This document shows, in pieces, positions 1 to 64,000 of a stretch of DNA of 64,000 bases (the first letter of the stretch is position 1; each line of letters opens with the position of its first letter). Location: the NCBI RefSeq assembly GCF_900104845.1, contig NZ_FNSR01000003.1:434001-498000 (forward strand), given 5' to 3'. The translations under genes were made by a program, and so were the position numbers. The notes under the pieces are model-generated. The model did not search any database, was not told the DNA's origin, and saw only the letters and a list, made by a program, of their open reading frames with translations. The stretch comes from Paraburkholderia caballeronis. Its GTDB lineage: Bacteria > Pseudomonadota > Gammaproteobacteria > Burkholderiales > Burkholderiaceae.

Positions 1-446
1 TCGAAGCGGCGCGCGGTGTAGTCGTCGCCGCCGACGAGGCCGTGCTGGCGCAGATGGTCGAGCGGGATCAGCGTGGCCTGCGGCGAGTCGATCGCGCCGA
101 AGCCCACTGTCTTGCCGCGCAGGTCGTCGAGTTCGCGGACGTCGCTGCCGGCCGGCGCGACGAGCAGCGAGTGCAGGTCGAGATCGGTGTCGCGCATCGC
201 GATCGAGCGCACGCGCTGGCCGCGTGCGCGCGCGGCGCGGTCCGCGCGCACGAACGCGAGCGGCGAATTCCACGCGAGCTGCACGTCGTTCGCGAGCAGC
301 GCCTCGGTGAGCGTTTCGTAGTTCGAATACAGCACATAGTCGAAGTACAGCCCGCGCTCGCTGAAGTACGCCTTGAAGCCCTCCCAGATGGTGACGACTT
401 TGGGCGCGTAAGCGACGGCGCCGAGGCGCAGCGGGGAAGCGGTCAT
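1..446 (-). CDS. ABC transporter substrate-binding protein, PhnD/SsuA-like (partial, 3' end off window)
   Basis: The first 148 codons are inside the window and the rest lies beyond the left edge. The protein starts MTASPLRLGAVAYAPKVVTI at 446, just after a GGAGATCC ribosome-binding stretch. The fold signature is that of periplasmic binding proteins of the phosphonate/sulfonate/taurine type: an early beta strand, then 'EGFKAYFSERGLYFDYVLYS' and the domain-swap segment 'DDLRGKTVGFGAIDSP'. There is no obvious N-terminal signal peptide, so it may act in the cytoplasm, use another export route, or start further upstream. It lies 57 bp downstream of the acyl-CoA-dehydrogenase-like gene and is probably co-transcribed with it. 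The ligand cannot be told from sequence. Confidence 0.8.
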   Translation of the reverse strand, partial: MTASPLRLGAVAYAPKVVTIWEGFKAYFSERGLYFDYVLYSNYETLTEALLANDVQLAWNSPLAFVRADRAARARGQRVRSIAMRDTDLDLHSLLVAPAGSDVRELDDLRGKTVGFGAIDSPQATLIPLDHLRQHGLVGGDDYTARRF

Positions 447-503
447 GGTGGATCTCCTTGCTGGTGCTGGGGAATGCGGAATGGACGGCAATGCGATGGG
501 GGA

Positions 504-1676
504 TCAGGCGGCGGCGGGTTCGATGCCAGGCACACCCGGCACACCCGGCGCGATCGCCGCGCCTTCGCCGAGCGCCTTGCCGAGCATGTCGTACAGCACG
601 TCGGTGGTCGGCGCCATCACGCTCGCGGCGCGCGCGTCGCGGAACAGCCGCTCGATGCCGGCTTCCTTGCGGAACGCCGCGCCGCCGCACACGCGCATCG
701 CGATTTCGGTGACCGACAGCGCGGCTTCCGCCGCCGCGGCCTTGACCTGCAACAGCCGCACGCGCGTATCGGCGTCGCCGGCGACGACCGACGCGACGGT
801 CGCGTCGCGCAGCAGCCGGGCCTGCTCGGCCTGGAGCCACGCGCGGGCGAGCCATGCGCGGATCGTCGGCAGGTCGCCGAGCGTCGAGCCGGTGTCCGAA
901 AAACGCGTCGCGCTCACGTGGGCCACCGCGCGTTGCAGCGCGCCCTGCATCAGCCCGATCGACGTCGTCGCGATCAGCGTCGGAAAGAACGGCATCAGGT
1001 AACGCGCCTTGATCGGCTCGCCTTCGCCGTCGGCGCCGAGCATGCAGTCGCGCGGCACGCGCACGTCGGTCGCCTCGATCGGCGACGACGCGTTGCCGCG
1101 CAACCCCATGCCGTCGAAGCGCGACGGAATCGCGAGGCCGGGCAGGCGGCTGTCGACGAGCCACAGCGTGTTGCCTTCGCCGTGCGTCGCGCGCGAGATC
1201 CACACGTACGAGTCGGCCTCGCCCGCCGACGTAATCATGCTTTTGAGCGCGTTCAGGCGCACCGTGCCGGCGTCGTCAGGTCCGTCGCCCTCGCTCGCCG
1301 TGCCGGCGGGCGCCCAGATGTGGCTGCGCGAGGCCGCTTCCGACACGGCCAGCGTCGTCACGTGGCGGCCGTCCGCGATCGCGCGGCGCACCGCGTCGCC
1401 GGCGAACGGCTCGATCAGGGCGACGCCGCAGTAATGCATGGTCAGCACCATCGCGGTACACGGACAGTCGCGCGCGATCCGCTCGACCGCCTGCACGGCC
1501 TCGGGCAGCCCGCCGCCCAGGCCGCCGACCGCGCGTGCGCTCACGAGGCCGAGCAGCCCGGCCTGGCCGAGCGCGCGCAGCGCGGCGCGCGGATAACGCG
1601 CGTGCTGATCGGTGTCGGCCGCCGCGGGCGCGATCACGTCGCGCACGATGGGTTCGAGCGTCTGAAGGACATTCAT
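504..1676 (-). CDS. acyl-CoA-dehydrogenase-like flavoprotein
   Basis: A 390-residue protein with the three-part acyl-CoA dehydrogenase layout: N-terminal helices, a middle beta domain with 'TTLAVSEAASRSHIWAP', and a C-terminal helical bundle ending 'GIERLFRDARAASVMAPTTD'. In classical enzymes the C-terminal stretch carries the catalytic Glu (YEGTSE-like); here the aligned segment reads MAPTTD, so that Glu seems absent. This suggests an oxidase or group-D flavin monooxygenase (SfnB/DszC-like) rather than a true dehydrogenase, which is inference from one loop. I chose the start MNVLQTLEP at 1676 over an upstream in-frame ATG at 1823 because homologous folds begin here and the extra 49 residues are low-complexity. 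It precedes the substrate-binding gene, so import and oxidation of one compound is likely. Confidence 0.82.
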   Translation of the reverse strand: MNVLQTLEPIVRDVIAPAAADTDQHARYPRAALRALGQAGLLGLVSARAVGGLGGGLPEAVQAVERIARDCPCTAMVLTMHYCGVALIEPFAGDAVRRAIADGRHVTTLAVSEAASRSHIWAPAGTASEGDGPDDAGTVRLNALKSMITSAGEADSYVWISRATHGEGNTLWLVDSRLPGLAIPSRFDGMGLRGNASSPIEATDVRVPRDCMLGADGEGEPIKARYLMPFFPTLIATTSIGLMQGALQRAVAHVSATRFSDTGSTLGDLPTIRAWLARAWLQAEQARLLRDATVASVVAGDADTRVRLLQVKAAAAEAALSVTEIAMRVCGGAAFRKEAGIERLFRDARAASVMAPTTDVLYDMLGKALGEGAAIAPGVPGVPGIEPAAA

Positions 1677-2028
1677 GGATGGCGAGGGCTCCGCGATGGG
1701 CTGCGTCGTGCGCGACCCTGCCGCGTGGCGCGGCGGCGGGATCGGGGCAGCAGGGGAGCAAACGGCGCGTGGGCTGCGGGAGCTTGGGCGGGCTCGCTGA
1801 GGCGAGGCCATCCGCGCCGGCAACCTGTCGCATGCAGACCTGCAATCACGACAGACTGGGATGAACGAATGCGGCCGATTATACCTGCGGGTCCGCGTCG
1901 GCCGGCGCGACGAGGGCAGGTTTTATCGGCGGCGGGGACGGCGGTTTCCGCCGGATTTCGCGCGCCCGGCGAGTCGGGTTCTTCGCCCGATTCCGGCCAG
2001 GCGGGCCGTTTGCCGGAATGCCCGACGA
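1677..2028. other. intergenic region upstream of the flavoprotein gene
   Basis: These 352 bases separate the arsC-like stop from the start of the flavoprotein gene. No convincing gene is present; the open frames that cross it are continuations of antisense frames of neighbours. It should contain the promoter of the minus-strand flavoprotein/binding-protein operon and, at its right end, a hairpin after the arsC-like gene. Confidence 0.5.
1990..2019 (-). terminator. hairpin downstream of the ArsC-like gene
   Basis: ATTCCGGC (1990-1997) pairs with GCCGGAAT (2012-2019) across a 14-base loop, about 10 bases past the stop codon of the ArsC-like gene. There is no T-run, so it may be a weak or Rho-assisted terminator, or only an mRNA-end stabiliser. 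Confidence 0.35.
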
Positions 2029-2544
2029 TCAGTTTTCCTCGACCGACGAAGCGGACGGCTCATCGACCGCATTGACCGCGACCAGCTGATCGGCGCGCCG
2101 CATCGAATCGAGCGGCAGCGCGATAAAGACGCTCACGCGGCGCAGGATCTGGCGGAACACCTGTTCGAAAATCGGCTTGCGCTCCGATTCGGCGCCTTCG
2201 CCGGCGAGCGGGTCGGGGAAGCTCCACTGGCAGAACACCGGCGTGCCGGGGAACGCGGGCGCGTGCTGTTCGGCGACTTCGGGGCACATCGCGATCACGA
2301 TGTCCATCCGCGGCGCGTCGGGGGCCGCATAGAGGTCCCAGCTTTTCGGCCTGAGCTTGCCGAGGTCGCCGATGGTCGGGCGCAGTTGCGCGAGCGCCAG
2401 CGGGTGGACGTCTTCCGCCGGCTCGACGCCGGCGCTGAACGCGTCGAACTTGCCGGGCGCCAGTTGCCGGAGCAGCGCCTCGGCCATGATGCTGCGGGCG
2501 GAGTTCGCCCGGCAAAGGAACAGCACGTTGCATTTCCTGCTCAT
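2029..2544 (-). CDS. low-molecular-weight phosphatase / arsenate-reductase-like protein
   Basis: A 171-residue protein of the LMW-PTPase/ArsC fold. The P-loop C11-R-A-N-S-A-R17 gives the CX5R nucleophile motif, and 'LRPKSWD' and 'FPDPLAGEGAE' match the thioredoxin-coupled ArsC subfamily. Those enzymes need two further cysteines in the 80s. Here Cys87 is present but the usual E-x-C-P position reads QHAP, with another cysteine at 105, so true arsenate reductase activity is uncertain. Start at 2544 follows a GGGGTGG ribosome-binding site. No arsR, arsB or acr3 lies nearby. It is divergent from the SDR gene at 2943. Confidence 0.75.
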   Translation of the reverse strand: MSRKCNVLFLCRANSARSIMAEALLRQLAPGKFDAFSAGVEPAEDVHPLALAQLRPTIGDLGKLRPKSWDLYAAPDAPRMDIVIAMCPEVAEQHAPAFPGTPVFCQWSFPDPLAGEGAESERKPIFEQVFRQILRRVSVFIALPLDSMRRADQLVAVNAVDEPSASSVEEN

Positions 2545-2942
2545 CGAACCACCCCGTATGTTTGCGACGAGCCTTTGCGACGACCCGTTCGTTTGCCTTC
2601 GATTCTCGCTACCGACTTTTGCAGGTCCGTGACAACGGGAGAGAGGCCGTCGGCGTATTTCCCGCGCTCGCGGTGCCGGGTTGCGCCGTCCGGTTCGGCT
2701 GAATCCGCCCGGCGCGGCAACGGTCGGAGAGATTGATTCGCGATGCAAACGGTCGCGAGGCGAGCGTGTTTTCTCGCATGACGCGGCGCGACGACACAGC
2801 TGGTCCCCGGCGGATCGCGTGCGCGTTACCTGAAAGTCCGGCGAAAGCGCAACCGCGGCCTGCGGGCGAAACCGCGACGAAGCAGGCAAACTGGCGCGTA
2901 TCCGGCAGCACCCTGCTCACCCACGACAAGAGGAGTTCCACC
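2545..2942. other. divergent intergenic region, arsC-like / SDR
   Basis: About 400 bases between divergent genes. I see no credible gene. It ends with a good AGGAG ribosome-binding site for the SDR. No clear promoter hexamers or dyad stand out. Confidence 0.5.
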
Positions 2943-3689
2943 ATGCCTGACCATTCGCCCAGCCTGAACGATCGCGTCGCCCTCGTGACCGGCGGCTCGC
3001 GCGGCATCGGCCGCGCCATCGCGCTTGCGCTGGCGGCGGCCGGCGCGGCGGTCGCCGTCAATTACCGGCAGCGCGAGCGCGAAGCCGCCGACGTCGTCGC
3101 GGCGATCGAACAGGCGGGCGGCCGCGCGTTCGCGGTGCGCGCCGACGTGTCGGTCGCGGCCGACGTGAAGACGATGATCGACGAAGTGACGGGCCGCTTC
3201 GGTTCCGTCGACGTGCTCGTGAACAACGCCGGCACCGGCAACGTCTTCGATATCGACACGCTCACCGAGGACGAATTCGACCGGACGCTGGCCGTCAACC
3301 TGAAATCGGCGTTCCTGTGCACCCAGGCCGTGCTGCCCGCGATGCGCGCGAAACGCTGGGGGCGCGTCGTCAATCTGTCGTCGGCCGCCGCGCGTGGGCC
3401 CGGTCTCATCGGCGTTCACTACAACGCGTCGAAGGCCGGTCTCGAAGGACTCACGCGCGGTTACGCGGCGCGTGTCGCGCGCGAAGGCGTCACCGTCAAC
3501 GCCGTTGCGCCGGGACCGATCGACACCGAGATGGCGGGGCCGCTGAAGGCCGCGAACATCGCGAACAAGCTGCCGGTCGGCCGGCTCGGCGAAGCGGACG
3601 AGGTCGCGGAAGTCGTGCTGATGGTGGTCGGCAACGCGTTCATCACCGGCCAGACGATTCCGGTCAATGGCGGCGTGAGTTTCATCTAG
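2943..3689 (+). CDS. SDR family oxidoreductase (FabG-like)
   Basis: A 248-residue classical short-chain dehydrogenase/reductase. The NAD(P)-binding glycine motif TGGSRGIG is near residue 15, NNAG follows near residue 95, the catalytic Ser lies in 'NLSSAAARG' and the YNASK box carries the catalytic Tyr and Lys. 'VAPGPIDTEM' after the active site and 'GQTIPVNGG' at the C-terminus are typical of 3-oxoacyl-ACP-reductase-like members. The Arg after the glycine motif ('NYRQRERE') suggests NADP(H) preference. ATG at 2943 has AGGAG seven bases upstream. It stands alone, converging on the IclR gene, so its substrate is unknown. Confidence 0.88.
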   Translation: MPDHSPSLNDRVALVTGGSRGIGRAIALALAAAGAAVAVNYRQREREAADVVAAIEQAGGRAFAVRADVSVAADVKTMIDEVTGRFGSVDVLVNNAGTGNVFDIDTLTEDEFDRTLAVNLKSAFLCTQAVLPAMRAKRWGRVVNLSSAAARGPGLIGVHYNASKAGLEGLTRGYAARVAREGVTVNAVAPGPIDTEMAGPLKAANIANKLPVGRLGEADEVAEVVLMVVGNAFITGQTIPVNGGVSFI

Positions 3690-3715
3690 GCGGATCGCGG
3701 GTGTATGCCGACGCG

Positions 3716-4492
3716 CTAGATCTCGATGATCGGCCGAAGCAGCGCCTGGCCTTCGTACAGGCAGCGCAGATAACGTTCGCGCAGGTCCGCCTGCGTCATC
3801 GACGAAACCTGGGTCGTGATCGTCAGGCTCGCGCGCATCTGGCCTTGCCGGTTCACGACCGGCACGCCGAGGATGCGCATGCCCACCTCGTACTCCTGGT
3901 CCAGTTCCACGTAACCCTGCTTGCGGATCGCGGCGATTGCCGCGTCGATGTCAGCGATCGCGGTTTTCGTGAACGGCGTCAGCGGCTGCCGGTCGATCCG
4001 CCGCAGGTACGCGTCGATCTCGGCGTCGGGCAGCGACGCGAGCCAGAGGCGGCCGCTGCCCGTGCAATACATCGGCAGCCGCGAACCTTGCCGTATCGAC
4101 AGCGACGACACGTTCGTCACGCGGCTGCGCACGATATGCACGACTTCGTCGCCGTCGCGCACCGCGACCGATACGTGCTCGCGGGTCTCGCCCGCGACCT
4201 TCTCGACGATCGGCCGCAGCATGCGCGGCAGCCGCGCCGAATCCACATACGCCTGCCCGATGCGCAGCGTTTTTGCGGTCAGCCAGTAATGGCGGCCATC
4301 GGTTTCCGCATAACCGTCGTGCACCAGCGTCAGCAGGAAACGCCGCGCGGCGCTGCGCGTGAGACCCGCCAGCCGCGCCGCGTCGGGGACGCTCAGACGC
4401 GGGCAGTCGTCGGTGAACAACTGGATCAACGCCAGGCCTTTCTGCAAGCCGACAATCAGGTCGCGCTCGTGAATCGCGGGGGAGGATTTCAT
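3716..4492 (-). CDS. IclR family transcriptional regulator
   Basis: A 258-residue regulator with an N-terminal winged helix (around residues 10-70, 'GLQKGLALIQLFTDD' and 'DAARLAGLTRSAARRFLLTL') and a C-terminal effector domain containing 'GETREHVSVAVRDGDEVVHI' and 'CTGSGRLWLASL', the usual IclR/PobR/PcaU layout. It is transcribed divergently from the shikimate-dehydrogenase-like gene and its transporter, so it most likely controls that catabolic pair in response to shikimate, quinate or a product such as protocatechuate. That ligand is an inference from IclR relatives in aromatic catabolism. Confidence 0.88.
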   Translation of the reverse strand: MKSSPAIHERDLIVGLQKGLALIQLFTDDCPRLSVPDAARLAGLTRSAARRFLLTLVHDGYAETDGRHYWLTAKTLRIGQAYVDSARLPRMLRPIVEKVAGETREHVSVAVRDGDEVVHIVRSRVTNVSSLSIRQGSRLPMYCTGSGRLWLASLPDAEIDAYLRRIDRQPLTPFTKTAIADIDAAIAAIRKQGYVELDQEYEVGMRILGVPVVNRQGQMRASLTITTQVSSMTQADLRERYLRCLYEGQALLRPIIEI

Positions 4493-4594
4493 CGCGGGGG
4501 CGTCGAATGCGGGAAAGGAGTGCGATTATCGCATCGATGCGCCGTTCATCGTGGCCTTTACCCGATTCGAGTATTGCCCGCGCACGGCCGCGAT

Positions 4595-4632
4595 TGCACC
4601 ATCGGATGATGTTCAAAACGATATCGGGTGCA
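4595..4632. promoter_or_regulatory. imperfect dyad, candidate IclR operator
   Basis: TGCACC (4595-4600) and GGTGCA (4627-4632) form the outer arms of an interrupted dyad with ATCG/CGAT inner arms. It ends five bases before the ATG of the shikimate-dehydrogenase-like gene, where bound regulator could block initiation. No footprint is known; this is pattern reading only. Confidence 0.35.
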
Positions 4633-4637
4633 CTTCG

Positions 4638-5459
4638 ATGATCCGCGGCACGACGGAACTGGTTGCCATCGTCGGTTCTCCCATTGCGCAGGTGAAATCG
4701 CCGCGCAACTTCAACGCATGGTTCGAGCGTCACGGCAAGGACCTCGCGATGATCCCGATCGACCTCGACGGCCAGTCGCTGGACGGCTTCGTCGATGCGT
4801 TGCGCGCGTGGCGCAATCTGCGCGGTTGCGTCGTGACCGTGCCGTACAAGCAGGCGATCGCGACGCGTGTGGATACGTTGAGTCCGCGCTCGCAGGCGCT
4901 CGGCTGCGTGAACGTGATCCGCCGGGAAGCGGACGGCACGCTGACCGGCGACATCGTCGACGGCGACGGCTTCATGAACGCCGCGCGCCGGCACGGGTTC
5001 GTGCCGAAGGGCGCGCGCGTGCTGCTGATCGGCGCGGGCGGCGTCGGCAGCGCGATCGCGTGGTCGCTGTGCGAGCACGGCGCGGCGTCGATCGTGCTGA
5101 CGGACCTCGATGCGTCGCGCGTGGAGCGGTTGCGCGCGCTGCTCGCGACGCATCATGCGGCGACCGACACCGGTACGCGTGCCGGTGCACGACTCGGTTC
5201 GCTTGCGCCGTTCGATCTCGTGGTGAACGCGTCGCCGGCCGGGATGGCCGGGTACGACGAACTGCCGGTGTCGCCCGATGGCCTTGCGACGCTGCGGGCG
5301 GACACGCTCGTCGCGGACGTCGTGACGTCGCCCGAGGCGACCCGCTTCCTTGAACTTGCGCGGCAGGCCGGCTGCCGGGTCCAGACCGGCGCGGAGATGG
5401 CGCTCGCGCAACTCGGCAATCTCGGCGCGTTCATGCACGTCACGCCGCTGGACATCTGA
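4638..5459 (+). CDS. shikimate/quinate dehydrogenase-like protein (AroE family)
   Basis: A 273-residue AroE-family enzyme that should interconvert 3-dehydroshikimate and shikimate, or a related polyol, with NAD(P). Visible marks are the catalytic Lys in 'CVVTVPYKQAI', the substrate Asp region 'GDIVDGDGF' and the nucleotide-binding GAGGVGSAIAW near residue 135. The N-terminal substrate motif, usually with two serines (H-S-x-S-P), reads Q-V-K-S-P here: the first Ser is Val and the preceding His is Gln. That argues for a catabolic paralogue with altered substrate rather than the biosynthetic enzyme. I start at 4638 because the fold begins there; an in-frame ATG at 4551 adds unrelated sequence. 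It lies beside an MHS transporter and an IclR regulator. Confidence 0.83.
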   Translation: MIRGTTELVAIVGSPIAQVKSPRNFNAWFERHGKDLAMIPIDLDGQSLDGFVDALRAWRNLRGCVVTVPYKQAIATRVDTLSPRSQALGCVNVIRREADGTLTGDIVDGDGFMNAARRHGFVPKGARVLLIGAGGVGSAIAWSLCEHGAASIVLTDLDASRVERLRALLATHHAATDTGTRAGARLGSLAPFDLVVNASPAGMAGYDELPVSPDGLATLRADTLVADVVTSPEATRFLELARQAGCRVQTGAEMALAQLGNLGAFMHVTPLDI

Positions 5460-5554
5460 CGGCCGGCGCGGCCTCGTGTCGCGTCCGTACCGCGAGCGAG
5501 ACCCGCAAGACCGGCAATCCACGCAATACCAAAACCAGACAGGAGACACCACTC

Positions 5555-6964
5555 ATGCAGACCAGCGACAACCGCATCGATCCGGCGCGGACCCAGACGA
5601 CGCGCGCGACCGCCAGTGGCTGGATCGGATCGGCGCTCGAATACTACGACTTCTTCATCTACGCGCAGGCCGCGGCGATGGTCTTTCCGCAACTGTTCTT
5701 TCCGGCCGGCAATCCGAAGCTCGCGATCGTCGCGTCGCTCGCGACCTACGGCGTCGGTTACGTCGCGCGGCCGATCGGCGGCTTCGTGCTCGGGCGGCGC
5801 GGCGACACGCACGGGCGCAAGCATCTGCTGCTGCTGTGCATGTTCCTGATGGGCGCGTCGACGTTCGCGGTCGGGCTGCTGCCGACCTATCACCAGGTCG
5901 GCATGCTCGCGCCGATTCTGCTGGTCACGCTGCGCCTCGTTCAGGGCTTCGCGGTCGCCGGCGAAATTTCCGGCGCGAGTTCGATGATCCTCGAACAGGC
6001 GCCGTTCGGCCGGCGCGGTTATTACGCGAGTTTCGCGTTGCAGGGCACGCAGGCCGGCCAGATTTTCGCGGCCGCGATCTTCATGCCGCTCGCGTGGTAC
6101 ATGCCGAACGCGTCGTTCGTGTCGTGGGGCTGGCGCATTCCGTTCCTGTTGAGCGCGCTCGTGCTTGCCGCCGGCGTCGTCATACGCCGCAACGTATCGG
6201 AGTCGCCCGCGTTCATCAGCGAGGATACGAACGGTTCGGTGCCGGCGTCGCCGATCACGGTCGCGTTCCGCGAAAGCTGGCGCGAGATCGTGCGCATCGC
6301 GGTGATGGCGACGGCCGCCGTGATCGCGATGGTCGCGACCATCTTCGGCGCGGCCTACGCGGTGCAGCCGTCGTACGGGATCGGGTTCCATCCGGATACG
6401 TACCTCGCGATTCCGCTGATCGGCAACATCGTCGCGGTCATCGTGATTCCATTCGTCGGCAAGCTGTCCGACCGGATCGGCCGCCGCATTCCGGTCGTCG
6501 TCGGCTCGCTCGGCGCGGGGCTGTTGTCGTACGTGTATCTGTACGCGATCAGCGCGAGGAACGCGCCGCTCGCGATCGTCACGTCGGTGCTGATGTGGGG
6601 CGTCGTCTATCAGGGCTTCAACGCGGTCTTTCCGAGCTTCATGCCCGAGCTGTTTCCGACGCGGACCCGCGTGTCCGCGATGTCGATCGGGCAGAACATC
6701 GGCATGTCGCTGACCGCGCTGCTGCCTTCGCTGTTCGCCGCGATCGCGCCGCCCGGCACGAAGGACATTCCGTTCCTGATCGGCTCCGCGACGCTCGCGA
6801 TTACCGCCGTTGCCGCGATTGCGGCGTGGACCGCGCGCGAGACGCATCGCATTCCTCTGCATGAACTGGGCATGCCCGGCGCTGCCGCGCGCGCGTCGTC
6901 GCGGCCCGCGAACGAACTCGGCGAGCCGGGGCAGCGCCCGACACCCGCTGCCGGACCGCGATGA
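5555..6964 (+). CDS. MFS transporter, metabolite:H+ symporter (ShiA-like)
   Basis: A 469-residue inner-membrane carrier with about twelve hydrophobic segments. It opens with the MHS-type 'GWIGSALEYYDFFIYAQAAA' and has the cytoplasmic loop motif 'GRRGDTHGRKHLL' after helix 2 and a second copy 'GKLSDRIGRRIPVV' after helix 8. This family takes up shikimate, alpha-ketoglutarate, proline/betaine and similar organic acids. Position 95 bp after the AroE-like gene and a good AGGAGA site before ATG 5555 support a two-gene operon for uptake and oxidation of shikimate or quinate. The hydrophilic tail after residue 435 is poorly conserved. Confidence 0.88.
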   Translation: MQTSDNRIDPARTQTTRATASGWIGSALEYYDFFIYAQAAAMVFPQLFFPAGNPKLAIVASLATYGVGYVARPIGGFVLGRRGDTHGRKHLLLLCMFLMGASTFAVGLLPTYHQVGMLAPILLVTLRLVQGFAVAGEISGASSMILEQAPFGRRGYYASFALQGTQAGQIFAAAIFMPLAWYMPNASFVSWGWRIPFLLSALVLAAGVVIRRNVSESPAFISEDTNGSVPASPITVAFRESWREIVRIAVMATAAVIAMVATIFGAAYAVQPSYGIGFHPDTYLAIPLIGNIVAVIVIPFVGKLSDRIGRRIPVVVGSLGAGLLSYVYLYAISARNAPLAIVTSVLMWGVVYQGFNAVFPSFMPELFPTRTRVSAMSIGQNIGMSLTALLPSLFAAIAPPGTKDIPFLIGSATLAITAVAAIAAWTARETHRIPLHELGMPGAAARASSRPANELGEPGQRPTPAAGPR

Positions 6965-7039
6965 AACACGGGCGCGGCGCGGCCGGGCAACTAGCGTAAG
7001 CAGCGTAACGCAGCGCCGCTTCCATGCGCCGGCTGGCGT

Positions 7040-7942
7040 CTAGTCGCGCAACGTCGCCTGGCCGAGTTTCGCCACCAGTTCGTCGTAGACGACGCGTATG
7101 CGCGTCGGCACCGGGCCTCGCTGCGGGCGATAGACGTACAGCTTCCACGGGCTCGGTTCGAGCCGCGGCAGCAGCCGCACGAGGCGGCCGTCCGCGATGC
7201 ACGGCCGGACCAGATACTCGGTGCACTGGCTGAAGCCCAGCCCCGCGCACGCGGCCGCGATTTCGGCCTCGGTGTCGTCGGTCACGAAAACCGGCGACGA
7301 CGGCTGGAATTGCCGCTCGTCGCGAAACATCCACGGCCACGGCCGGCCGGTCGACCGATCGATCAGACTCGTGACCGGCATCGTTTCGAGTTCCTTCAGA
7401 TGCGTTGGCTCCCCGACGCGACCGATCAGCGACGGCGCGCCGACCACCCACACCGGCAGCGGCCCGATCATCCTCGCGATGAAGCGGTTGTCGCCGATCG
7501 CGCCCGCGCGCACGCCGATGTCGATCTGCTCGTCGACGACCGGCGACGGCGAGTCCGACAGCCGGAGGTCCGGCACGAGGCCGGGATGCCGTGTCATCAG
7601 GTCGAGCAGCACCGGCTGCACGAAGCGGCGTCCGAGCACAGACGGCGCGGTGATCCGCACCGTGCCGACGGCTTCGTCGGTACGGCTTGCCGCCGGTCCG
7701 AACAGGTCGTCGACCGCGGCCAGCGCGTCCTGCGCCTTCGGGACGAACGACTGTCCGAACGTCGTGATCTGGATGCGCCGCGTGCTGCGATGAAACAGCG
7801 TTTCGCCGAGCGTCTGTTCCAGTTCGCGGATCGCGCGCGTGACGACCTGCGGGGACACGCCGAGCCGTTTCGCGGCTTCCCGGAACGTGGGAGAGGCGGC
7901 CGTCACCGCGAAGATCTTGAGGATTTCCAGTCGATTCAGCAT
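7040..7942 (-). CDS. LysR family transcriptional regulator
   Basis: A 300-residue LTTR. The N-terminal winged helix spans roughly residues 3-60 ('FREAAKRLGVSPQVVTRAI', then 'LGETLFHRSTRRIQIT'), followed by the two-lobe periplasmic-binding-like effector domain ('VRITAPSVLGRRFVQPVL', 'DIGVRAG'). I chose MLNRLEILK at 7942 because it places the helix-turn-helix at the normal distance; the longer in-frame start at 8011 adds 23 unrelated residues. It diverges from the SDR gene at 8159 with 216 bp between, the usual LysR-target arrangement, so it probably regulates that gene. Confidence 0.87.
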   Translation of the reverse strand: MLNRLEILKIFAVTAASPTFREAAKRLGVSPQVVTRAIRELEQTLGETLFHRSTRRIQITTFGQSFVPKAQDALAAVDDLFGPAASRTDEAVGTVRITAPSVLGRRFVQPVLLDLMTRHPGLVPDLRLSDSPSPVVDEQIDIGVRAGAIGDNRFIARMIGPLPVWVVGAPSLIGRVGEPTHLKELETMPVTSLIDRSTGRPWPWMFRDERQFQPSSPVFVTDDTEAEIAAACAGLGFSQCTEYLVRPCIADGRLVRLLPRLEPSPWKLYVYRPQRGPVPTRIRVVYDELVAKLGQATLRD

Positions 7943-8040
7943 GCGAGCCTGCGAGTGTAGTTCCGCTGAAGGGAATGACGGGCTTCGAGGATTCCAGCGT
8001 TCGAACGGCACCCTGAAAACCGTTCCCAGGCGGGGAATTC

Positions 8041-8063
8041 TGAATGCGTGATTATTCCATTCA
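8041..8063. promoter_or_regulatory. dyad in the LysR/SDR intergenic region
   Basis: TGAATG (8041-8046) and CATTCA (8058-8063) are perfect inverted arms 11 bases apart, in an AT-richer stretch between the divergent genes. The T-N11-A spacing is consistent with a LysR-type box, so this is a candidate operator. Confidence 0.4.
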
Positions 8064-8158
8064 TTTGCATCTGGCGGACGCCCATACTTCGCGGCAGGCG
8101 TGAAGCGCGCACTGCGCCGCGCTCATTTCCCCTATGTCGCAATGTCCGGATGGAGAGC

Positions 8159-8941
8159 ATGAACATGAATGCAAGCACCCAACAAACGCAGCTGGAAGGC
8201 CGCATCGCGCTGGTGACCGGCGCCAGTTCGGGTATCGGCCGCGCATCGGCGCTCGAACTGGCGCGCCGCGGCGCGAAGGTGGTGGTCGCCGCGCGGCGCA
8301 GCGAAGAACTGGAGCGGCTGGTCAGCGAGATCGCGGCCGCCGGCGGCGACGCGAAGGCGTTCGTCGCGGACGTCGCGAACGAAGCGGACATCAAGGCGAT
8401 CGTCGATTTCACGGTGGCGAGCTACGGCCGCCTCGACATCGCGTTCAACAACGCCGGCACCGAAGGCGTGTTCGCGCCGCTGCTCGAACAGAACGCGGAA
8501 CGCTTCGACCAGGTGTTCGAGCCGAACGTGCGCGGTGTGTTCAACTCGATGAGGTACGAGGCCGAAGTGATGCTGCGCCAGGGCTCGGGCAGCATCGTCA
8601 ACAACGCGTCGATGGGCGGGCTGATCGGCTTCGAGAACGCGTCGGTGTATATCGCGAGCAAACACGCGGTGGTCGGCATGACGAAAACCGCGTCGATCGA
8701 ATGGTTCCGGCGCGGCGTGCGGGTGAACGCGTTGTGCCCGGGGCTGATCGAGACGCCGTTCCACCATCGCGGCATCTGGCCGTCCGTGGAGGTGCAGCAG
8801 GCCTTCGCGGCCGGCACGCCGGCGGGCCGCTGGGGTTCGGCCGAAGAGATGGCGACGATCGTCGCGTTCCTCGCGTCGGACGATGCCAGCTACGTGTCGG
8901 GCCACGCGCTGGTCGCCGACGGTGGTTATTCGATTGCCTGA
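8159..8941 (+). CDS. SDR family oxidoreductase
   Basis: A 260-residue classical SDR: TGASSGIG near residue 20, 'FNNAGTEG' near 98, catalytic Ser in 'SIVNNASMGGLIG', and the Y-x-x-x-K box as 'YIASK'. 'LCPGLIETPF' follows and the C-terminus carries 'GHALVADGGYSIA'. ARRSEE after beta-2 suggests NADP(H). ATG 8159 sits behind GGAGA; an in-frame ATG nine bases upstream is also possible. It is paired with the divergent LysR regulator; the substrate cannot be predicted. Confidence 0.87.
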   Translation: MNMNASTQQTQLEGRIALVTGASSGIGRASALELARRGAKVVVAARRSEELERLVSEIAAAGGDAKAFVADVANEADIKAIVDFTVASYGRLDIAFNNAGTEGVFAPLLEQNAERFDQVFEPNVRGVFNSMRYEAEVMLRQGSGSIVNNASMGGLIGFENASVYIASKHAVVGMTKTASIEWFRRGVRVNALCPGLIETPFHHRGIWPSVEVQQAFAAGTPAGRWGSAEEMATIVAFLASDDASYVSGHALVADGGYSIA

Positions 8942-9032
8942 CGTTCGACGGCGGGAGCACACGCGGCGCGGGTCGGCGAACACCGCCGATTTCCCGCCGC
9001 GCCCCGGAGCCTCCCCGGACCGCCTTCCGCCG

Positions 9033-9824
9033 TCACAGATACTCGACGTTCCCGTCCACGCTGATCGCCTGGCCGCTGATGTTGCGCCCGGCCGGCGACG
9101 CGAGGAACAGCGCGAGCGCCGCGACGTCGTCCACCGTGACCATCCGGCGCAGCGAAATCTTCTTCAGATACTCGTCGCGCATCGCGTCGAACGGGATGCC
9201 GAGCGCGTCCGCGCGGGCGGCGATCACGCGGCTCATCCGCTCGCCTTCCACGACGCCCGGCAGGATCGCGTTGACGCGGATGTCGTCCGGCCCGAGTTCG
9301 ATCGCGAGCGACTTGACGAGGCCGACGATCGCCCACTTGGTGGCCGCGTACGGCGTGCGAAACGCGTAGCCGAGCCGGCCGGCTACCGACGACATCGCGA
9401 TGATGCCCGCGCAGGTGGACGTCTCCTTCAGCAGCGGCACCGCGCGGCGCAGAAAGTAGAACTGGCTGTCGAGGTTCGTCGCGATCGTGCGCCGCCACAG
9501 CTCGGGGTCGAGGTCTTCCACCGCGCCGGTCGGGCCGGCGATGCCCGCGTTGTTCACGAGTATGTCGAGGCCGCCCAGCTCGCGGCGCACGTCGTCGAAA
9601 ACCCGGTCGACCTGCTCCGGCTGCGCGACGTCGGCCACGCGCGCGTGCAGCGCCGGCTGCTCCGCCTTCGCGCGTTCGACGGCGGCCGGGTCGACGTCGC
9701 AGACGAAGACCTGCGCCTGCGCGTGCAGGAACGCGTCGGCCATCGCGGCGCCGATGCCGGAGGCTGCGCCCGAGATAAGCACCCGCAGGCCGGGCACCGG
9801 TTTCAGAAGATCCAGCGTGTTCAT
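9033..9824 (-). CDS. SDR family oxidoreductase
   Basis: A 263-residue SDR with ISGAASGIG near residue 19, Asp-containing 'VFVCDVDP' after beta-2 (NAD preference), 'LVNNAGIAG', catalytic Ser in 'AMSSVAGRLG' and the YAATK box. Start MNTLDLLKP at 9824 has GAGGGA about six bases upstream; another in-frame ATG lies at 9836. It is the last gene of a minus-strand run BKACE - MFS - SDR - SDR. Two dehydrogenases beside a beta-keto-acid cleavage enzyme suggest stepwise oxidation of a hydroxy acid to the beta-keto acid substrate. Confidence 0.87.
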   Translation of the reverse strand: MNTLDLLKPVPGLRVLISGAASGIGAAMADAFLHAQAQVFVCDVDPAAVERAKAEQPALHARVADVAQPEQVDRVFDDVRRELGGLDILVNNAGIAGPTGAVEDLDPELWRRTIATNLDSQFYFLRRAVPLLKETSTCAGIIAMSSVAGRLGYAFRTPYAATKWAIVGLVKSLAIELGPDDIRVNAILPGVVEGERMSRVIAARADALGIPFDAMRDEYLKKISLRRMVTVDDVAALALFLASPAGRNISGQAISVDGNVEYL

Positions 9825-9868
9825 CGATTCCCTCATCCGATCGTTGCGCGCGTGATCGAGGCGCGCGG

Positions 9869-10609
9869 TCACAGTGTCATGCCGCCCGACGCCTCGATCA
9901 CCGCGCCGTTGATGTAGCTCGCCTCGTCGCTCGCGAGGAACGCATAGACGCTCGCGATTTCGTCCGGCCGTCCGAGACGGCCGAGCGGCACCTGGGCGCG
10001 CATCTTCGCGAGCACGTCGTCCGGCACCGTCGAAAGAATCGGCGTATCGACGAAACCGGGCGCCACCGCGTTGACCCGGATGCCCTTCGGCCCGAGTTCG
10101 CGGCTCCACGTCCTGGTGAAGCCGATCACGCCGAACTTGGCGGCCGCGTAGTTCGTCTGCCCGTAGTTGCCGTACAGGCCGACGACCGAACTGGCATTGA
10201 GCACGACGCCCGAACGCTGCTCGACCATGATGTCCACGACCGCCTGCGTCGTATTGAACACCGCGCGCAGGTTCACGTCGATCACGTCGTCGAACTGCTT
10301 GAGCGTCATCTTCTGCAGGCGCGCGTCGCGCGTGATGCCGGCGTTGTTCACCAGCACGTCGATCCGGCCATGGCGGGCGAGCACGGTCGCCACCATCGCG
10401 CCGACGGCCTCGCGGTCCGCGACGTCGAGCGCGAACGCCGACGCCTGCGCGCCCGCTTCGCGGCACGCGTCGGTCACGGCGGCGAGGGCGTCCGCGTTCA
10501 GGTCGCACATGGCGACGGTCGCGCCTTCGCGCGCGAACTTCAGCGCGGTCGCCGCGCCGATCCCCTGGCCGGCGCCGGTGATGATGGCCACCTTGTTTTT
10601 CAGTCTCAT
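9869..10609 (-). CDS. SDR family oxidoreductase (3-hydroxyacyl/acetoacetyl reductase type)
   Basis: A 246-residue FabG/PhaB-like SDR. It shows TGAGQGIG near residue 12, 'CDLNAD' with an Asp after beta-2, '[11 protein letters not shown]' (a signature of FabG-type reductases), catalytic Ser in '[10 protein letters not shown]', and the NYAAAK box. '[11 protein letters not shown]' and '[10 protein letters not shown]' close the fold. ATG at 10609 follows AAAGGA. The gene lies 26 bp downstream of the MFS gene and 44 bp upstream of the second SDR, so all appear to be in one operon. Confidence 0.88.
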
Positions 10610-10635
10610 TTCTGGGTCCTTTCGGGTGCGGAGGT

Positions 10636-11982
10636 TCAATGGTGAATGCCGGGCGCGGGCATCCCGATCGAGCCGGCGCCTTCCTCGCGGCGGATCGCCT
10701 TCGCGAGCAGCGGCACGAGCGCGAGGCCTAACACCGACGCGGCGAGGATGACCGTGAAGCCCGAATCGCTGCGGCCGGACAGCGTTTCCGTCATCCCGAA
10801 CAGATACGGTCCCGCGAATCCGCCGAGCAGCCCGAGCGTGTTGATGAACGCGAGGCCGGCCGCGGCCTGGATGCCTTGCAGCCGCTTCATCGCGATCGCC
10901 CAGTACGACGGCAGCACGCCGCCGCCGAAGAACGACGTGACCGCGAGCCAGACGATCCGCGCCATCGGCCCGTGCGTCGCGATGTACGCGCACGCGCCGG
11001 CGAGCATGCCGACGGTCAGCCAGCCGAGATACACGCAGTCGTTGTCGAGGCGGCGATGGATGCGCGGCAGGATCAGCACGCCGAGCAGGAAGCCGATGCC
11101 GACGCTGCCCGCCAGCAGGCCGATCACGAACGGCGACGTGACGTTCATCTGGTGGATCATCGCGGGCGCGAAGAAGTACAGGCCGACGAACGCCACCTGG
11201 TTCAGGAAATAGATCAGGCCGATCAGCACCGTGCTGTGCCGCTTCAGCGCGGCGATCCAGTCGGCGGACGTCAGTTCCGGATGGCCGTGCGCGTCGATCA
11301 CCGCGCGCTCCTCCAGCACCGCCGCCTGCGCGGGCGACAGCCAGCGCGCGTCGCGCGGCCGGTCCGGCAGCATGAAATACAGCAGCACGCCGACGATCAC
11401 GCTCGGCAGCCCTTCGAGCATGAACATCCATTGCCAGCCGTGCAGGCCGCCGAGACCGTTCATCTGCATCAGCGCGCCGCCGACCGGACTGCCGATCACG
11501 AGCGCGAGCGCCGGCGCGGTGTAGATCCAGCCGACCGCGACCGGCCGGTCCTTCGGCGCGAACCACAGCGTCACCATGTACATCAGCGCGGGAAAGAGGC
11601 CCGCTTCGGCGATGCCGAGCAACACGCGCAGCACGTAGAACGACCACACGCCCTGCACGAACATCATCAGCGTCGACAGCACGCCCCACGTCACCGCGAT
11701 CCGCGCGATCCACAGACGCGGGCCGAAACGGTGCGCGGCGAGATTGCTCGGCACTTCGAGCAGCGCGTAGCCGATGAAGAAGATGCCCGCGCCGAGCCCG
11801 TAGGCGGCCGCGTCGATGCCGACGTCGAGCGCGAGCTGGGTCTTCGCGAGCGCGACGTTCGTGCGGTCGAGAAACGACATGAAGTAGATCGCGCACATCA
11901 GCGGGATCAGCTTCGCCATCGCCTTGCGCGTCGCGAGCCGGTGCAGCGCGCTGGCGTCATCGTTGCCGGATTCGGTCGTCAT
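10636..11982 (-). CDS. MFS transporter, anion:cation symporter (ACS) family
   Basis: A 448-residue carrier with about twelve transmembrane segments. The first helix carries the ACS/phthalate-permease signature '[19 protein letters not shown]', and '[13 protein letters not shown]' matches the family's conserved loop. ACS carriers import organic anions such as phthalate, tartrate, hexuronates or glucarate. It lies between the BKACE gene (83 bp upstream) and two SDR genes (26 bp downstream) and should supply their substrate. ATG 11982 follows a GGAGACACC stretch. Confidence 0.88.
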
Positions 11983-12000
11983 GGTGTCTCCTGGTAATGG

Positions 12001-12032
12001 GTTGTTTTGTTGTTGTTGTCGTCGTCGTGCTG
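12001..12032. repeat. short trinucleotide repeat (TTG/TCG)n
   Basis: An irregular run of TTG then TCG triplets lies in the 83-bp gap between the BKACE and MFS genes. It is non-coding here and probably of no function, but such tracts can vary in length between strains. Confidence 0.5.
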
Positions 12033-12065
12033 CGGGTCAGGCGATGCGGTCGAGCGGCCGCCCGC

Positions 12066-13019
12066 TCAGGCGGTCGCGGCGGCGAACGCGACGTTGTCCG
12101 CGCCCTTCAGGCCGAGCATCGTGCGCACGTCGGCGGGCGTCGCGATCTCGAACGACAGTTCTTCGAGAATCCTGCGGATCTTCGCGACCTGCTGCGCGTT
12201 GGATTCGGCCTTCACGCCCTTCGCGAGATAGACGCTGTCCTCCAGCCCCACGCGGACGTTGCCGCCCATGATCGCGGCCATCGTCACGAGCGGCATCTGG
12301 TGGCGGCCCGCGCCGAGCACCGAGAACAGATAGTTGTCGCGGCCGAACAGGCGGTCCGCGGTCGAGCGCATCACGGCCATGTTCTCCGGGTCCGGACCCA
12401 TGCCGCCGAGAATGCCGAACACCGACTGGATGAAGAACGGCGGCCTCACGAGCCCTTCGTCGACGAAGTACGCGAGGTTGTACAGATGGCCGAGGTCGTA
12501 GCACTCGAACTCGAAGCGCGTGCCGTGGCCGCCGAGTTCGAGCATGATGCGTTTGATGTCGCGGAACGTGTTCCGGAAGATCATGTCCTCCATCCCTTCC
12601 ACGTAGTCCTTCTCCCAGCCGTAGCGCCACGACGGCATCTTCGCCGCGAGCGGGTGAATCGAGAAGTTCATCGACCCCATGTTCAGCGAGCACATCTCGG
12701 GCTTCAGCAGGCGCGGATACGCGAGGCGCTCGTCCAGCGTCATTCGCGTGCTGCCGCCGGTCGTGATGTTGATGACCGCGTCGGTCGCGTCGGCGATCGC
12801 CGGCACGAATTGGGCGAACACGTCGGGGCTCGGCGTCGGCCGGCCGTCGTCGGGATGGCGCGCATGCAGATGGATGATCGCCGCGCCGGCGCGCGCCGCG
12901 TCGATCGCCTGGTCGCGGATGTCGGCCGGCGTGAGCGGCAGATGTTCGGACATCGACGGTACGTGCGTCGCGCCCGTCACGGCGCATGAAATGATGACTT
13001 TTCGGCCCGGTTGGCTCAT
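12066..13019 (-). CDS. 3-keto-5-aminohexanoate cleavage-type enzyme (BKACE, DUF849)
   Basis: A 317-residue beta-keto-acid cleavage enzyme. The family condenses a beta-keto acid with acetyl-CoA, giving acetoacetate and a new acyl-CoA. The zinc-binding segment is H50-L-H52-A-R-H ('IIHLHARHPDDGRP'), followed by 'INITTGGS', 'MCSLNMGSMNF' and the C-terminal 'GGNVRVGLEDSVYLAKG', all hallmarks of the family. ATG 13019 follows GAGGAAAC. With two SDRs and an ACS transporter it forms a pathway in which a hydroxy acid is imported, oxidised to a 3-keto acid and cleaved. The exact substrate (carnitine-like, amino-hexanoate-like or other) is not visible. Confidence 0.88.
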   Translation of the reverse strand: MSQPGRKVIISCAVTGATHVPSMSEHLPLTPADIRDQAIDAARAGAAIIHLHARHPDDGRPTPSPDVFAQFVPAIADATDAVINITTGGSTRMTLDERLAYPRLLKPEMCSLNMGSMNFSIHPLAAKMPSWRYGWEKDYVEGMEDMIFRNTFRDIKRIMLELGGHGTRFEFECYDLGHLYNLAYFVDEGLVRPPFFIQSVFGILGGMGPDPENMAVMRSTADRLFGRDNYLFSVLGAGRHQMPLVTMAAIMGGNVRVGLEDSVYLAKGVKAESNAQQVAKIRRILEELSFEIATPADVRTMLGLKGADNVAFAAATA

Positions 13020-13325
13020 TGCGGTTTCCTCGTTCGGTGCGGTTCGCATTGCTTTGCACGGCGCGCGTGCGCGCCATACGGCGGCGGTCAGGGGAGCGGA
13101 TGGAGCCGCCGTGCCGCGCGTGCGTGAAGGCCGGCGCGGCGCGGGGTCGGGATGCGGGCGTGAACGGGCATCGGCGTTGTCTCCATGATTTGGGATGGTC
13201 GTCCGCGGTTCGGCCGGGCTGGCCGGCGGACGTGTTGTGATACCGATGTTAGTCAGGTAGCATCGCGCCGTTAAGGTCATTTTCGGACACGCGGGCGTCC
13301 CGCGAGGACAAATTGAGGTCGTCAC
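13020..13325. promoter_or_regulatory. divergent regulatory region, BKACE operon / AraC
   Basis: About 306 bases between divergent genes, with no gene seen. The right half is less GC-rich and contains CGATG (13244-13248) and CATCG (13261-13265) as inverted arms around a 12-base centre, a candidate site for the AraC regulator. A GAGG box at about 13316 serves the GTG start at 13326. Confidence 0.4.
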
Positions 13326-14351
13326 GTGGCATCCACTCGCCCCCCGCTGAACGAGCGCATCTACGCGCCGTACAAGATCGCCGCGCTGGTCGAAGTGCTC
13401 GCGGAGCAGGGCATCGCGCCGGAGGACAGCCTGAAGGGCACGGACTTGCGGGCCGACGAACTGTATGACGCGTCGGTGATGACGTCGGTCGGCCAGTACG
13501 CGACCGTGTGCCGGAACGCGGTGTCGCTGTCGTGCGCGCCGGACACGCCGTTCAGGGTCGGCCGCCGACTGCATCTGTCCGCGTACGGGATGTACGGTTA
13601 TGCGCTGATGTCGTGCCTGTCGCTGCGCGACTACTTCAAGCTCGGCGTGAAATACCACCGCCTCGCGACGCCGACCGTGATGATCGAATGGACCGAGTAT
13701 CCGGACCGGATGGTGTGGACGTTCCCGGACGCGTTCGTGTCCAGTCCGTCGCGCGAGTTGCGCGAGTTCATCATCGAGCAGCAGTACATGCAGCACGTCA
13801 CGCATCTGGAGGACGTCGCGGGCCGCCGCTGCCCGCCGGTGCGCGCGTGTTTTTCCTATGCCGCGCCCGCGCATGCCGAGCGTTACGCGGATTATCTCGG
13901 CTGCCCGTGTTTCTTCGACGAGCCGCAGTGCGAGCTGGTGTACGACAGCGCGATCCTCGACCAGAAGCCGCAGCTCGCGCACAAGCTGACGGCTGCGCTG
14001 CTTCAGGAAACCTGCGACCGGCTGATCGGGCAGGCGAAGACGTCGGCCGGCGTGGCGGGCGAGGTCTATCAGATCCTGATGGGCCAACCCGGCGTCTTTC
14101 CGGGCATGGACGAAGTGGCGGACGCGATGCATCTGACGACCCGCACGCTGCGCCGGCGTCTGCTGGCGGAAGGCACGTCGTTCGTCGCGATCGTCGACGA
14201 CGTGCGCCGCTCGCTCGCGCTCGAATATCTGAAGACGACGCGGATGAGCACCGACGACGTCGCGATGCTGCTCGGCTTCAGCGACACGGCGAACTTTCGC
14301 CGCGCGCTCAAGCGATGGACGGGGAAGGGGCCGGGCGAACTGCGCGGGTGA
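13326..14351 (+). CDS. AraC family transcriptional regulator (Arabinose_bd-like N-terminus)
   Basis: A 341-residue regulator. The first about 200 residues resemble the PF12625-type ligand domain of OruR-like AraC regulators ('LLRADEL'-like segment, 'YGMYGYALMSCLSLRDYFKL'). The C-terminal about 100 residues hold two helix-turn-helix units: 'VADAMHLTTRTLRRRLLAEG' and 'DDVAMLLGFSDTANFRRALK'. It starts with GTG behind GAGG. It diverges from the BKACE operon and is the likely activator. The strong 'FSDTANFRRALKRWTG' recognition helix suggests an intact DNA-binding domain. Confidence 0.87.
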   Translation: MASTRPPLNERIYAPYKIAALVEVLAEQGIAPEDSLKGTDLRADELYDASVMTSVGQYATVCRNAVSLSCAPDTPFRVGRRLHLSAYGMYGYALMSCLSLRDYFKLGVKYHRLATPTVMIEWTEYPDRMVWTFPDAFVSSPSRELREFIIEQQYMQHVTHLEDVAGRRCPPVRACFSYAAPAHAERYADYLGCPCFFDEPQCELVYDSAILDQKPQLAHKLTAALLQETCDRLIGQAKTSAGVAGEVYQILMGQPGVFPGMDEVADAMHLTTRTLRRRLLAEGTSFVAIVDDVRRSLALEYLKTTRMSTDDVAMLLGFSDTANFRRALKRWTGKGPGELRG

Positions 14352-14465
14352 TGCGGGCGGCGCTGGGGGAGAAGCGCGGCGCGGAGCGCAACGGCATCGC
14401 GATGACGGCCGCAACGGCGGCATTCACCGCGACCGCCGCGGCCTCACGCGGCGCATCGCCCACCG

Positions 14466-15251
14466 TCATTGCGCGCCTGCATGCCGGGCTGCCTGTTCGA
14501 TCAGCTTCGCGACTTCGACCGGATGCGAGATATACGCCGCGTGGCTCGACGGGATTTCGACGGTCGTGCTGCCGGCGCGCTTCGTCATGAAGCGTTCGAG
14601 ATCGGGATTGATTGCGCGGTCCGCCGTCGCGACGACCGCCCAGCTGGGTTTTGTCCTCCACGCGGCCTGCGTGATCGGCACGCCGAACGACTGGGCCGCC
14701 GGCATCACCTGCGAGGCCGCCATGAACTGCGCTTCGGCCGCGGGGACATCCGCCGCGAAGTCCGCGCGGAACTGGGCCGGATCGAAATACAGGTAGCCGT
14801 CGGCGGTCGCCTTGATCGCCTTCGTCGCGGGCGGCATCTTCTTCGTCAGGTCCAGCGGGCTTTCGCCGGTGTCCGGCTGGAATGCCGCGACATACACGAG
14901 GCCGGCCACCTTCGCGTCGTTGCCCGCCTCGGTCACGACCGCGCCGCCGTAGCTGTGGCCGACGAGGATGCTCGGGCCGTCCTGCGCGTCGATCACGCGC
15001 CTGGTCGCCTTCACGTCGTCGTCGAACGACGTTTCAGGCTCCTGAACGACGGACACCTTGTAGCCGTCGCGCGTGAGGATTTTCGACACGGCTTGCCAGC
15101 CCGAGCCGTCCGCGAAGAAGCCGTGCACGAGGACGACGTTCTTGACCGGCGCGGCCGCCGGGGTTGGCGTGGTTGCCGTGGCGGCGTGAGCGCCGAGCGA
15201 GGCGAAGGCGAACGCAAAAGCGGCGGCGAGGCGGGTAAGAGGCGATTTCAT
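14466..15251 (-). CDS. secreted alpha/beta hydrolase
   Basis: A 261-residue alpha/beta-hydrolase with an N-terminal signal peptide of about 23 residues (MKSPLTRLAAAFAFAF... ending GAHAA). The oxyanion segment 'VLVHGFFADGSGW', nucleophile elbow GHSYGG, acid loop 'VATADRAINPD' and catalytic His in 'SSHAAYISHP' make a complete triad. This subgroup, near the salicylate-esterase/EstC-like proteins, is common in Burkholderia and of unclear substrate. ATG 15251 follows GGAGCC. A promoter embedded in the palindrome at 15309-15342 and the divergent TetR gene indicate repression by TetR. Confidence 0.87.
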   Translation of the reverse strand: MKSPLTRLAAAFAFAFASLGAHAATATTPTPAAAPVKNVVLVHGFFADGSGWQAVSKILTRDGYKVSVVQEPETSFDDDVKATRRVIDAQDGPSILVGHSYGGAVVTEAGNDAKVAGLVYVAAFQPDTGESPLDLTKKMPPATKAIKATADGYLYFDPAQFRADFAADVPAAEAQFMAASQVMPAAQSFGVPITQAAWRTKPSWAVVATADRAINPDLERFMTKRAGSTTVEIPSSHAAYISHPVEVAKLIEQAARHAGAQ

Positions 15252-15308
15252 TTGAGGCTCCAAAAAAGGGTTGAGTGACAAGAGGTTCACGACGAGTTTC
15301 GTCTCATC

Positions 15309-15342
15309 GGTTTAGCCATCCTACTAGTAGGGTGGCTAAACC
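15309..15342. promoter_or_regulatory. 34-bp near-perfect palindrome, TetR operator O1 with embedded promoter
   Basis: GGTTTAGCCA ... TGGCTAAACC forms an almost perfect 34-bp inverted repeat centred on ACTAGT, with one mismatched pair. On the minus strand it contains TTGAGG (15346-15341), a 17-bp spacer and TAGGAT (15323-15318), a good sigma-70 promoter for the hydrolase gene. Binding here would block that promoter. Confidence 0.7.
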
Positions 15343-15403
15343 TCAAGTTCTTTTTTCGGGGCTGGAGCTTTTGACCTGCTACGGGTACACTGACGCGGTA
15401 TTC

Positions 15404-15417
15404 ATCCGACTAGATGG
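15404..15417. promoter_or_regulatory. second operator-like site O2 at the TetR start
   Basis: ATCCGACTAGATGG matches the core of the palindrome (ATCCTACTAGTAGG) at 11 of 14 positions. It lies just before the tetR start codon, where it could give autoregulation. Confidence 0.5.
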
Positions 15418-15425
15418 TAGGGAAA

Positions 15426-16031
15426 ATGACAGCAACCGGCGAAGTGACGTTAGGCAGGATCGTCGAGGCGGGGCGGCAGTTGATCATGCGGCGCGGCTAC
15501 AGCGGCTTCAGCTACGCCGACGTCGCCGACGCGATCGACATCCGCAAGGCGAGCATTCACCACCACTTTCCGGCGAAGGCGGATCTGGTGATCGCGGTAG
15601 TCAGGCAGTCGCGCGACACGTTCGACGCCGACATGGCGTCGCTACAGGCGGGCGGCGCCGATCCGCTCGCGCAGTTGCGCGCGTACGTCGGCTACTGGGA
15701 GCGTTGCATCGCGGACGACAGCGCGCCGTTCTGCGTGGCCGGGATGCTCGGCGCGGAATTGCCGGCGCTGCCCGATGAAGTCGCGCAGGAGGTGAGGGCG
15801 CATTTCGAGAACCTGGCCGCGTGGCTCGAACAGGTGCTCGAAGCGGGTGTGAAGAGCCGGCTGTTCAGGCTCGGCGGATCGGTGCAGGCGGAGGCAGCGA
15901 CGCTGGTGTCGGTGGTGTACGGCGCGATGCTGGCCGCGCGCGCGTATGGCAACGCTACGCTCTTCAAGGACGTGACCGATGCCGCTGTCGAAAGGATCGT
16001 CAATCCGCGCAGGAAAGCGAAGTCCGCGTGA
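15426..16031 (+). CDS. TetR/AcrR family transcriptional repressor
   Basis: A 201-residue TetR-type regulator. The N-terminal helix-turn-helix reads 'GRIVEAGRQLIMRRGYSGFS' followed by 'YADVADAIDIRKASIHHHFP' and AKADLV, the classic TetR DNA-binding signature. The C-terminal ligand/dimer domain has the 'FCVAGMLGAELPALPDEV' segment seen in AcuR-like members, with a Cys that could sense electrophiles. I prefer ATG 15426 (TAGGGA five to ten bases upstream) over the in-frame ATG at 15414. It is divergent from the hydrolase gene and two matching operator-like sites lie between them. Confidence 0.88.
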   Translation: MTATGEVTLGRIVEAGRQLIMRRGYSGFSYADVADAIDIRKASIHHHFPAKADLVIAVVRQSRDTFDADMASLQAGGADPLAQLRAYVGYWERCIADDSAPFCVAGMLGAELPALPDEVAQEVRAHFENLAAWLEQVLEAGVKSRLFRLGGSVQAEAATLVSVVYGAMLAARAYGNATLFKDVTDAAVERIVNPRRKAKSA

Positions 16032-16136
16032 AGGCCGTGTGCGCGGGGCTTCGCTCGTGAACCGTGCGTAGCCCGCGCGCTGTGACGCTTCGTGCGGCCG
16101 ATCCGTCGCGCGAAGCGTGTTCTGCGATTCCCTCGA

Positions 16137-16949
16137 TTACCGCGAGCCGACCCGCTGATCCGCCGGCGTGAAGTCGATGCTCGCGAACCCGCCGCCCTGG
16201 TAACGCTGCGCGGTTTCGTCGAGCGGATTCGGCTTGCCGACGATATCGGTTGCGTAGTCTTCCGCGTTCTGGCGCGGCGCATAGCCTAGCCGTTCCGCGC
16301 CGCTGTTGTCCCAATAGCTTCGCGTGTTGTTCGACACCCCCCACACGACCTGAAAGCCGATGTCCGGCACGTTGATCGACTGTTCGATCAATTGCAGCAG
16401 ATCGTCATGGCCGAGCCACGTGCCCAGATGGCGGAACTCGGTCGGCTTCTCGACGCAACTGCCGATCCGGATGCACACGCTCTCGATCCCGTGCTTGTCC
16501 CAGTACATCCGCGCGAGCGATTCGCCCCACGCCTTGCTGAGCCCGTAGAACCCGTCGGGCCGGAACGCGCAGTCGAGGTCGAGCTTCTGTTCGACCGGAT
16601 ACATGCCGATCGCGTGGTTCGAACTCGCGAACACGATGCGCCGCACGCGATGGCGGCGCGCCCCTTCGTACACCGCAACGAGTCCGCGCAGGTTGTTCTC
16701 GATGATCTCCGGCAGCGGCCGCTCGACGCTCGTGCCGGCCATGTGGATCAGCACGTCGATGCCCCGCATCAACCGGTCGACGACTTCCGGGTCGCGCAGA
16801 TCGCCGTGCATCACGTCCTCGCCCGGCACGATCGGTTCGAGCGGTTTCGAGCCGGCGGCGGAGCGCAGGTCGAAGCCGCGCGCAAGCAGCGCGGGACGCA
16901 GCACGCGGCCCAACTGGCCGCCTGCGCCGCTCAAAGCAACTTTGGTCAC
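16137..16949 (-). CDS. udh: uronate dehydrogenase
   Basis: A 270-residue NAD-dependent epimerase/dehydratase-fold protein matching uronate dehydrogenase. That enzyme oxidises D-glucuronate or D-galacturonate to the aldaro-1,5-lactone. Seen are the glycine motif 'SGAGGQLGRVLRP' near the start, 'DLRDPEVVDRLM', 'IHMAGTSVERP', 'FASSNHAIGMYP' and the catalytic YGLSK with 'GESLARMY'. Length matches the family. I start at GTG 16949 (GAGGGT upstream) because this puts the glycine motif at its normal place; the longer frame to 17084 adds a Cys/Arg-rich stretch. It is divergent from the TRAP transporter genes. Confidence 0.85.
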   Translation of the reverse strand: MTKVALSGAGGQLGRVLRPALLARGFDLRSAAGSKPLEPIVPGEDVMHGDLRDPEVVDRLMRGIDVLIHMAGTSVERPLPEIIENNLRGLVAVYEGARRHRVRRIVFASSNHAIGMYPVEQKLDLDCAFRPDGFYGLSKAWGESLARMYWDKHGIESVCIRIGSCVEKPTEFRHLGTWLGHDDLLQLIEQSINVPDIGFQVVWGVSNNTRSYWDNSGAERLGYAPRQNAEDYATDIVGKPNPLDETAQRYQGGGFASIDFTPADQRVGSR

Positions 16950-18435
<1,486 letters not shown>

Positions 18436-18582
18436 GCGCGCCGCGCGCGGATCGCGCCGGAATGCGCAGCCCGGACCGAAGCGCCGGGCGCGCGTTCCGG
18501 CTGGCCGTTTTTCGCGCGGGAGCGCGGCGGGCCGCGAGCCCTGCCCGCGCAAGGCGCCCGCGCACCGTATGAGGATGCCCAG

Positions 18583-19062
18583 ATGAGTTTCATGAAGCGC
18601 CCGAACGATGTCGTTTCCGGCGTGCTGACGGTCGTGGCGGCGATCTGCCTCGTCGTGCTGTGCGCGATGGTGCTGTACGGCGTCGTGATGCGCTACGTGT
18701 TCGACGATGCGCCCGATTTCGTCGAGCCGGTCGCGCTGCTGATGGTGATCGTGATCGCGTTCTTCGGCGCCGCGCTGAAGGTGCGCGACGGCGGCCACAT
18801 CGGCCTCGACTCGCTGGTCACGAAACTGCCGCCGCGCGCGCGTCTCGCGGCCGTCGCGTTCCAGCATCTGTGCCTGATCGCGTTCGCGGTGGCGATGTTC
18901 TTCGGCTGCCAGGAGATGGCGTCGACGACCAGCGACGACCCGATCCCGATCATCGGTCTGCCCGAGGCCACCCGCTACTACATTCCGATGGCGGCGAGCG
19001 TGTGCATCGTGCTTTTCTCTTTCGAACATCTGCTGAACATGTTCGCGCGCCAGCGGACCTGA
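18583..19062 (+). CDS. dctQ: TRAP transporter small membrane subunit
   Basis: A 159-residue DctQ protein with four hydrophobic helices (about residues 13-35, 50-65, 88-108, 130-150). 'VVMRYVFDDAPDFVEPVA' is the conserved family segment between helices 1 and 2. It partners DctM in the inner membrane; the two genes are separated by six bases. It lies 147 bp after dctP, a gap with no gene or clear hairpin. Confidence 0.88.
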   Translation: MSFMKRPNDVVSGVLTVVAAICLVVLCAMVLYGVVMRYVFDDAPDFVEPVALLMVIVIAFFGAALKVRDGGHIGLDSLVTKLPPRARLAAVAFQHLCLIAFAVAMFFGCQEMASTTSDDPIPIIGLPEATRYYIPMAASVCIVLFSFEHLLNMFARQRT

Positions 19063-19068
19063 TGGATC

Positions 19069-20421
19069 ATGGAACTCGCCATTCTCACGATAAGTTTTCT
19101 CGTTTTCCTCGTGCTCGGGGTGCCGGTGTCGTTCGCGCTCGGGCTGTCGTGCGTGCTGACCTACCTGTACGAAGGGCTGCCGGTCGCGACCGCGATGCAG
19201 TCGATGGTGTCGGGCATCAACGCGTTTTCGTTCCTCGCGGTGCCGTTCTTCATCTTCTCGGGCGAGCTGATGCTGCACGGCGGCATCGCGGACCGCATCC
19301 TGCGCTTCGCGCAGGCGCTCGTCGGCCATTTCCGCGGCGGTCTCGGCATGGCGAACGTGGTCGCGTGCACGCTGTTCGGCGGCGTGTCCGGCTCGCCGAC
19401 CGCGGACACGTCCGCGATGGGCGGCGTCGTGATCCCGCTGATGAAGCGCGAGGGTTACAGCGCCGCGTACGCGGTCAACGTGACGACGCACTCGTCGCTC
19501 GCCGGCGCGCTGATGCCGACCTCGACCAACATGATCATCTACGCGCTCGCCGCGCAGGGCATCACCGGGATGGTGGCCGGCAACGCGGTGAACGGCGTGT
19601 CGATCGGCGACCTGCTGTTCTCCGGGCTGATTCCGGTGCTATGGGTGATGGGCTTCGTGCTGCTGACCGCGTACTGGCAGGCGGTGCGCTACAGCTTCCC
19701 GCGCCGGCCGGACGGCTCGACCGAACTGCCGCGCTTTCCCGGCTGGGCGACGGTCGGCAGGACGTTCTTCGGCGCGCTGCCCGGTTTGTTCGTGATTCTG
19801 ATCATTCTCGGCTGTGTCGCGAAGGGGATCGCGACGGCGACCGAGGCGGCGGCGATCGCGGTCGGTTATTCGCTGGTGCTGACGGTGTTCGTCTATCGCA
19901 GCATGACGCGCGACAAGCTGTTCAAGTCGCTCGCGCGCGCGGCGCGCACGACCGGCGTCGTGCTGCTGCTGATCGGCGTGTCGAACATGCTGCGCTTCCA
20001 GATGGCGTACCTGGAGATTCCGGACGCGATCGAGCGCGCGCTCGAACACGCGACCACGATCCCGTGGCTGATGCTGCTGTACGTCAACATGATCCAGGTG
20101 TTCCTCGGCACGTTCGTCGACATGGCCGCGCACATCCTGATCACGACGCCGCTGTTCCTGCCGATGGCGATGCACTTCGGCGTCGGGCCGGTGCAGTTCG
20201 GCATCATGATCCTGCTGAACTGCTCGCTCGGCCTCGTGCATCCGCCGATCGGCTCGGTGCAGTTCATCGGCTGCGCGATCGGCGAGGTGTCGATCGGCGA
20301 GACGACGCGGATCGCGTGGCCGTATTACCTCGCGATCTTCAGCGCGATCAACATCGTCACGTATTTCCCGTCGTTCTCGACGTGGCTGCCGAGCCTCATC
20401 AACGGGCATCCGGTGTTCTGA
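19069..20421 (+). CDS. dctM: TRAP transporter large permease subunit
   Basis: A 450-residue DctM protein with about twelve hydrophobic segments, the Na+-coupled channel of the TRAP system. Conserved pieces include 'FLAVPFFIFSGELMLHGGIA', 'GGVSGSPTADTSAMGGVVIP' and 'LGLVHPPIGSVQFIGCAIGE'. ATG 19069 follows GATGGATC. A strong hairpin lies 23 bp past the stop, closing the dctPQM transcript. Confidence 0.9.
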   Translation: MELAILTISFLVFLVLGVPVSFALGLSCVLTYLYEGLPVATAMQSMVSGINAFSFLAVPFFIFSGELMLHGGIADRILRFAQALVGHFRGGLGMANVVACTLFGGVSGSPTADTSAMGGVVIPLMKREGYSAAYAVNVTTHSSLAGALMPTSTNMIIYALAAQGITGMVAGNAVNGVSIGDLLFSGLIPVLWVMGFVLLTAYWQAVRYSFPRRPDGSTELPRFPGWATVGRTFFGALPGLFVILIILGCVAKGIATATEAAAIAVGYSLVLTVFVYRSMTRDKLFKSLARAARTTGVVLLLIGVSNMLRFQMAYLEIPDAIERALEHATTIPWLMLLYVNMIQVFLGTFVDMAAHILITTPLFLPMAMHFGVGPVQFGIMILLNCSLGLVHPPIGSVQFIGCAIGEVSIGETTRIAWPYYLAIFSAINIVTYFPSFSTWLPSLINGHPVF

Positions 20422-20443
20422 CGCGGCGGCGGCGGGTGGGATA

Positions 20444-20473
20444 GAAAGAGGCTCGCGACGGCGGGCCTCTTTC
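20444..20473 (+). terminator. intrinsic-type hairpin after dctM
   Basis: GAAAGAGGC (20444-20452) and GCCTCTTTC (20465-20473) are perfect 9-bp arms around a 12-base loop, with a short T-rich tail (GTTTG). It ends the TRAP operon and separates it from the lactonase gene. Confidence 0.65.
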
Positions 20474-20556
20474 GTTTGAGGTTCTGGTTTGAGGCTTTTT
20501 TGCGCGCGGTTTCGCATTGGCGGCGCGCGCATTCGAAACGGATGAGGAGCAGGGCG

Positions 20557-21492
20557 ATGAACGGTGTGGGTTCGATGCGCGCGGAGCGCGTCGCGGCGGC
20601 AGGCGACGCGCCGGCCGAAGTCGGCGAATGCCCGGTGTGGCGCGCGGCGGAAGGCGCGCTGTATTGGGTCGACATCGTCGCGAACAGGTTGAACCGGCTG
20701 CATCTCGACAGCGGCCGGCGCACCGCGTGGCGGCTGCCGGAACGCATCGCGTGTTTCGCGTTCGATCGCGACGGCGCGCTGCTGGCCGGCATGGAGAGCG
20801 GCCTGTTCGCGGTGGACCTGCGCGCCGCGCCGCACGGCGGCGAGGTGGCCGCGCGCCGCATCGCGGCGCCTGCGTTTCCGCTCGCGGACATGCGCTTCAA
20901 CGACGGCCGCTGCGACCGCCAGGGCCGCTTCTGGGCCGGCACGATGGTGCAGGACACGGCCGCCGCGCAGGCGGTCGGCTCGCTGTTTCGCTACGACGCG
21001 AAGGGCGGACTGTCGCTGCCGGTCGTCGATGGGCTGATCGTGCAGAACGGGCTGTCGTGGTCGCCCGACGGCCGGACGATGTATCTGTCCGATTCGCATG
21101 CGAGCCGGCGGCTGGTGTGGGTCTACGACTACGACGTCGATGCGGGCTGGCCGCGCAACCGGCGTCTGTTCGCGGATCTGCACGCGCACGTCGGCCGTCC
21201 CGACGGCGCGGCCGTCGATGCGGACGGCGGCTACTGGATCTGCGCGAACGACGCGGGCCGCGTGCTGCGTTTCGCGCCGGATGGCCGGCTCGACCGGCAG
21301 ATCGAATTGCCGGCCGCGAAGCCGGCGATGTGCGCGTTCGGCGGTCGCGATCTGGACACGCTGTTCATCACGACGATCCGGCCGGCCGCGAACGCGACGG
21401 AGCACGACGGACATCTGTTCGCGGCGAGGCCCGGCGTATGCGGGCTGCCGGAGCCGGAATTCGCGGGCGCGCTGGACGGCCTCGGACGATGA
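20557..21492 (+). CDS. SMP-30/gluconolactonase family lactonase
   Basis: A 311-residue six-bladed beta-propeller of the SMP-30/gluconolactonase family. These metal-dependent enzymes hydrolyse sugar-acid lactones. 'LGECPVW'-type start (here 'AEVGECPVWRAAEGALYWVD'), 'MRFNDGRCDRQGRFWAGTM' and 'QNGLSWSPDGRTMYLSDS' carry the usual metal-ligand Glu, Asn and Asp residues. After uronate dehydrogenase, the expected job is opening of galactaro- or glucaro-1,5-lactone (UxuL-like). ATG 20557 is preceded by GAGGAG; the longer frame upstream is not conserved-looking. It is followed by the GntR gene. Confidence 0.87.
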   Translation: MNGVGSMRAERVAAAGDAPAEVGECPVWRAAEGALYWVDIVANRLNRLHLDSGRRTAWRLPERIACFAFDRDGALLAGMESGLFAVDLRAAPHGGEVAARRIAAPAFPLADMRFNDGRCDRQGRFWAGTMVQDTAAAQAVGSLFRYDAKGGLSLPVVDGLIVQNGLSWSPDGRTMYLSDSHASRRLVWVYDYDVDAGWPRNRRLFADLHAHVGRPDGAAVDADGGYWICANDAGRVLRFAPDGRLDRQIELPAAKPAMCAFGGRDLDTLFITTIRPAANATEHDGHLFAARPGVCGLPEPEFAGALDGLGR

Positions 21493-21670
21493 CGCACGCG
21501 AACGAAAGTCCCGCGCGAACCTCGTTGCCGGGGACTGCCGGCGAGGCGCTTCCGGCTGCGCCGCCGCGCGCCGCGTGCGGCCGTCCGGGCCGTCCGCGTT
21601 GCTGATGCGCGGTGCCGATGCCTTACAATGGCGGACACCCCCGGACAACCCTCAGCGCACCTTTTCCAAT

Positions 21671-22360
21671 ATGGCTGACCAGAAAGCGCCTAGCATGCCG
21701 GCGCGGATTTACAGCGATATTCTGAACCGCATCATCGAAGGCGAATACAAGGAAGGGGCGCGCCTGCCGACCGAGCACGCGCTCGCGGAACAGTTCGCGA
21801 CGTCGCGGCCGACCGTGCGCGAGGCGCTCGCGCAACTGCGCGCGGACGGCATCATCGCGACGCGCCACGGCTCCGGCACCACGGTGATCCGCCGTCCCGA
21901 CCCGGACGTGCGCCGCTTCGCGCCGCTGGAGACGCTGTCCGACATCCGGCGCTGCTACGAATACCGCGTGGTCGTCGAGTCGGGGGCGGCGGCGCTCGCC
22001 GCGCAGAAGGCGGACGACGCCGACATTGCCGCGATCCGCGACGAGTGGGAGAACCTGGAGCGGATCGTCGAGACGGCGGGCATCGGCGCGAAGGACGATT
22101 TCGCGTTCCACCTCGCGGTGACGCGCGCGTCGAAGAACCAGTTCTTCGTGTCCGCGCTGTCGTCGATCCACGAGCAGATGGTGTTCAGCATGAACCTGTC
22201 GCGCAACCTGTCGCTCGTGAAGTCGGTCGAGCGCCAGCGGCTCGTGCAGCGCGAGCATCTCGAAGTGCTCGACGCGATCCAGCAGCGCGACCCCGAGCGC
22301 GCGGCGCGCGCGATGCGCGAGCACCTCGAACGCGCGATCGAGCGGATGTTCGGTTCCTGA
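21671..22360 (+). CDS. GntR family regulator, FCD subfamily
   Basis: A 229-residue FadR-like regulator. The winged helix covers about residues 8-75 ('GARLPTEHALAEQFATSRPT' then VREALAQLRADG), and the FCD effector domain follows with 'YEYRVVVESGAAALAAQ', 'DFAFHLAVTRASKN' and 'HLEVLDAIQQRDPERA', supplying the metal-binding Asp and His residues. It is the last gene of the uronate module and probably represses udh and dctPQM until a sugar acid binds. Candidate TNGTNNNACNA sites lie between those divergent genes. TACAAT at 21624-21629 may be its own -10. Confidence 0.88.
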   Translation: MADQKAPSMPARIYSDILNRIIEGEYKEGARLPTEHALAEQFATSRPTVREALAQLRADGIIATRHGSGTTVIRRPDPDVRRFAPLETLSDIRRCYEYRVVVESGAAALAAQKADDADIAAIRDEWENLERIVETAGIGAKDDFAFHLAVTRASKNQFFVSALSSIHEQMVFSMNLSRNLSLVKSVERQRLVQREHLEVLDAIQQRDPERAARAMREHLERAIERMFGS

Positions 22361-22447
22361 CTTTTTTGAAGCGTCGCGATCCGCGAGGGCGGTGGTCATG
22401 GAGCCGCGCCGGACTGCCCGGCGCGCGCGCTCGCCAACCCGTTTCGT

Positions 22448-23803
22448 TCAGTCCGGCATTCCATGGCCGCGCGTTTCCGGCAGGAACCACGGCAGCACGA
22501 TCCCAAGCACGTACACCGAACCGAGCGCCATCGCAGCCTGCGGCACGCCGCCGAACGACTTGATCATCGTGCCCGCGAGGATCGGGAACACCCACGCGAT
22601 CAGCCGGGCCGCGTTGAACACGAAGCTGATCGCCGTCGAACGCACGGTGCTCGTGAACAGTTCGCACGGATAGATCGCCATCCACACGTACGCGCAGCCG
22701 AGCGTGAAGAAACCGTTGATCGGCGCGACGATCATCATCGTTTCGACGCTCGTCGTCAGGCGGTAGGTGACGAACGTCGCCGCGAGCGAGCCGACGAACG
22801 TCAGCGACAGGAACGTCTTGCGGCCGATCGCGTCGATCACGAAACCCGCGATCATGTACGCGACGATCGCGCCGACCGTATAGACGATCGACACGCGCGA
22901 GCCCCACGCGACCGGGTCCGCGAGCCCTTCGGCCTTCGCGAGCGCGACCGTGAACGTCGGCAGCCAGCTTGAGATCGCCCACCAGCCGACCGTCGTGACG
23001 ATCGACAGCACGACGAGGATCAGCGTGCGGCGCGCGGCCTCGCGCTCGACGAACAGTTGCGCGAGCGTGAACGGGCGTCGGCCGGATGCGGGCGCGGCCG
23101 ACGCTGCGGCGGGTTCGGCGTTCGTCGCGTTCCAGCGTTTCTCGCGCACCGCGCGCTGCCATTTCTCCGATTCGTTGACGCCGCGCCGGATGTACAGCAC
23201 GAACAGCGCGGGCACCGCGCCGAGCACGAACATCAGCCGCCACGTATCCGCGCCGAACGGATGCACGGACGACAGCCCGTACCAGATCACCGCGGCCGTC
23301 AGCGTGCCCCAGCCGAAACCCGATTGCAGGAAACCCGCGCCTTTCGCGCGCGCCTGTTCGGGCCACGTCTCGGACACGAGCGCGATGCCGGTGCTCCATT
23401 CGCTGCCCATCGCGAGACCCGTCACGAAGCGCAGCGCGCACAGCATCCAGACATCGGTCGAGAACGCGGTGAAGCCGGAGAACACCGCGTACAGGAACAC
23501 GGACCACAGCATCATCCGCTTGCGCCCGACGTAGTCCGCGAGAATGCCGCCGACCAGCCCGCCGATGCCCCAGCCGAGCAGCGTGATGCCGATCACGAGG
23601 CCCGCATAGATCGGCGTCGATGCCGCCTGCGTCGCGGACAGCACCGAGTGCAGCATCGGCGCGAGCACGACCACGAGCACGAGCGCCTCGTAACCGTCGA
23701 AGATCCAGCCGAGAAAACTCGCGCGCAGCACGCGCCAGTGCATCGGCGTGAGCCCGTCGTACCAGCGGCCCCGCGCGCCGGCTGCGATCCGTCCTTGTTC
23801 CAT
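22448..23803 (-). CDS. MFS transporter (sialate/lactate/aromatic-acid symporter type)
   Basis: A 451-residue carrier with about twelve membrane helices. 'GWIFDGYEALVLVVVLAP' in helix 1 and the loop 'GGILADYVGRKRMMLWS' place it among SHS/AAHS-type organic-acid:H+ symporters. A long charged cytoplasmic loop follows helix 6. ATG 23803 is preceded by GGAGACGAAACG; the longer frame to 24136 is not transporter sequence. It converges on the GntR gene and has no partner enzyme, so its substrate is open, though sugar acids fit the setting. Confidence 0.87.
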   Translation of the reverse strand: MEQGRIAAGARGRWYDGLTPMHWRVLRASFLGWIFDGYEALVLVVVLAPMLHSVLSATQAASTPIYAGLVIGITLLGWGIGGLVGGILADYVGRKRMMLWSVFLYAVFSGFTAFSTDVWMLCALRFVTGLAMGSEWSTGIALVSETWPEQARAKGAGFLQSGFGWGTLTAAVIWYGLSSVHPFGADTWRLMFVLGAVPALFVLYIRRGVNESEKWQRAVREKRWNATNAEPAAASAAPASGRRPFTLAQLFVEREAARRTLILVVLSIVTTVGWWAISSWLPTFTVALAKAEGLADPVAWGSRVSIVYTVGAIVAYMIAGFVIDAIGRKTFLSLTFVGSLAATFVTYRLTTSVETMMIVAPINGFFTLGCAYVWMAIYPCELFTSTVRSTAISFVFNAARLIAWVFPILAGTMIKSFGGVPQAAMALGSVYVLGIVLPWFLPETRGHGMPD

Positions 23804-24245
23804 CGTTTCGTCTCCGATCCCCTGCAAGAGGGGTGCTGCGACTGCGCCGGCGTGCGGCCCGATCGTGCCGTTCGGCGTTCGTCTCTTGTTGTGTTGTGGC
23901 GCGTCCTGTACCGACAGCGAAAACGCGGCCAGCGACGATCGTACCTCACCGCGCGTCGCGCCGTGACGGCGTTCTGGTGGCCGGCGAGGACTACGGCCGT
24001 CAATGCATCGAAGGTCCGCGCTCGGCGCTCGCGAGTTGCGGATAACCAACACTGCGGGATACCCGACGCGAGCGGCGCACGCGAACGCGCGCCGCCGGTT
24101 GCGCTTTGTGCTCCTCGCGCGCTGCATCGTCCGCATGAAACGGCGAGCGGCGCGCCGGTTGATGGCCAGCGCCGGTGGCTATCCAAACGCCGCTATCACG
24201 CGCGCCGATGCCGGGCAATATGCACGGCGGCCGGTATTTTCCATA

Positions 24246-24276
24246 GGCCGCCAATCGTCGTTTTAAAACGGCGGCC
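24246..24276. promoter_or_regulatory. nested palindrome
   Basis: GGCCGCC (24246-24252) and GGCGGCC (24270-24276) enclose a perfect inner palindrome CGTTTTAAAACG. It could be an operator or, as RNA, a hairpin. No gene end lies close enough for a terminator role. Confidence 0.4.
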
Positions 24277-24449
24277 GAATTAACATCGTTCCATCGTTGC
24301 GACGCGTTTTAACGGCTTTATTAGCCGGATCAAATCCGCGCCGGAATGCTTGCCGCTCCGCGTTTCGCACGATTGCGCCGCAATCGCCGGGACGCCGGAG
24401 CGATCCCGCAGGTGAACAAGGCTTCTCCATTACCCGCGTATCTCGGGTT

Positions 24450-24482
24450 CCAGTATGGTCATTACCCTGATGGCCATACTGG
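24450..24482. promoter_or_regulatory. inverted repeat plus T-tract before the xylanase gene
   Basis: CCAGTATGG (24450-24458) and CCATACTGG (24474-24482) are perfect 9-bp arms, followed by A and eight Ts. It looks like an intrinsic terminator but no plus-strand gene lies upstream. It ends 56 bases before the xylanase ATG, so an attenuator or an operator is more likely. Confidence 0.5.
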
Positions 24483-24538
24483 ATTTTTTTTAACTGGATT
24501 AGACCGTCACCGCATTAATCGACACAAAAAGGATATCC

Positions 24539-25729
24539 ATGCCCACGCCACGATTCCGCCGCCGCCAGATCTGCATTGCCGCCGCATTGCTTCCGGTCAC
24601 CTGGGTTGCCGGATGCGCGAGCGGCGGCGTGGCCGGCGGCGCTCGCCCCGGCGACACGCCGCTCGCGCCGGCCCCGCGCGCGGACGTGCCGGCGCTGAAG
24701 ACCGTGATGGCCGCGCACTTCAAGGTCGGCGCGGCGGTCGAGCCGGACGCGCTGCGCCAGCCCGCGGACGCCGCGCTGATCGCACAACAGTTCTCCAGCC
24801 TCACCGCCGAAAACAAGATGAAGCCGGGCACGATCGGCATCGCGGAAGGGCGCTACAACTTCGGCCCCGCCGATGAGATCGTCGCGTTCGCGCAGGCGAA
24901 CGGCATCGCGATGCGCGGGCATACGCTCGTATGGCACTTTCAGGCGGGAGACTGGAAGGAAGCGCCGGACTGGTTCTTCGCCGGCGACCGCAACGCCCCC
25001 GGCTATCGCGACCAGGTCGCCGCGCGGCTGCATCGCTACGTGACTGACGTGGTCGCGCATTTCCGCGGCAAGGTCTACGCGTGGGACGTCGTCAACGAGG
25101 TCATCAGCGACGACCCGGCCTACGTGTACCGGCAGGACAGTCCGTGGTTCAAGGCGCTCGGCAAGGACTACATCGCGATCGCGCTGCGCGCCGCGCGCGC
25201 GGCGGACCCGGACGTGAAGCTGTACATCAACGATTACAACACCGACGATCCGGGCAAACGCGCGCGGCTGCTGTCGGTGATCCGCGAGCTTCAGGCGCAG
25301 CACGTGCCGATCGACGGTGTGGGCCACCAGATGCACGTGAACGTCGCGTGGCCGCCGCTTGCGAACATCCAGCAGGCGTTCGCGGACGTCGTCGCGCTCG
25401 GCCTCGAAAACCAGGTGACGGAACTGGACGTGAGCTTCTACAACGATCCGGGCAGTTGCTGGAGCGACGCGAAGACGTGTCTGCCGGACCTCGGCGCGCC
25501 GGTGCCGAACCATGTGCAACGCGCGCAGGCGCTGCGTTATCGCGAGTTGTTCGATCTGTTCGAGCGAGAGCCGAGCATTCGCGCGGTCACGTTCTGGGGC
25601 TACACGGACGGGCACACATGGCTCAGCACCGTGCCGGCGAAGCGGACGAACCAGCCGCTGCTGTTCGACGCGGACCTGAAGCCGAAGGCCGCGTTCTGGG
25701 CGATCGTGGAGCCGGCGTACCAGCCGTGA
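24539..25729 (+). CDS. endo-1,4-beta-xylanase, GH10, lipoprotein
   Basis: A 396-residue glycoside hydrolase family 10 enzyme, which cuts the xylan backbone with retention of configuration. The acid/base is Glu187 in 'WDVVNEV' and the nucleophile is Glu295 in 'VTELDVS'. 'HTLVWHFQ', 'KLYINDYNTDD' and 'GVGHQMHVN' are the usual subsite residues, and 'VTFWGYTDGHTWL' closes the barrel. The N-terminus is a lipoprotein signal with Cys26 (VAGC), so the enzyme is probably membrane-anchored in the periplasm or on the surface. The +2 residue is Ala, favouring the outer membrane. It is a lone gene after a dyad-rich, AT-richer leader, next to sugar-acid transport and catabolic genes. Confidence 0.93.
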   Translation: MPTPRFRRRQICIAAALLPVTWVAGCASGGVAGGARPGDTPLAPAPRADVPALKTVMAAHFKVGAAVEPDALRQPADAALIAQQFSSLTAENKMKPGTIGIAEGRYNFGPADEIVAFAQANGIAMRGHTLVWHFQAGDWKEAPDWFFAGDRNAPGYRDQVAARLHRYVTDVVAHFRGKVYAWDVVNEVISDDPAYVYRQDSPWFKALGKDYIAIALRAARAADPDVKLYINDYNTDDPGKRARLLSVIRELQAQHVPIDGVGHQMHVNVAWPPLANIQQAFADVVALGLENQVTELDVSFYNDPGSCWSDAKTCLPDLGAPVPNHVQRAQALRYRELFDLFEREPSIRAVTFWGYTDGHTWLSTVPAKRTNQPLLFDADLKPKAAFWAIVEPAYQP

Positions 25730-25789
25730 GCCATCGCGGCAAAACGGCGTCGCGCGAGGCCGCGCACGACGCTTTCCGCATCGGGCCGC

Positions 25790-26533
25790 TTACGGCGCGT
25801 CCGCGCCGTCGGGCGGCATCGGCTTCGCCATGTCGACGGTCGTCAGCGTGCGTTCCGCGAGCACCGCGTCGCGCTTCGCGAGCAGGTGCGAACGCAGGAT
25901 CGCTGACAGTTGCCGACCGTCGCGTGTCTCCAGCGCGCGGATCATCGCTTCGTGGTCGCGGATCGCGCTGTCCCACTTCGCGGTCTGGAAGTTCGACCGG
26001 AACCGCAGCGCCTGCAGCCGCCGGTTCAGCGTCACGTAGGTCTGCCGCAGCGTCGCATTGCGCGCGGCCGCGTTGATGCGGTCGTGGATCGCGCGATTGC
26101 GCGCGTAGTAGCCGGACAGGTCGTTCTGCTCGCGGCACATCAGCATCGCCGCATGCAGCGCCTTGATCTCCGCAAGTTCGGCCGCGTTGATCCGCTCGCA
26201 CGCGAGTTCGCCGGCAAACGCTTCGAGGCCGCTCATCAGCTCGAACATGTCGCGGATCTCGGCCTCGCTCAATTGCGCGACGCTCGCGCCGCGATTCGGC
26301 GAAATGTCGATCAACCCCTCCGCCGCGAGCACCTTCAGCGCCTCGCGCAGCGGCGTGCGCGAAATGCCGAGCATCTCGCACAGCTTGCGCTCGTTCAGCT
26401 TCACGCCGGGCGCGAGCAGCCCCTCGACGATGAAGTTGCGCAGATGATCGACCACCGTGTCGTGCAGCCGCAGCCGCTCGACTTTCGGCAGCGCGGGCGC
26501 GAGCTGGGCCGCCGGAATGTCAGCATTTTGCAT
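25790..26533 (-). CDS. GntR family regulator, FCD subfamily
   Basis: A 247-residue FCD-type GntR protein: winged helix around residues 18-85 ('GVKLNERKLCEMLGISRTPL' then REALKVLAAEG), effector domain with 'EAEIRDMFELMSGLEAFAGE' and 'FRSNFQTAKWDSAIRDHEAM'. I chose ATG 26533 because GAGG lies five bases upstream. It diverges from the aminotransferase operon, and a perfect 16-bp palindrome in the gap is its likely operator. It probably represses that operon until its substrate is present. Confidence 0.88.
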   Translation of the reverse strand: MQNADIPAAQLAPALPKVERLRLHDTVVDHLRNFIVEGLLAPGVKLNERKLCEMLGISRTPLREALKVLAAEGLIDISPNRGASVAQLSEAEIRDMFELMSGLEAFAGELACERINAAELAEIKALHAAMLMCREQNDLSGYYARNRAIHDRINAAARNATLRQTYVTLNRRLQALRFRSNFQTAKWDSAIRDHEAMIRALETRDGRQLSAILRSHLLAKRDAVLAERTLTTVDMAKPMPPDGADAP

Positions 26534-26660
26534 TCGAAACCTCGGTCGTTCCGTTCGCGGCAATTTTAGCGTAAGCCCGCCATGGCGCTGCACAGGCGGG
26601 TTTCCCCTGGTCCGTCCGGGCCATTCTCCGCTTTTCAACCCGGGGACCGTGGATTAGAGT

Positions 26661-26676
26661 ATTTTGCATGCAAAAT
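26661..26676. promoter_or_regulatory. perfect 16-bp palindrome, candidate GntR operator
   Basis: ATTTTGCATGCAAAAT is a perfect palindrome in an AT-rich patch of a GC-rich gap, of the size and symmetry typical of FCD-GntR operators. TTGCAT inside it could serve as -35, with TTTACT 16 bp on as a weak -10 for the aminotransferase operon. Confidence 0.6.
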
Positions 26677-26732
26677 TCCATTTGCTTTACTGTCACCGAC
26701 ATTCCATTCGACCGCAATTCGAGGGGCGTTTG

Positions 26733-27953
26733 ATGCTGAAACTGGACTTTCATCCGGCGGGCCGTCATTTCCTGCAGATTCCGGGGCCGAGCCCGGTTCC
26801 CGACCGCATCCTGCGGGCGATGAGCTACCCGACGATCGACCATCGCGGCCCCGAGTTCGGCGCGCTGGGCCTCAAGGTGCTCGACGGCATCCGCAAGATC
26901 TTCAAGACCGCGCAGCCGGTCGTCATCTATCCGGCGTCGGGCACCGGCGCGTGGGAGGCGGCGCTCGTGAACACGCTGAGCCAGGGCGACGCCGTGCTGA
27001 TGTACGAGACCGGCCACTTCGCGACGCTGTGGAAGAAGCTCGCGGAAAACCTCGGGCTGAAGCCGGAGTTTCTCGGGCTGCCCGGCGTCGAGGGCTGGCG
27101 GCGCGGCGTGCAGCCGGACCTGATCGAGGCGCGTCTGCGCGCGGACACCGGCCACGCGATCAAGGCGGTGTGCGTCGTGCACAACGAGACGTCCACCGGC
27201 GTCACGTCGGACATCGCCGCGGTGCGCCGCGCGATCGACGCGGCCGGGCATCCGGCGCTGCTGCTCGTCGATACGATCTCCGGCCTGGCGTCCGCCGACT
27301 ACCGGCATGACGAATGGGGCGTGGACGTGACCGTGTCCGGCTCGCAGAAGGGCTTGATGCTGCCGCCGGGCATCAGCTTCAACGCGGTGTCGCAGAAGGC
27401 GCTCGCGGCGAGCAAACAGGCGACGCTGCCGCGCGCGTTCTGGGGCTGGGACGAGATCATCGAGATGAACCGCCAGGGTTACTGGCCGTACACGCCGAAC
27501 ACGAACCTGCTGTACGGGCTCGCGGAATCGCTCGACATGATCCTCGGTGAAGGACTCGATCGCGTGTTCGCGCGTCACCAGCGGCTCGCGGCCGCGTGCC
27601 GCGCGGCGGTCGAAGCATGGGGCCTCGAAATCCAGTGCGTCGATCCGGCCGTGTATTCGCCGGTGCTGACCGGCGTCGTGATGCCCGAGGGCGTCGACGC
27701 GGACGCGGTGCGCAAGACCATCTACGAGCACTTCGATCTATCGCTCGGCACCGGGCTCGGCAAGGTGAAGGGGCGCATGTTCCGCATCGGCCACCTGGGC
27801 GACTGCAACGACCTCACGCTGATGGCCGCGCTCGCCGGCTGCGAGATGGGGCTGAAGCTGTCCGGCGTCGGGCTGAAGGCGAGCGGCGTCACCGCCGCGA
27901 TGGACTACCTGACGACCCACGTTGCGAAACCCGCATTGAAGGTGGCTGCATGA
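26733..27953 (+). CDS. class V aminotransferase (alanine/serine-glyoxylate aminotransferase family)
   Basis: A 406-residue PLP-dependent enzyme of the AGT/SgaA family. 'FLQIPGPSPVPDRILRAM' and 'HRGPEFGALGLKVLDGI' are the conserved N-terminal substrate segments, 'ASGTGAWEAAL' binds the PLP phosphate, 'LLLVDTISGLAS' holds the PLP-ring Asp, and the Schiff-base Lys sits in 'VSGSQKGLMLPPG'. Glyoxylate or pyruvate as amino acceptor is typical. ATG 26733 follows GAGGGG. It overlaps the next gene by ATGA. Divergent GntR and a downstream MFS carrier suggest an inducible pathway for an amino compound. Confidence 0.88.
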   Translation: MLKLDFHPAGRHFLQIPGPSPVPDRILRAMSYPTIDHRGPEFGALGLKVLDGIRKIFKTAQPVVIYPASGTGAWEAALVNTLSQGDAVLMYETGHFATLWKKLAENLGLKPEFLGLPGVEGWRRGVQPDLIEARLRADTGHAIKAVCVVHNETSTGVTSDIAAVRRAIDAAGHPALLLVDTISGLASADYRHDEWGVDVTVSGSQKGLMLPPGISFNAVSQKALAASKQATLPRAFWGWDEIIEMNRQGYWPYTPNTNLLYGLAESLDMILGEGLDRVFARHQRLAAACRAAVEAWGLEIQCVDPAVYSPVLTGVVMPEGVDADAVRKTIYEHFDLSLGTGLGKVKGRMFRIGHLGDCNDLTLMAALAGCEMGLKLSGVGLKASGVTAAMDYLTTHVAKPALKVAA

Positions 27954-28762
27954 GCACGGTAGTGAACGAACCCGGCGCGGCCGTTGCCCGCCAGCGCACG
28001 TATGACGCCGACGCGCTCGCCGCGCAGTTCGTCGCCGCGCGCACCGCGAACGGCGTCGCGAGCGCGCTCGATACGGTCGAGCCGGCGCTGCGCCCCGCGA
28101 ACAGCGACGACGCGTACGACGTGCAGCACGCGACGGTGCGCGCGCTCGGCGGCCGGATCGGCGGCTGGAAGGTCGGCTCGAAGTCGCTCGACGGTCCGAT
28201 TCAGGGCGCGCCGCTGCCGGCGGCCGGCGTGTTCCGCGAGCCGGTGACGTTGCCGCGCGCGTCGTTCGTGAAGCCGGGCCTCGAACTGGAGATCGCGTTC
28301 ACGCTCGGGCGGCGCTTCGAGCCGCACAGCGGACCCTATGACGACGCAACGGTGATCGCCGCGATCGAGTCCGTGCATGCGGCGATCGAAGTCGTCGCGA
28401 CCCGCTTTCGCGCATGGCCGGACGTGGACAAGCTGTGGCAGCTTGCGGACCTGCAGAACCACGGCGCGCTGGTGGTCGGCGAAGGCGTTCCTTATGACGC
28501 CGCGTATCCGTTCGTCGCGCCGTCGATGCGCTTCACGTTCGACGGCGCGAGCGCGTTCGGCGGCACGCCCGCGAACCCGGCCGGCGATCCGCGGCGGCTG
28601 CTCGCGTGGGTCGTGAACCACAGCGTCGCGCGCGGCGTCGCGGTCGAGCCCGGCACCGTGCTGACCGCCGGGTCGTACACCGGCCTTTTCGTGTTGTCGT
28701 CGCCGGGCGTTGCTCATGGCGAGATCGACGGGCTGCCGCCGGTAGCGGTGAAGCTCGTCTGA
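27950..28762 (+). CDS. 2-keto-4-pentenoate hydratase-like protein (FAH superfamily)
   Basis: A 270-residue protein of the fumarylacetoacetate-hydrolase/MhpD superfamily. Diagnostic segments are 'RIGGWKVGSKSLD', 'KPGLELEIAFTLGR' with the two metal-binding Glu residues, 'VHAAIEVVATRF' with the third, and 'PGTVLTAGSYTGL'. MhpD-type members hydrate 2-hydroxy-penta-2,4-dienoate; others decarboxylate oxo-diacids. Start and the previous stop share ATGA, so translation is probably coupled. Pairing with an aminotransferase rather than a ring-cleavage enzyme is unusual, and the true substrate is unknown. Confidence 0.83.
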   Translation: MSTVVNEPGAAVARQRTYDADALAAQFVAARTANGVASALDTVEPALRPANSDDAYDVQHATVRALGGRIGGWKVGSKSLDGPIQGAPLPAAGVFREPVTLPRASFVKPGLELEIAFTLGRRFEPHSGPYDDATVIAAIESVHAAIEVVATRFRAWPDVDKLWQLADLQNHGALVVGEGVPYDAAYPFVAPSMRFTFDGASAFGGTPANPAGDPRRLLAWVVNHSVARGVAVEPGTVLTAGSYTGLFVLSSPGVAHGEIDGLPPVAVKLV

Positions 28763-29305
28763 ACCCGCTCCCGGGGGTGTCGATGCCGGCGTCCACGTTG
28801 AACCTGCTGATCCGTGTTGCTCCTGTGTCGGCATGCGCCGCGCCGCCGCCGCTCGCGGACCGGCTGCGCCGCTCGTTTCGATGCGGACGCCAGGCTATAG
28901 GCACTCTGTTGCGGGCGCATGTTTCTCACGCTGGAATATTCCGGCAACGCGAAGGCCGCAGCGCGGCGCGCGATACACGCGCCGCGCTGCTGGTCAGCCG
29001 AACGCCGCGTCGCACAGATGCCGGAACAGGCATTACGCATAAAGTAAGCGCCTACGTTAAAGAAACGGGCAACGCGTCCCGTCAACCATAAAGAGCGCGC
29101 ACGACGCGCGTTCAAGGAGACATCGCATCGCCATGAACCGACCTCTGCTCTTCTTCGACGCCTTCGTTTCGCAGCATCCCGGCCGACCCGCGTAGCGTTT
29201 CCGCCGCGAGCCGCCGCCAGCCATCCGCCTTTCGAAGTACCCGTTGCCGGGCGTTCGGGACGCATCGTCGCGTCCGGGCGTCGTGCATCCTTCTTCAAGG
29301 AGACG
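28763..29305. other. intergenic region with a possible 20-codon leader ORF
   Basis: About 540 bases. The 11-mer TTCAAGGAGAC occurs twice, at 29111-29121 and at 29294-29304. The second copy is the ribosome-binding site of the MFS gene; the first lies 11 bases before a short frame (29133-29195, starting MNRPLLFFDAF) that may be a leader peptide. I see no other gene and no clear hairpin. Confidence 0.35.
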
Positions 29306-30595
29306 ATGATGTTCCGTCGAGCCACCACGCGCGTGCTGCTGCTGTTATGCGCGATGTACCTGATCACCTACGTTGACCGCGTCAACGTCAGCACCGCCGC
29401 CGGCGCGTTCGGCGCCGAACTGAAGCTGTCGCATACGCAGGTCGGTTTCGTGTTCTCCGCGTTCGCATATCCGTATCTGATCTTCCAGATCATCGGCGGC
29501 TGGGTCGGCGACCGCTTCGGGCCGCGCCGCACGCTGACCATCTGCGCGGTGATCTGGGCCGGCGCAACGATCCTGACCGGTCTCGCGGGCGGCTTCCTGT
29601 CGCTCGTCGTCGCGCGGCTGCTGCTCGGTCTCGGCGAAGGCGCGACGTTCCCGACCGCGACGCGCGCGATGTCGAACTGGATGCCCGCGCATCAGCGCGG
29701 CTTCGCGCAGGGGACGACGCACGCGGCGTCGCGGATCGGCAACGCGGTCGCGCCGCCGCTGATCGTGTGGCTGATGCTGTCGTTCGGCTGGCGCGGCGCG
29801 TTTTTCGTGACCGGCATCGCGAGCTGCCTGTGGGCGGTCGTCTGGGTCTGGTACTTCCGCGACGACCCGCGCCAGCATCCGCGCATCACCGGCGGCGAAT
29901 GCGACGCCCTCGAAACGTACAGCGGCGCGAAGGAGCGCGTGAAGGTGCCGTGGCGGCGGCTGACCGCGCGGATGTCGCCGGTCACCGCCGTGTACTTCTG
30001 TTACGGCTGGGTGCTGTGGCTGTTCCTCGGCTGGATTCCCCAGTACTTCCTGCACAACTACCACATGGAGTTGAGCAAGTCCGCGCTGTTCGCGTCCGGC
30101 GTGTTCTTCGCGGGCGTGATCGGCGACTGGCTCGGCGGCCTCGTGACCGACCGCATCCTGCGCCGCAGCGGCAACCTGCGGCTCGCGCGCAACGTGATGG
30201 TCGGCGTGTGCATGCTGTGCACGCTGCTGTCGCTCGCGCCGATCCTGCTCGCGCAGAACGTGACGGTCACGCTCGCGGCGCTGTGCCTGAGCGCCGGTTT
30301 CTTCTTCAACGAAATGACGATCGGGCCGATGTGGGCGGTGCCGATGGACATCGCGCCGCGGCACGCGGGCACCGCGAGCGGGATCATGAATACCGGTTCG
30401 GCCGGCGCGGCGATCGTGAGCCCGGTGGTCGGCGGCTGGCTGATCGACACGACCGGCAACTGGAACCTGCCGTTCACCGTGTCGATGGCGATCATGGCGG
30501 CGGGCGTGCTGCTGTCGTTCGCGATGCGGCCGGACCGCAAGCTCGATGCCGAGACGGACAGCGTCGGCGGCGCGCCCGCGCGGACCTACGTTTGA
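29306..30595 (+). CDS. MFS transporter, ACS family
   Basis: A 429-residue carrier with about twelve transmembrane helices. 'YLITYVDRVNVSTAAGAFG' in helix 1, 'GWVGDRFGPRRTLTI' after helix 2 and 'GEGATFPTATRAMSNWMP' in helix 4 are standard ACS signatures. Two adjacent ATGs (29306, 29309) follow AAGGAGAC. It probably belongs to the regulon of the divergent GntR gene and brings in the compound used by the aminotransferase/hydratase pair, although the 540-bp gap implies its own promoter. Confidence 0.87.
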   Translation: MMFRRATTRVLLLLCAMYLITYVDRVNVSTAAGAFGAELKLSHTQVGFVFSAFAYPYLIFQIIGGWVGDRFGPRRTLTICAVIWAGATILTGLAGGFLSLVVARLLLGLGEGATFPTATRAMSNWMPAHQRGFAQGTTHAASRIGNAVAPPLIVWLMLSFGWRGAFFVTGIASCLWAVVWVWYFRDDPRQHPRITGGECDALETYSGAKERVKVPWRRLTARMSPVTAVYFCYGWVLWLFLGWIPQYFLHNYHMELSKSALFASGVFFAGVIGDWLGGLVTDRILRRSGNLRLARNVMVGVCMLCTLLSLAPILLAQNVTVTLAALCLSAGFFFNEMTIGPMWAVPMDIAPRHAGTASGIMNTGSAGAAIVSPVVGGWLIDTTGNWNLPFTVSMAIMAAGVLLSFAMRPDRKLDAETDSVGGAPARTYV

Positions 30596-30953
30596 CGAAG
30601 TCGCTCGCGGGCCGCGGCGCGTTCGCCGTCAATCGCCCATCGACGTCGGGCGAGGCGAAACGCCGCGCCGCATTCGTGCGGCGTGGCGCGCAAGAGAAGG
30701 CATTCGGGCAGGGCAGCCCTATCGGCGAGTGCGGGACGGCGCGCGCATCCGCTTGCCTGAAGGGAAAGGCGCGATAGCAACGTTGTCAATGCACCGTGCA
30801 TAACGATGTGCGCGCATGCACGAATGCTGGAATACCCGAACCCGTCGAGGACTTTAGATCCGGCATTCATCGCCGTAAACAAGGAGGGGCGTTGAGCAAT
30901 CGTTTGCCTGACGTTTTTCTGCTTTTTCTGCTTTACTTTGCACGATCGTAGTC
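30596..30953. other. leader region of the chemoreceptor gene with a TTG mini-ORF
   Basis: About 360 bases. A strong AAGGAGG (30881-30887) sits before TTG at 30892 and opens a 19-codon frame (30892-30951) coding a hydrophobic peptide, [19 protein letters not shown] with TTG read as Met. It stops two bases before the chemoreceptor ATG, which has no Shine-Dalgarno of its own. A TGCAC-C-GTGCA dyad lies near 30788. Confidence 0.4.
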
Positions 30954-32576
30954 ATGATAAAAAATCTGTCGATCCGAGCTTGTCTTACCTTGATGGTCGC
31001 GGCGTTCGCGATCACCCTCATCATCGGCGCGGCCGTCGGGCTGCTGTCGCTGCGACAGGGCAACGAAGCCCTCCGACAGACCTACACCATCGACACCCCT
31101 GCCGTCGCGAACCTGGAGAACAGCGCGGGCCAGTTGCTGCGCCTGCGTCTCGCGCTCGCGACCTATGCGTCGCTCGACGAACTGCATGATGCGGACGGCG
31201 CGCAGGCCGTGCTCAAGCGTTCCGATCAATACCTGAAGAATTCCAGCGAGAGACTCGCCGCATTTACGGCGATGCTCGGCAACGACGACAGCGAGCGCCA
31301 GATGGTGCAGGACATGCAGACGCAGCGCGACGCGTTCCTGCACGACGGCGTGCAGCCCGCGCTGGCCGCGCTGAAGGCCGGCGACCGCGACGCGTTCCTG
31401 AAGCTCCAGGCCTATCAGTTGCCGAAGCTGTACAGCGCGTACGAGAAGGCAATGCTCGCGGTCGAGAAGGTGCAGATGGATCGCGGCGCGCAGCGTTACA
31501 ACGACGCGCAGCAGCGCTTCTCGATCGTGACGACGGCGGTGGCGATCGGCCTCGTGCTCGCGCTGCTGGTCGCGCTGGCGATGCGCCTGTGGCTCGTGCA
31601 GGCGATCGTGCGGCCGGCCGACGAGGCGGTCGAGCATTTCGAGCGGATCGCGGCCGGCGACCTCGGCGGGCGCATCGTCGCGGACAGTTCGAATGAAATG
31701 GGCCGGCTGATGCGTTCGCTTGCGAAGATGCAGGCGTCGCTGACCGCGACGGTGCGCGACGTGCGCGGCGGCGTCGATACGATCAACACCGGCGTGGCGG
31801 AGATCGCGGCCGGCAACTCGGACCTGTCGGAGCGCACCGAGCAGCAGGCGGCGTCGCTCGAAGAGACCGTCGCGAGCATCGAGGAACTGGCGAGCACGCT
31901 GACGCAGACCGCCGATAACGCGAAGCTCGCGAGTTCGCTCGCGGCGAACGCGTCGTCGCTCGCGAGCCAGGGCGGCGAGCTGACCGGGCAGGTGAGCAGC
32001 GCGATGACCGGGATCGTCGGCGATTCGCGGCGCATCGGCGAGATCGTCGGGATGATCGAGGGCATCGCGTTCCAGACCAACATCCTCGCGTTGAACGCGG
32101 CGGTGGAGTCGGCGCGCGCGGGCGAGCATGGGCGCGGCTTCGCGGTCGTCGCGGGCGAGGTGCGTTCGCTGTCGCAGCGCAGCGCGGCGGCCGCGCGCGA
32201 GATCAAGGACGTGATCCAGGCGTCGGGCGCGCGCATCGAGACCGGCGCGGACCTCGTGACCCAGTCCGGCGAAGCGATGAAGGAGATACTCGAATCGATC
32301 ACGCGCGTGAGTTCGATCATGTCCGACATCGAGACCGCGTCGTCCGAACAGCGGACCGGCATCGAGCAGATCAACATCGCGATCACGCAGATGGACCAGG
32401 TCACGCAGCAGAACGCGGCGCTGGTCGAGCAGGCGGCTGCGGCGGCGGTGTCGCTGAACGAGCAGGCGCAGCGGTTGAGCACGGCGGTCGAGGTGTTCAG
32501 GCTCGGCGGGACGGAGTCCGCGCAGCGCGGGTTCGCGAAGGGGCGGCCGGCGGCAGTGGGGTTCGTGGCGGCGTGA
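30954..32576 (+). CDS. methyl-accepting chemotaxis protein (Tar-like)
   Basis: A 540-residue transmembrane chemoreceptor: helix 1 at about residues 10-32, a periplasmic four-helix-bundle sensor of about 155 residues, helix 2 at about 190-212, a HAMP linker ('[20 protein letters not shown]') and a long cytoplasmic signalling coil. The conserved tip reads '[20 protein letters not shown]' followed by [20 protein letters not shown], the CheA/CheW-contact region. Methylation segments ('[20 protein letters not shown]') are present. There is no C-terminal NWETF-type CheR tether. The ligand is unknown; the gene has no chemotaxis neighbours. Start codon choice is tied to the mini-ORF directly upstream. 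Confidence 0.92.
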
Positions 32577-32918
32577 TGGAGTAGCGACGTTACGACGTTA
32601 CGATGGTTCGAGGCGGGGCGTTTGTTTCTGCTTCGTCGGTTGCCTCCTGGTCTGGTTTGGCGCATCGCGACGTAGTTGGCTCGCGGGCGGTGCGCGGCAG
32701 GTTCTTTTTCTCTTCTTCATCGCGCGGCGTCGTTCGCACGTATGCGATCAGGTGTGCCGGCACCGCGGCTTTTACCGCTCCGGCGCGCATTTTCTCCCGC
32801 AGCAGCGCTCTCGCGCCGCCGGCGAAACACACAACGCGGCGCTCGTCATCCACCCCACCCGGCACGCAACCTGCTCGCAACCCGTTTGCGAATTCATTCG
32901 CCTGGGGAGGGACACAAA
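32577..32918. other. intergenic region, nothing recognised
   Basis: About 340 bases between the chemoreceptor and a small ORF. There is a short tandem GTTACGAC near 32590; otherwise nothing but a GGAGG ribosome-binding site at the right end. Confidence 0.45.
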
Positions 32919-33110
32919 ATGACTGCATCCACCGATCAGCACGCCGCCACGCGAGCGCCCGGCGAGTCGCGCGATCCCGCGACCGAGCCGCCGCGCGAGA
33001 CCTCGAAGCCGATAGGCGACGCGATTCCGACGCCGCCGGAGCCGGGCCTCGACCAGCCGCTGCCGCCGAAGGAACTGCCGGACGGAGACGGCGCGCCGCC
33101 CCCGCCTTGA
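32919..33110 (+). CDS. small proline-rich hypothetical protein
   Basis: A 63-residue protein rich in Pro, Glu, Asp and Ala with no hydrophobic segment or cysteine, probably disordered and cytoplasmic. The last third reads 'PTPPEPGLDQPLPPKELP'. A good GGGGAGGGA ribosome-binding site precedes ATG 32919, which is the main support for a real gene. Neighbouring genes give no clue and I do not recognise a family. Confidence 0.5.
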   Translation: MTASTDQHAATRAPGESRDPATEPPRETSKPIGDAIPTPPEPGLDQPLPPKELPDGDGAPPPP

Positions 33111-33444
33111 CGCGGGCTCGGGCCGCTGGGACCACAGGCCGTCGCGTCGCGGTGGCGACGGCTGGTGTTCTGTCCATGAGCCACGACGACCGGACGGCCG
33201 GCGCGGACTGCCGTTGACGCATTCGGAGTCCCGCCACCCGCCCCGCACGCGGGCAGTCGCAATCGCCCGAAAAGGTATGCTAACGTTGCCGTCGCCGCGC
33301 GTTCGCAGCCTTGCCACGCGCTGTGCGCGGGCCGACGCAGGCCTTAAAGAATCGGTCGCCAAACGGCTTCGCGGGCATTACGATGGACGCGCCTTCGCGA
33401 CGCGCCGCCGGTCGCCGGCCCACAGAACAGAACTCCGATCGCGA
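33111..33444. other. intergenic region before the EAL gene
   Basis: About 330 bases with no supported gene. The frame of the EAL gene stays open upstream to 33214, but that part is Arg-rich and lacks a membrane segment, so I treat it as leader sequence. Confidence 0.4.
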
Positions 33445-35070
33445 ATGCGTACCTTTTTCACCGCCGACACCGTCGATCCGGACACCCGCCGACGCTTCAG
33501 GCGCGCGGGCATCCTGCTCGTGCTCGCCGCGGTGCTGCCGCTCGTCGCGAGCGTGCTGTTCAGCTGGACCGATGCGCGCCAGCACGAGCGGCGCGACGCG
33601 GAACTGGCCGCTCACGTGGTCCGCAATCAGGTGGCGACGATCCTCGCGCAAGGCCAGCGGGTCGCGAACGAACTGGTGCCGCTGACGAATGCGCCGTGCG
33701 AGGACGTCGCCGCCGACCTGCGCCGCCGCCGCGACGCCGAGCCTTACTTCCGGTCGCTGCTGCTGGTGGAGCCGGGGCGCGTGTACTGCTCGTCGGTGCT
33801 CGGCAGCGCGAACGTCCCGCTGTCGCATTTCGTGGAGTTTCCCACCGGACTGCCGCAAGCCCCGTGGGTGCGGATCGTATCCGGCACGCCGCTGCGGCCG
33901 CAGAGTCCCGCGCTGCTGATCGGCCGGCCGGGCGTGGACGGGCGCAGCGTGGTCGCGGTCGTCGACGGCCAGTATCTGCTCGACCTGCTCGGCGCGATCA
34001 CGCCGCTCACCGCGTATCAGATCGAATTGCGCGTCGGCGACGGCATCACGCTGCGCAGCGGCGTCGCGCCTTCCGCGTCGGACGACGCGCTGCTGCTGTT
34101 CGACGAGGAGACCGGCGCGGCGCCGGCGCAGATCGACGTCGAGATCATCGGCACCCAGGGGCGGCTGAATCACGCATGGGCGCAGCGGCTCGTGCATCTG
34201 CTGCCGTTCGCGGTGCTGCTGGCCGGCGTGCTCGTGTGGCTGTCGTACCGCAGCCTGCGCAGCGGCCGGTCCGCGCGCGAGCAGCTGCTGCGCGCGATCG
34301 ATGCGGGCGAGTTCCACGTCGAGTATCAGCCGGTGTACGGCGTCGCGTCCGGGCGCTGCGAGGGCGTCGAGGCGCTGCTGCGCTGGGACCGCGCGGGCGG
34401 CCGGACGGTCAGCCCGGAGCTGTTCATTCCGCAGGCCGAGGCGTCGCGCGTGATCGTGCCGCTGACGCGGCACCTGCTCGCGCTCGTCGCGCGCGACTCC
34501 CGCGAGTGGTTCGTCGAGCCGGGATTCCACGTCGCGGTCAATGTCGCGTCCGAGCATCTGTCGAGCGAGCATCTGCAGGGGGACATGCACGCGTTCATCG
34601 AGCAACTGGCCGGGCAGCAGCTTCAGGTCGTGCTCGAAGTGACCGAGCACAGCCTGATCGCGAACGCGCAGCAGGCGCACGCGAACCTGACCGCGCTGCG
34701 CGCGCGCGGCGTGCGGGTGTCGATCGACGACTTCGGCACCGGCTACTGCTCGCTGTCGTACCTGCAATCGCTGCCGTTCGACCTTCTCAAGATCGACCGC
34801 GCGTTCGTGCAGACGATCGACCCGGCCGGACACGGCGACGCGCCGGTGCTCGACACCGTGATCGGCCTTGCGCACCGGCTCGGCGCGGAACTGATCGCGG
34901 AGGGCGTCGAGACGCCCGCGCAGTTCGACTATCTGCGCGAGCGCGGCGTGTCGTTCGTGCAGGGTTTCCTGTATGCGCGGCCGATGCGGGCGGATGCGTT
35001 CGCCCGCTGGTACGCGGCGGGCGAGCAGCATGCGCTGTTCACCGAGGGAGCGGGCGCGACGGGCGCGTGA
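33445..35070 (+). CDS. cyclic-di-GMP phosphodiesterase with CSS sensor domain (PdeC-like)
   Basis: A 541-residue inner-membrane protein. Helix 1 (about 21-40) and helix 2 (about 243-262) frame a periplasmic CSS domain holding Cys85 and the namesake C115-S-S; in E. coli PdeC-type proteins the equivalent pair forms a DsbA-controlled disulfide that restrains activity. The EAL domain follows from about residue 280 with E309-A-L, 'VAVNVASEHLSSEHLQ', 'VLEVTEHSL', 'SIDDFGTGYCSLSYL', 'LKIDRAF' and 'AEGVETPAQF', so all catalytic metal ligands look intact. Hydrolysis of c-di-GMP should promote motility over biofilm. ATG 33445 was chosen because helix 1 follows directly. Confidence 0.9.
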   Translation: MRTFFTADTVDPDTRRRFRRAGILLVLAAVLPLVASVLFSWTDARQHERRDAELAAHVVRNQVATILAQGQRVANELVPLTNAPCEDVAADLRRRRDAEPYFRSLLLVEPGRVYCSSVLGSANVPLSHFVEFPTGLPQAPWVRIVSGTPLRPQSPALLIGRPGVDGRSVVAVVDGQYLLDLLGAITPLTAYQIELRVGDGITLRSGVAPSASDDALLLFDEETGAAPAQIDVEIIGTQGRLNHAWAQRLVHLLPFAVLLAGVLVWLSYRSLRSGRSAREQLLRAIDAGEFHVEYQPVYGVASGRCEGVEALLRWDRAGGRTVSPELFIPQAEASRVIVPLTRHLLALVARDSREWFVEPGFHVAVNVASEHLSSEHLQGDMHAFIEQLAGQQLQVVLEVTEHSLIANAQQAHANLTALRARGVRVSIDDFGTGYCSLSYLQSLPFDLLKIDRAFVQTIDPAGHGDAPVLDTVIGLAHRLGAELIAEGVETPAQFDYLRERGVSFVQGFLYARPMRADAFARWYAAGEQHALFTEGAGATGA

Positions 35071-35126
35071 TGCCGGGCGGCGGCGAGGCCGCTCGAATGC
35101 AGCCCGAACGCAGCACAAAACCGCCG

Positions 35127-35999
35127 TTACGCGTTGCCCGCGCCGAACCGCCGGTACGCGAGCCGCGCCGCGTAGTCGAGCAGGAAGCCGAGCGCGCCGA
35201 TCACGAGCACCACCGCCATCAGTTCGGAGTACGCGAGGCGGTCGCGCGTGTCGAGGATCAGATAACCGAGCCCCGAGCTGACGCCGAGCATTTCGGCCGG
35301 CACCAGCACGATCCACAGGATGCCGATCGCGAGCCGCACGCCGGTCAGCACATGCACCGCGATGCCCGGCACGTACACGTGCCACAGCATTTCCGCGCGC
35401 GTCGCGGCGAGGCTCTCGCCGAGCTGCACCCAGCGCCGATCGATCTGCGCGACGCCGGTCGCGGTGCTCATCACGAGCGGCCACACGGCCGCGAACGCGA
35501 GCAGGAAGTACACCGCGTCGTCGCCGACGCCGAGCGACATCACCGCGATCGGCATCCACGACAGCGGCGAGACCATCCGCAGGAACTGCAACGCGGGCGT
35601 CAGCGCGATCTCCAGCGTGCGGATGCGCCCGATCAGGAACCCGAGCGGCACGCCGACCAGCATCGCCCACGCCAGCCCGACCGCGATCCGCCGCAGGCTC
35701 GTGCCGATATGCAGGAACAGACGGTCGTCGGTGACGAGCGACGGCAGCGTCGCGATCGCGCTCTGCGGCGAGAACTGCGCGGCGAGCGGGTTGTGCCGCG
35801 CCAGCGCGAACACCGCGAGCCACCACAGCGCGACGATGCCCGCGAGCCCGGCGATGCCTAGGGCGGTATGCACAAGCCAGCCTCGCGCGCCGTCTGACCG
35901 GCGCGGACCGCCGGCGTGCGCCGCGTCCTCGCCGGCGGACGATGCCGGTGAAGACGACGAGGTCGATACGCTAGACAACGATCGTCTCCGTGCGCGCAT
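35127..35999 (-). CDS. ABC transporter permease (nitrate/sulfonate/taurine type)
   Basis: A 290-residue inner-membrane permease of the SsuC/TauC family with about six helices. The cytoplasmic EAA loop reads 'ESLAATRAEMLWHVYVPGIA'. The N-terminal 35 residues are Ser/Arg-rich and the start overlaps the end of the binding-protein gene by 29 bases, so the true start could lie further in. It is the last gene of the minus-strand operon running from the AhpD-like gene. Confidence 0.85.
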   Translation of the reverse strand: MRARRRSLSSVSTSSSSPASSAGEDAAHAGGPRRSDGARGWLVHTALGIAGLAGIVALWWLAVFALARHNPLAAQFSPQSAIATLPSLVTDDRLFLHIGTSLRRIAVGLAWAMLVGVPLGFLIGRIRTLEIALTPALQFLRMVSPLSWMPIAVMSLGVGDDAVYFLLAFAAVWPLVMSTATGVAQIDRRWVQLGESLAATRAEMLWHVYVPGIAVHVLTGVRLAIGILWIVLVPAEMLGVSSGLGYLILDTRDRLAYSELMAVVLVIGALGFLLDYAARLAYRRFGAGNA

Positions 36000-37161
36000 A
36001 ACCGTCCGGCAGGCCGAACGCCTTCAGGCCGCCGGCTGCGTCGATGCTCTTCTTCACGAAGCGGTCGTCGACGAGGTCGCGCGCGACGAACGCCGGGTCC
36101 AGCTGGCCGACGAACTGCGCGTTGCCTTCGACCTGGGTCGTCTTGAGCCGCTTCACGAGTTCCTCGACGTAGCTCGGATACGGATACGGCTGGAAGTCGA
36201 TCCGCTTCGCGTGCCAGTCCGCGTGGACGATCGCGCGGTCCGCGAGATAACGCGCCTCGTCGCCGGGCGGCGGCGCGAGCACGGTGCCGAGCAGTCCGGC
36301 CGCGTGCGGCGTGTAGTGGTTCGCGCCGCTCTTCGACAGCAGTTGCGCGGCCTCCTGCGGATGCGCGCGGGTCCACAACTGCGCCTTGACGATCGCATCG
36401 ACGACCTTCTGCGACCATTCCGGCCGCGTCTGCAGATCGCGTTCGTGCATGAACACCACGCAGCACGCGTGGTTCTTCCACACGTCGCCGGTGAAGCGCA
36501 GCACCTTGCCGACCTTCAGCGCTTCGGCGGCGGCGTTGAACGGCTCCGCGACGATGTAGCCGGCGATCTGCTTCGACGCGAGCGCGGGCGGCATGTCGGA
36601 CGGTGACATCACGATCAGCCGCACTTCGTTCGGCTTCAGGTCGCCATCCTTCTTCAGCACCGGAGCCAGGCCCTGCGCGCGCAGCATGTCCTGCAGCACG
36701 ACGTTGTGAATCGAATACCAGAAGGGCACCGCGACCGTCTTGCCGCCGAGGTCCGACAGCCTGTCGATCTCGGGGGACACGGTCACCGCCGAGCCGTTCA
36801 CGTGATTCCACGCGACGACCTTCGCCGGCGCGTGGCTGCCGTAACGCGCCCACACCGTCATTGGCGACAGCAGATGCACGACGTTGACCTGGCCGGACAG
36901 GAACGCCTCGACCACCTGCGCCCAGCTGCGCAGCAGCGTCGGTTTCTCGGCCGCGATGCCGGCTGCGTCGAAATAGCCGTTGTTGTGCGCGACGAGCAGC
37001 GGCGTCGCGTCGGTGATCGGCAGATAGCCGATGCGGACCGGCGCGTCGGGCTCGGCCGCCGCGCGCGCGTTCAGCGCGCCGAGCAACGGCGCGGCGCCCG
37101 CAACGGTGAACATCGACGCGAGTTTCAGCCATTCGCGGCGGGACATCGGAAGCTGGCACAT
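35971..37161 (-). CDS. ABC transporter substrate-binding protein, Tat-exported (SsuA/CmpA-like)
   Basis: A 396-residue periplasmic binding protein of the nitrate/sulfonate/taurine family. The N-terminus has a twin-arginine signal: S7-R-R-E-W-L-K followed by a hydrophobic stretch and 'ALNARAAA', so it is folded or loaded with a cofactor before export. The mature part begins 'VRIGYLPITDATPLLVAHNN' and contains 'LSGQVNVVHLLSPMTVWARY' and 'KQIAGYIVAEPFNAAA'. Length is closer to the CmpA/NrtA group than to SsuA. It sits with its ATPase and permease in an operon with an acyl-CoA-dehydrogenase-like protein. The ligand is unknown. Confidence 0.87.
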   Translation of the reverse strand: MCQLPMSRREWLKLASMFTVAGAAPLLGALNARAAAEPDAPVRIGYLPITDATPLLVAHNNGYFDAAGIAAEKPTLLRSWAQVVEAFLSGQVNVVHLLSPMTVWARYGSHAPAKVVAWNHVNGSAVTVSPEIDRLSDLGGKTVAVPFWYSIHNVVLQDMLRAQGLAPVLKKDGDLKPNEVRLIVMSPSDMPPALASKQIAGYIVAEPFNAAAEALKVGKVLRFTGDVWKNHACCVVFMHERDLQTRPEWSQKVVDAIVKAQLWTRAHPQEAAQLLSKSGANHYTPHAAGLLGTVLAPPPGDEARYLADRAIVHADWHAKRIDFQPYPYPSYVEELVKRLKTTQVEGNAQFVGQLDPAFVARDLVDDRFVKKSIDAAGGLKAFGLPDGYARTETIVV

Positions 37162-37175
37162 GCAGAGGGTTCCTT

Positions 37176-38003
37176 TCAGGGTCGGGCGGGAGACGGATAG
37201 ACGGATGGCGCCGGCGCGGGTTCTGCGCGCGCCATCGACGCGTGGAGCGCGGCGAGGATGCGCACGCGCAGCGCGCCGAGCGCCGCGACGTGCGCGTCGC
37301 GCGGGGCCGGCACGTCCACCGGCAGATGCAGCAGCAGCTTGCCTTCGCGGCCGAGCAGCACGATGCGGTCGGACACCCGCAGCGCCTCGTCGATGTCGTG
37401 GGTGACGAGGATCGTCGCCGCGCCGGTGTCGCGGACCACCTTCACGAGCAGCCGCTGCATGTCCGCGCGCGTGACTTCGTCGAGCGCGCCGAACGGCTCG
37501 TCGAGCAGCAGCGTGCGCGGCTGGCGCGCGAGGCAGCGCGCGAGCGCCGCGCGCTGCGCCATGCCGCCGGACAACTGGCGCGGCGCGTAATGGCGCGCGT
37601 GCGCGAGCCCGACTTCGTCGAGCGCGGCGGTGACGCGCCGGTTGCGTTCGCCGCGCGGCAGCTTCGGCTGGCGCGCGAAACCGAGGCCGAACGCGACGTT
37701 GCGCTCGACCGACAGCCACGGCAGCAGGCACGGGTCCTGGAACGCGAGCGCGACGTCCGGCCGGGGGCCGTCGAGCGCCGCGCCGTCGACGAGCACGTCG
37801 CCGGACGTCGGCTTCAGCAGCCCGGCGACGATGCGCAGCAGCGTCGATTTACCCGAGCCGCTCGCGCCGAGCACCGACACCAGTTCGCCGGGCCGCACCG
37901 CGAGCCGCACGCCGTTCAGCACCGAACGCTCCGGATAGCGGAGCGCGATGTCGCGCAGCTCGACGCGCGGCGCGTCGAGATCGGTGACGGCCGGCTGGGT
38001 CAT
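37176..38003 (-). CDS. ABC transporter ATP-binding protein (SsuB/TauB-like)
   Basis: A 275-residue ATPase: Walker A GASGSGKST near residue 45, Q-loop 'ALAFQDPCLLPWLSV', signature LSGGMAQRAALARCLA, Walker B 'TLLLDEPFGALDE' and H-loop 'ILVTHDIDEAL'. This is the subunit pattern for nitrate/sulfonate/taurine importers. Its start shares ATGA with the stop of the acyl-CoA-dehydrogenase-like gene, so the two are translationally coupled. Confidence 0.9.
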   Translation of the reverse strand: MTQPAVTDLDAPRVELRDIALRYPERSVLNGVRLAVRPGELVSVLGASGSGKSTLLRIVAGLLKPTSGDVLVDGAALDGPRPDVALAFQDPCLLPWLSVERNVAFGLGFARQPKLPRGERNRRVTAALDEVGLAHARHYAPRQLSGGMAQRAALARCLARQPRTLLLDEPFGALDEVTRADMQRLLVKVVRDTGAATILVTHDIDEALRVSDRIVLLGREGKLLLHLPVDVPAPRDAHVAALGALRVRILAALHASMARAEPAPAPSVYPSPARP

Positions 38004-39121
38004 GCTGCGTTCGTCTGTCGGGACGAGGAATGCTGCGCGAGCTGGTTCTTCAACTGCACGATGCTCGGCGTGACGATCGGCACGAACGCGGCCTCGCGCG
38101 CGCGGCGGGCGACGCCGCCCGTGCCGCGCAGATAACCGCGCCCGCCGGCGGCCTGCACTTCGAGTTGCGACGCCGCGCCGACGACCGACGCGAGCCCGAT
38201 TCGCACGCCGAACTGCGAAGCCGGCGCGGACACGAACGCGCCGCTGTCGATGCCTGCGTACAGGCGCTGGGTCAGCGCATCGAGTTCGCGCGCGAGGCCG
38301 GCCGCTTCGTCGCCGGTCGCCGCGCGCACCGGCGGGCTGCTGGCGGCGACCGCTTCGAGCGCGCGCCGCGCGAGCCCGATGGACATCCCGCATTGCAGGC
38401 CGAGGAACGCGGGACGCGCATGCGCGAGGAACGCGGCCGCGTCCGCGGCGATCAGCCAGTCGGCGTCGAGCACGGTGCCGTCGAGCCGCAGCGCGGCGGT
38501 GTTGCTCGAACGCAGCGCGATCAGGTCGAGGTCGTCGCTGCGCGACACGCCGTTCGCGTCGTGCGGCACCGCGAAGATCGACGGCGCGCGGCCGTCGGCG
38601 TTGTCGAACGCGGCCGCGACGATGAAACCCTCGCGGCGCAGGTTCGTGATCCACGGCAACTGGCCGTTCAGCGTCCAGCGCGCGGCCGCGCCTTCGACCG
38701 GCGTCGCGCTCATCTGCAGCGGCTCGATGTTCGACAGGTACTTCATCGCGTTCGACAGGCCGGTCGCGCCCGCGCGCTCGCCCGCGACGAGCGCGGGCAG
38801 CCAGCGTTCGCGCAGCGCGCCGTTCGGGCTTTGCAGCAGGTATTCGATGAACGCGCGCTGCCCCCAGAACACGAACGCCGCCGCGAGCGAGCGGCGCGCG
38901 ACCGCGGCGATCGCCTCGATCGCGTCGACGGTCGAGCCGCCCGCGCCGCCGTATTGCGCCGGCACGCCGATGCGCAGCAGGTCCGCCGCGCCGAGACGCG
39001 GCAGGATGTCGGCCGCGAGGTCCTGGGTCGTGTCGATCGTTTCGGCGTGCGCGTCGAGCCACGCGGCGAGCGTCGGGGCTGCCGCGTCGAGCGCGAACGG
39101 GACGGGGGTGCGCGCCGTCAT
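38000..39121 (-). CDS. acyl-CoA-dehydrogenase-like flavoprotein
   Basis: A 373-residue protein with the acyl-CoA dehydrogenase fold ('RIGVPAQYGGAGGS', 'WTLNGQLPWITNL', 'EVQAAGGRGYLRGTGGVARR'). The region of the catalytic Glu reads 'FVPIVTPSIVQL' and has no Glu at the expected place, as in the other copy at 504-1676. With a Tat-exported binding protein and ABC importer downstream and an AhpD-like protein upstream, it fits a desulfurising or oxidising flavoenzyme better than fatty-acid oxidation. Both ends overlap their neighbours by ATGA. Confidence 0.83.
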   Translation of the reverse strand: MTARTPVPFALDAAAPTLAAWLDAHAETIDTTQDLAADILPRLGAADLLRIGVPAQYGGAGGSTVDAIEAIAAVARRSLAAAFVFWGQRAFIEYLLQSPNGALRERWLPALVAGERAGATGLSNAMKYLSNIEPLQMSATPVEGAAARWTLNGQLPWITNLRREGFIVAAAFDNADGRAPSIFAVPHDANGVSRSDDLDLIALRSSNTAALRLDGTVLDADWLIAADAAAFLAHARPAFLGLQCGMSIGLARRALEAVAASSPPVRAATGDEAAGLARELDALTQRLYAGIDSGAFVSAPASQFGVRIGLASVVGAASQLEVQAAGGRGYLRGTGGVARRAREAAFVPIVTPSIVQLKNQLAQHSSSRQTNAA

Positions 39122-39684
39122 GCCGCGCGCGCGCCGGCTTCCCACCGGTAGGCGGCCAACTGCGGATTCAGCTCGTTCTGCGACAGGTTGTTCGCGAAAT
39201 TGCACAGCGTCGCGAGGCTCACGCCGAGCACGACTTCGAGCGCGTTCGCGTCGCTGAAACCCGCCGCGCGGAACGCGGCGAGCGCGTCGTCCGCCACCGC
39301 GCCGCGCGTCGCGATTACGTCGCGCGTGAAGACCGCGACCGCGTTCAGCCGCGCGTCGGCGAGCGGGCGCTGCTCGCGGATCGCGTCGACCAGTTGCGGA
39401 TCGAGTTGCGCCTTCTTCAGCGCGACGGCCGTGTGGCCGGCGACGCAGAAGCCGCAGCCGTGGATCGCGGCGGCGGTGATCTGCACGGTCTCGCGCTCGG
39501 CGAGCGTGAGGCCGCTGCGGCCGTTGATCTCGGCGACGGTCAGATAGGTTTCGAGCGCGGTCGGCGCGTTCGCGAGCGATGCCACCAGGTTCGGCAGAAA
39601 GCCGTTCGCGGCCTGCGAGCGTTCGAGCCACGGGCGGCTTGCTTCGGGCGCGCTTTCGATGGTTTGCAACGGGAGACGGCTCAT
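39118..39684 (-). CDS. carboxymuconolactone decarboxylase / AhpD-like protein
   Basis: A 188-residue all-helical CMD-family protein. The redox motif is 'HGCGFCVAGHTA': C-x-x-C followed by His, with the conserved Glu upstream in 'LAERETVQITAAA', as in alkylhydroperoxidase AhpD. It may reduce peroxides made by the flavoprotein encoded next, overlapping it by ATGA. First gene of the operon; ATG 39684 is preceded by an AGAGGATCC stretch. Confidence 0.87.
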   Translation of the reverse strand: MSRLPLQTIESAPEASRPWLERSQAANGFLPNLVASLANAPTALETYLTVAEINGRSGLTLAERETVQITAAAIHGCGFCVAGHTAVALKKAQLDPQLVDAIREQRPLADARLNAVAVFTRDVIATRGAVADDALAAFRAAGFSDANALEVVLGVSLATLCNFANNLSQNELNPQLAAYRWEAGARAA

Positions 39685-39749
39685 GTCGGATCCTCTTGAA
39701 GAGAGGTTTTCATTGTGTTGGCTCGACCCGGGGCCGGACAATGCGCGGC

Positions 39750-39777
39750 TGTCTGCGATTTCTGCGGATCTGTCTGC
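39750..39777. promoter_or_regulatory. direct repeat TGTCTGC with 21-bp spacing, candidate AraC site
   Basis: TGTCTGC occurs at 39750-39756 and 39771-39777, exactly two helical turns apart, 66-93 bp upstream of the AhpD-like gene. Paired direct repeats with this phase are typical AraC-family activator sites, and an AraC gene ends only 35 bp away. Confidence 0.45.
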
Positions 39778-39811
39778 AACCCGTCCGCAGGCGGGTTTGC
39801 GAGTTTGCGGG

Positions 39812-40861
39812 CTAGTGTAGCGCAGCCGCGTTCGCGCGCCGTGACGCGCGGGCATCGCCGTTGATGCTATCGTCGCCGTCGCCGTTGACGTCGGCATTGC
39901 CGTCGTCGTCCTGCGGGCCGCGCGCGCGCCGCCATGCGCCGGGCTGCACGCCGGTCACGCGCTTGAACGCATGCGCGAACGCGGATTCGGACTGGTAGCC
40001 GACGCGCTCGGCCGCGTCCGGCGTGCGCGCGCCCGCGCCGAGGATCGCGGCGGCGAGCTTCATCCGGATCAGCGTGACGAACTGCGCGGGCGGCTGGCCG
40101 GCGATCTCGACGAACTGCTTGCAGAAGCGCGCGCGGGACATGTGCACGAAGTCGGCCATCGCCTGGGTGGTCCAGCGCTCGCTGGGCGCCTCGACGATCG
40201 CGGCGACGAGCGGTGCGAACTCCGCGTCGCGCAGCAGCGCCCAGAAGCACGGCGCGACGTGGTCGTGGCCGTCGAGCGCGCGCAGCGCGTAGACGAACAG
40301 CAGATCGGTCAGCCGCGCGATCAGCGGCGACAGCGCGTGCGGGTCGCGCAGCGCCTCCGCGCGGATCAGTTCGAAGATCGCGCGGGCGCCGCCGAGCGAC
40401 GGATGATCGCGGCGCGCGACGACGTGGTCCGGCAGCAGGCCGAGCAGCAGGTTGTCGAGGCCCGAGCGGAACTCGAAGAAACCGCACGCGATGCCGGTGC
40501 TGCCGGCCGGCGGCGCGTCGCCGGGGCGGCCGGCGTCCGCGAGCGGCGTCATCGTGCCGGCGCGCGCGCTTTCGCGGCCGTGTGCGGGCGGCTGCGGGTC
40601 CGGCGACACGCAGTGCGGGACGTCGCGCAGCAGGAACACCGCGTCGCCTTGTCCGAGCCGCACGCTGCGCGCGTCGCGGCCGTCCGCGGGCGGCAGATGC
40701 AGCCAGCATTCGCCGTGCAGCACGATATGGAAACTCGCGCAGTGCCGGCCGGCGGTCGACGCCTGCCACGTGCCGCAATACTGGCCGACGTGGAACAGCG
40801 TGCTTTTCAGTTCGAGGCCGTTGAGCAGCCAGTCGGCTATCTTGTCTGCGTGATGTTGCAT
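39812..40861 (-). CDS. AraC family transcriptional regulator (cupin-type)
   Basis: A 349-residue regulator. The N-terminal about 200 residues form an AraC-binding/cupin domain ('HCASFHIVLHGECWLHLP', 'LGQGDAVFLLRDVPHCVS'), and the C-terminal half has two helix-turn-helix units ('MADFVHMSRARFCKQFVEIA' and 'AAERVGYQSESAFAHAFKRV'). A Gly/Pro-rich insert interrupts the cupin domain near residues 95-125, and the C-terminal tail is Asp/Asn-rich ('DDDGNADVNGDGDDSINGD'). It lies directly upstream of, and in line with, the AhpD-ACAD-ABC operon, which it probably activates. Confidence 0.87.
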   Translation of the reverse strand: MQHHADKIADWLLNGLELKSTLFHVGQYCGTWQASTAGRHCASFHIVLHGECWLHLPPADGRDARSVRLGQGDAVFLLRDVPHCVSPDPQPPAHGRESARAGTMTPLADAGRPGDAPPAGSTGIACGFFEFRSGLDNLLLGLLPDHVVARRDHPSLGGARAIFELIRAEALRDPHALSPLIARLTDLLFVYALRALDGHDHVAPCFWALLRDAEFAPLVAAIVEAPSERWTTQAMADFVHMSRARFCKQFVEIAGQPPAQFVTLIRMKLAAAILGAGARTPDAAERVGYQSESAFAHAFKRVTGVQPGAWRRARGPQDDDGNADVNGDGDDSINGDARASRRANAAALH

Positions 40862-41047
40862 GATCGGTACGGAAGGACGCGTGCCGGGGCGGCGCGCAGG
40901 CCCTCACCTTAAGCCGCGGCCGCCTGCTGGCAACCAATTTATAGTCGGAAGCATATGCGTGGCCGGTTATAAGGCGGTGACGCGGGCATGGCGCTTGCTG
41001 AGGTCCGCGGAACGAAAACGAACCGGAACGGCATCGGACCGCGAAAC

Positions 41048-41311
41048 ATGACTCGACTTCCTCGCATCAGGGCCGCCGTGGCCGCCGCCGTCGCGCTGGC
41101 CGCATGGACGTTTGGCGCGGGCGCAGGCCACGCCGCGTCGCGCGACGAGCAGGCGCATGCGTGCCGGGGCGACGCGCTGCATCTGTGCGCGGCCGACGTC
41201 CCGAACAAGGCGAAGATCACCGCCTGCATGAAGCAGCATTACGATCAGCTATCGCCCGGGTGCAAGGCGATGTTCGACCAGCCGGCGTCCGACAGTCGTC
41301 CGAACGGGTAA
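41048..41311 (+). CDS. small secreted Cys-rich protein
   Basis: An 87-residue protein with a signal peptide (hydrophobic core about residues 8-25, cleavage after GHAA). The mature part has four cysteines in 'HACRGDALHLCAADV' and 'ITACMKQHYDQLSPGCKAMF', the pattern of the cysteine-rich-repeat (GLG1-like) small periplasmic proteins. Two disulfides are likely. Function is unknown. The start at ATG 41048 has no strong ribosome-binding site. The gap to the divergent AraC gene contains GCATATGC and two TTATA-type stretches, a likely divergent promoter region. Confidence 0.65.
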   Translation: MTRLPRIRAAVAAAVALAAWTFGAGAGHAASRDEQAHACRGDALHLCAADVPNKAKITACMKQHYDQLSPGCKAMFDQPASDSRPNG

Positions 41312-41530
41312 CGCGCCCGCGCTTATGCGGCCCGGCGCCGTCTGCCGTCGGCGGCGTCCGCCGCGCCTTGCGCGGTGCTTTGTCCCATGGCGCGTCGCGC
41401 GAAAGCCCCATTCCCGTAAACCCGGCTGCGGCCCCCCTTGCCGTCGGCGACCAGGTTAGACTGACGAACGCCGTTGCCGCACGCCGAACCGACATCCGAA
41501 TTTCCGGCCTATTTCACGGAGGTACCGCAG

Positions 41531-42610
41531 GTGCAGTCGCCCGTTCATGCCGCTACGTTGCTTGACGATGATTTCCCCCCCGACGCCGGACCCGAGCGCG
41601 ATCTGCGGCGCGTCAGCATTCATCCGGACTTCTGGTATCCGGTCGCGTGGTCGCGCGACGTGAAGCGCGGCAAGACGCTCGGCGTGCGCTTCGCCGGCGA
41701 GCCGATCGTCGTCGTGCGCACCGAATCGGGCGCGGTGTTCGCGCTGGAGGACCGCTGCGCGCACCGCCAGGTGCCGCTGCACGCGGGCGTGGTCGCCGGC
41801 GAGGCGATCCGCTGCTGCTATCACGGCTGGACCTACGACTGCACCGGCCGCTGCACCGACATTCCGTACCTCGGCCGCGAGCGGCTGCCGAACGGCGTGC
41901 GTTCGTACCCGTGCCGCGAACTGGGCGGACTGGTGTTCGTGTTCACCGGCGACCCGGCGCTCGCGGACGCGCGGCCGCTGCCGGACCTGAGCGCGGCCGA
42001 CGACCGTGCATACAAGACCCGGCGGTTCGGCCGCGAGGTCGCGTGCCATTACTCGTTCATGCACGAGAACCTGATGGACATGAACCATCAGTTCCTGCAT
42101 CGCCGCCAGATGGGGCAGATGAAGGCGCGCGCGCTCGGGCGCCGGCGCGGCGACCACTGGCTGGAGGTCGATTATTCGTTCGCGCGCACCGAAGGGCGGC
42201 GGCCGGCCGGCGAGTCGATCATCTTCGGGCAGACCCGCAAGGAGTCGGTCGGCGAAGGCAAGAGCATCATGACCGTGCGCACCGAGTACCCGTATCAGAC
42301 GCTGCGGATCGTCAACGCCGAGCAGACGGTCGTGATGAGCCTGTGGATCGCCTACGTGCCGCTCGACGCGGAGCAGCGGACGAACCGCACGTTCGGGCTG
42401 CTGTCGGTGCGCCGGCCGTCGCTGCCGTTCGCGCTCGATGCGGCGTGGCCGCTGCTCGTGTGGTTCACCGAGCGGATCTTCGCCGAGGACCGGTGGATCG
42501 TCGAGCGCGAGCAGGAAGCGCACGACCAGCAGGGCGAGGACCGCAACCACGAAGTGTTTCCGGTGATCCGCGAGTTGCGCGCGCTGCTGCGCGAGTGCGG
42601 CGCGCCCTGA
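41531..42610 (+). CDS. Rieske non-haem iron oxygenase, large subunit
   Basis: A 359-residue aromatic-ring-hydroxylating-type oxygenase. The Rieske cluster ligands are C76-x-H78 and C95-x2-H98 ('DRCAHRQVPLHAG', 'RCCYHGWTY'). The mononuclear iron site is in 'HENLMDMNHQFLH', with Asn180, Asp183, His186 and His190. Single-subunit members of this kind include vanillate-demethylase-like and phenylpropionate-type oxygenases. I chose GTG 41531 because GGAGG lies eight bases upstream; a TTG start at 41474 is possible. No reductase gene is adjacent. A strong hairpin follows the stop. Confidence 0.88.
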   Translation: MQSPVHAATLLDDDFPPDAGPERDLRRVSIHPDFWYPVAWSRDVKRGKTLGVRFAGEPIVVVRTESGAVFALEDRCAHRQVPLHAGVVAGEAIRCCYHGWTYDCTGRCTDIPYLGRERLPNGVRSYPCRELGGLVFVFTGDPALADARPLPDLSAADDRAYKTRRFGREVACHYSFMHENLMDMNHQFLHRRQMGQMKARALGRRRGDHWLEVDYSFARTEGRRPAGESIIFGQTRKESVGEGKSIMTVRTEYPYQTLRIVNAEQTVVMSLWIAYVPLDAEQRTNRTFGLLSVRRPSLPFALDAAWPLLVWFTERIFAEDRWIVEREQEAHDQQGEDRNHEVFPVIRELRALLRECGAP

Positions 42611-42652
42611 CAGAAGCGGATCGTTTCGGCGGCAGTGTCCCTGAGCAGTTTC

Positions 42653-42689
42653 CGGCCGCGGTGCGCGCGTTTGGCGCGCACCGCGGCCG
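42653..42689 (+). terminator. 16-bp perfect-stem hairpin after the Rieske gene
   Basis: Arms at 42653-42668 and 42674-42689 are perfectly complementary over 16 bp with a 5-base loop (GTTTG). Only a short T-rich tail follows (TTCAATTT). It should stop or strongly pause transcription before promoter copy A. Confidence 0.65.
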
Positions 42690-42694
42690 TTCAA

Positions 42695-42739
42695 TTTGGG
42701 CATCGGCCCATTAACAACGCTCCGGTTCGACTCCATTCT
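42695..42739 (+). promoter_or_regulatory. dyad promoter copy A
   Basis: TGGGC-ATCG-GCCCA (42697-42710) is followed at once by TTAACA (-35-like, 42711-42716), 17 bp, and CATTCT (-10-like, 42734-42739). It shares the blocks TTTGGGC, GCCCATTAACAAC and TCCATTCT with copy B at identical spacing. Confidence 0.65.
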
Positions 42740-42793
42740 TTCCCAGTGCTGCGCATCGTTCCCGGGTTCGGTCACATCCGTGGGATTTTATGC

Positions 42794-42810
42794 GGACATC
42801 CTGAATGTCC
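42794..42810. promoter_or_regulatory. GGACAT-N5-ATGTCC dyad
   Basis: A perfect 6-bp-arm inverted repeat downstream of promoter copy A, inside the leader of the response-regulator transcript. It may be an operator; nothing identifies the binder. Confidence 0.35.
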
Positions 42811-42880
42811 TTCTGCGTTTCGTCGATGACGGACGGCGGGGACCGGCGTACATTTTCACCCGCAGCCCGACGCAACGCAG

Positions 42881-42915
42881 GGGCATGCGTACGTTTGCGG
42901 CGTACGCGGCATGCC
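42881..42915. promoter_or_regulatory. large imperfect inverted repeat
   Basis: GGGCATGC and GTACG on the left match CGTAC and GCATGCCC on the right with a three-base bulge. As RNA it would form a stable hairpin in the leader of the response-regulator transcript. Confidence 0.35.
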
Positions 42916-42943
42916 CGTCGAACGAAGCAGAGACACGGCGAAG

Positions 42944-43120
42944 ATGCATGATGTGGACAACATAGGGTTCAACGACGTTGCCCATGCGGCGCGCTGCGCC
43001 GCCGCCATGGCGTTTTGCTGCGCGGCACGCGTGCTGCGCAGCGGCCGGCGTTCGCGCGCGCCGCGCATGCCGTACGCGCGGCATATACCGCATAGGCCAC
43101 GCGCGGGGGCGTCGCGATGA
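42944..43120 (+). CDS. possible small ORF overlapping the response-regulator start
   Basis: A 58-codon frame whose TGA overlaps the ATG of the response-regulator gene (ATGA). The peptide (starting MHDVDNIGFNDVAHAARCAA) has no recognisable domain, is Arg-rich at the end, and has no good ribosome-binding site. The overlap is the only argument for it. Confidence 0.25.
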   Translation: MHDVDNIGFNDVAHAARCAAAMAFCCAARVLRSGRRSRAPRMPYARHIPHRPRAGASR

Positions 43121-43764
43121 GCATGATCCGCGTCGGCATCGCCGACGATCACCCGGTCGTGCTGCAAGGCGTGTCGTCGCTGCTGCGCACGCAGGCCGAC
43201 ATCGACATCCGCTTCGCGACCGGGCGCATCGGCGAACTGCTCGAATTGCTGCTCGACGATCCGGTGGACGTGCTCGTCTGCGACTACGAATTCGAGATGG
43301 ACCGGCACGCGGACGGCCTGAACCTGCTGAACCGCATTCGCCGCACGGTGCCGCACACGCGCGTGCTGTTCCTCAGTTCGCACTCTTCCGCGTACATCGT
43401 ATCCGCGGCGCTCGACGCGGGCGCGGCTGGCTTCATCGGCAAGCGGCACGAGGAGTTCGCGAATCTCGCCGCCGCGATCCGCAGCGTGAACAACCGCAAC
43501 GTCTACGTGCCGGACTCGCTGCGAAGCCGGATGATGTCCGCGTCGGCGAACGGCTCGAACCGCGCCGGCTGGCTGAACCGGCTGTCCGAGAAGGAAGCGA
43601 CCGTCGTGCGGATGATCTGCGAGGGGTTGTCGATCAGCGACATCGCGGGCCGGCTGAACCGCAGCCCGAAGACCGTCAGCAACCAGAAGAACGCCGGCAT
43701 GAAGAAGCTCGGCGCGCGCAACGACGTCGAGCTGGCGAAGGTGATGCGCGAAGCGGAGAGTTGA
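43117..43764 (+). CDS. NarL/FixJ-type response regulator (RcsB/FimZ-like)
   Basis: A 215-residue two-domain regulator. The receiver has Asp10-Asp11, the phospho-acceptor Asp56 in 'VLVCDYEF', and a conserved Lys in 'GFIGKRHEE'. The C-terminal LuxR helix-turn-helix reads 'LNRLSEKEATVVRMICEGLS' then ISDIAGRLNRSPKTVSNQK. Layout and size match RcsB, FimZ and BvgA-like regulators, which often control fimbriae. No histidine kinase lies in the window. It is 408 bp upstream of the fimbrial operon, and a shared dyad promoter precedes both, so it is the leading candidate regulator. Confidence 0.88.
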   Translation: MSMIRVGIADDHPVVLQGVSSLLRTQADIDIRFATGRIGELLELLLDDPVDVLVCDYEFEMDRHADGLNLLNRIRRTVPHTRVLFLSSHSSAYIVSAALDAGAAGFIGKRHEEFANLAAAIRSVNNRNVYVPDSLRSRMMSASANGSNRAGWLNRLSEKEATVVRMICEGLSISDIAGRLNRSPKTVSNQKNAGMKKLGARNDVELAKVMREAES

Positions 43765-44172
43765 TTCGCGTCATCGCCTTCGATGCGCCACGTCGTTTCC
43801 CGCCGCTTGCCGTCTCGGTCCCAGCCTCATTCGATCAGCTTTCCTGTCTGTTGATTCCCGCCTGTCGAGGACCGTCCTTCGCCGATGGCTTCGGCCATCG
43901 TCCGGCATCCGCCGTCCGCTAGCCCGACCGCGCGATTTTGTTCCTTTGCGTATGGCCGTTTCGACGTTGCGTTGCGCGTCGATCGATCCGTTCTGTATTT
44001 CCCTCATCAGCAGGCGTGGGCCTGGCCGTTCGGCCGAGCCTCGTTTTGGGCGCTCGCCCATTAACAACCGCTCAGGCTAGATCCATTCTCTTGGCTCGAC
44101 GACAAGATCCGGAATCGGTCCGGGTTCTGCAAACGTTCGTCGATTCATTCCGTTCATTGAGGGAGATTCAAA
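43765..44172. promoter_or_regulatory. fimbrial operon upstream region
   Basis: About 400 bases with no gene. It contains promoter copy B (44045-44089) and ends with GAGGGAG before the TTG start of the major subunit. The first 250 bases show nothing recognisable. Confidence 0.5.
44045..44089 (+). promoter_or_regulatory. dyad promoter copy B (fimbrial operon)
   Basis: TGGGC-GCTC-GCCCA (44047-44060), then TTAACA (44061-44066), 17 bp, CATTCT (44084-44089). Same blocks and spacing as copy A. Transcription would start near 44096, leaving a leader of about 75 bases. Confidence 0.7.
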
Positions 44173-44715
44173 TTGAAGAAAACGCGGCTGATGATCGTGC
44201 TGGCAGGTGTGATGGCCGCACCGATGGCGTTCGCACAAAGCGCCCCCCCCGGCACGGGAACGATCACGTTCAACGGGATGCTGCTCGCGGATACCTGCGA
44301 GATCAGCCCCGGTGACGTGGACAAGACGGTGACGCTGCCGACGCTTTCCGCGCAGTCGCTGGCCGAGGCCGGCCAGACCGCGGGCTCGACGATGTTCACG
44401 ATCACGGTCGCGAAATGCCCGACGTCGCTCAGCAACGTCGCCGCGCATTTCGAGACCACGAACATGGACCCGGCCACGCGCAACGCGGTCAACCAGGCCA
44501 CCACCAACCCGGCCAGCAACGTCGTCGTGCAGCTGCTCGACAAGGACGGCACCACGCCGATCCTGCTCGGCAGCTCGGGCTCGTTCGAGCCGATCACCGG
44601 CACCGGCGACACCCGCGGCGCCACGATGAGCTACGGCGGCCAGTACTACGCGACCGGCCAGGCGGGCCAGGGCAACGTGACCGCGATCGTGCGCTACACG
44701 CTGTCCTATAACTGA
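44173..44715 (+). CDS. fimbrial major subunit, chaperone-usher type
   Basis: A 180-residue pilin with a signal peptide (KKTRLMIVLAGVMAAPMAFA). The mature part starts 'QSAPPGTGTITFNGMLLADT' and has the two conserved cysteines (in ADTCEIS and AKCPTS), 'DKTVTLPTLSAQSLAEAG' and the C-terminal beta-zipper pattern ending 'VTAIVRYTLSYN' with the penultimate Tyr. The start is TTG behind GAGGGA. It is first in the operon, followed by a hairpin that could raise its level over the chaperone and usher. Confidence 0.9.
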   Translation: MKKTRLMIVLAGVMAAPMAFAQSAPPGTGTITFNGMLLADTCEISPGDVDKTVTLPTLSAQSLAEAGQTAGSTMFTITVAKCPTSLSNVAAHFETTNMDPATRNAVNQATTNPASNVVVQLLDKDGTTPILLGSSGSFEPITGTGDTRGATMSYGGQYYATGQAGQGNVTAIVRYTLSYN

Positions 44716-44719
44716 CCGG

Positions 44720-44774
44720 TTTCCGGCGGTTTGTTGCGTAACACCGTTCCCGCGTTGCGGGAACGGTCCGGAAA
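44720..44774 (+). terminator. hairpin between major subunit and chaperone
   Basis: ACCGTTCCCGC (44743-44753) and GCGGGAACGGT (44757-44767) form a perfect 11-bp stem with a 3-base loop, within an outer TTTCCGG/CCGGAAA stem (44720-44726, 44768-44774). There is no T-run, so an RNA-stabilising or attenuating hairpin is likelier than a full terminator. Confidence 0.55.
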
Positions 44775-44789
44775 TTCGGTGGATGGGAG

Positions 44790-45581
44790 ATGGGTCGGAT
44801 GCGTTTCAGTCAGTCGTGTGTTGTTGCGGTCGTTTGCTGTATGGCGGCGTTCACTGCGCATGCCGCCATCGTCATCACCGGCACCCGCGTGATCTACCCG
44901 GCGGAAAGCCGCGAGGTCAACGTGCGCCTGAGCAACGTCGAGAACCGGCCGGTGCTGGTTCAGGCGTGGCTCGACGAAGGCAACCCGGCCGCGTCGCCGG
45001 ACCAGATCCAGGTGCCGTTCGTGCTGCTGCCGTCGGTGTTTCGCGTCGAGCCGCGCCGCGGGCAGTCGCTGCGGATCATGTTCACCGGCGCGGACCTGCC
45101 GCAGGACCGCGAGTCGGTGTACTGGCTGAACGTGCTGGAGATTCCGCCGAAGCCCGCGCATGCGGAAGACCGGAACATGATCCAGCTCGCGTTCCGCACG
45201 CGGATCAAGCTGTTCTATCGCCCAACCGGCCTGTATGACGACCCGACGTCGGTGCGCTCGCAACTGAAGTGGACGTTCGCGTCGAACGACAGCGGCGAAC
45301 GCGTGCTGCGCGTCGAGAATCCGTCGCCGTATTACGTGTCCGTCGGCAGCGTCGTGCTCGAAGCGGCCGGCAAGAAGGTCGCGCTGAAGCCCGACATGGC
45401 GCCGCCGTTCGGGCACGTGGACTTCACGCCGGAGAAGGGGCGGCTGGAGGCGAAGCTGCCGGCGACCGCTTCGTACACGGTGCTGAACGACTTCGGCACC
45501 GAGATCAAGGACACGGCCCAGATCGGCGACAAGCGTGCGCCGCAGCCGGCCGACGTCGAAAAAGTAAAAGAAATCCAGTAA
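44790..45581 (+). CDS. periplasmic fimbrial chaperone (PapD-like)
   Basis: A 263-residue chaperone with a signal peptide (cleavage after AHA, about residue 25) and two immunoglobulin-like domains. 'VIYPAESREVNVRLSNVENR' and 'LLPSVFRVEPRRGQSLRIMF' are the conserved N-domain strands with the anchoring Arg and Lys positions, and 'ESVYWLNVLEIPPK' is the family signature. The C-terminal 20 residues are a charged tail (PQPADVEKVKEIQ) longer than usual. It donates strands to fimbrial subunits and delivers them to the usher encoded 12 bp downstream. Confidence 0.9.
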   Translation: MGRMRFSQSCVVAVVCCMAAFTAHAAIVITGTRVIYPAESREVNVRLSNVENRPVLVQAWLDEGNPAASPDQIQVPFVLLPSVFRVEPRRGQSLRIMFTGADLPQDRESVYWLNVLEIPPKPAHAEDRNMIQLAFRTRIKLFYRPTGLYDDPTSVRSQLKWTFASNDSGERVLRVENPSPYYVSVGSVVLEAAGKKVALKPDMAPPFGHVDFTPEKGRLEAKLPATASYTVLNDFGTEIKDTAQIGDKRAPQPADVEKVKEIQ

Positions 45582-45593
45582 GCGGACTGTCCG

Positions 45594-48500
45594 ATGCAAC
45601 CACTGAACAAGAGGGCCATGCCGCGTGGCGGCATGCGGAGCCCGCTGCGCTATCGGCCGCTGGCATGGGCGGCGGTCGTGGCGTCCGGGTACTGGCCGTT
45701 CGCCGCCGATGCGGCCGACATGACCGAAGCGCCTTGCGTGCCGGCGATCTCGCGTGAGAATCGCGGCGACGATTGCGCCGCTTCTTCGGGTGCGATGACG
45801 GGTGCGGTCACCCATGCAGCGGCGGCGATGCCGGATGCCGGCGCGACGAACGTGCTGTCCGCGCCGGAACGCACGCCGGCTTCGGCCGGGCCGCCTGGGT
45901 CGCTCGTGCCTGCCGTTCCGCTCGCGCAGCATGCGCCGGTGGAGCCGGGCGCGTCGCGCGACCGGATGCAGGTCGCGTCCGCCGAGGAAGTCGAGTTCAA
46001 CCCGGCGTTTTTCACCGGCAACGTCGCGGACCTGTCGCGCTACTCGCGCGGCAATCCGGTCGCGCCGGGCGTCTATTCGATCGACGTGATCGTCAACGGC
46101 CGTCGGCGTGGCCGGTTCGACGTGCAGTTCCAGTCGGTGCCGGGTTCGGACATCGCCGCGCCTTGCTTCACGATGGCGGGCCTCGACCGGATCGGCATCG
46201 ACATCGATCGCGTCGCGGCGCGGTACAAGGAAGCGCCGACGGAAACTCCGAAGGATGCTACGCAGGACACCGCTCAAGATCTCGCTCAAGATCCCGCGCA
46301 GGACGCCGCGCACTCAACCGGGTCCGCGCCGCCGTCAACCGCTTCCGGCGCGGAGCCGTCGCCGCCGGTCTGCATGCCGTTCGCGCAGGCGGTCCCGGAC
46401 GGCCTCGCGTATTTCGACACCGCGGACCTGAAGCTCGACCTGAGCGTGCCGCAGCTCGACATGCGCCGCGAGGCCAGCGGCTACGTCGATCCGTCGCGCT
46501 GGGACGACGGCGTCAACGCGGGGATCGTGCAGTACAGCCTTGCGACCTATTCGAGCCATCAGAACATCGGCGCGGACCTGAACAGCGCGTACCTCGGGTT
46601 GCAGAGCGGGATCAACGTCGGCGGCTGGCGGCTGCGCCAATGGTCGACCGCGACGTGGCAGAACCGGTCGGCCGGCACGCACTGGCAGAGCGTCGCGCTG
46701 TTCGCGCAGCACGACGTGACGAGCCTGCGCAGCCAGTTCACGATCGGCGACAGCCTGACGAGCGGCGACGTGTTCGATTCGTTCAACGTGCGCGGCGTGC
46801 AGTTGTCGAGCGACGACCGGATGCTGCCCGACTCGATGCGCGCGTTCGCGCCGGTCGTGCGCGGCGTCGCGGAAACGAATGCGCGCGTGACGGTCCGCCA
46901 GAACAACATCATCCTGACCGAGACGAGCGTGTCGCCGGGGCCGTTCGAAATCTCGGACCTGCCGGCAACCGGCTACGGCGGCGACTTCGACGTCACGGTC
47001 ACCGAGTCGGACGGCCGGGAGCGCACCTATCACGTGCCGTTCGCATCGGTGCCGCAACTGCTGCGGCCGGGCATTTCCCGCTTCAACGTGACGACCGGCG
47101 TGTATCGCGACACGATACTGGACGCGCATCCGTGGGTCGCGCAGGCGGTCTACCAGCGCGGCCTCACGAACGTCGTGACCGCGTACACCGGCGGCCAGGC
47201 GTCCGAGGGCTACTGGGCCGGGCTGCTCGGTCTCGCGCTGAACACGCCGGCCGGCGCGTTCGCGTTCGACATGACGTTCGCGAAAACGAGCCTGCCGACC
47301 GGCGGCGGCCCGGGCTACAGCGGCCGCGTCAGCTACAGCAAGCTGGTGCCGGGCGCGAACACGAACATTTCGGTGGCCGCGTACCGTTATTCGACGTCGC
47401 ACTTCTACACGCTGCGCGACGCGATCTATGCGCGCAACCAGTGGGGCGGCCGCACGTCGATGTACGACTACCGGACCCGCAACCGCATCCAGGTCAACAT
47501 CAATCAGCCGATCGGCGAACGCAGTTCGGTGTTCATCTCGGGCAGCTCGCAGAACTACTGGGGCAGCGCGAGGGGGTACGACCTGCAGTACCAGGTCGGT
47601 TTCAGCAGCACGTTCAAGCGGGTGTCGTACTCCGCGTATGCGCAGCGCACGCGTTTGCAGAACGCGGCGCTCGACACGCAGATCGGCGTGAACCTGACGA
47701 TCCCGCTCGGCCGGGCGGAGTCCACCAAACGCGGCGCGTTCGACTATCTGACGACGAACCTCACGCGCAACTCGAACGGCGACAGCACGATCCAGGCCAC
47801 CGCGTCCGGCAATACGAGCGGCGTGACGCCGATCAATTACGGCGTGACGGCTTCGCGTGTCGTCAGCGGCGACCAGAAGAACGTGTCGGCCGGCGGTTAC
47901 GGCATGTACCGGTCGCCGGTCGGCACCTACAGCGGTAATGCGTCGATCGGCAACAAGACGCGCCAGGCGGCGCTGAACGTCGGCGGCGCGATCGTCGTGC
48001 ACGGCGGCGGCGTCACGCTCGGTCCGCCGCTCGGCCAGGCGTTCGCGCTCGTCGAGGCGAAGGGCGCGAAGGGCGGCACGATCGTCAACGGCCAGGGCGC
48101 GAAGATCGACGGCAACGGGTATGCGGTGGTCACGTCGCTGCGGCCGTATCGCGTGAACACGGTCGCGCTCGATCCGAGCGCGGTCCCGATGGACGTCGGG
48201 CTGAACAACACGAGCGAGGAGGTCGTGCCGCGCGCGGACTCGATGGTGCTGGTCAGGATCGCCACGGTGCGCGGCCGGCCGACGTTCGCGGCGGTGTCGG
48301 ACGCGCACGACCGGCTGTTGCCGATGGGCTCGGAACTGTTCGACGAATCGGGCAAGTCGGTCGGCATCGTCGGCCAGGGCGGCCTCGCGTATCTGCGCGG
48401 CCTCGAAAACGACGGGCGGCTGCTCGCGAAGTGGGGCACCGGCCCGCAAGACCAGTGCGTGTTGCCGTACCGGATTCCGGCTGAGGAGAACGACGCGGAC

Positions 48501-48650
48501 GGTCAAGCGCACATCGTCGCGCGCATCCGGATCAGTTGCGATCCCGCGCTGATCTGGGCGCCTCCCGCGAAGCCGGAGCCGGGTGGTGCAACGCCTGGCA
48601 CGACGCCGGATACCGCTCGGGTCACGGCACTTTCCGCGCGATTCCACTGA
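45594..48650 (+). CDS. outer-membrane fimbrial usher
   Basis: A 1018-residue FimD/PapC-type usher. After a signal peptide comes an Ala/Pro-rich segment (about residues 45-120) before the usual N-domain start 'VEFNPAFFTGNVADLSRYSR'. The barrel carries 'YLGLQSGINVGGWRLRQWST', 'FNVRGVQLSSDDRMLPDSMR', the plug region 'PGPFEISDLPATGYGGDFDV' and the C-domains ending in 'CDPALI'. Typical ushers are about 800-870 residues. The excess comes from the extra N-terminal segment and an insert with five 4-residue repeats (D-x-x-Q, residues 221-240). It probably remains functional. Confidence 0.9.
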   Translation: MQPLNKRAMPRGGMRSPLRYRPLAWAAVVASGYWPFAADAADMTEAPCVPAISRENRGDDCAASSGAMTGAVTHAAAAMPDAGATNVLSAPERTPASAGPPGSLVPAVPLAQHAPVEPGASRDRMQVASAEEVEFNPAFFTGNVADLSRYSRGNPVAPGVYSIDVIVNGRRRGRFDVQFQSVPGSDIAAPCFTMAGLDRIGIDIDRVAARYKEAPTETPKDATQDTAQDLAQDPAQDAAHSTGSAPPSTASGAEPSPPVCMPFAQAVPDGLAYFDTADLKLDLSVPQLDMRREASGYVDPSRWDDGVNAGIVQYSLATYSSHQNIGADLNSAYLGLQSGINVGGWRLRQWSTATWQNRSAGTHWQSVALFAQHDVTSLRSQFTIGDSLTSGDVFDSFNVRGVQLSSDDRMLPDSMRAFAPVVRGVAETNARVTVRQNNIILTETSVSPGPFEISDLPATGYGGDFDVTVTESDGRERTYHVPFASVPQLLRPGISRFNVTTGVYRDTILDAHPWVAQAVYQRGLTNVVTAYTGGQASEGYWAGLLGLALNTPAGAFAFDMTFAKTSLPTGGGPGYSGRVSYSKLVPGANTNISVAAYRYSTSHFYTLRDAIYARNQWGGRTSMYDYRTRNRIQVNINQPIGERSSVFISGSSQNYWGSARGYDLQYQVGFSSTFKRVSYSAYAQRTRLQNAALDTQIGVNLTIPLGRAESTKRGAFDYLTTNLTRNSNGDSTIQATASGNTSGVTPINYGVTASRVVSGDQKNVSAGGYGMYRSPVGTYSGNASIGNKTRQAALNVGGAIVVHGGGVTLGPPLGQAFALVEAKGAKGGTIVNGQGAKIDGNGYAVVTSLRPYRVNTVALDPSAVPMDVGLNNTSEEVVPRADSMVLVRIATVRGRPTFAAVSDAHDRLLPMGSELFDESGKSVGIVGQGGLAYLRGLENDGRLLAKWGTGPQDQCVLPYRIPAEENDADGQAHIVARIRISCDPALIWAPPAKPEPGGATPGTTPDTARVTALSARFH
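46254..46313 (+). repeat. five tandem 12-bp repeats inside the usher gene
   Basis: Five degenerate 12-bp units encode DATQ-DTAQ-DLAQ-DPAQ-DAAH, inserted in the usher N-terminal domain. Being a multiple of three, copy-number change would keep the frame. Confidence 0.75.
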
Positions 48651-48735
48651 CAGGCTTCCGATGACCAACAATCACGAGCCGGAACATGATGAGTTCGACA
48701 ATCGGGCGGATCGCGCCAGACGAGGAGGGCGCGGC

Positions 48736-49326
48736 ATGAAAGGGGTAATGACAGCGGCAAAGACCGGGGCAAAGACCGGGGCAACGAGGCTTGCGGCGCT
48801 GACGCTCGCGTTCGTGACCGCCGTCGCGCTCGTGCGCGGCGACGACGCGCGCGCCGCGACGTCGGCGTCGGTCACGCTGAATTTCACGGGCACCTACATC
48901 GGCTCGACGTGCAACGTGATCGGCGCGTCCGACATGACGGTGACGCTGCCGACGATGTCCGCGCAGTCGCTCGCGACGGCCGGTCAGACCGCTGGCTCGA
49001 CGGTCTTTTCGATTCCGATCCAGTGCGACAGCGAAACGACCGGCGTGCGCGCGTATTTCGAGAACGGTCCGGCAACCGACCCGGCCACCGGCAACCTCAG
49101 TCTACAGGCGGTGGACGGGCAGAGTTCGGCGCAGAACGTGCAAGTCGCACTGCAGAACATTGACGGGTCGCCGATCCGGATCGGCGACCGCAGCACGGTC
49201 AAGGTGATCCCGGTCGCGGCGACCACGCCAACGACGATCAGTTTCATCGCGACGTACTACGCGACCGGGATGGCATCGCCGGGCGTGGTCCGCGCGTTCG
49301 TCACGTACGTGCTCGAATTGCCATGA
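48736..49326 (+). CDS. second fimbrial subunit (minor pilin or tip/terminator)
   Basis: A 196-residue fimbrial protein with a long signal region (hydrophobic core 'LAALTLAFVTAVALV', cleavage near DARAA). The mature domain closely mirrors the major subunit: 'GTYIGSTCNVIG', 'DMTVTLPTMSAQSLATAG', a second Cys in 'IPIQCDSE', and 'VRAFVTYVLELP' at the end. I prefer ATG 48736 (AGGAGGG eight bases upstream) over ATG 48661. Close similarity to the major subunit suggests duplication; it could be an alternate pilin or a terminator. Its leader has a duplicated AAGACCGGGGCA. Confidence 0.85.
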   Translation: MKGVMTAAKTGAKTGATRLAALTLAFVTAVALVRGDDARAATSASVTLNFTGTYIGSTCNVIGASDMTVTLPTMSAQSLATAGQTAGSTVFSIPIQCDSETTGVRAYFENGPATDPATGNLSLQAVDGQSSAQNVQVALQNIDGSPIRIGDRSTVKVIPVAATTPTTISFIATYYATGMASPGVVRAFVTYVLELP

Positions 49327-49362
49327 CGGCGACCGCCACGTTCCGGAACCGGGCAACCCGCG

Positions 49363-50055
49363 ATGCGTGACCGATCGACCACGCCATTGCGCGCGCTGCT
49401 GCGCGATACGGTGCTGCACGTCGCGCTGCTGGCCGGCGGCGCGCAGATGCCCGCGCTTCATTTCTGGCGCGCGCGCTGCATCACGCTGGTCGAGGACTTG
49501 ATGCAGGCGATGCGCGATACCGGTTATCGTGACGCGGAGATCGACGAAGCGAGCCTCGCGCAATGCGTGCTGCTCGACGACGTCACGCTGCGCGCGCTGC
49601 CGCCCACGCGGCGCAACGAATGGACGCGCGAGCTGTTGTTGACGCGGTTTCATCCGTCGCGTGACGGTGTCGCGGCCGTGACGGAGCGGATCGGGCGCGT
49701 CCTGCGCAACCCGGAGCCGTCGCGTGACTGGCTCGAACTCTACCGGATCGTGCTCGAACCCGGCTTTGCCGAAGGCACGCAAGGCGATCGGCAGATGCAG
49801 CGGAAGCGGATCGCCGATGCGCTGGCCGCGATGTGGCGCGACGAGCCGTCGGCCACGACAAGCGATCGAACGGTGAGGACATTCGGGAGCGGACGCAACG
49901 ATAATCGCCGCCGGTTCGCAGCGGGTGCGGCCGTGCTTGTGCTTGTTGCGGCGGCGATCTGGTTCATGTCGGACCGTCACGTCGGTGAGGCCATGAAGCG
50001 CATGACGGCCGCCGCGTCGATCGACGCCGATCCAGCCGCAGGAGAAAGCCGATGA
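49363..50055 (+). CDS. DotU/TssL-like protein without OmpA domain
   Basis: A 230-residue DotU-family protein. The cytoplasmic part has 'LAQCVLLDDVTLRALPP' (usual CALLDE-type segment), 'ELLLTRFHPSRDG' and 'WLELYRIVLEPGFAEGTQG', all recognisable but diverged from the TssL at 56802. One C-terminal membrane helix is at residues 185-202, followed by a short periplasmic tail. It lies 36 bp after the second fimbrial subunit and overlaps the next gene by ATGA. It is therefore part of the fimbrial transcript, ahead of the T6SS promoter, and may form a membrane subcomplex with the hybrid protein that follows. Confidence 0.8.
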   Translation: MRDRSTTPLRALLRDTVLHVALLAGGAQMPALHFWRARCITLVEDLMQAMRDTGYRDAEIDEASLAQCVLLDDVTLRALPPTRRNEWTRELLLTRFHPSRDGVAAVTERIGRVLRNPEPSRDWLELYRIVLEPGFAEGTQGDRQMQRKRIADALAAMWRDEPSATTSDRTVRTFGSGRNDNRRRFAAGAAVLVLVAAAIWFMSDRHVGEAMKRMTAAASIDADPAAGESR

Positions 50056-51725
50056 AGCGGACCGATCGTCTGATCGCGCCTGCAATCTGGATCGCGGTGC
50101 TCGCGGCGGGGTTAGCGTGGCTCGGCTTGCCGCTCGACCGGCAGCCGGGCTGGCCGGTCGTGCTCGGCTTCGTGCTGGCGACCGCGCTCGGCCTCGCAGG
50201 CTTGCTCGTTTGGCGGCATCGGCGGCTTCCGGACTCGACGGCTGCGGGAGACGACATGCCGGCTGGCGGCGCGCGCGAGTTGCCGGTCGTGCTGGTCGTC
50301 GGTCCTTACGCGTCCGCCGCGTTTTCGCGCGGCGCGCAGTCGCTGACGCTTCGCCGCGACGGCGCCGCCGCATGGCTGTACGTCAAGACGCCCGGCGATC
50401 TTGCGCGGGCCATCGACATCGTCGCGAAATCTCACGGCCGGCCGCCGGTCGCGGCGCTGTTGCCGGTGATCCCGGAAGGGAACGACGACGACGGCGTGTT
50501 GCGCCGCGAGTTTTCGCAGTGGCGTCGCGCGCTCGATGCAACATTCGATAAACGCGCGTCCGTGCTGCCGTGTTACATCGCGGTTTATGCGTGCCTCGGC
50601 GCGCATGACGAAGCCGCGCCGCAGCCGGTGTGGTTCGGCGACTTCATCGACGCGACGGTCGCGATGCCGGGCATCGATCATCTGCGGCAACGGGTGCAGA
50701 CGATCCGCGATCAACTGGACCGCGCGGCGCTCACGTCGGACGGCGCGGGTCACATCGTCCGCGCGGCGCTCGGCCAGTCGGTGCTCGACTGGCTGCAGGA
50801 CGCGTCGCTGTTGTCGGCGCTCGCGCCGCTCACGAGCACCGCGCCGTTCGAACTGCGCGGGCTGCTGCTGGCCGACGTCGGTTATCCCGTCAGCCGCGCC
50901 GGCGCGTGGACGCGCTGGCTGGTCGCGAAAACCGGCCTGCAACCACTGGCCGGCACGCTGCCCGCGCAGCCGTTGCCGCTGCCGGCCATCGTCGCGACGC
51001 AGCCGGGTTCGACGGCGCTGATGGTTCACGGCCATGCGCTGACACGACCCGGCTGGCACGTCGCCGGCGCGGTTGCGGTCACGCTGGCCGCATCGTTCGC
51101 GGTGTCGGGTTGGCGAAACGGGAATCTGATCGAGCGCGTGACCGGCGAGATCGACGCGTCGCGCGCGACGCCGCGCGAGCAGTTCGATGCGAGGCGCGAC
51201 CGGCTCGACACGTTGCAGCAACGTTACGCGGAGCTTGAGCGGTACGCGCAATCCGGCGAGCCGACGTCGCTCGGCTGGGGCCTCTACCGCGGCACGCCGC
51301 TCCAGTCGGCGCTGGCGCGGACGATCGAGGCCGAAGGCGCGATACCGGACGGCGTGACGCTCGACAGCGTCGCGCTGTTCGACAGCGGCCGGACCACGCT
51401 GAAACCCGGCGCGACCGACGCGTTGCAGACGGTCCTCCATCTGATCCTGCTCAATCCCGACAAGCGCGTGCTGATCGCCGGCCATACGGACGACGTCGGA
51501 TCGGGCGACGTCAACCAGACGTTGTCGGAAGCGCGCGCCCGCGCGATCCGCGACTGGTTCGTCGCAACGGCGAAGCTGCCGCCGACGCGTTTCGCGATCC
51601 AGGGTTACGGCGACACGCGCCCGCTCGCGAGCAATCGCGACGAACGCGGTCGCGCGAAGAACCGCCGTGTCGAAATCACGCTGATACCCGATGCGACGGC
51701 CGCCGGCACGAGTTTGCCGCATTGA
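50052..51725 (+). CDS. TssM-like/OmpA hybrid membrane protein
   Basis: A 557-residue inner-membrane protein. Two helices (about 9-27 and 33-53) are followed by an NTPase-like domain whose Walker A position reads 'LVVGPYASAAFSRG', lacking G-x-x-G-x-G-K-T. A third helix lies at about 335-355, as in the N-terminal half of TssM. The large TssM periplasmic domain is missing; in its place is a coiled region and a C-terminal OmpA/MotB peptidoglycan-binding domain ('VLIAGHTDDVGSGDVNQTLS', 'GYGDTRPLASN', KNRRVEI). It is translationally coupled to the DotU gene. Function in secretion or in fimbrial anchoring is inference. Confidence 0.8.
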   Translation: MKRTDRLIAPAIWIAVLAAGLAWLGLPLDRQPGWPVVLGFVLATALGLAGLLVWRHRRLPDSTAAGDDMPAGGARELPVVLVVGPYASAAFSRGAQSLTLRRDGAAAWLYVKTPGDLARAIDIVAKSHGRPPVAALLPVIPEGNDDDGVLRREFSQWRRALDATFDKRASVLPCYIAVYACLGAHDEAAPQPVWFGDFIDATVAMPGIDHLRQRVQTIRDQLDRAALTSDGAGHIVRAALGQSVLDWLQDASLLSALAPLTSTAPFELRGLLLADVGYPVSRAGAWTRWLVAKTGLQPLAGTLPAQPLPLPAIVATQPGSTALMVHGHALTRPGWHVAGAVAVTLAASFAVSGWRNGNLIERVTGEIDASRATPREQFDARRDRLDTLQQRYAELERYAQSGEPTSLGWGLYRGTPLQSALARTIEAEGAIPDGVTLDSVALFDSGRTTLKPGATDALQTVLHLILLNPDKRVLIAGHTDDVGSGDVNQTLSEARARAIRDWFVATAKLPPTRFAIQGYGDTRPLASNRDERGRAKNRRVEITLIPDATAAGTSLPH

Positions 51726-51810
51726 GTTTCCCGCTACACGGACGCGCATCGCGTCCGTTTCTTGACCCGGACCGGCCCGGTTCGACATCGGCGTCCGCCT
51801 GGATGCATTT

Positions 51811-51853
51811 TGGGTGATCGCCCATATGTCGCCGGCGAACGGCGACGTACCAT
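51811..51853 (+). promoter_or_regulatory. dyad promoter copy C (T6SS operon)
   Basis: TGGGT-GATC-GCCCA (51811-51824), one arm base differing from copies A and B, then TATGTC, 17 bp and TACCAT (51848-51853). It is preceded by CATTT as in the other copies. It lies about 100 bases before the tssB start, in the 226-bp gap after the hybrid gene. Confidence 0.6.
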
Positions 51854-51951
51854 CCGATACGTTGTGGATGCGCGTGCAGGGTCGGCGTCGCGTCGTCGTT
51901 CGATGAGCGGCGGCCGACGGTTGGCAACACGAAACAATGGTCGGATCACCT

Positions 51952-52488
51952 ATGTCAGTCTCGAACAGCTCCCAGAAATTCATTGCGCGCAATCGCGCGC
52001 CCCGCGTGCAGATCGAATACGACGTCGAGATTTACGGCTCGGAGAAGAAGGTCGAGCTGCCGTTCGTGATGGGCGTGCTCGCGGACCTGTCCGGCAAGCC
52101 GCTCGAAGCACTGCCGCCGGTCGGCGACCGCCGGTTCCTGAACATCGACATCGACAATTTCGACGAGCGGATGAAGGCGATGAAGCCGCGCGTCGCGTTT
52201 TCGGTGCCGAACACGCTGACGGGCGAAGGCCAGTTGATGGTCGATATCACGTTCGAAAGCATGGACGATTTTTCGCCGGCTGCGATCGCGAAGAAGGTCG
52301 ATGCGCTCGCGCAACTGCTCGAAGCGCGCACGCAGCTCGCGAACTTGCAGACATACATGGACGGCAAGGCGGGCGCGGAAGGCCTCGTGAGCCAGGTGCT
52401 GAAGGACCCGGCGCTGCTGAACGCGCTCGCGCGCGCGCCGAAGTCCGACGGCGCGAAAGCCGCCGACGAATCCGCGACGAACGAATGA
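51952..52488 (+). CDS. tssB: T6SS sheath subunit TssB
   Basis: A 178-residue small sheath protein (VipA/TssB). It begins 'SSQKFIARNRAPRVQIEYDV', the near-invariant family start, and contains 'LPFVMGVLADLSGKP' and 'DRRFLNIDIDNFDERMKAMK'. TssB wraps with TssC to form the contractile sheath. I start at 51952, where the family begins; ATG 51937 is in frame. It opens the core T6SS run behind promoter copy C. Confidence 0.93.
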   Translation: MSVSNSSQKFIARNRAPRVQIEYDVEIYGSEKKVELPFVMGVLADLSGKPLEALPPVGDRRFLNIDIDNFDERMKAMKPRVAFSVPNTLTGEGQLMVDITFESMDDFSPAAIAKKVDALAQLLEARTQLANLQTYMDGKAGAEGLVSQVLKDPALLNALARAPKSDGAKAADESATNE

Positions 52489-52541
52489 ACTGCGGAATGA
52501 ACTGCGCGCGCCGCGCGTGAATGGCTCGAAACAGTGGGGAA

Positions 52542-54044
52542 ATGATGGCCGAACGTCTATCGCAAGCCCGGTCCGAAGCAGCGGCCGGCATCGCCGAATC
52601 CGATTTCAACGCGCTGCTGTCGCGCGAGTTCAAGCCGAAGACCGAGCGTGCGCGCGAGGCCGTCGAGAACGCGGTCAAGACGCTCGCGCAGCAGGCGCTG
52701 CTGACGTCGGTCACGGTGTCGGACGATGCGTACAAGAACATCGAGGCGGTCATCGGCGAGATCGACCGCAAGCTGTCCGAGCAGATCAACCTGATCCTGC
52801 ATCACGACGACTTCCAGAAGCTGGAAAGCGCATGGCGCGGCCTGCACCACCTCGTGACGAACACCGAAACGGACGAGAAGCTGAAGATCCGCTTCATGGA
52901 CGTGTCGAAGGACGATCTGCGCCGCACGATGAAGCGTTACAAGGGCATCGCGTGGGACCAGAGCCCGTTCTTCAAGCAGATCTATGAAGAGGAATACGGG
53001 CAGTTGGGCGGCGAGCCGTATGGCTGCCTCGTCGCGGACTATTACTTCGACCACACGCCGCCCGACGTCGATCTGCTCGCGTCGATCGCGAAGGTCGCCG
53101 CCGCGTCGCATTCGCCGTTCATCGCGGGCGCGGCGCCGTCGGTGCTCCAGATGGATTCGTGGCAGGAACTCGCGAATCCGCGCGATCTGACGAAGATTTT
53201 CACGCAGAACCTCGAATACGCGCCGTGGAACTCGCTGCGCGCGTCGGAGGACGCGCGCTACATCGGGCTGGCGATGCCGCGTTTCCTGTCGCGGCTGCCG
53301 TATGGCGTCAAGACGAACCCGGTGGACGAGTTCGACTTCGAGGAAGCGACCGACGGCTCCGATCATCGCCGCTACGTGTGGTCGAACGCCGCGTATGCGA
53401 TGGCGGTGAACATCAACCGCTCGTTCAAGCAATACGGCTGGTGCACGCTGATTCGCGGCGTCGAGAGCGGCGGCGTGGTCGAAAACCTGCCGTGCCACAC
53501 GTTCCCGACCGACGACGGCGGCGTCGACATGAAGTGTCCGACCGAGATCGCGATTTCGGACCGCCGCGAGGCGGAACTCGCGAAGAACGGCTTCATCCCG
53601 CTGATCCACCGGAAGAACACCGACTACGCGGCGTTCATCGGCGCGCAGTCGTTGCAGAAGCCGGCCGAATACTACGACCCGGATGCCACCGCGAATGCGA
53701 ACCTGTCCGCGCGGCTGCCGTATCTGTTCGCGTGCTCGCGCTTCGCGCATTACCTGAAGTGCATCGTCCGCGACAAGATCGGCTCGTTCAAGGAGCGCGA
53801 GGACATGCAGCAGTGGCTCAACGAATGGGTGATGAACTACGTCGACGCGGACCCGGCGAACTCGTCGCAGGAGACGAAGGCGCGCCGGCCGCTCGCGGCG
53901 GCGGAGGTCGTTGTCGAGGACGTCGAGGGCAATCCCGGCTACTACCAGGCGAAATTTTTTCTGCGTCCGCACTTTCAGCTTGAAGGCCTGACGGTGTCGC
54001 TGCGTCTCGTCGCCAAGCTGCCTCTCGTGAAGGAAGCAGCCTGA
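52542..54044 (+). CDS. tssC: T6SS sheath subunit TssC
   Basis: A 500-residue large sheath protein (VipB/TssC). Conserved segments include 'ESAWRGLHHLVTNTETDEKL', 'PYGCLVADYYFDHTPPDVDL', 'FIAGAAPSVLQMDSWQELAN', and 'YAMAVNINRSFKQYGWCTLI'. Full family length. Two adjacent ATGs (52542, 52545) follow GTGGGGA; an earlier ATG at 52521 lacks a ribosome-binding site. Confidence 0.94.
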   Translation: MMAERLSQARSEAAAGIAESDFNALLSREFKPKTERAREAVENAVKTLAQQALLTSVTVSDDAYKNIEAVIGEIDRKLSEQINLILHHDDFQKLESAWRGLHHLVTNTETDEKLKIRFMDVSKDDLRRTMKRYKGIAWDQSPFFKQIYEEEYGQLGGEPYGCLVADYYFDHTPPDVDLLASIAKVAAASHSPFIAGAAPSVLQMDSWQELANPRDLTKIFTQNLEYAPWNSLRASEDARYIGLAMPRFLSRLPYGVKTNPVDEFDFEEATDGSDHRRYVWSNAAYAMAVNINRSFKQYGWCTLIRGVESGGVVENLPCHTFPTDDGGVDMKCPTEIAISDRREAELAKNGFIPLIHRKNTDYAAFIGAQSLQKPAEYYDPDATANANLSARLPYLFACSRFAHYLKCIVRDKIGSFKEREDMQQWLNEWVMNYVDADPANSSQETKARRPLAAAEVVVEDVEGNPGYYQAKFFLRPHFQLEGLTVSLRLVAKLPLVKEAA

Positions 54045-54143
54045 CGGAACGCGCACGCGCGCTCCGCCAGGCGAATGAGCGACGGGCAGGCGCTCACCGA
54101 CTTTTCCTGCCCGAACCAACCACGCACTAAGGAGTAGCTTTTC

Positions 54144-54626
54144 ATGGCGCAAGACATCTTCCTGAAGATCAACGGCATCGACGGCGAATCCGAAGACGCG
54201 AGCCACAAGGACGAGATCGAAGTGTTGAGCTGGTCGTGGAACGTGTCGCAGCAGTCGAGCATGCACGCGGGTTCCGGCGGCGGCGCGGGCCGGGCGACGG
54301 TCGAGGACCTGACCTTCGAACACCTGGTCGACCGCGCGACGCCGAATCTGACGCAGTACTGCCTGACCGGCAAGCATATCGACGAGGCGAAGCTCGTCGT
54401 GCGCAAGGCCGGCGGTAATCCGCTCGAATACATCAAGTTCACGATGAACGACGTGCTGGTGACGTCGGTCAGCCCGTCGGGCGTGAGCGCGAGCGAGCAG
54501 CGTCCGCGTGAGGTCGTGCGCCTGTCGTTCTCGCGGATGAAGCAGGAATACGTGGTGCAAAACGCGCAAGGCGGCAGCGGCGGTGCGATCACCGCGACGT
54601 TCGACATCAAGAAGAACGTCGCCTGA
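54144..54626 (+). CDS. hcp: T6SS inner-tube protein Hcp
   Basis: A 160-residue Hcp1-type protein that stacks as hexameric rings inside the sheath and is itself secreted. It begins 'MAQDIFLKINGIDGESEDAS', with 'IEVLSWSWNVSQQSSMHAG' and 'HIDEAKLVVRKAGGNPLEYI' as expected. AAGGAG lies upstream of ATG 54144. A long hairpin follows the stop and may hold Hcp expression above that of the downstream genes. Confidence 0.95.
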   Translation: MAQDIFLKINGIDGESEDASHKDEIEVLSWSWNVSQQSSMHAGSGGGAGRATVEDLTFEHLVDRATPNLTQYCLTGKHIDEAKLVVRKAGGNPLEYIKFTMNDVLVTSVSPSGVSASEQRPREVVRLSFSRMKQEYVVQNAQGGSGGAITATFDIKKNVA

Positions 54627-54646
54627 TCTCGCGACCCGGCTCGACG

Positions 54647-54682
54647 GTCGCGACCTTGCCGGCGTTCCGGCGAGGTCGCGAC
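54647..54682 (+). terminator. long hairpin after hcp
   Basis: GTCGCGACCTTGCCGG (54647-54662) pairs with CCGGCGAGGTCGCGAC (54667-54682), a 16-bp stem with one G-U pair and a CGTT loop. No T-run follows. It may stabilise hcp mRNA or attenuate read-through into tssJ. Confidence 0.55.
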
Positions 54683-54816
54683 GATGTTGCGCGTCTTTGT
54701 GCGGACTGGCGCGTGTGTTCGCGTCATTCGCGCGAAGCGGCTTCGTCACGCGGGTCGGCCTCGCGACAGACCCATGCGTATCCGACGATCACGGCTCACA
54801 TCACGGCTCACTTTCG

Positions 54817-55404
54817 ATGGCTCCGACTTTTTCTTTTCTTCGCTTTTTCGCCGGGTCTCGCGGGTTGCGTCGTCTTGTGACCGGCGGCCTGTGCTTCTGG
54901 CTGGCCGCGTGCAGCAGCAGTCCGCCCGCTCCGAAAGAGCAGGCGGCCGATCTGCGGATTCAGGTGATCGCGAGCGAGAACATCAACCCGGACGACAAGG
55001 GGCGTCCCGCGCCGATCATGGTCCGCGTGTACGAACTGAAGTCGGCCACCGCGTTCCGCAGCGCCGACTACTTCACGCTGCAGGACGACGACCGGAAAGC
55101 GACTGGCGACGACGTGCTGGTCGTCGACGAGTTCATCCTGCGTCCCGGCGACACGAAGGAAATCAGCCGCAAGGCGAATGCGTCGACGAACGCGATCGGC
55201 GTGCTCGCCGGTTACCGGAATCTCGGCAAGTCGGTGTGGCGCGACGTCTATCAGCTACGGCAGCCGCAGAAGGCGCCGTGGTATCGGCGGATGTTCACGC
55301 GGGAGCGGAAGGAAACGCTGACGGTCAACGTGGACAAACAGGCCGTTTCGATCTCGGCGCGGCGGGGTGACAAGTGGATATTCCAGACCGGAAGCCGAGG
55401 CTGA
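54817..55404 (+). CDS. tssJ: T6SS outer-membrane lipoprotein TssJ
   Basis: A 195-residue lipoprotein with lipobox L29-A-A-C32, SSS following (outer-membrane sorting). The transthyretin-like domain shows 'ADLRIQVIASENINPDDKGR' and 'VMVRVYELKSATAF'-type strands ('PIMVRVYELKSATAFRSADY'), and 'ISRKANASTNAIGVLAGYRN'. TssJ holds the periplasmic part of TssM. ATG 54817 was chosen to give a normal lipoprotein signal; the upstream part of the frame is not conserved-looking. Confidence 0.88.
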   Translation: MAPTFSFLRFFAGSRGLRRLVTGGLCFWLAACSSSPPAPKEQAADLRIQVIASENINPDDKGRPAPIMVRVYELKSATAFRSADYFTLQDDDRKATGDDVLVVDEFILRPGDTKEISRKANASTNAIGVLAGYRNLGKSVWRDVYQLRQPQKAPWYRRMFTRERKETLTVNVDKQAVSISARRGDKWIFQTGSRG

Positions 55405-55455
55405 CCGGCTGGTTCGATTGACGTGCCGTTTCGGATTCAGGTCGGGCGAATTGCG

Positions 55456-56805
55456 ATGAGCTGGTATAACAAGGTCGTCTGGAGTGAGGGGCTGTTCCTG
55501 CGCCCGCAGCTGTTTCAGCAGCAGGAGCGCTACCTCGAATATTTCGCGCACAAGCGTAGCGCGGTATTGAGCCCGTTTTTCTGGGGCTTCAGCCATTACG
55601 AGATCGACCGCGAATCGCTCGCGTTCGGCAAGCTCGTATTCAAGAGCGGTGCGGGCATCTTCCCTGACGGCACGCCGTTCGACGTGCCCGGCCACACGCC
55701 GCCGCCGCAACCGCTGACGATCGCGCCCGAGCACCAGAACCAGGTGATCTACGTCGCGGTGCCGCTGCGCCTGCCGAATACCGAGGAAACCACGTTTGCC
55801 GAGCGAAACGGGTCGCTGGCCCGCTATCTGTCGTTCGACGACGAGCTGCGCGACAGCAACGCAATCGGCCAGGGGCCGAAGCCGGTGCAACTGGCGAACC
55901 TGCGGCTGCGCCTGTTGCCGGAAAAGGAACTGACGCAGTCGTGGATCGGCGTCGCGCTGACGCGCGTGAAGTCGCTGCACGCGGACGGCGCGGTGTCGCT
56001 GCACACCGACGACCATATTCCGCCCGTCACCGGTTACGGTGCGAATCCGCTGCTGCGCGACTGGACATTGCAGTTGCACGGACTCGCGCGGCTGCGCGCG
56101 GACGCGCTCGCCGCGCGTCTGTCCGGCAGCGACGGCCGGGTCGGCGCGGCGGCCGAGGTTGCCGACTATCTGCTGCTCCAGGTGCTGAACCGTTACGAGC
56201 CGCTGCTCGACCACCTGTGCCAGATCGGCGAGACCGCGCCGGTCGATCTGTATCGCGAGTTCGCGATGCTGGCCGGCGAGCTGTCGACGTTCGTGCGGCC
56301 GCAGACGCGCCGGCCGATCGCCGCGCCCGGCTACGACCACGCGCGGTTGTACGACAGCATCAAGCCGCTCGTCGACGAGATCCATTACCTGCTGAACCAG
56401 GTGCTGATACGCGGCGCGCAGCCGATTCCGCTTACCGAGCAGGCGCACGGCATCCGCACCGCGAGCATGCTGCCGGCCGAACTCGCCGCGTATTCGAGCC
56501 TCGTGCTCGCGGTCGGCGCGCAGATGTCGCCGGAGGTGCTGCAACAGCAGTTCGCCGCGCAGACGAAGATCAGCCAGCCGCAGCGGCTGCCCGAACTGAT
56601 CCGCTCGCACCTGCCCGGCCTCACGATGGTGCCGCTGCCGGTGCCGCCGCGGCAGATTCCGTTCAATTCCGGTTTCATCTATTTCGAGCTGTCGCGCAGC
56701 GGTCCGTTCTGGGAGCAGATTGCGCGGCAGGGCGGCCTCGCGATGCACATCGCCGGCCATTTCCCTGAACTGAAGCTCGAACTGTGGGGCGTGCGCCAGA
56801 AATGA
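55456..56805 (+). CDS. tssK: T6SS baseplate protein TssK
   Basis: A 449-residue baseplate adaptor linking the T6SS wedge to the membrane complex. The start 'MSWYNKVVWSEGLFLRPQLF' followed by QQQERYLE is the family hallmark. 'LDHLCQIGETAPVDLYREFA' and the C-terminal 'SGFIYFELSRSGPFWEQIA' are also typical. ATG 55456 fits the family start; an upstream GTG at 55423 is in frame. Its stop overlaps the tssL start by ATGA. Confidence 0.94.
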   Translation: MSWYNKVVWSEGLFLRPQLFQQQERYLEYFAHKRSAVLSPFFWGFSHYEIDRESLAFGKLVFKSGAGIFPDGTPFDVPGHTPPPQPLTIAPEHQNQVIYVAVPLRLPNTEETTFAERNGSLARYLSFDDELRDSNAIGQGPKPVQLANLRLRLLPEKELTQSWIGVALTRVKSLHADGAVSLHTDDHIPPVTGYGANPLLRDWTLQLHGLARLRADALAARLSGSDGRVGAAAEVADYLLLQVLNRYEPLLDHLCQIGETAPVDLYREFAMLAGELSTFVRPQTRRPIAAPGYDHARLYDSIKPLVDEIHYLLNQVLIRGAQPIPLTEQAHGIRTASMLPAELAAYSSLVLAVGAQMSPEVLQQQFAAQTKISQPQRLPELIRSHLPGLTMVPLPVPPRQIPFNSGFIYFELSRSGPFWEQIARQGGLAMHIAGHFPELKLELWGVRQK

Positions 56806-58127
56806 ACCATTCTCACGGCGACAACGCATTCGATTTTCTATCGGATTCCGATGGGCCGGGCGGCGGCGCCGTCGCCGCGCCGCGCTCGGGGCGCATGCAG
56901 CCGGATTTCAGTTTCGAGCCGGACTCCGAGGGCGGTCCGTTCGATCCGCCGGAAGACATCCAGGCGCGGCTCGCGCGCGTGCTGGCCGCGCAGAATCCGT
57001 TGCAGGAAGCGGCGCAGCCGCTGCTGCGGATGCTGGCCGACATGCCGGCATCGCTCGATTCGCAGGCGGCGGTCGAACGGCTGCGCGCGCTGCTCGTGCG
57101 CGAAGTGGTCGCGTTCCAGAAGCTGTGCGACAAGGCTAATCTGCCGTGGAAACACATGGCCGCGGTCCGCTACTGCCTGTGCACCGCGCTCGACGAAGCG
57201 GCGAACCGCACGCGCTGGGGCGGCGGCGGCATCTGGGCCGCGAAGAGCCTGTTGATCACGTTCGAAGGCGAGGTCGACGGCGGCGAGAAGTTCTTCCTGC
57301 TGATCGGCCGGATGGCGACGGACCCGCAGGCATACGTCGACGTGCTCGAAGTGCTGTACCGCATTCTCGGGCTCGGCTTCGAAGGGCGTTACAGCGTCGT
57401 CGTCGAAGGCCGGCGGCATCTCGAACAGATTCGCCAGCGGCTGCTGACGCTGATCAGCGGCGCGCGCGACCCGGTGCAGCTCGAACTGTCGCCGCACTGG
57501 CGCGGCGTGGCGCCGGGCAAGATGCGACTGCTGAACGGCCTGCCGGTGTGGGCCACTGCGAGCGTCGCGGCGCTGCTCGTGTTCGGGCTGTTCGCCTGGT
57601 ACAAGTATCACCTGCTGTACGACGGCAACGCGCTCGAAGCGCGGATTCTCGCGATCGGCCAGCAGCCGTCCATGCCACCGTCCCCGCCGCCCGTGCGGAA
57701 ACCGCTGCGCCTGTCCGTGCTGCTGAAGGACGAAATCGCGCGCGGGCTCGTCAGCGTCGACGAGGACGATAAACACAGCCACGTGGTGTTCAGCGGCGAC
57801 TACATGTTCGTGCCGGGCGGCAGCAACGTGCGTCCCGAAATCGATCCGGTGCTCGCGCGCGTCGCGCAGGAAGTTGCGCGCGTCGGCGGCAACGTGACGG
57901 TCACTGGTCATTCGGACAACCAGCCGATCCGCACCGCCGAGTTCCCGGACAACCAGGCGCTGTCCGAAAAGCGGGCCGCGTTCGTCGCGCAGGTGCTCGC
58001 GTCGTATGGCACGCCGGCAGCGCGCATCCGTTCGGTCGGCGTCGGCGACAAGCAGCCGCTGGCCGACGACGCGACGGCCGCGGGCCGTTCCCGCAACCGG
58101 CGCGTGGAGATTCTCGTCACGCAATGA
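56802..58127 (+). CDS. tssL: T6SS membrane protein TssL with C-terminal OmpA domain
   Basis: A 441-residue evolved TssL. After a Gly/Pro-rich N-terminal 60 residues comes the DotU domain ('VAFQKLCDKANLPWKHMAAV', 'CLCTALDEAANRTRWGGGGI', 'LLITFEGEVDGGEKFFLLIG', 'ILGLGFEGRYSVVVEGRRHL'). One membrane helix follows at about residues 248-268, then an OmpA/MotB peptidoglycan-binding domain ('VTVTGHSDNQPIRTAEFPDN', 'GVGDKQPLADD', RNRRVEI). It anchors the complex to the cell wall. Translationally coupled to tssK. Confidence 0.94.
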   Translation: MNHSHGDNAFDFLSDSDGPGGGAVAAPRSGRMQPDFSFEPDSEGGPFDPPEDIQARLARVLAAQNPLQEAAQPLLRMLADMPASLDSQAAVERLRALLVREVVAFQKLCDKANLPWKHMAAVRYCLCTALDEAANRTRWGGGGIWAAKSLLITFEGEVDGGEKFFLLIGRMATDPQAYVDVLEVLYRILGLGFEGRYSVVVEGRRHLEQIRQRLLTLISGARDPVQLELSPHWRGVAPGKMRLLNGLPVWATASVAALLVFGLFAWYKYHLLYDGNALEARILAIGQQPSMPPSPPPVRKPLRLSVLLKDEIARGLVSVDEDDKHSHVVFSGDYMFVPGGSNVRPEIDPVLARVAQEVARVGGNVTVTGHSDNQPIRTAEFPDNQALSEKRAAFVAQVLASYGTPAARIRSVGVGDKQPLADDATAAGRSRNRRVEILVTQ

Positions 58128-58155
58128 CGGGCCAAGTCTCGGGAAAAAGCCTCGA

Positions 58156-61100
58156 ATGTCCTATCTGAAACGCTTCTTCAAGTTCGTCTGTTCGCGCCAC
58201 ACGCTCGTGTTCGTCGCGATCGTGCTGGTCGCGGCGGCCGTGTGGTTCATCGGTCCGCTGCTCGCGTTCGGCGACTATCGGCCGTTCGACAGCGTGTCGT
58301 CGCGCGCGATCGTGATCGTCGTGCTGCTCGCGTTGCTGCTGTTCGGGCTGCTCAGGTGGTCGCCGGCGCCGATCGTCGTCGCGATCGTCGGCCTGCTGCT
58401 GTGGCATCTCGGCCCGCTGCTCGCGTTCGGCAGCGTGCGTCCGCTCGCGCCGATGTGGTCGCGCGTGCTGCTGGTGTCGGCGCTCGTCGCGTGTTACGCG
58501 GTGTATGGTCTGTACCGGCTGTGGCACGCGATGCGCAACAACGACGCGCTGCTGCAACGCATCCTCAATCCGTTCGCGAGCCGCGCGACGCCGGAGCAGA
58601 TCGCGCGCGACGAGCTTCGCGTCGTCCAGTCGGCGGTGAGCCGCGCGCTCGACCGGCTGCGGCGGATGCGCAGCGGTTCGTCCGGCTGGCGTCGGCTGTT
58701 CGAGAACCAGCGTTATCTGTACGAACTGCCGTGGTACATGGTGGTCGGTTCGCCGGGCGCGGGCAAGACCACGCTCGTGCTGAACTCGGGCCTCGATTTT
58801 CCCGATGCGGCGCAGATGAACGCGTCGTCGATCCGCGAGCGGGTCGAGACGGCGAATTGCGACTGGTGGTTCACGAACGAAGCGGTCCTGATCGATACGG
58901 CCGGCCGCTACACGGTGCAGGACGGGAGCGGTGCGTCGCCGGGCAGCGACGCCGGCCCGCAGACGAAACCGGACGCCGCGGCCGTCAACGCCGCCGAATG
59001 GCGCGGCTTCCTCGACCTGTTGCGCAAGCGCCGCCCGCGCGCGCCGATCAACGGCGCGCTGCTGGTCGTGTCCGTCGAGGAACTGCTGAACCGCTCGCCG
59101 GCCAGCCGCACGACGCTGGCCGCCGCGATGCGCGCGCGGCTCGGCGAACTGCGTCAGCAACTCGGCGTGCGCTTCCCGGTGTACGTGCTCGTCACGAAGC
59201 TCGACCTGCTGCCGGGCTTCGCCGAGTATTTTCAGTCGTTGACCGGCGAAGGCCGCTCGCAGGTGCTCGGCTTCACACTCGGCTACCGGCAGGACGGCGG
59301 GCAGGACGGCGAGCCGGAAGGCGCGCAGGACTTGCGGCAGCGTTGCGCGGCCGAAACGCGGTTGCTCGAACACCGGCTCGAAGAGGGGATCAACGTCCGC
59401 CTCCAGGAAGAGTACGAAGGCGATCGCCGCAAGAAGCTGTACGCGTTTCCGGGCGAGTTCCGCAGCCTCGCGGCGCAACTGCTCGACATGATCGGACTCG
59501 TGTTCCTCGACTCGCGTTACGACGACACGCAGCTCGGCAGCCTGCTGCGCGGCGTCTATTTCACGAGCGCCGCGCAGACGAACGAAGTGATTCCGGCCGA
59601 TCGCACGACGCTGCTGCAACGGCTGCGGCGCGGACTCGCGGGCATCACCGGCGAAGTCGCGGCAGCGGTCGCGCCGGCGAGCGCCACGGCAAGTGCGGCG
59701 GCGAGCGCGCCGACCGTCTATCGCGGTTATTTCCTGCGCAGCCTGTTCCAGCGCGTGATTCTCGCGGAAGGGCATCTGGTGCGGCCGAATCTGCGCTGGG
59801 AGTTCCGGTTCCGCACGCTGCGCGTGGTCGGGCATCTGCTGTCGGTCGTGGTGGCGGTTTGGCTGATCGGCGCGTTGATCGTCAGCTTCGGCAACAACCG
59901 CGACTACCTCGCGGCGATCGGCAAGAAAACCGATGCGCTCGCGCAGCGGGTCGGCGGCTTCCGCAAGGTCGCGCAGCCGGGTGCGATGGCCGGCGTGCTG
60001 TCCGCGTCGCGCGATCTGCCGCAATATCGCGACCTCGATCTGGACAGTCCGGGCGGCGCGTATCGCTACGGGTTGTACACGGCGCCGCCGGTGGTCGACG
60101 CCTCCGACACGACCTACGCGAACCTGCTGACGCAGATGCTGTTGCCGCAGGTGAGCGGCCGTCTCGAAGCCGTGCTCGAAACGCAGCTGCGGGCCGGCGA
60201 CGCGGACGGCGTGTACCGGACGCTGTCGATCTACCTGATGCTGTACGAGGCCGCGCATTACGACGCAAAGGCGGTCAAGGCATGGGTGCTCGACGACTGG
60301 GAGCACGCCGGCACTGGCGCCGCGATGGGCGACCGCAGCGCGATGGCGCGGCACCTCGATGCGCTGTTCACGGACGGTCGGCGGGTCACGCCGCGCGCGC
60401 CGCTGAATGCCGACCTCGTGCAGCGCGCGCGCGATTTTCTCGATCGCAATCCGGTCGCGGGACGGCTGTATGAACGTGCGGTCGCGGACATGCAGAAGGA
60501 CGCGCCTGACAACATCACGCTGACCCGCGCGGCCGGCCCGCAGGCGGCCGCGGTGTTCGCGCTCGTTGCGGGATCGACGCTGGAGCGCGGCGTGCCGGGC
60601 CTCTACACGTACGACGGTTATCACGACGTGTTCAACCGCCGCCTGCCGGAATTTCTCGCCCAGGCGCAGACGCGCGATGCGTGGGTGATGGGCCGCGACG
60701 ACGCCGGCTCGAAGCTCGCGCGCCAGGCCATCGCGCGCGTACCGGGCGCGGATCGGGACAAACTCGCGGACGAAGTGCGGCGGCAGTATCTGACCGATTA
60801 CGGCAACTACTGGCAGCAGTTCCTCGACGACATCCGTCCGCTGAACGGCAGTCCGGCGGGCGGCATCGCGCTCGACCTGCAGGCGCTGCGCACGTTGTCC
60901 GCGCCGGAGTCGCCGCTCGTGAAGCTTGCGCGGACGGCGGTGCACGAGACCTCGCTGACGCTCGACGACAGCCCCGACGACCCGTCGCTGACCGATGCGG
61001 CCGTCAAGGCGCTCGGCCGGCGCTCGCGGGCCGTGCGCGCGGCGAGCGCGGTTGCCGGCGCGGCCGCGACGATCACGCAGATCGCGCAGCAGAAGCTGGA

Positions 61101-62175
61101 GAAGGAACTGGTCGACAACCGCTTCGCGGCGCTGCGCCAGGTCGTGACCGGCCAGGCGGATACCGGCAGCGGCCCGGCGCTCGCGGGCGGCGCGACGGTC
61201 GGCGGCAGCACGCTGCGGCTCGACGACATCATGGGGCTGCTGAACGAGCAGTATTCGCGGCTGTCGATGGCCGGCAACGTGCTCGCGACGAACGCGATGC
61301 CGCCGCCCGACGACATCGGCGGCCGCTTGCAGATCGAGGCGACGCGGCTGCCCGCGCCGTTCCGCGCGCTGCTGTCGGGCATCGCGTCGCAGTCGATGCA
61401 GAAGGTCGATCAGGGCGTCGGGTCGCTGCTCGCGCTGCAGGTCGATACGAGCGTCGGCGACACGTGCCGTCGCGCGATCGAAGGCCGTTATCCGTTCGCG
61501 GCGGGCACGCGGGAAGTGGACATCGGCGACTTCAACCGCGTGTTCGCGCCGGGCGGCCTGCTCGACGACTTCTTCCAGAAGACGCTCGCGAACCACGTCG
61601 ATACGAGCCTGCGGCCGTGGCGCTACCGTCCGGTCAGTCCCGGCATGCCGACGTTGCAGGGGCCGAGTCTCGAACCGTTCGAGCGCGCGGCGGCGATCCG
61701 CCAGGCGTTTTTCCGCGACGGCGCGCGGATGGATTGGGAGATCGGCATCCGCGTCGCGTCGATGGACCCGGACATCACCGAACTGCTGCTCGACATCGAC
61801 GGCCAGACGATGCGTTACGTGCATGGGCCGGTGAAAGTGTTTCCGGTCGCGTGGCCGGGGCCGCGCGGCGGGTCGATGGCGTCGATCACCGCGAATCCGC
61901 CGATGCGGTCCGATACGTCGACCGCGCTGACCGACGGGCCATGGGCGCTGTTCCGGCTGTTCGACCGGGGCCGCCCGACGCGGACGTCGGCCGGGCGGCC
62001 GGCGATCGACTTCGATTTCGACAACCGGCATGTGGTGCTCGAACTGGCGTCCGGCGGCCAGTCGGGTCCGTATGCGGGCAGTCTGCTGAAGGGGTTCCGC
62101 TGCCCCGGCACGGGCGGCGCGGCAAGAAGCGTGAATGCAGCATCGAGGAGTTCCAGACTCAACGAGAGTTCGTAG
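58156..62175 (+). CDS. tssM: T6SS membrane protein TssM (IcmF)
   Basis: A 1339-residue inner-membrane protein. Two N-terminal helices and a third near residue 100 precede an NTPase domain with an intact Walker A, G198-S-P-G-A-G-K-T ('VGSPGAGKTTLVLNSGLDFP'), and 'WWFTNEAVLIDTAGRY' as Walker B. A later helix (about 560-580) leads to a periplasmic domain of roughly 750 residues that contacts TssJ; the conserved C-terminal part includes 'FNRVFAPGGLLDDFFQKTLA' and 'LDIDGQTMRYVHGPVKVFPV'. The last 25 residues are Ser/Arg-rich and not typical. ATG 58156 gives the normal N-terminus. Confidence 0.94.
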   Translation: MSYLKRFFKFVCSRHTLVFVAIVLVAAAVWFIGPLLAFGDYRPFDSVSSRAIVIVVLLALLLFGLLRWSPAPIVVAIVGLLLWHLGPLLAFGSVRPLAPMWSRVLLVSALVACYAVYGLYRLWHAMRNNDALLQRILNPFASRATPEQIARDELRVVQSAVSRALDRLRRMRSGSSGWRRLFENQRYLYELPWYMVVGSPGAGKTTLVLNSGLDFPDAAQMNASSIRERVETANCDWWFTNEAVLIDTAGRYTVQDGSGASPGSDAGPQTKPDAAAVNAAEWRGFLDLLRKRRPRAPINGALLVVSVEELLNRSPASRTTLAAAMRARLGELRQQLGVRFPVYVLVTKLDLLPGFAEYFQSLTGEGRSQVLGFTLGYRQDGGQDGEPEGAQDLRQRCAAETRLLEHRLEEGINVRLQEEYEGDRRKKLYAFPGEFRSLAAQLLDMIGLVFLDSRYDDTQLGSLLRGVYFTSAAQTNEVIPADRTTLLQRLRRGLAGITGEVAAAVAPASATASAAASAPTVYRGYFLRSLFQRVILAEGHLVRPNLRWEFRFRTLRVVGHLLSVVVAVWLIGALIVSFGNNRDYLAAIGKKTDALAQRVGGFRKVAQPGAMAGVLSASRDLPQYRDLDLDSPGGAYRYGLYTAPPVVDASDTTYANLLTQMLLPQVSGRLEAVLETQLRAGDADGVYRTLSIYLMLYEAAHYDAKAVKAWVLDDWEHAGTGAAMGDRSAMARHLDALFTDGRRVTPRAPLNADLVQRARDFLDRNPVAGRLYERAVADMQKDAPDNITLTRAAGPQAAAVFALVAGSTLERGVPGLYTYDGYHDVFNRRLPEFLAQAQTRDAWVMGRDDAGSKLARQAIARVPGADRDKLADEVRRQYLTDYGNYWQQFLDDIRPLNGSPAGGIALDLQALRTLSAPESPLVKLARTAVHETSLTLDDSPDDPSLTDAAVKALGRRSRAVRAASAVAGAAATITQIAQQKLEKELVDNRFAALRQVVTGQADTGSGPALAGGATVGGSTLRLDDIMGLLNEQYSRLSMAGNVLATNAMPPPDDIGGRLQIEATRLPAPFRALLSGIASQSMQKVDQGVGSLLALQVDTSVGDTCRRAIEGRYPFAAGTREVDIGDFNRVFAPGGLLDDFFQKTLANHVDTSLRPWRYRPVSPGMPTLQGPSLEPFERAAAIRQAFFRDGARMDWEIGIRVASMDPDITELLLDIDGQTMRYVHGPVKVFPVAWPGPRGGSMASITANPPMRSDTSTALTDGPWALFRLFDRGRPTRTSAGRPAIDFDFDNRHVVLELASGGQSGPYAGSLLKGFRCPGTGGAARSVNAASRSSRLNESS

Positions 62176-62241
62176 CGCGTGGGTTCGGCACCGGCACGCG
62201 ATGCCGGCGCGCGCCGCGAACGATCAGGATCGGGGGAAAGC

Positions 62242-64000
62242 ATGTCAGACAATCTGTTGGAAAACACCGTGTTGCAGCGTCGTACCGTCACGGTTTCGAG
62301 CGCGGCGATGCCGCAACTGCTCGGCCGGCCTGCGCTCGAATTCATGTCGTTGAGCGGCGAGGAGCGTCTCGGCAGGCTGTTCGAATACGAACTGCTGCTG
62401 CGCACGCCGGACGACTACAGCGTGCCGCTCGCGATCAGCGCGAATGTCGATCTGAAAGCGCTGCCCGGCAAGGAAATGACGGTCACGATCGAACTGGACG
62501 GGATGGGCGAGGGCGCGCTGGGCGGCGTCGGCGCCGGCACGCGCGAGATCAGCGGCTTGATCTCCGATGCGCAGTACCTGCGCCGCGAGAACCGCTACAA
62601 CGTGTATCGCGTGGTGCTGCGGCCGTGGCTGTGGCTCGCGACGTTGACGACCGACTACAAGATTTTCCAGGACAAGACGGTCATCGAGATTCTCGACGAG
62701 GTGCTGAAGGACTATCCGTATCCGGTCGAGAAGCGTCTCGACGTCGCGCGTTACGGCGTGCATGGCGAAAGCGGGCGCAACGAGCCGCGCGCGTTCCAGG
62801 TGCAGTACGGCGAAAGCGACTTCACGTTCGTGCAGCGGCTGATGGAGGAGTGGGGAATCTACTGGTTCTTCGAGCATTCGGACGGCAAGCATCGGCTCGT
62901 GTTGTGCGATCACGTCGGCGCGCACCGGAAGCCCGATAGCGCCGAATACCAGCAGCTTGCGTATCTGCCGCAGGGCGGCAAGATCGACACCGAGTACCTC
63001 AGCGAATTCACGACCGGCGAGTCGTTGTGCAGCGGCCGTTATCTGACGAGCGACTTCGACTTCACGCGCTCGCGCGCCGACCTGCGTTCGATCAACCAGC
63101 AGCCGCGCGACACGAGCTGGAACACGCTGGAGTATTACGAGTGGCCGGGCGACTACACGGACGGCCCGCATGGCGAACTGCTCGCGCGCACGCGGATGGA
63201 GGCGCTGCGCGCGCCGGGCACTCGCGCGCTCGGCAAGGGCAACGTGCGCGGGCTCGCGTGCGGGCAGACGTTCGTGTTGACCGGCTACGACTACACGGAC
63301 GCGAATCGCGAATACCTGGTGCTCGCATCGAAGCTGGAACTGACTGGCATCGCGGACGAAACCGGCGGCGACGCCGAATACACGTGCCTCAGCGCATTCG
63401 ATCTGCAGCCGACGAGCGAGGTGTTCCGGCTGCCGCGCGAGACGCCGAAGCCGACCGTCAGCGGACCGCAGTCCGCGATCGTCGTCGGGCCGCCGGGCAG
63501 CGAACTGTGGACCGACGAGTTCGGCCGAGTGAAGATCCGCTTCACGTGGGACCGCTACGGCCGCAATCTCGAAACCGACTCGTGCTGGGTGCGCGTGAGC
63601 CAGGCATGGGCCGGCGCGAACTTCGGCGGCATCTACATTCCGCGTGTCGGGCAGGAGGTGATCGTCGATTTCTGGAATGGCGACCCGGACCGGCCGCTGA
63701 TCACCGGCAGCCTGTACAACACGCTGACGCCGCCGCCGTGGGAACTGCCGGCGAACGCGACGCAGAGCGGTTTCATGAGCCGCACGATCGAAGGCGGGCT
63801 GGAGAACTTCAACAGCATCCGGTTCGAGGACAAGACCGGCGTCGAGGAGTTCATGATCCAGGCGGAGAACACGATGAACCGCCTGACGAAGGTGAACGAG
63901 GCGCACGTGGTCGGCGTCGATTACACGATCGGCGTCGGCGGCATGCACGGCGTGACGGTCGGCGGGCTCTTTTCGAGCTGCGTCGGCGGCGCGGCGACCT
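62242..64000 (+). CDS. vgrG: T6SS spike protein VgrG (partial, 3' end off window)
   Basis: 586 codons are visible, cut by the right edge. The gp27-like part begins 'ALEFMSLSGEERLGRLFEYE' and continues with 'FQVQYGESDFTFVQRLMEEW' and 'GIYWFFEH'. The gp5/OB-fold part contains 'ELWTDEFGRVKIRFTWDRYG', 'SCWVRVSQAWAGANFGGIYI' and 'PRVGQEVIVDFWNGDPDRPL'. The beta-helical repeat region starts near residue 540. Whether an effector domain follows cannot be seen. It lies 66 bp after tssM with GGGGGAAAG before the ATG. Confidence 0.95.
   Translation, partial: MSDNLLENTVLQRRTVTVSSAAMPQLLGRPALEFMSLSGEERLGRLFEYELLLRTPDDYSVPLAISANVDLKALPGKEMTVTIELDGMGEGALGGVGAGTREISGLISDAQYLRRENRYNVYRVVLRPWLWLATLTTDYKIFQDKTVIEILDEVLKDYPYPVEKRLDVARYGVHGESGRNEPRAFQVQYGESDFTFVQRLMEEWGIYWFFEHSDGKHRLVLCDHVGAHRKPDSAEYQQLAYLPQGGKIDTEYLSEFTTGESLCSGRYLTSDFDFTRSRADLRSINQQPRDTSWNTLEYYEWPGDYTDGPHGELLARTRMEALRAPGTRALGKGNVRGLACGQTFVLTGYDYTDANREYLVLASKLELTGIADETGGDAEYTCLSAFDLQPTSEVFRLPRETPKPTVSGPQSAIVVGPPGSELWTDEFGRVKIRFTWDRYGRNLETDSCWVRVSQAWAGANFGGIYIPRVGQEVIVDFWNGDPDRPLITGSLYNTLTPPPWELPANATQSGFMSRTIEGGLENFNSIRFEDKTGVEEFMIQAENTMNRLTKVNEAHVVGVDYTIGVGGMHGVTVGGLFSSCVGGAAT

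Follow-up and report, generated by a model that had tools for sequence, protein, structure and literature searches.

A palindromic promoter site that appears to be a switch by which one regulator turns on fimbriae, type VI secretion, and many likely toxins together

BvgA of Bordetella acts on the fha, fim2, fim3, and fimX promoters (PMC7250471), and in Pseudomonas aeruginosa PA14 the RcsB/PvrSR-RcsC system, comprising an island-borne RcsB and sensors, activates the adjacent chaperone-usher cluster cupD (PMC3842833). In Citrobacter rodentium, chaperone-usher genes are embedded in a type VI secretion system (T6SS) locus and co-production has been suggested (Gueguen and Cascales 2013, cited in PMC5813230), and loss of BetR in Serratia marcescens raises fimbriae and lowers T6SS activity (PMC7618870). 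Fimbria-T6SS neighborhoods have thus already been noted, as in C. rodentium, and the excerpted text of PMC5813230 describes no shared switch there.

Analysis of a 64,000-nucleotide stretch of the Paraburkholderia caballeronis genome (the window) examined three plus-strand sites to which an initial annotation had assigned a common layout. All three are present at the reported positions and strand, the hexamers and exact 17-bp spacing are as described (TTAACA-N17-CATTCT at sites A and B, TATGTC-N17-TACCAT at site C), and A and B indeed share further sequence blocks beyond the dyad. The shared promoter architecture is therefore confirmed. The features are as follows.

42653..42689, + strand: terminator-like hairpin of 16 pairs, between a Rieske-type oxygenase gene and site A, immediately 5′ of the latter
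42695..42739, + strand: site A, TTTGGGCATCGGCCCAT, TTAACA, N17, CATTCT
43117..43764, + strand: NarL/FixJ-type response regulator, 215 aa, receiver plus LuxR-type HTH; proposed activator
44045..44089, + strand: site B, TTTGGGCGCTCGCCCAT, TTAACA, N17, CATTCT; promoter-like, fimbrial operon
44173..44715, + strand: major fimbrial subunit, Fimbrial / FimA domain
44790..45581, + strand: periplasmic fimbrial chaperone, PapD type
45594..48650, + strand: outer-membrane usher
48583..49326, + strand: second fimbrial subunit (coordinates of the longest frame; the true start may differ)
49363..50055, + strand: DotU/short TssL-like protein, within the fimbrial operon
50052..51725, + strand: OmpA-domain protein, last in the fimbrial operon
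51809..51853, + strand: site C, TTTGGGTGATCGCCCAT, TATGTC, N17, TACCAT; promoter-like, tssB operon
51937..52488, + strand: tssB, small sheath subunit
52521..54044, + strand: tssC, large sheath subunit
54144..54626, + strand: hcp (tssD)
55423..56805, + strand: tssK
56784..58127, + strand: tssL, long form (DotU + OmpA)
58006..62175, + strand: tssM (longest frame; true start may differ)
Listed as outside the window, in this order: vgrG (begins at window position 62179), Rhs, and site D
C3:511466-511482 (window numbering 77466-77482), 13 kb beyond the window: site D, between tssH (+ strand) and tagK-tagJ-tssE-F-G-A-fimbrial adhesin (- strand)

The island encodes the T6SS core genes tssA, B, C, D, E, F, G, H, I, K, L, and M, and tssJ was not recognized in it by the models used. 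The DotU/short TssL-like protein of the fimbrial operon is additional to the long TssL of the T6SS itself.

Across the whole genome (three contigs, 7,115,141 bases) the exact pattern TTTGGGN6CCCAT has four matches, which are sites A, B, C, and D. All of them lie within 35 kb (C3:476.7-511.5 kb) in a single fimbria-T6SS island; at the frequency of exact dyads in 53 genomes of the genus that lack the regulator, a stretch of 35 kb would hold 0.004. The scan pattern suggested by the initial annotation, ending in CGCCCA, misses site A (GGCCCA). In the window, TGGGY-N4-GCCCA occurs at three distinct places (five matches over both strands, versus 0.18 expected), and none of 100 shuffles reached five matches. 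An nAnnnT sequence occupies the -10 position at 4/4 exact genome sites versus 0/14 one-mismatch places. An RNA hairpin or terminator was rejected as an explanation for the dyad because it sits upstream of the -10 hexamer, the leader after site A folds no better than shuffled sequence (z -0.45), and a search of 42600-44200 against Rfam gave no match.

From the sites, their geometry within islands, their conservation, and their co-occurrence with the regulator, all of which are observed, we infer with a probability of roughly 0.8 that the dyad is a class II activator operator of the adjacent regulator that co-induces adhesion and the T6SS. TTTGGG-N6-CCCAT would be the operator for the NarL/FixJ-type response regulator encoded next to the fimbrial operon, with a phosphorylated regulator dimer sitting on the inverted repeat, centered near -42.5 and directly adjoining the -35 position. 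There it would recruit sigma-70 RNA polymerase to promoters with weak core elements. One signal would then induce the fimbriae (from B) and the T6SS sheath-tube-membrane operon (from C), while the bidirectional operator D would drive tssH one way and tagK-tssE-F-G-A with the fimbrial adhesin the other.

Conservation was assessed at island loci with an orthologous NarL/FixJ regulator (including those of genomes G415, G436, and G234), with tssB counted where it was present in the fetched stretch; the island genomes are related, and the counts are therefore not independent. The pilin dyad is exact in 16/17 island loci (G474 has one mismatch), the tssB dyad in 15/15 islands, and the site D dyad in 14/15 (one mismatch in G234). 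At 59/59 island positions, with D counted on both strands, the -10-like hexamer begins exactly 23 nt past the dyad. Pilin-type sites, including A, carry nAnnnT at this offset in 17/17 cases, tssB-type sites carry TAnnnT in 16/16 (15 tssB sites and the D site of G234), and 13 D sites carry TAnnnT on both strands; elsewhere in the 12–35 offset range, no site class has TAnnnT more than once. Dyad and -10 distance are kept in all islands examined, with a mismatch at one pilin site and one D site.

The likeness might instead have been inherited from one promoter duplicated inside the island, without common regulation, an explanation that the extra blocks common to A and B and the near-identical promoters of effector-type genes (see below) would suit. 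It is nevertheless very improbable, as the pilin, tssB, and D consensus lines agree only in the dyad and the -10 position and differ in the remainder, and the sites persist where the flanking sequence has drifted (the 60 nt 5′ of the dyad are 27–28% identical to P. caballeronis at both pilin and tssB, which is near-random). Duplication accounts better for site A than for B, C, or D. Between the end of site A and the ATG of the response regulator are 377 nt, and no same-strand dyad with up to two mismatches precedes the regulator at 16 other island-type loci (600 nt upstream, 573 in one). A conserved regulator promoter was accordingly ruled out for site A, which among the island loci compared is specific to P. 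caballeronis; of the three placements in the initial annotation, those before the pilin and tssB are conserved. In P. caballeronis, site A would probably add positive autoregulation of the regulator.

The same geometry bears on the direction of control. NarL-family regulators can repress, and an operator touching the -35 could also serve a repressor that blocks RNA polymerase at its edge and keeps the island silent until release. We consider this reading improbable. The core promoters are poor, with hexamers after the tssB-class dyad (TATGTC, TATCTT) bearing scant likeness to TTGACA and no site passing in a sigma-70 scan of 42600-44200, the region of A and B. In addition, a repressor would tolerate other positions, whereas the distance from dyad to -10 is invariant in islands and equal on both flanks of D, as expected for an activator that must face the polymerase.

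The dyad also tracks the regulator across genomes. Within the genus, exact sites average 5.6 in seven regulator-positive genomes versus 0.89 in 53 negative ones (P = 6e-5), while a reversed control pattern is equally frequent in both groups (1.29 and 1.36). One regulator-positive genome, G075, has a single exact site, and regulator-negative G389 and G374 have five and four. In a comparison of tssB copies, the dyad precedes 7/7 island copies and 0/23 others (up to one mismatch, within 400 nt; two have dyads with two mismatches), the dyad-less copies including two at 87–89% identity. Nine distant regulator homologs (46–57% identity) without an island were also considered. An exact dyad lies within about 13 kb of five of them (G109, G313, G075, G426, and Xanthomonas sacchari) and of none of the other four (G036, G052, G097, and G395); G036 has exact dyads 28 and 43 kb away. 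In X. sacchari, a gammaproteobacterium, exact dyads flank the regulator and kinase genes. Among nine exact sites near the distant homologs, three have nAnnnT at offset 23 on the printed strand (G109, G075, and one of two in G313; 0/3 in G426 and 0/2 in X. sacchari). The island operator thus abuts the -35 at a fixed distance from the -10, and the spacing is not strict outside the island. Mismatched dyads upstream of the distant regulators (G036 one, G426 one; G052, G313, and G075 two) are weak; with even base composition and both strands counted, chance alone would place about 0.15 two-mismatch dyads in 600 nt.

The regulator comprises Response_reg and GerE/LuxR HTH domains in profile models. 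Island regulators aligned here retain the acidic pair, aspartate, and lysine of the receiver, and all 12 of them have the same HTH stretch, SNQKNAGMKKLG; receiver residues are lost in the distant homolog of G075 and altered in that of G395. The island regulator does not reach the curated equivalog cut-off of named NarL/FixJ families in NCBIfam, the best models being RcsB (106 bits versus a cut-off of 235) and FimZ (102 versus 271). A hybrid kinase homolog adjoins the island in five of eight genomes, with none next to it in P. caballeronis, G065, or G355. BvgS of Bordetella is a hybrid kinase.

A further island, on plasmid pBMC401 of B. ambifaria, encodes a different regulator pair and has no dyad with up to one mismatch. 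Its second regulator belongs to a widespread family found in 55/65 genomes of the genus of G234, and a dyad-like sequence with two mismatches is kept 113 nt upstream of its tssB. We considered an operator swap in this single island, in which GTCYCATAT might stand in place of the dyad; the CA of this sequence ends 23 nt before TACTAT at the pilin (counted by hand) and TACCAT at tssB. In three plasmid stretches, from Cupriavidus, B. stagnalis, and Caballeronia, the likeness is confined to distantly related DotU/OmpA-type genes, and none of the three contains a dyad with up to one mismatch.

These comparisons also address whether the dyad belongs to another DNA-binding protein encoded elsewhere, the adjacent regulator having other targets. 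Binding of the dyad by the regulator is something we infer, at four of the nine distant homologs no exact dyad lies closer than about 13 kb, and two regulator-negative genomes have four to five matches. Even so, this is unlikely, given that exact dyads adjoin regulator homologs in island-less genomes, a gammaproteobacterium among them, that the sole island seen with swapped regulators is dyad-less, and that site counts divide regulator-positive from regulator-negative genomes. That a single operator at the -35 edge governs fimbriae and T6SS jointly, as the initial annotation had envisaged, is strongly supported because the dyad and the -10 distance are kept while the flanks drifted and the dyad follows the regulator; binding, and activation rather than repression, are the predicted part of this reading.

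Nine relatives carry 44 further exact dyads, 96–99 nt before dispersed genes with a common N-terminus that are probably T6SS effectors. In several relatives, many such genes would be induced through the same operator. At effector-type promoters (n = 48), nAnnnT stands at offset 23 in eight and at 24 in 25; these promoters are near-copies of one another, owing to duplication. The divergent site D for the remaining T6SS genes and the dozens of effector-like genes lie beyond the reach of the initial annotation.

In Paraburkholderia associated with plants and soil, and in relatives, a single testable operator would connect adhesion with the injection machinery and its probable effectors. This points to the moment at which the T6SS would fire, namely with the fimbriae out, and offers the dyad as a sequence tag for effector genes distant from T6SS loci, while site D is a natural palindromic operator apparently serving two divergent class II promoters. 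More tentatively, the island may form one contact weapon, a fimbria and a T6SS injector under one operator, coupled by the second DotU/OmpA pair that the fimbrial operon supplies, with an adhesin tip encoded in the T6SS baseplate operon, two T6SS promoters fired at once from a symmetric operator and, in several relatives, a genome-wide effector arsenal that has a new N-terminal sorting domain and is loaded by the same switch.

A text search of open-access literature found no description of the dyad or the switch, in keeping with the initial suggestion of a possibly unreported motif, and we know of no shared operator at the C. rodentium fimbria-T6SS locus. The DosR box of Mycobacterium tuberculosis (TTSGGGACTWWAGTCCCSAA) is also a palindrome of the GGG...CCC form, and the protein that binds it is a response regulator with a LuxR-type HTH. 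It has 8 bp between GGG and CCC, versus 6 bp at the sites found here, a spacing that the search pattern fixed except at the window's own copies. As with BetR, one two-component system would affect both fimbriae and T6SS; BetR-family control runs in opposite directions and has chromosome-wide targets (PMC7618870). The C. rodentium locus likewise has fimbrial genes within a T6SS locus, a likeness by description rather than sequence (PMC5813230). The cupD system shares an island-borne regulator next to the chaperone-usher cluster it activates, but its site resembles an RcsAB box and the excerpted text names no T6SS operons as targets (PMC3842833). The BvgA operator, in turn, consists of inverted heptads within varied promoter architectures, and the available portion of the source describes neither a TGGGC dyad nor a single-dyad geometry common to fimbriae and T6SS (PMC7250471). 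BvgAS nonetheless resembles the present system in its LuxR-type-HTH response regulator, its fimbrial regulon genes, its inverted-repeat sites that lie close to the -35 or share its center, and its suboptimal core elements (PMC7250471).

The initial annotation reported three sites, each a palindromic dyad with promoter-like hexamers, before the NarL/FixJ-type response regulator (A), the pilin (B) and tssB (C), and these are present exactly as described; TGGGY-N4-GCCCA occurs at three places in the window, versus 0.18 matches expected. The pattern common to the copies, TTTGGG-N6-CCCAT, has only four exact matches across the 7.1-Mb genome, and these cluster in a stretch of <35 kb on the third contig (C3, 1.09 Mb). 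Outside the window is the fourth of them, site D, flanked by tssH and by an operon of opposite direction. A hexamer nAnnnT stands 23 nt after CCCA at 4/4 exact places vs. 0/14 one-mismatch places elsewhere in the genome. Site A directly follows a terminator-like hairpin, and its end is separated from the regulator start by 377 nt.

Profile searches identified the genes of the fimbria-T6SS island, in order:

First block: response regulator, pilin, PapD-type chaperone, usher, second fimbrial subunit
Window 49363-51725: end of the fimbrial operon, short DotU/TssL-like protein, then OmpA-domain protein
Second block: tssB, tssC, hcp, tssK, long TssL (56784-58127), tssM, vgrG, Rhs protein
Past the window, opposite direction: TagK-domain protein, ImpE/TagJ-type protein, tssE, tssF, tssG, tssA, fimbrial adhesin
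C3:503811-504893 (L024:3811-4893), minus strand: this adhesin, after tssA, with an MrkD-like receptor-binding domain
Past the window, divergent from the TagK-to-adhesin genes: tssH

The fimbrial and T6SS genes intermingle: a T6SS/OmpA-type gene pair closes the fimbrial operon, and the adhesin comes after tssA. The DotU/TssL-like and OmpA-domain pair may physically connect fimbria and T6SS. This DotU/TssL-like protein is a second one, encoded in the fimbrial operon in addition to the long TssL that belongs to the T6SS itself. Relatives display much the same gene order, and an MrkD-like adhesin also follows tssA in five of their genomes (G343, G315, G355, G364, and G393). In G343 the island is split, about 57 kb separating regulator and pilin, and in G234 its parts lie on two contigs. 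In G065, a partial chaperone match runs straight into a partial tssH match (L150, G065:C36), and dispersed effector-like genes remain although the island middle looks lost.

Regulator searches (E up to 1e-50) returned matches in 15/398 family genomes and 16/144 genus genomes. Across 17 loci containing the island or its fimbrial part, the dyad was sought on the strand of the gene within 600 nt. It is exact before the pilin in 16/17 loci (one mismatch in G474), before tssB in 15/15 (the stretches examined from G065 and H160 lack tssB), and at D in 14/15 (including G415 and G436; one mismatch in G234), while a dyad upstream of the regulator occurs, among the 17, in our own genome only. Eleven of these 17 loci are seemingly the same records as separately compared named loci, so the two sets are not independent. 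The promoters have drifted outside the dyad: identity to our genome is 28% (pilin) and 27% (tssB) in the 60 nt before it, and 21% and 34%, respectively, in the 17-bp spacer. Core identity arises partly by construction because sites were located by pattern; the -10 hexamer, which was not used for picking sites, retains 63% (pilin) and 81% (tssB) identity.

When TAnnnT and nAnnnT were counted at all offsets of 12 to 35 past CCCA, a single peak emerged, at 23. At this offset nAnnnT is present in 17/17 pilin-type sites, A among them, and TAnnnT in 16/16 tssB-type sites (15 tssB sites and D of G234). The 13 D sites counted toward tagK all contain TAnnnT at 23, as do the same 13 toward tssH, a count that left out G234 and G436; each is therefore one palindrome with a -10-like hexamer at equal distance on either side. 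With the first base of the -10-like hexamer set at -12, the dyad core would extend from -49 to -36 around a center of -42.5, where class II activators usually bind. Pilin promoters combine a fair -35 (TTAACA) with a poor -10, while tssB and D promoters show the reverse, and a standard sigma-70 scan around A and B returned nothing above threshold.

The 15 regulator-positive family genomes contain 34 tssB homologues, 30 of which had loci. All seven island copies have an exact dyad 110-128 nt before the start, whereas none of the 23 others, which include two that are 87% and 89% identical in protein, has one at ≤1 mismatch within 400 nt, and two have one with two mismatches. The seven regulator-positive genomes of the genus sample contain 4, 9, 1, 4, 10, 8, and 3 exact sites, compared to an average of 0.89 in 53 regulator-negative genomes (P = 6e-5), and a reversed control pattern did not differ between the two groups. 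Against this trend, regulator-positive G075 has a single exact site, and regulator-negative G389 and G374 carry five and four. Summed over 16 island genomes, there are 110 exact sites vs. 18 of the reversed pattern. Separately, TTTGGGGGCCTTCCCAT gives one conserved match per genome in at least 27 genomes among the matches listed, mostly regulator-negative, which is probably one conserved, unrelated gene.

Numerous exact sites are located well away from the island in G065, G355, G364, G473, G436, G481, G478, G474, and G403. In eleven island genomes, 66 exact sites fall outside the stretches mapped as island, and 57 of them were examined; one of these (L318) is G436's own site D, on another contig. 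At 44/57 sites, a protein beginning MSLSxFEM or similar starts 96-99 nt downstream, and most of these proteins continue with a common domain reaching about 190 residues at most; seven frames are <100 residues and look truncated, and a few (L148, L149, and L156) share the first residues only. At another four sites the promoter tail is of the effector type, but the frame is a different or broken one; the remaining sites look unrelated. Members of this effector-like family (L145-L159, L309-L342) share an N-terminal domain (MSLSVFEMHSVELFCQRP...) with no Pfam match and have variable C-terminal parts. One contains a Tlde1 domain (E 1.2e-13), and others a lipase-like GHSLGG stretch below Pfam cut-offs or an unnamed domain that also occurs in many other proteins. 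By sequence, the constant start, variable C-termini, and Tlde1 domain suggest T6SS effectors. Matches covering the N-terminal part occur in regulator-positive genomes only, among 398 genomes with the best ≤6 candidates per genome scored. Since the genes are duplicates of each other, the promoter they share counts only weakly toward independent regulation, and their weight rests on having the dyad in common with the island. No exact site lies outside the island in our genome, G343, G393, G234, or G458, and those of G315 and G415 have no effector-like gene downstream. The -10 spacing is looser away from the island, with nAnnnT at 23 in eight and at 24 in 25 of 48 effector-type sites, and at 23 in 3/9 exact sites near distant regulator homologues (printed strand).

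The regulator falls below every NCBIfam equivalog cut-off shown, and the HTH stretch SNQKNAGMKKLG is common to the 12 island regulators aligned. Genomes lacking the island encode nine distant homologues (46-57%), three of which (in G109, G036, and Xanthomonas sacchari) have a neighboring gene for a hybrid kinase of about 1,100 residues. Next to the island itself, a related kinase is encoded in 5/8 genomes, our own, G065, and G355 being the exceptions. Exact dyads occur within about 13 kb of the distant homologue in 5/9 cases (G109, G313, G075, G426, and X. sacchari), and none was found near it in G052, G097, or G395. In G036, the dyad between regulator and kinase has one mismatch, and the exact copies are about 28 and 43 kb distant. 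The latter precedes a CS1-type fimbrial subunit operon (L168:18533-19959): this dyad stands 144 nt before a gene that is chaperone-like by eye, without a Pfam match, which the subunit gene accompanies; this fimbria is of a different class from the island's. In the gammaproteobacterium X. sacchari, one exact dyad sits amid degenerate repeats about 245 nt upstream of the regulator and points toward a YadA-type adhesin gene, and the other is between the kinase and an EAL-domain gene. Given these dyads by adhesin and fimbrial genes, a general role of the regulator family may be the control of surface adhesion, to which T6SS would have been added in Paraburkholderia and Burkholderia. These tandem repeats of about 100 bp, each with a dyad-like core by eye, precede the X. 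sacchari adhesin gene (NZ_CP010410.1, L346:15600-15860).

The B. ambifaria MC40-6 plasmid pBMC401 (L214), typed as conjugative, carries much of the island with two other regulators. It contains no dyad at ≤1 mismatch; tssB has a two-mismatch sequence 113 nt upstream. What the pilin and tssB promoters have in common here is another motif, GTCYCATAT, with its CA ending 23 nt upstream of TACTAT (pilin) and TACCAT (tssB). In this one example, the change of motif is as would be expected if the promoter slot belongs to the local regulator.

Together these results support the joint control of fimbriae and T6SS proposed in the initial annotation and extend it to site D and the effector-like genes. We consider it likely, at roughly 80%, that the adjacent regulator is an activator acting at the dyad. 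A phosphorylated regulator dimer would sit on the inverted repeat and contact polymerase at the -35 edge, and fimbriae, T6SS, and effectors would be induced simultaneously, with putative autoregulation through site A in our genome only. Topic searches of the open-access literature, in which motif letters are not searchable, found no description of the island's regulation, and the fimbria and usher terms looked up are absent from the main text of three Paraburkholderia T6SS papers (PMC8356804, PMC5732942, and PMC10434147); novelty is provisional because subscription papers fall outside this search. Compared with known systems, this is a new variant of a two-component regulon, with an operator that is unusually clean and apparently bidirectional.
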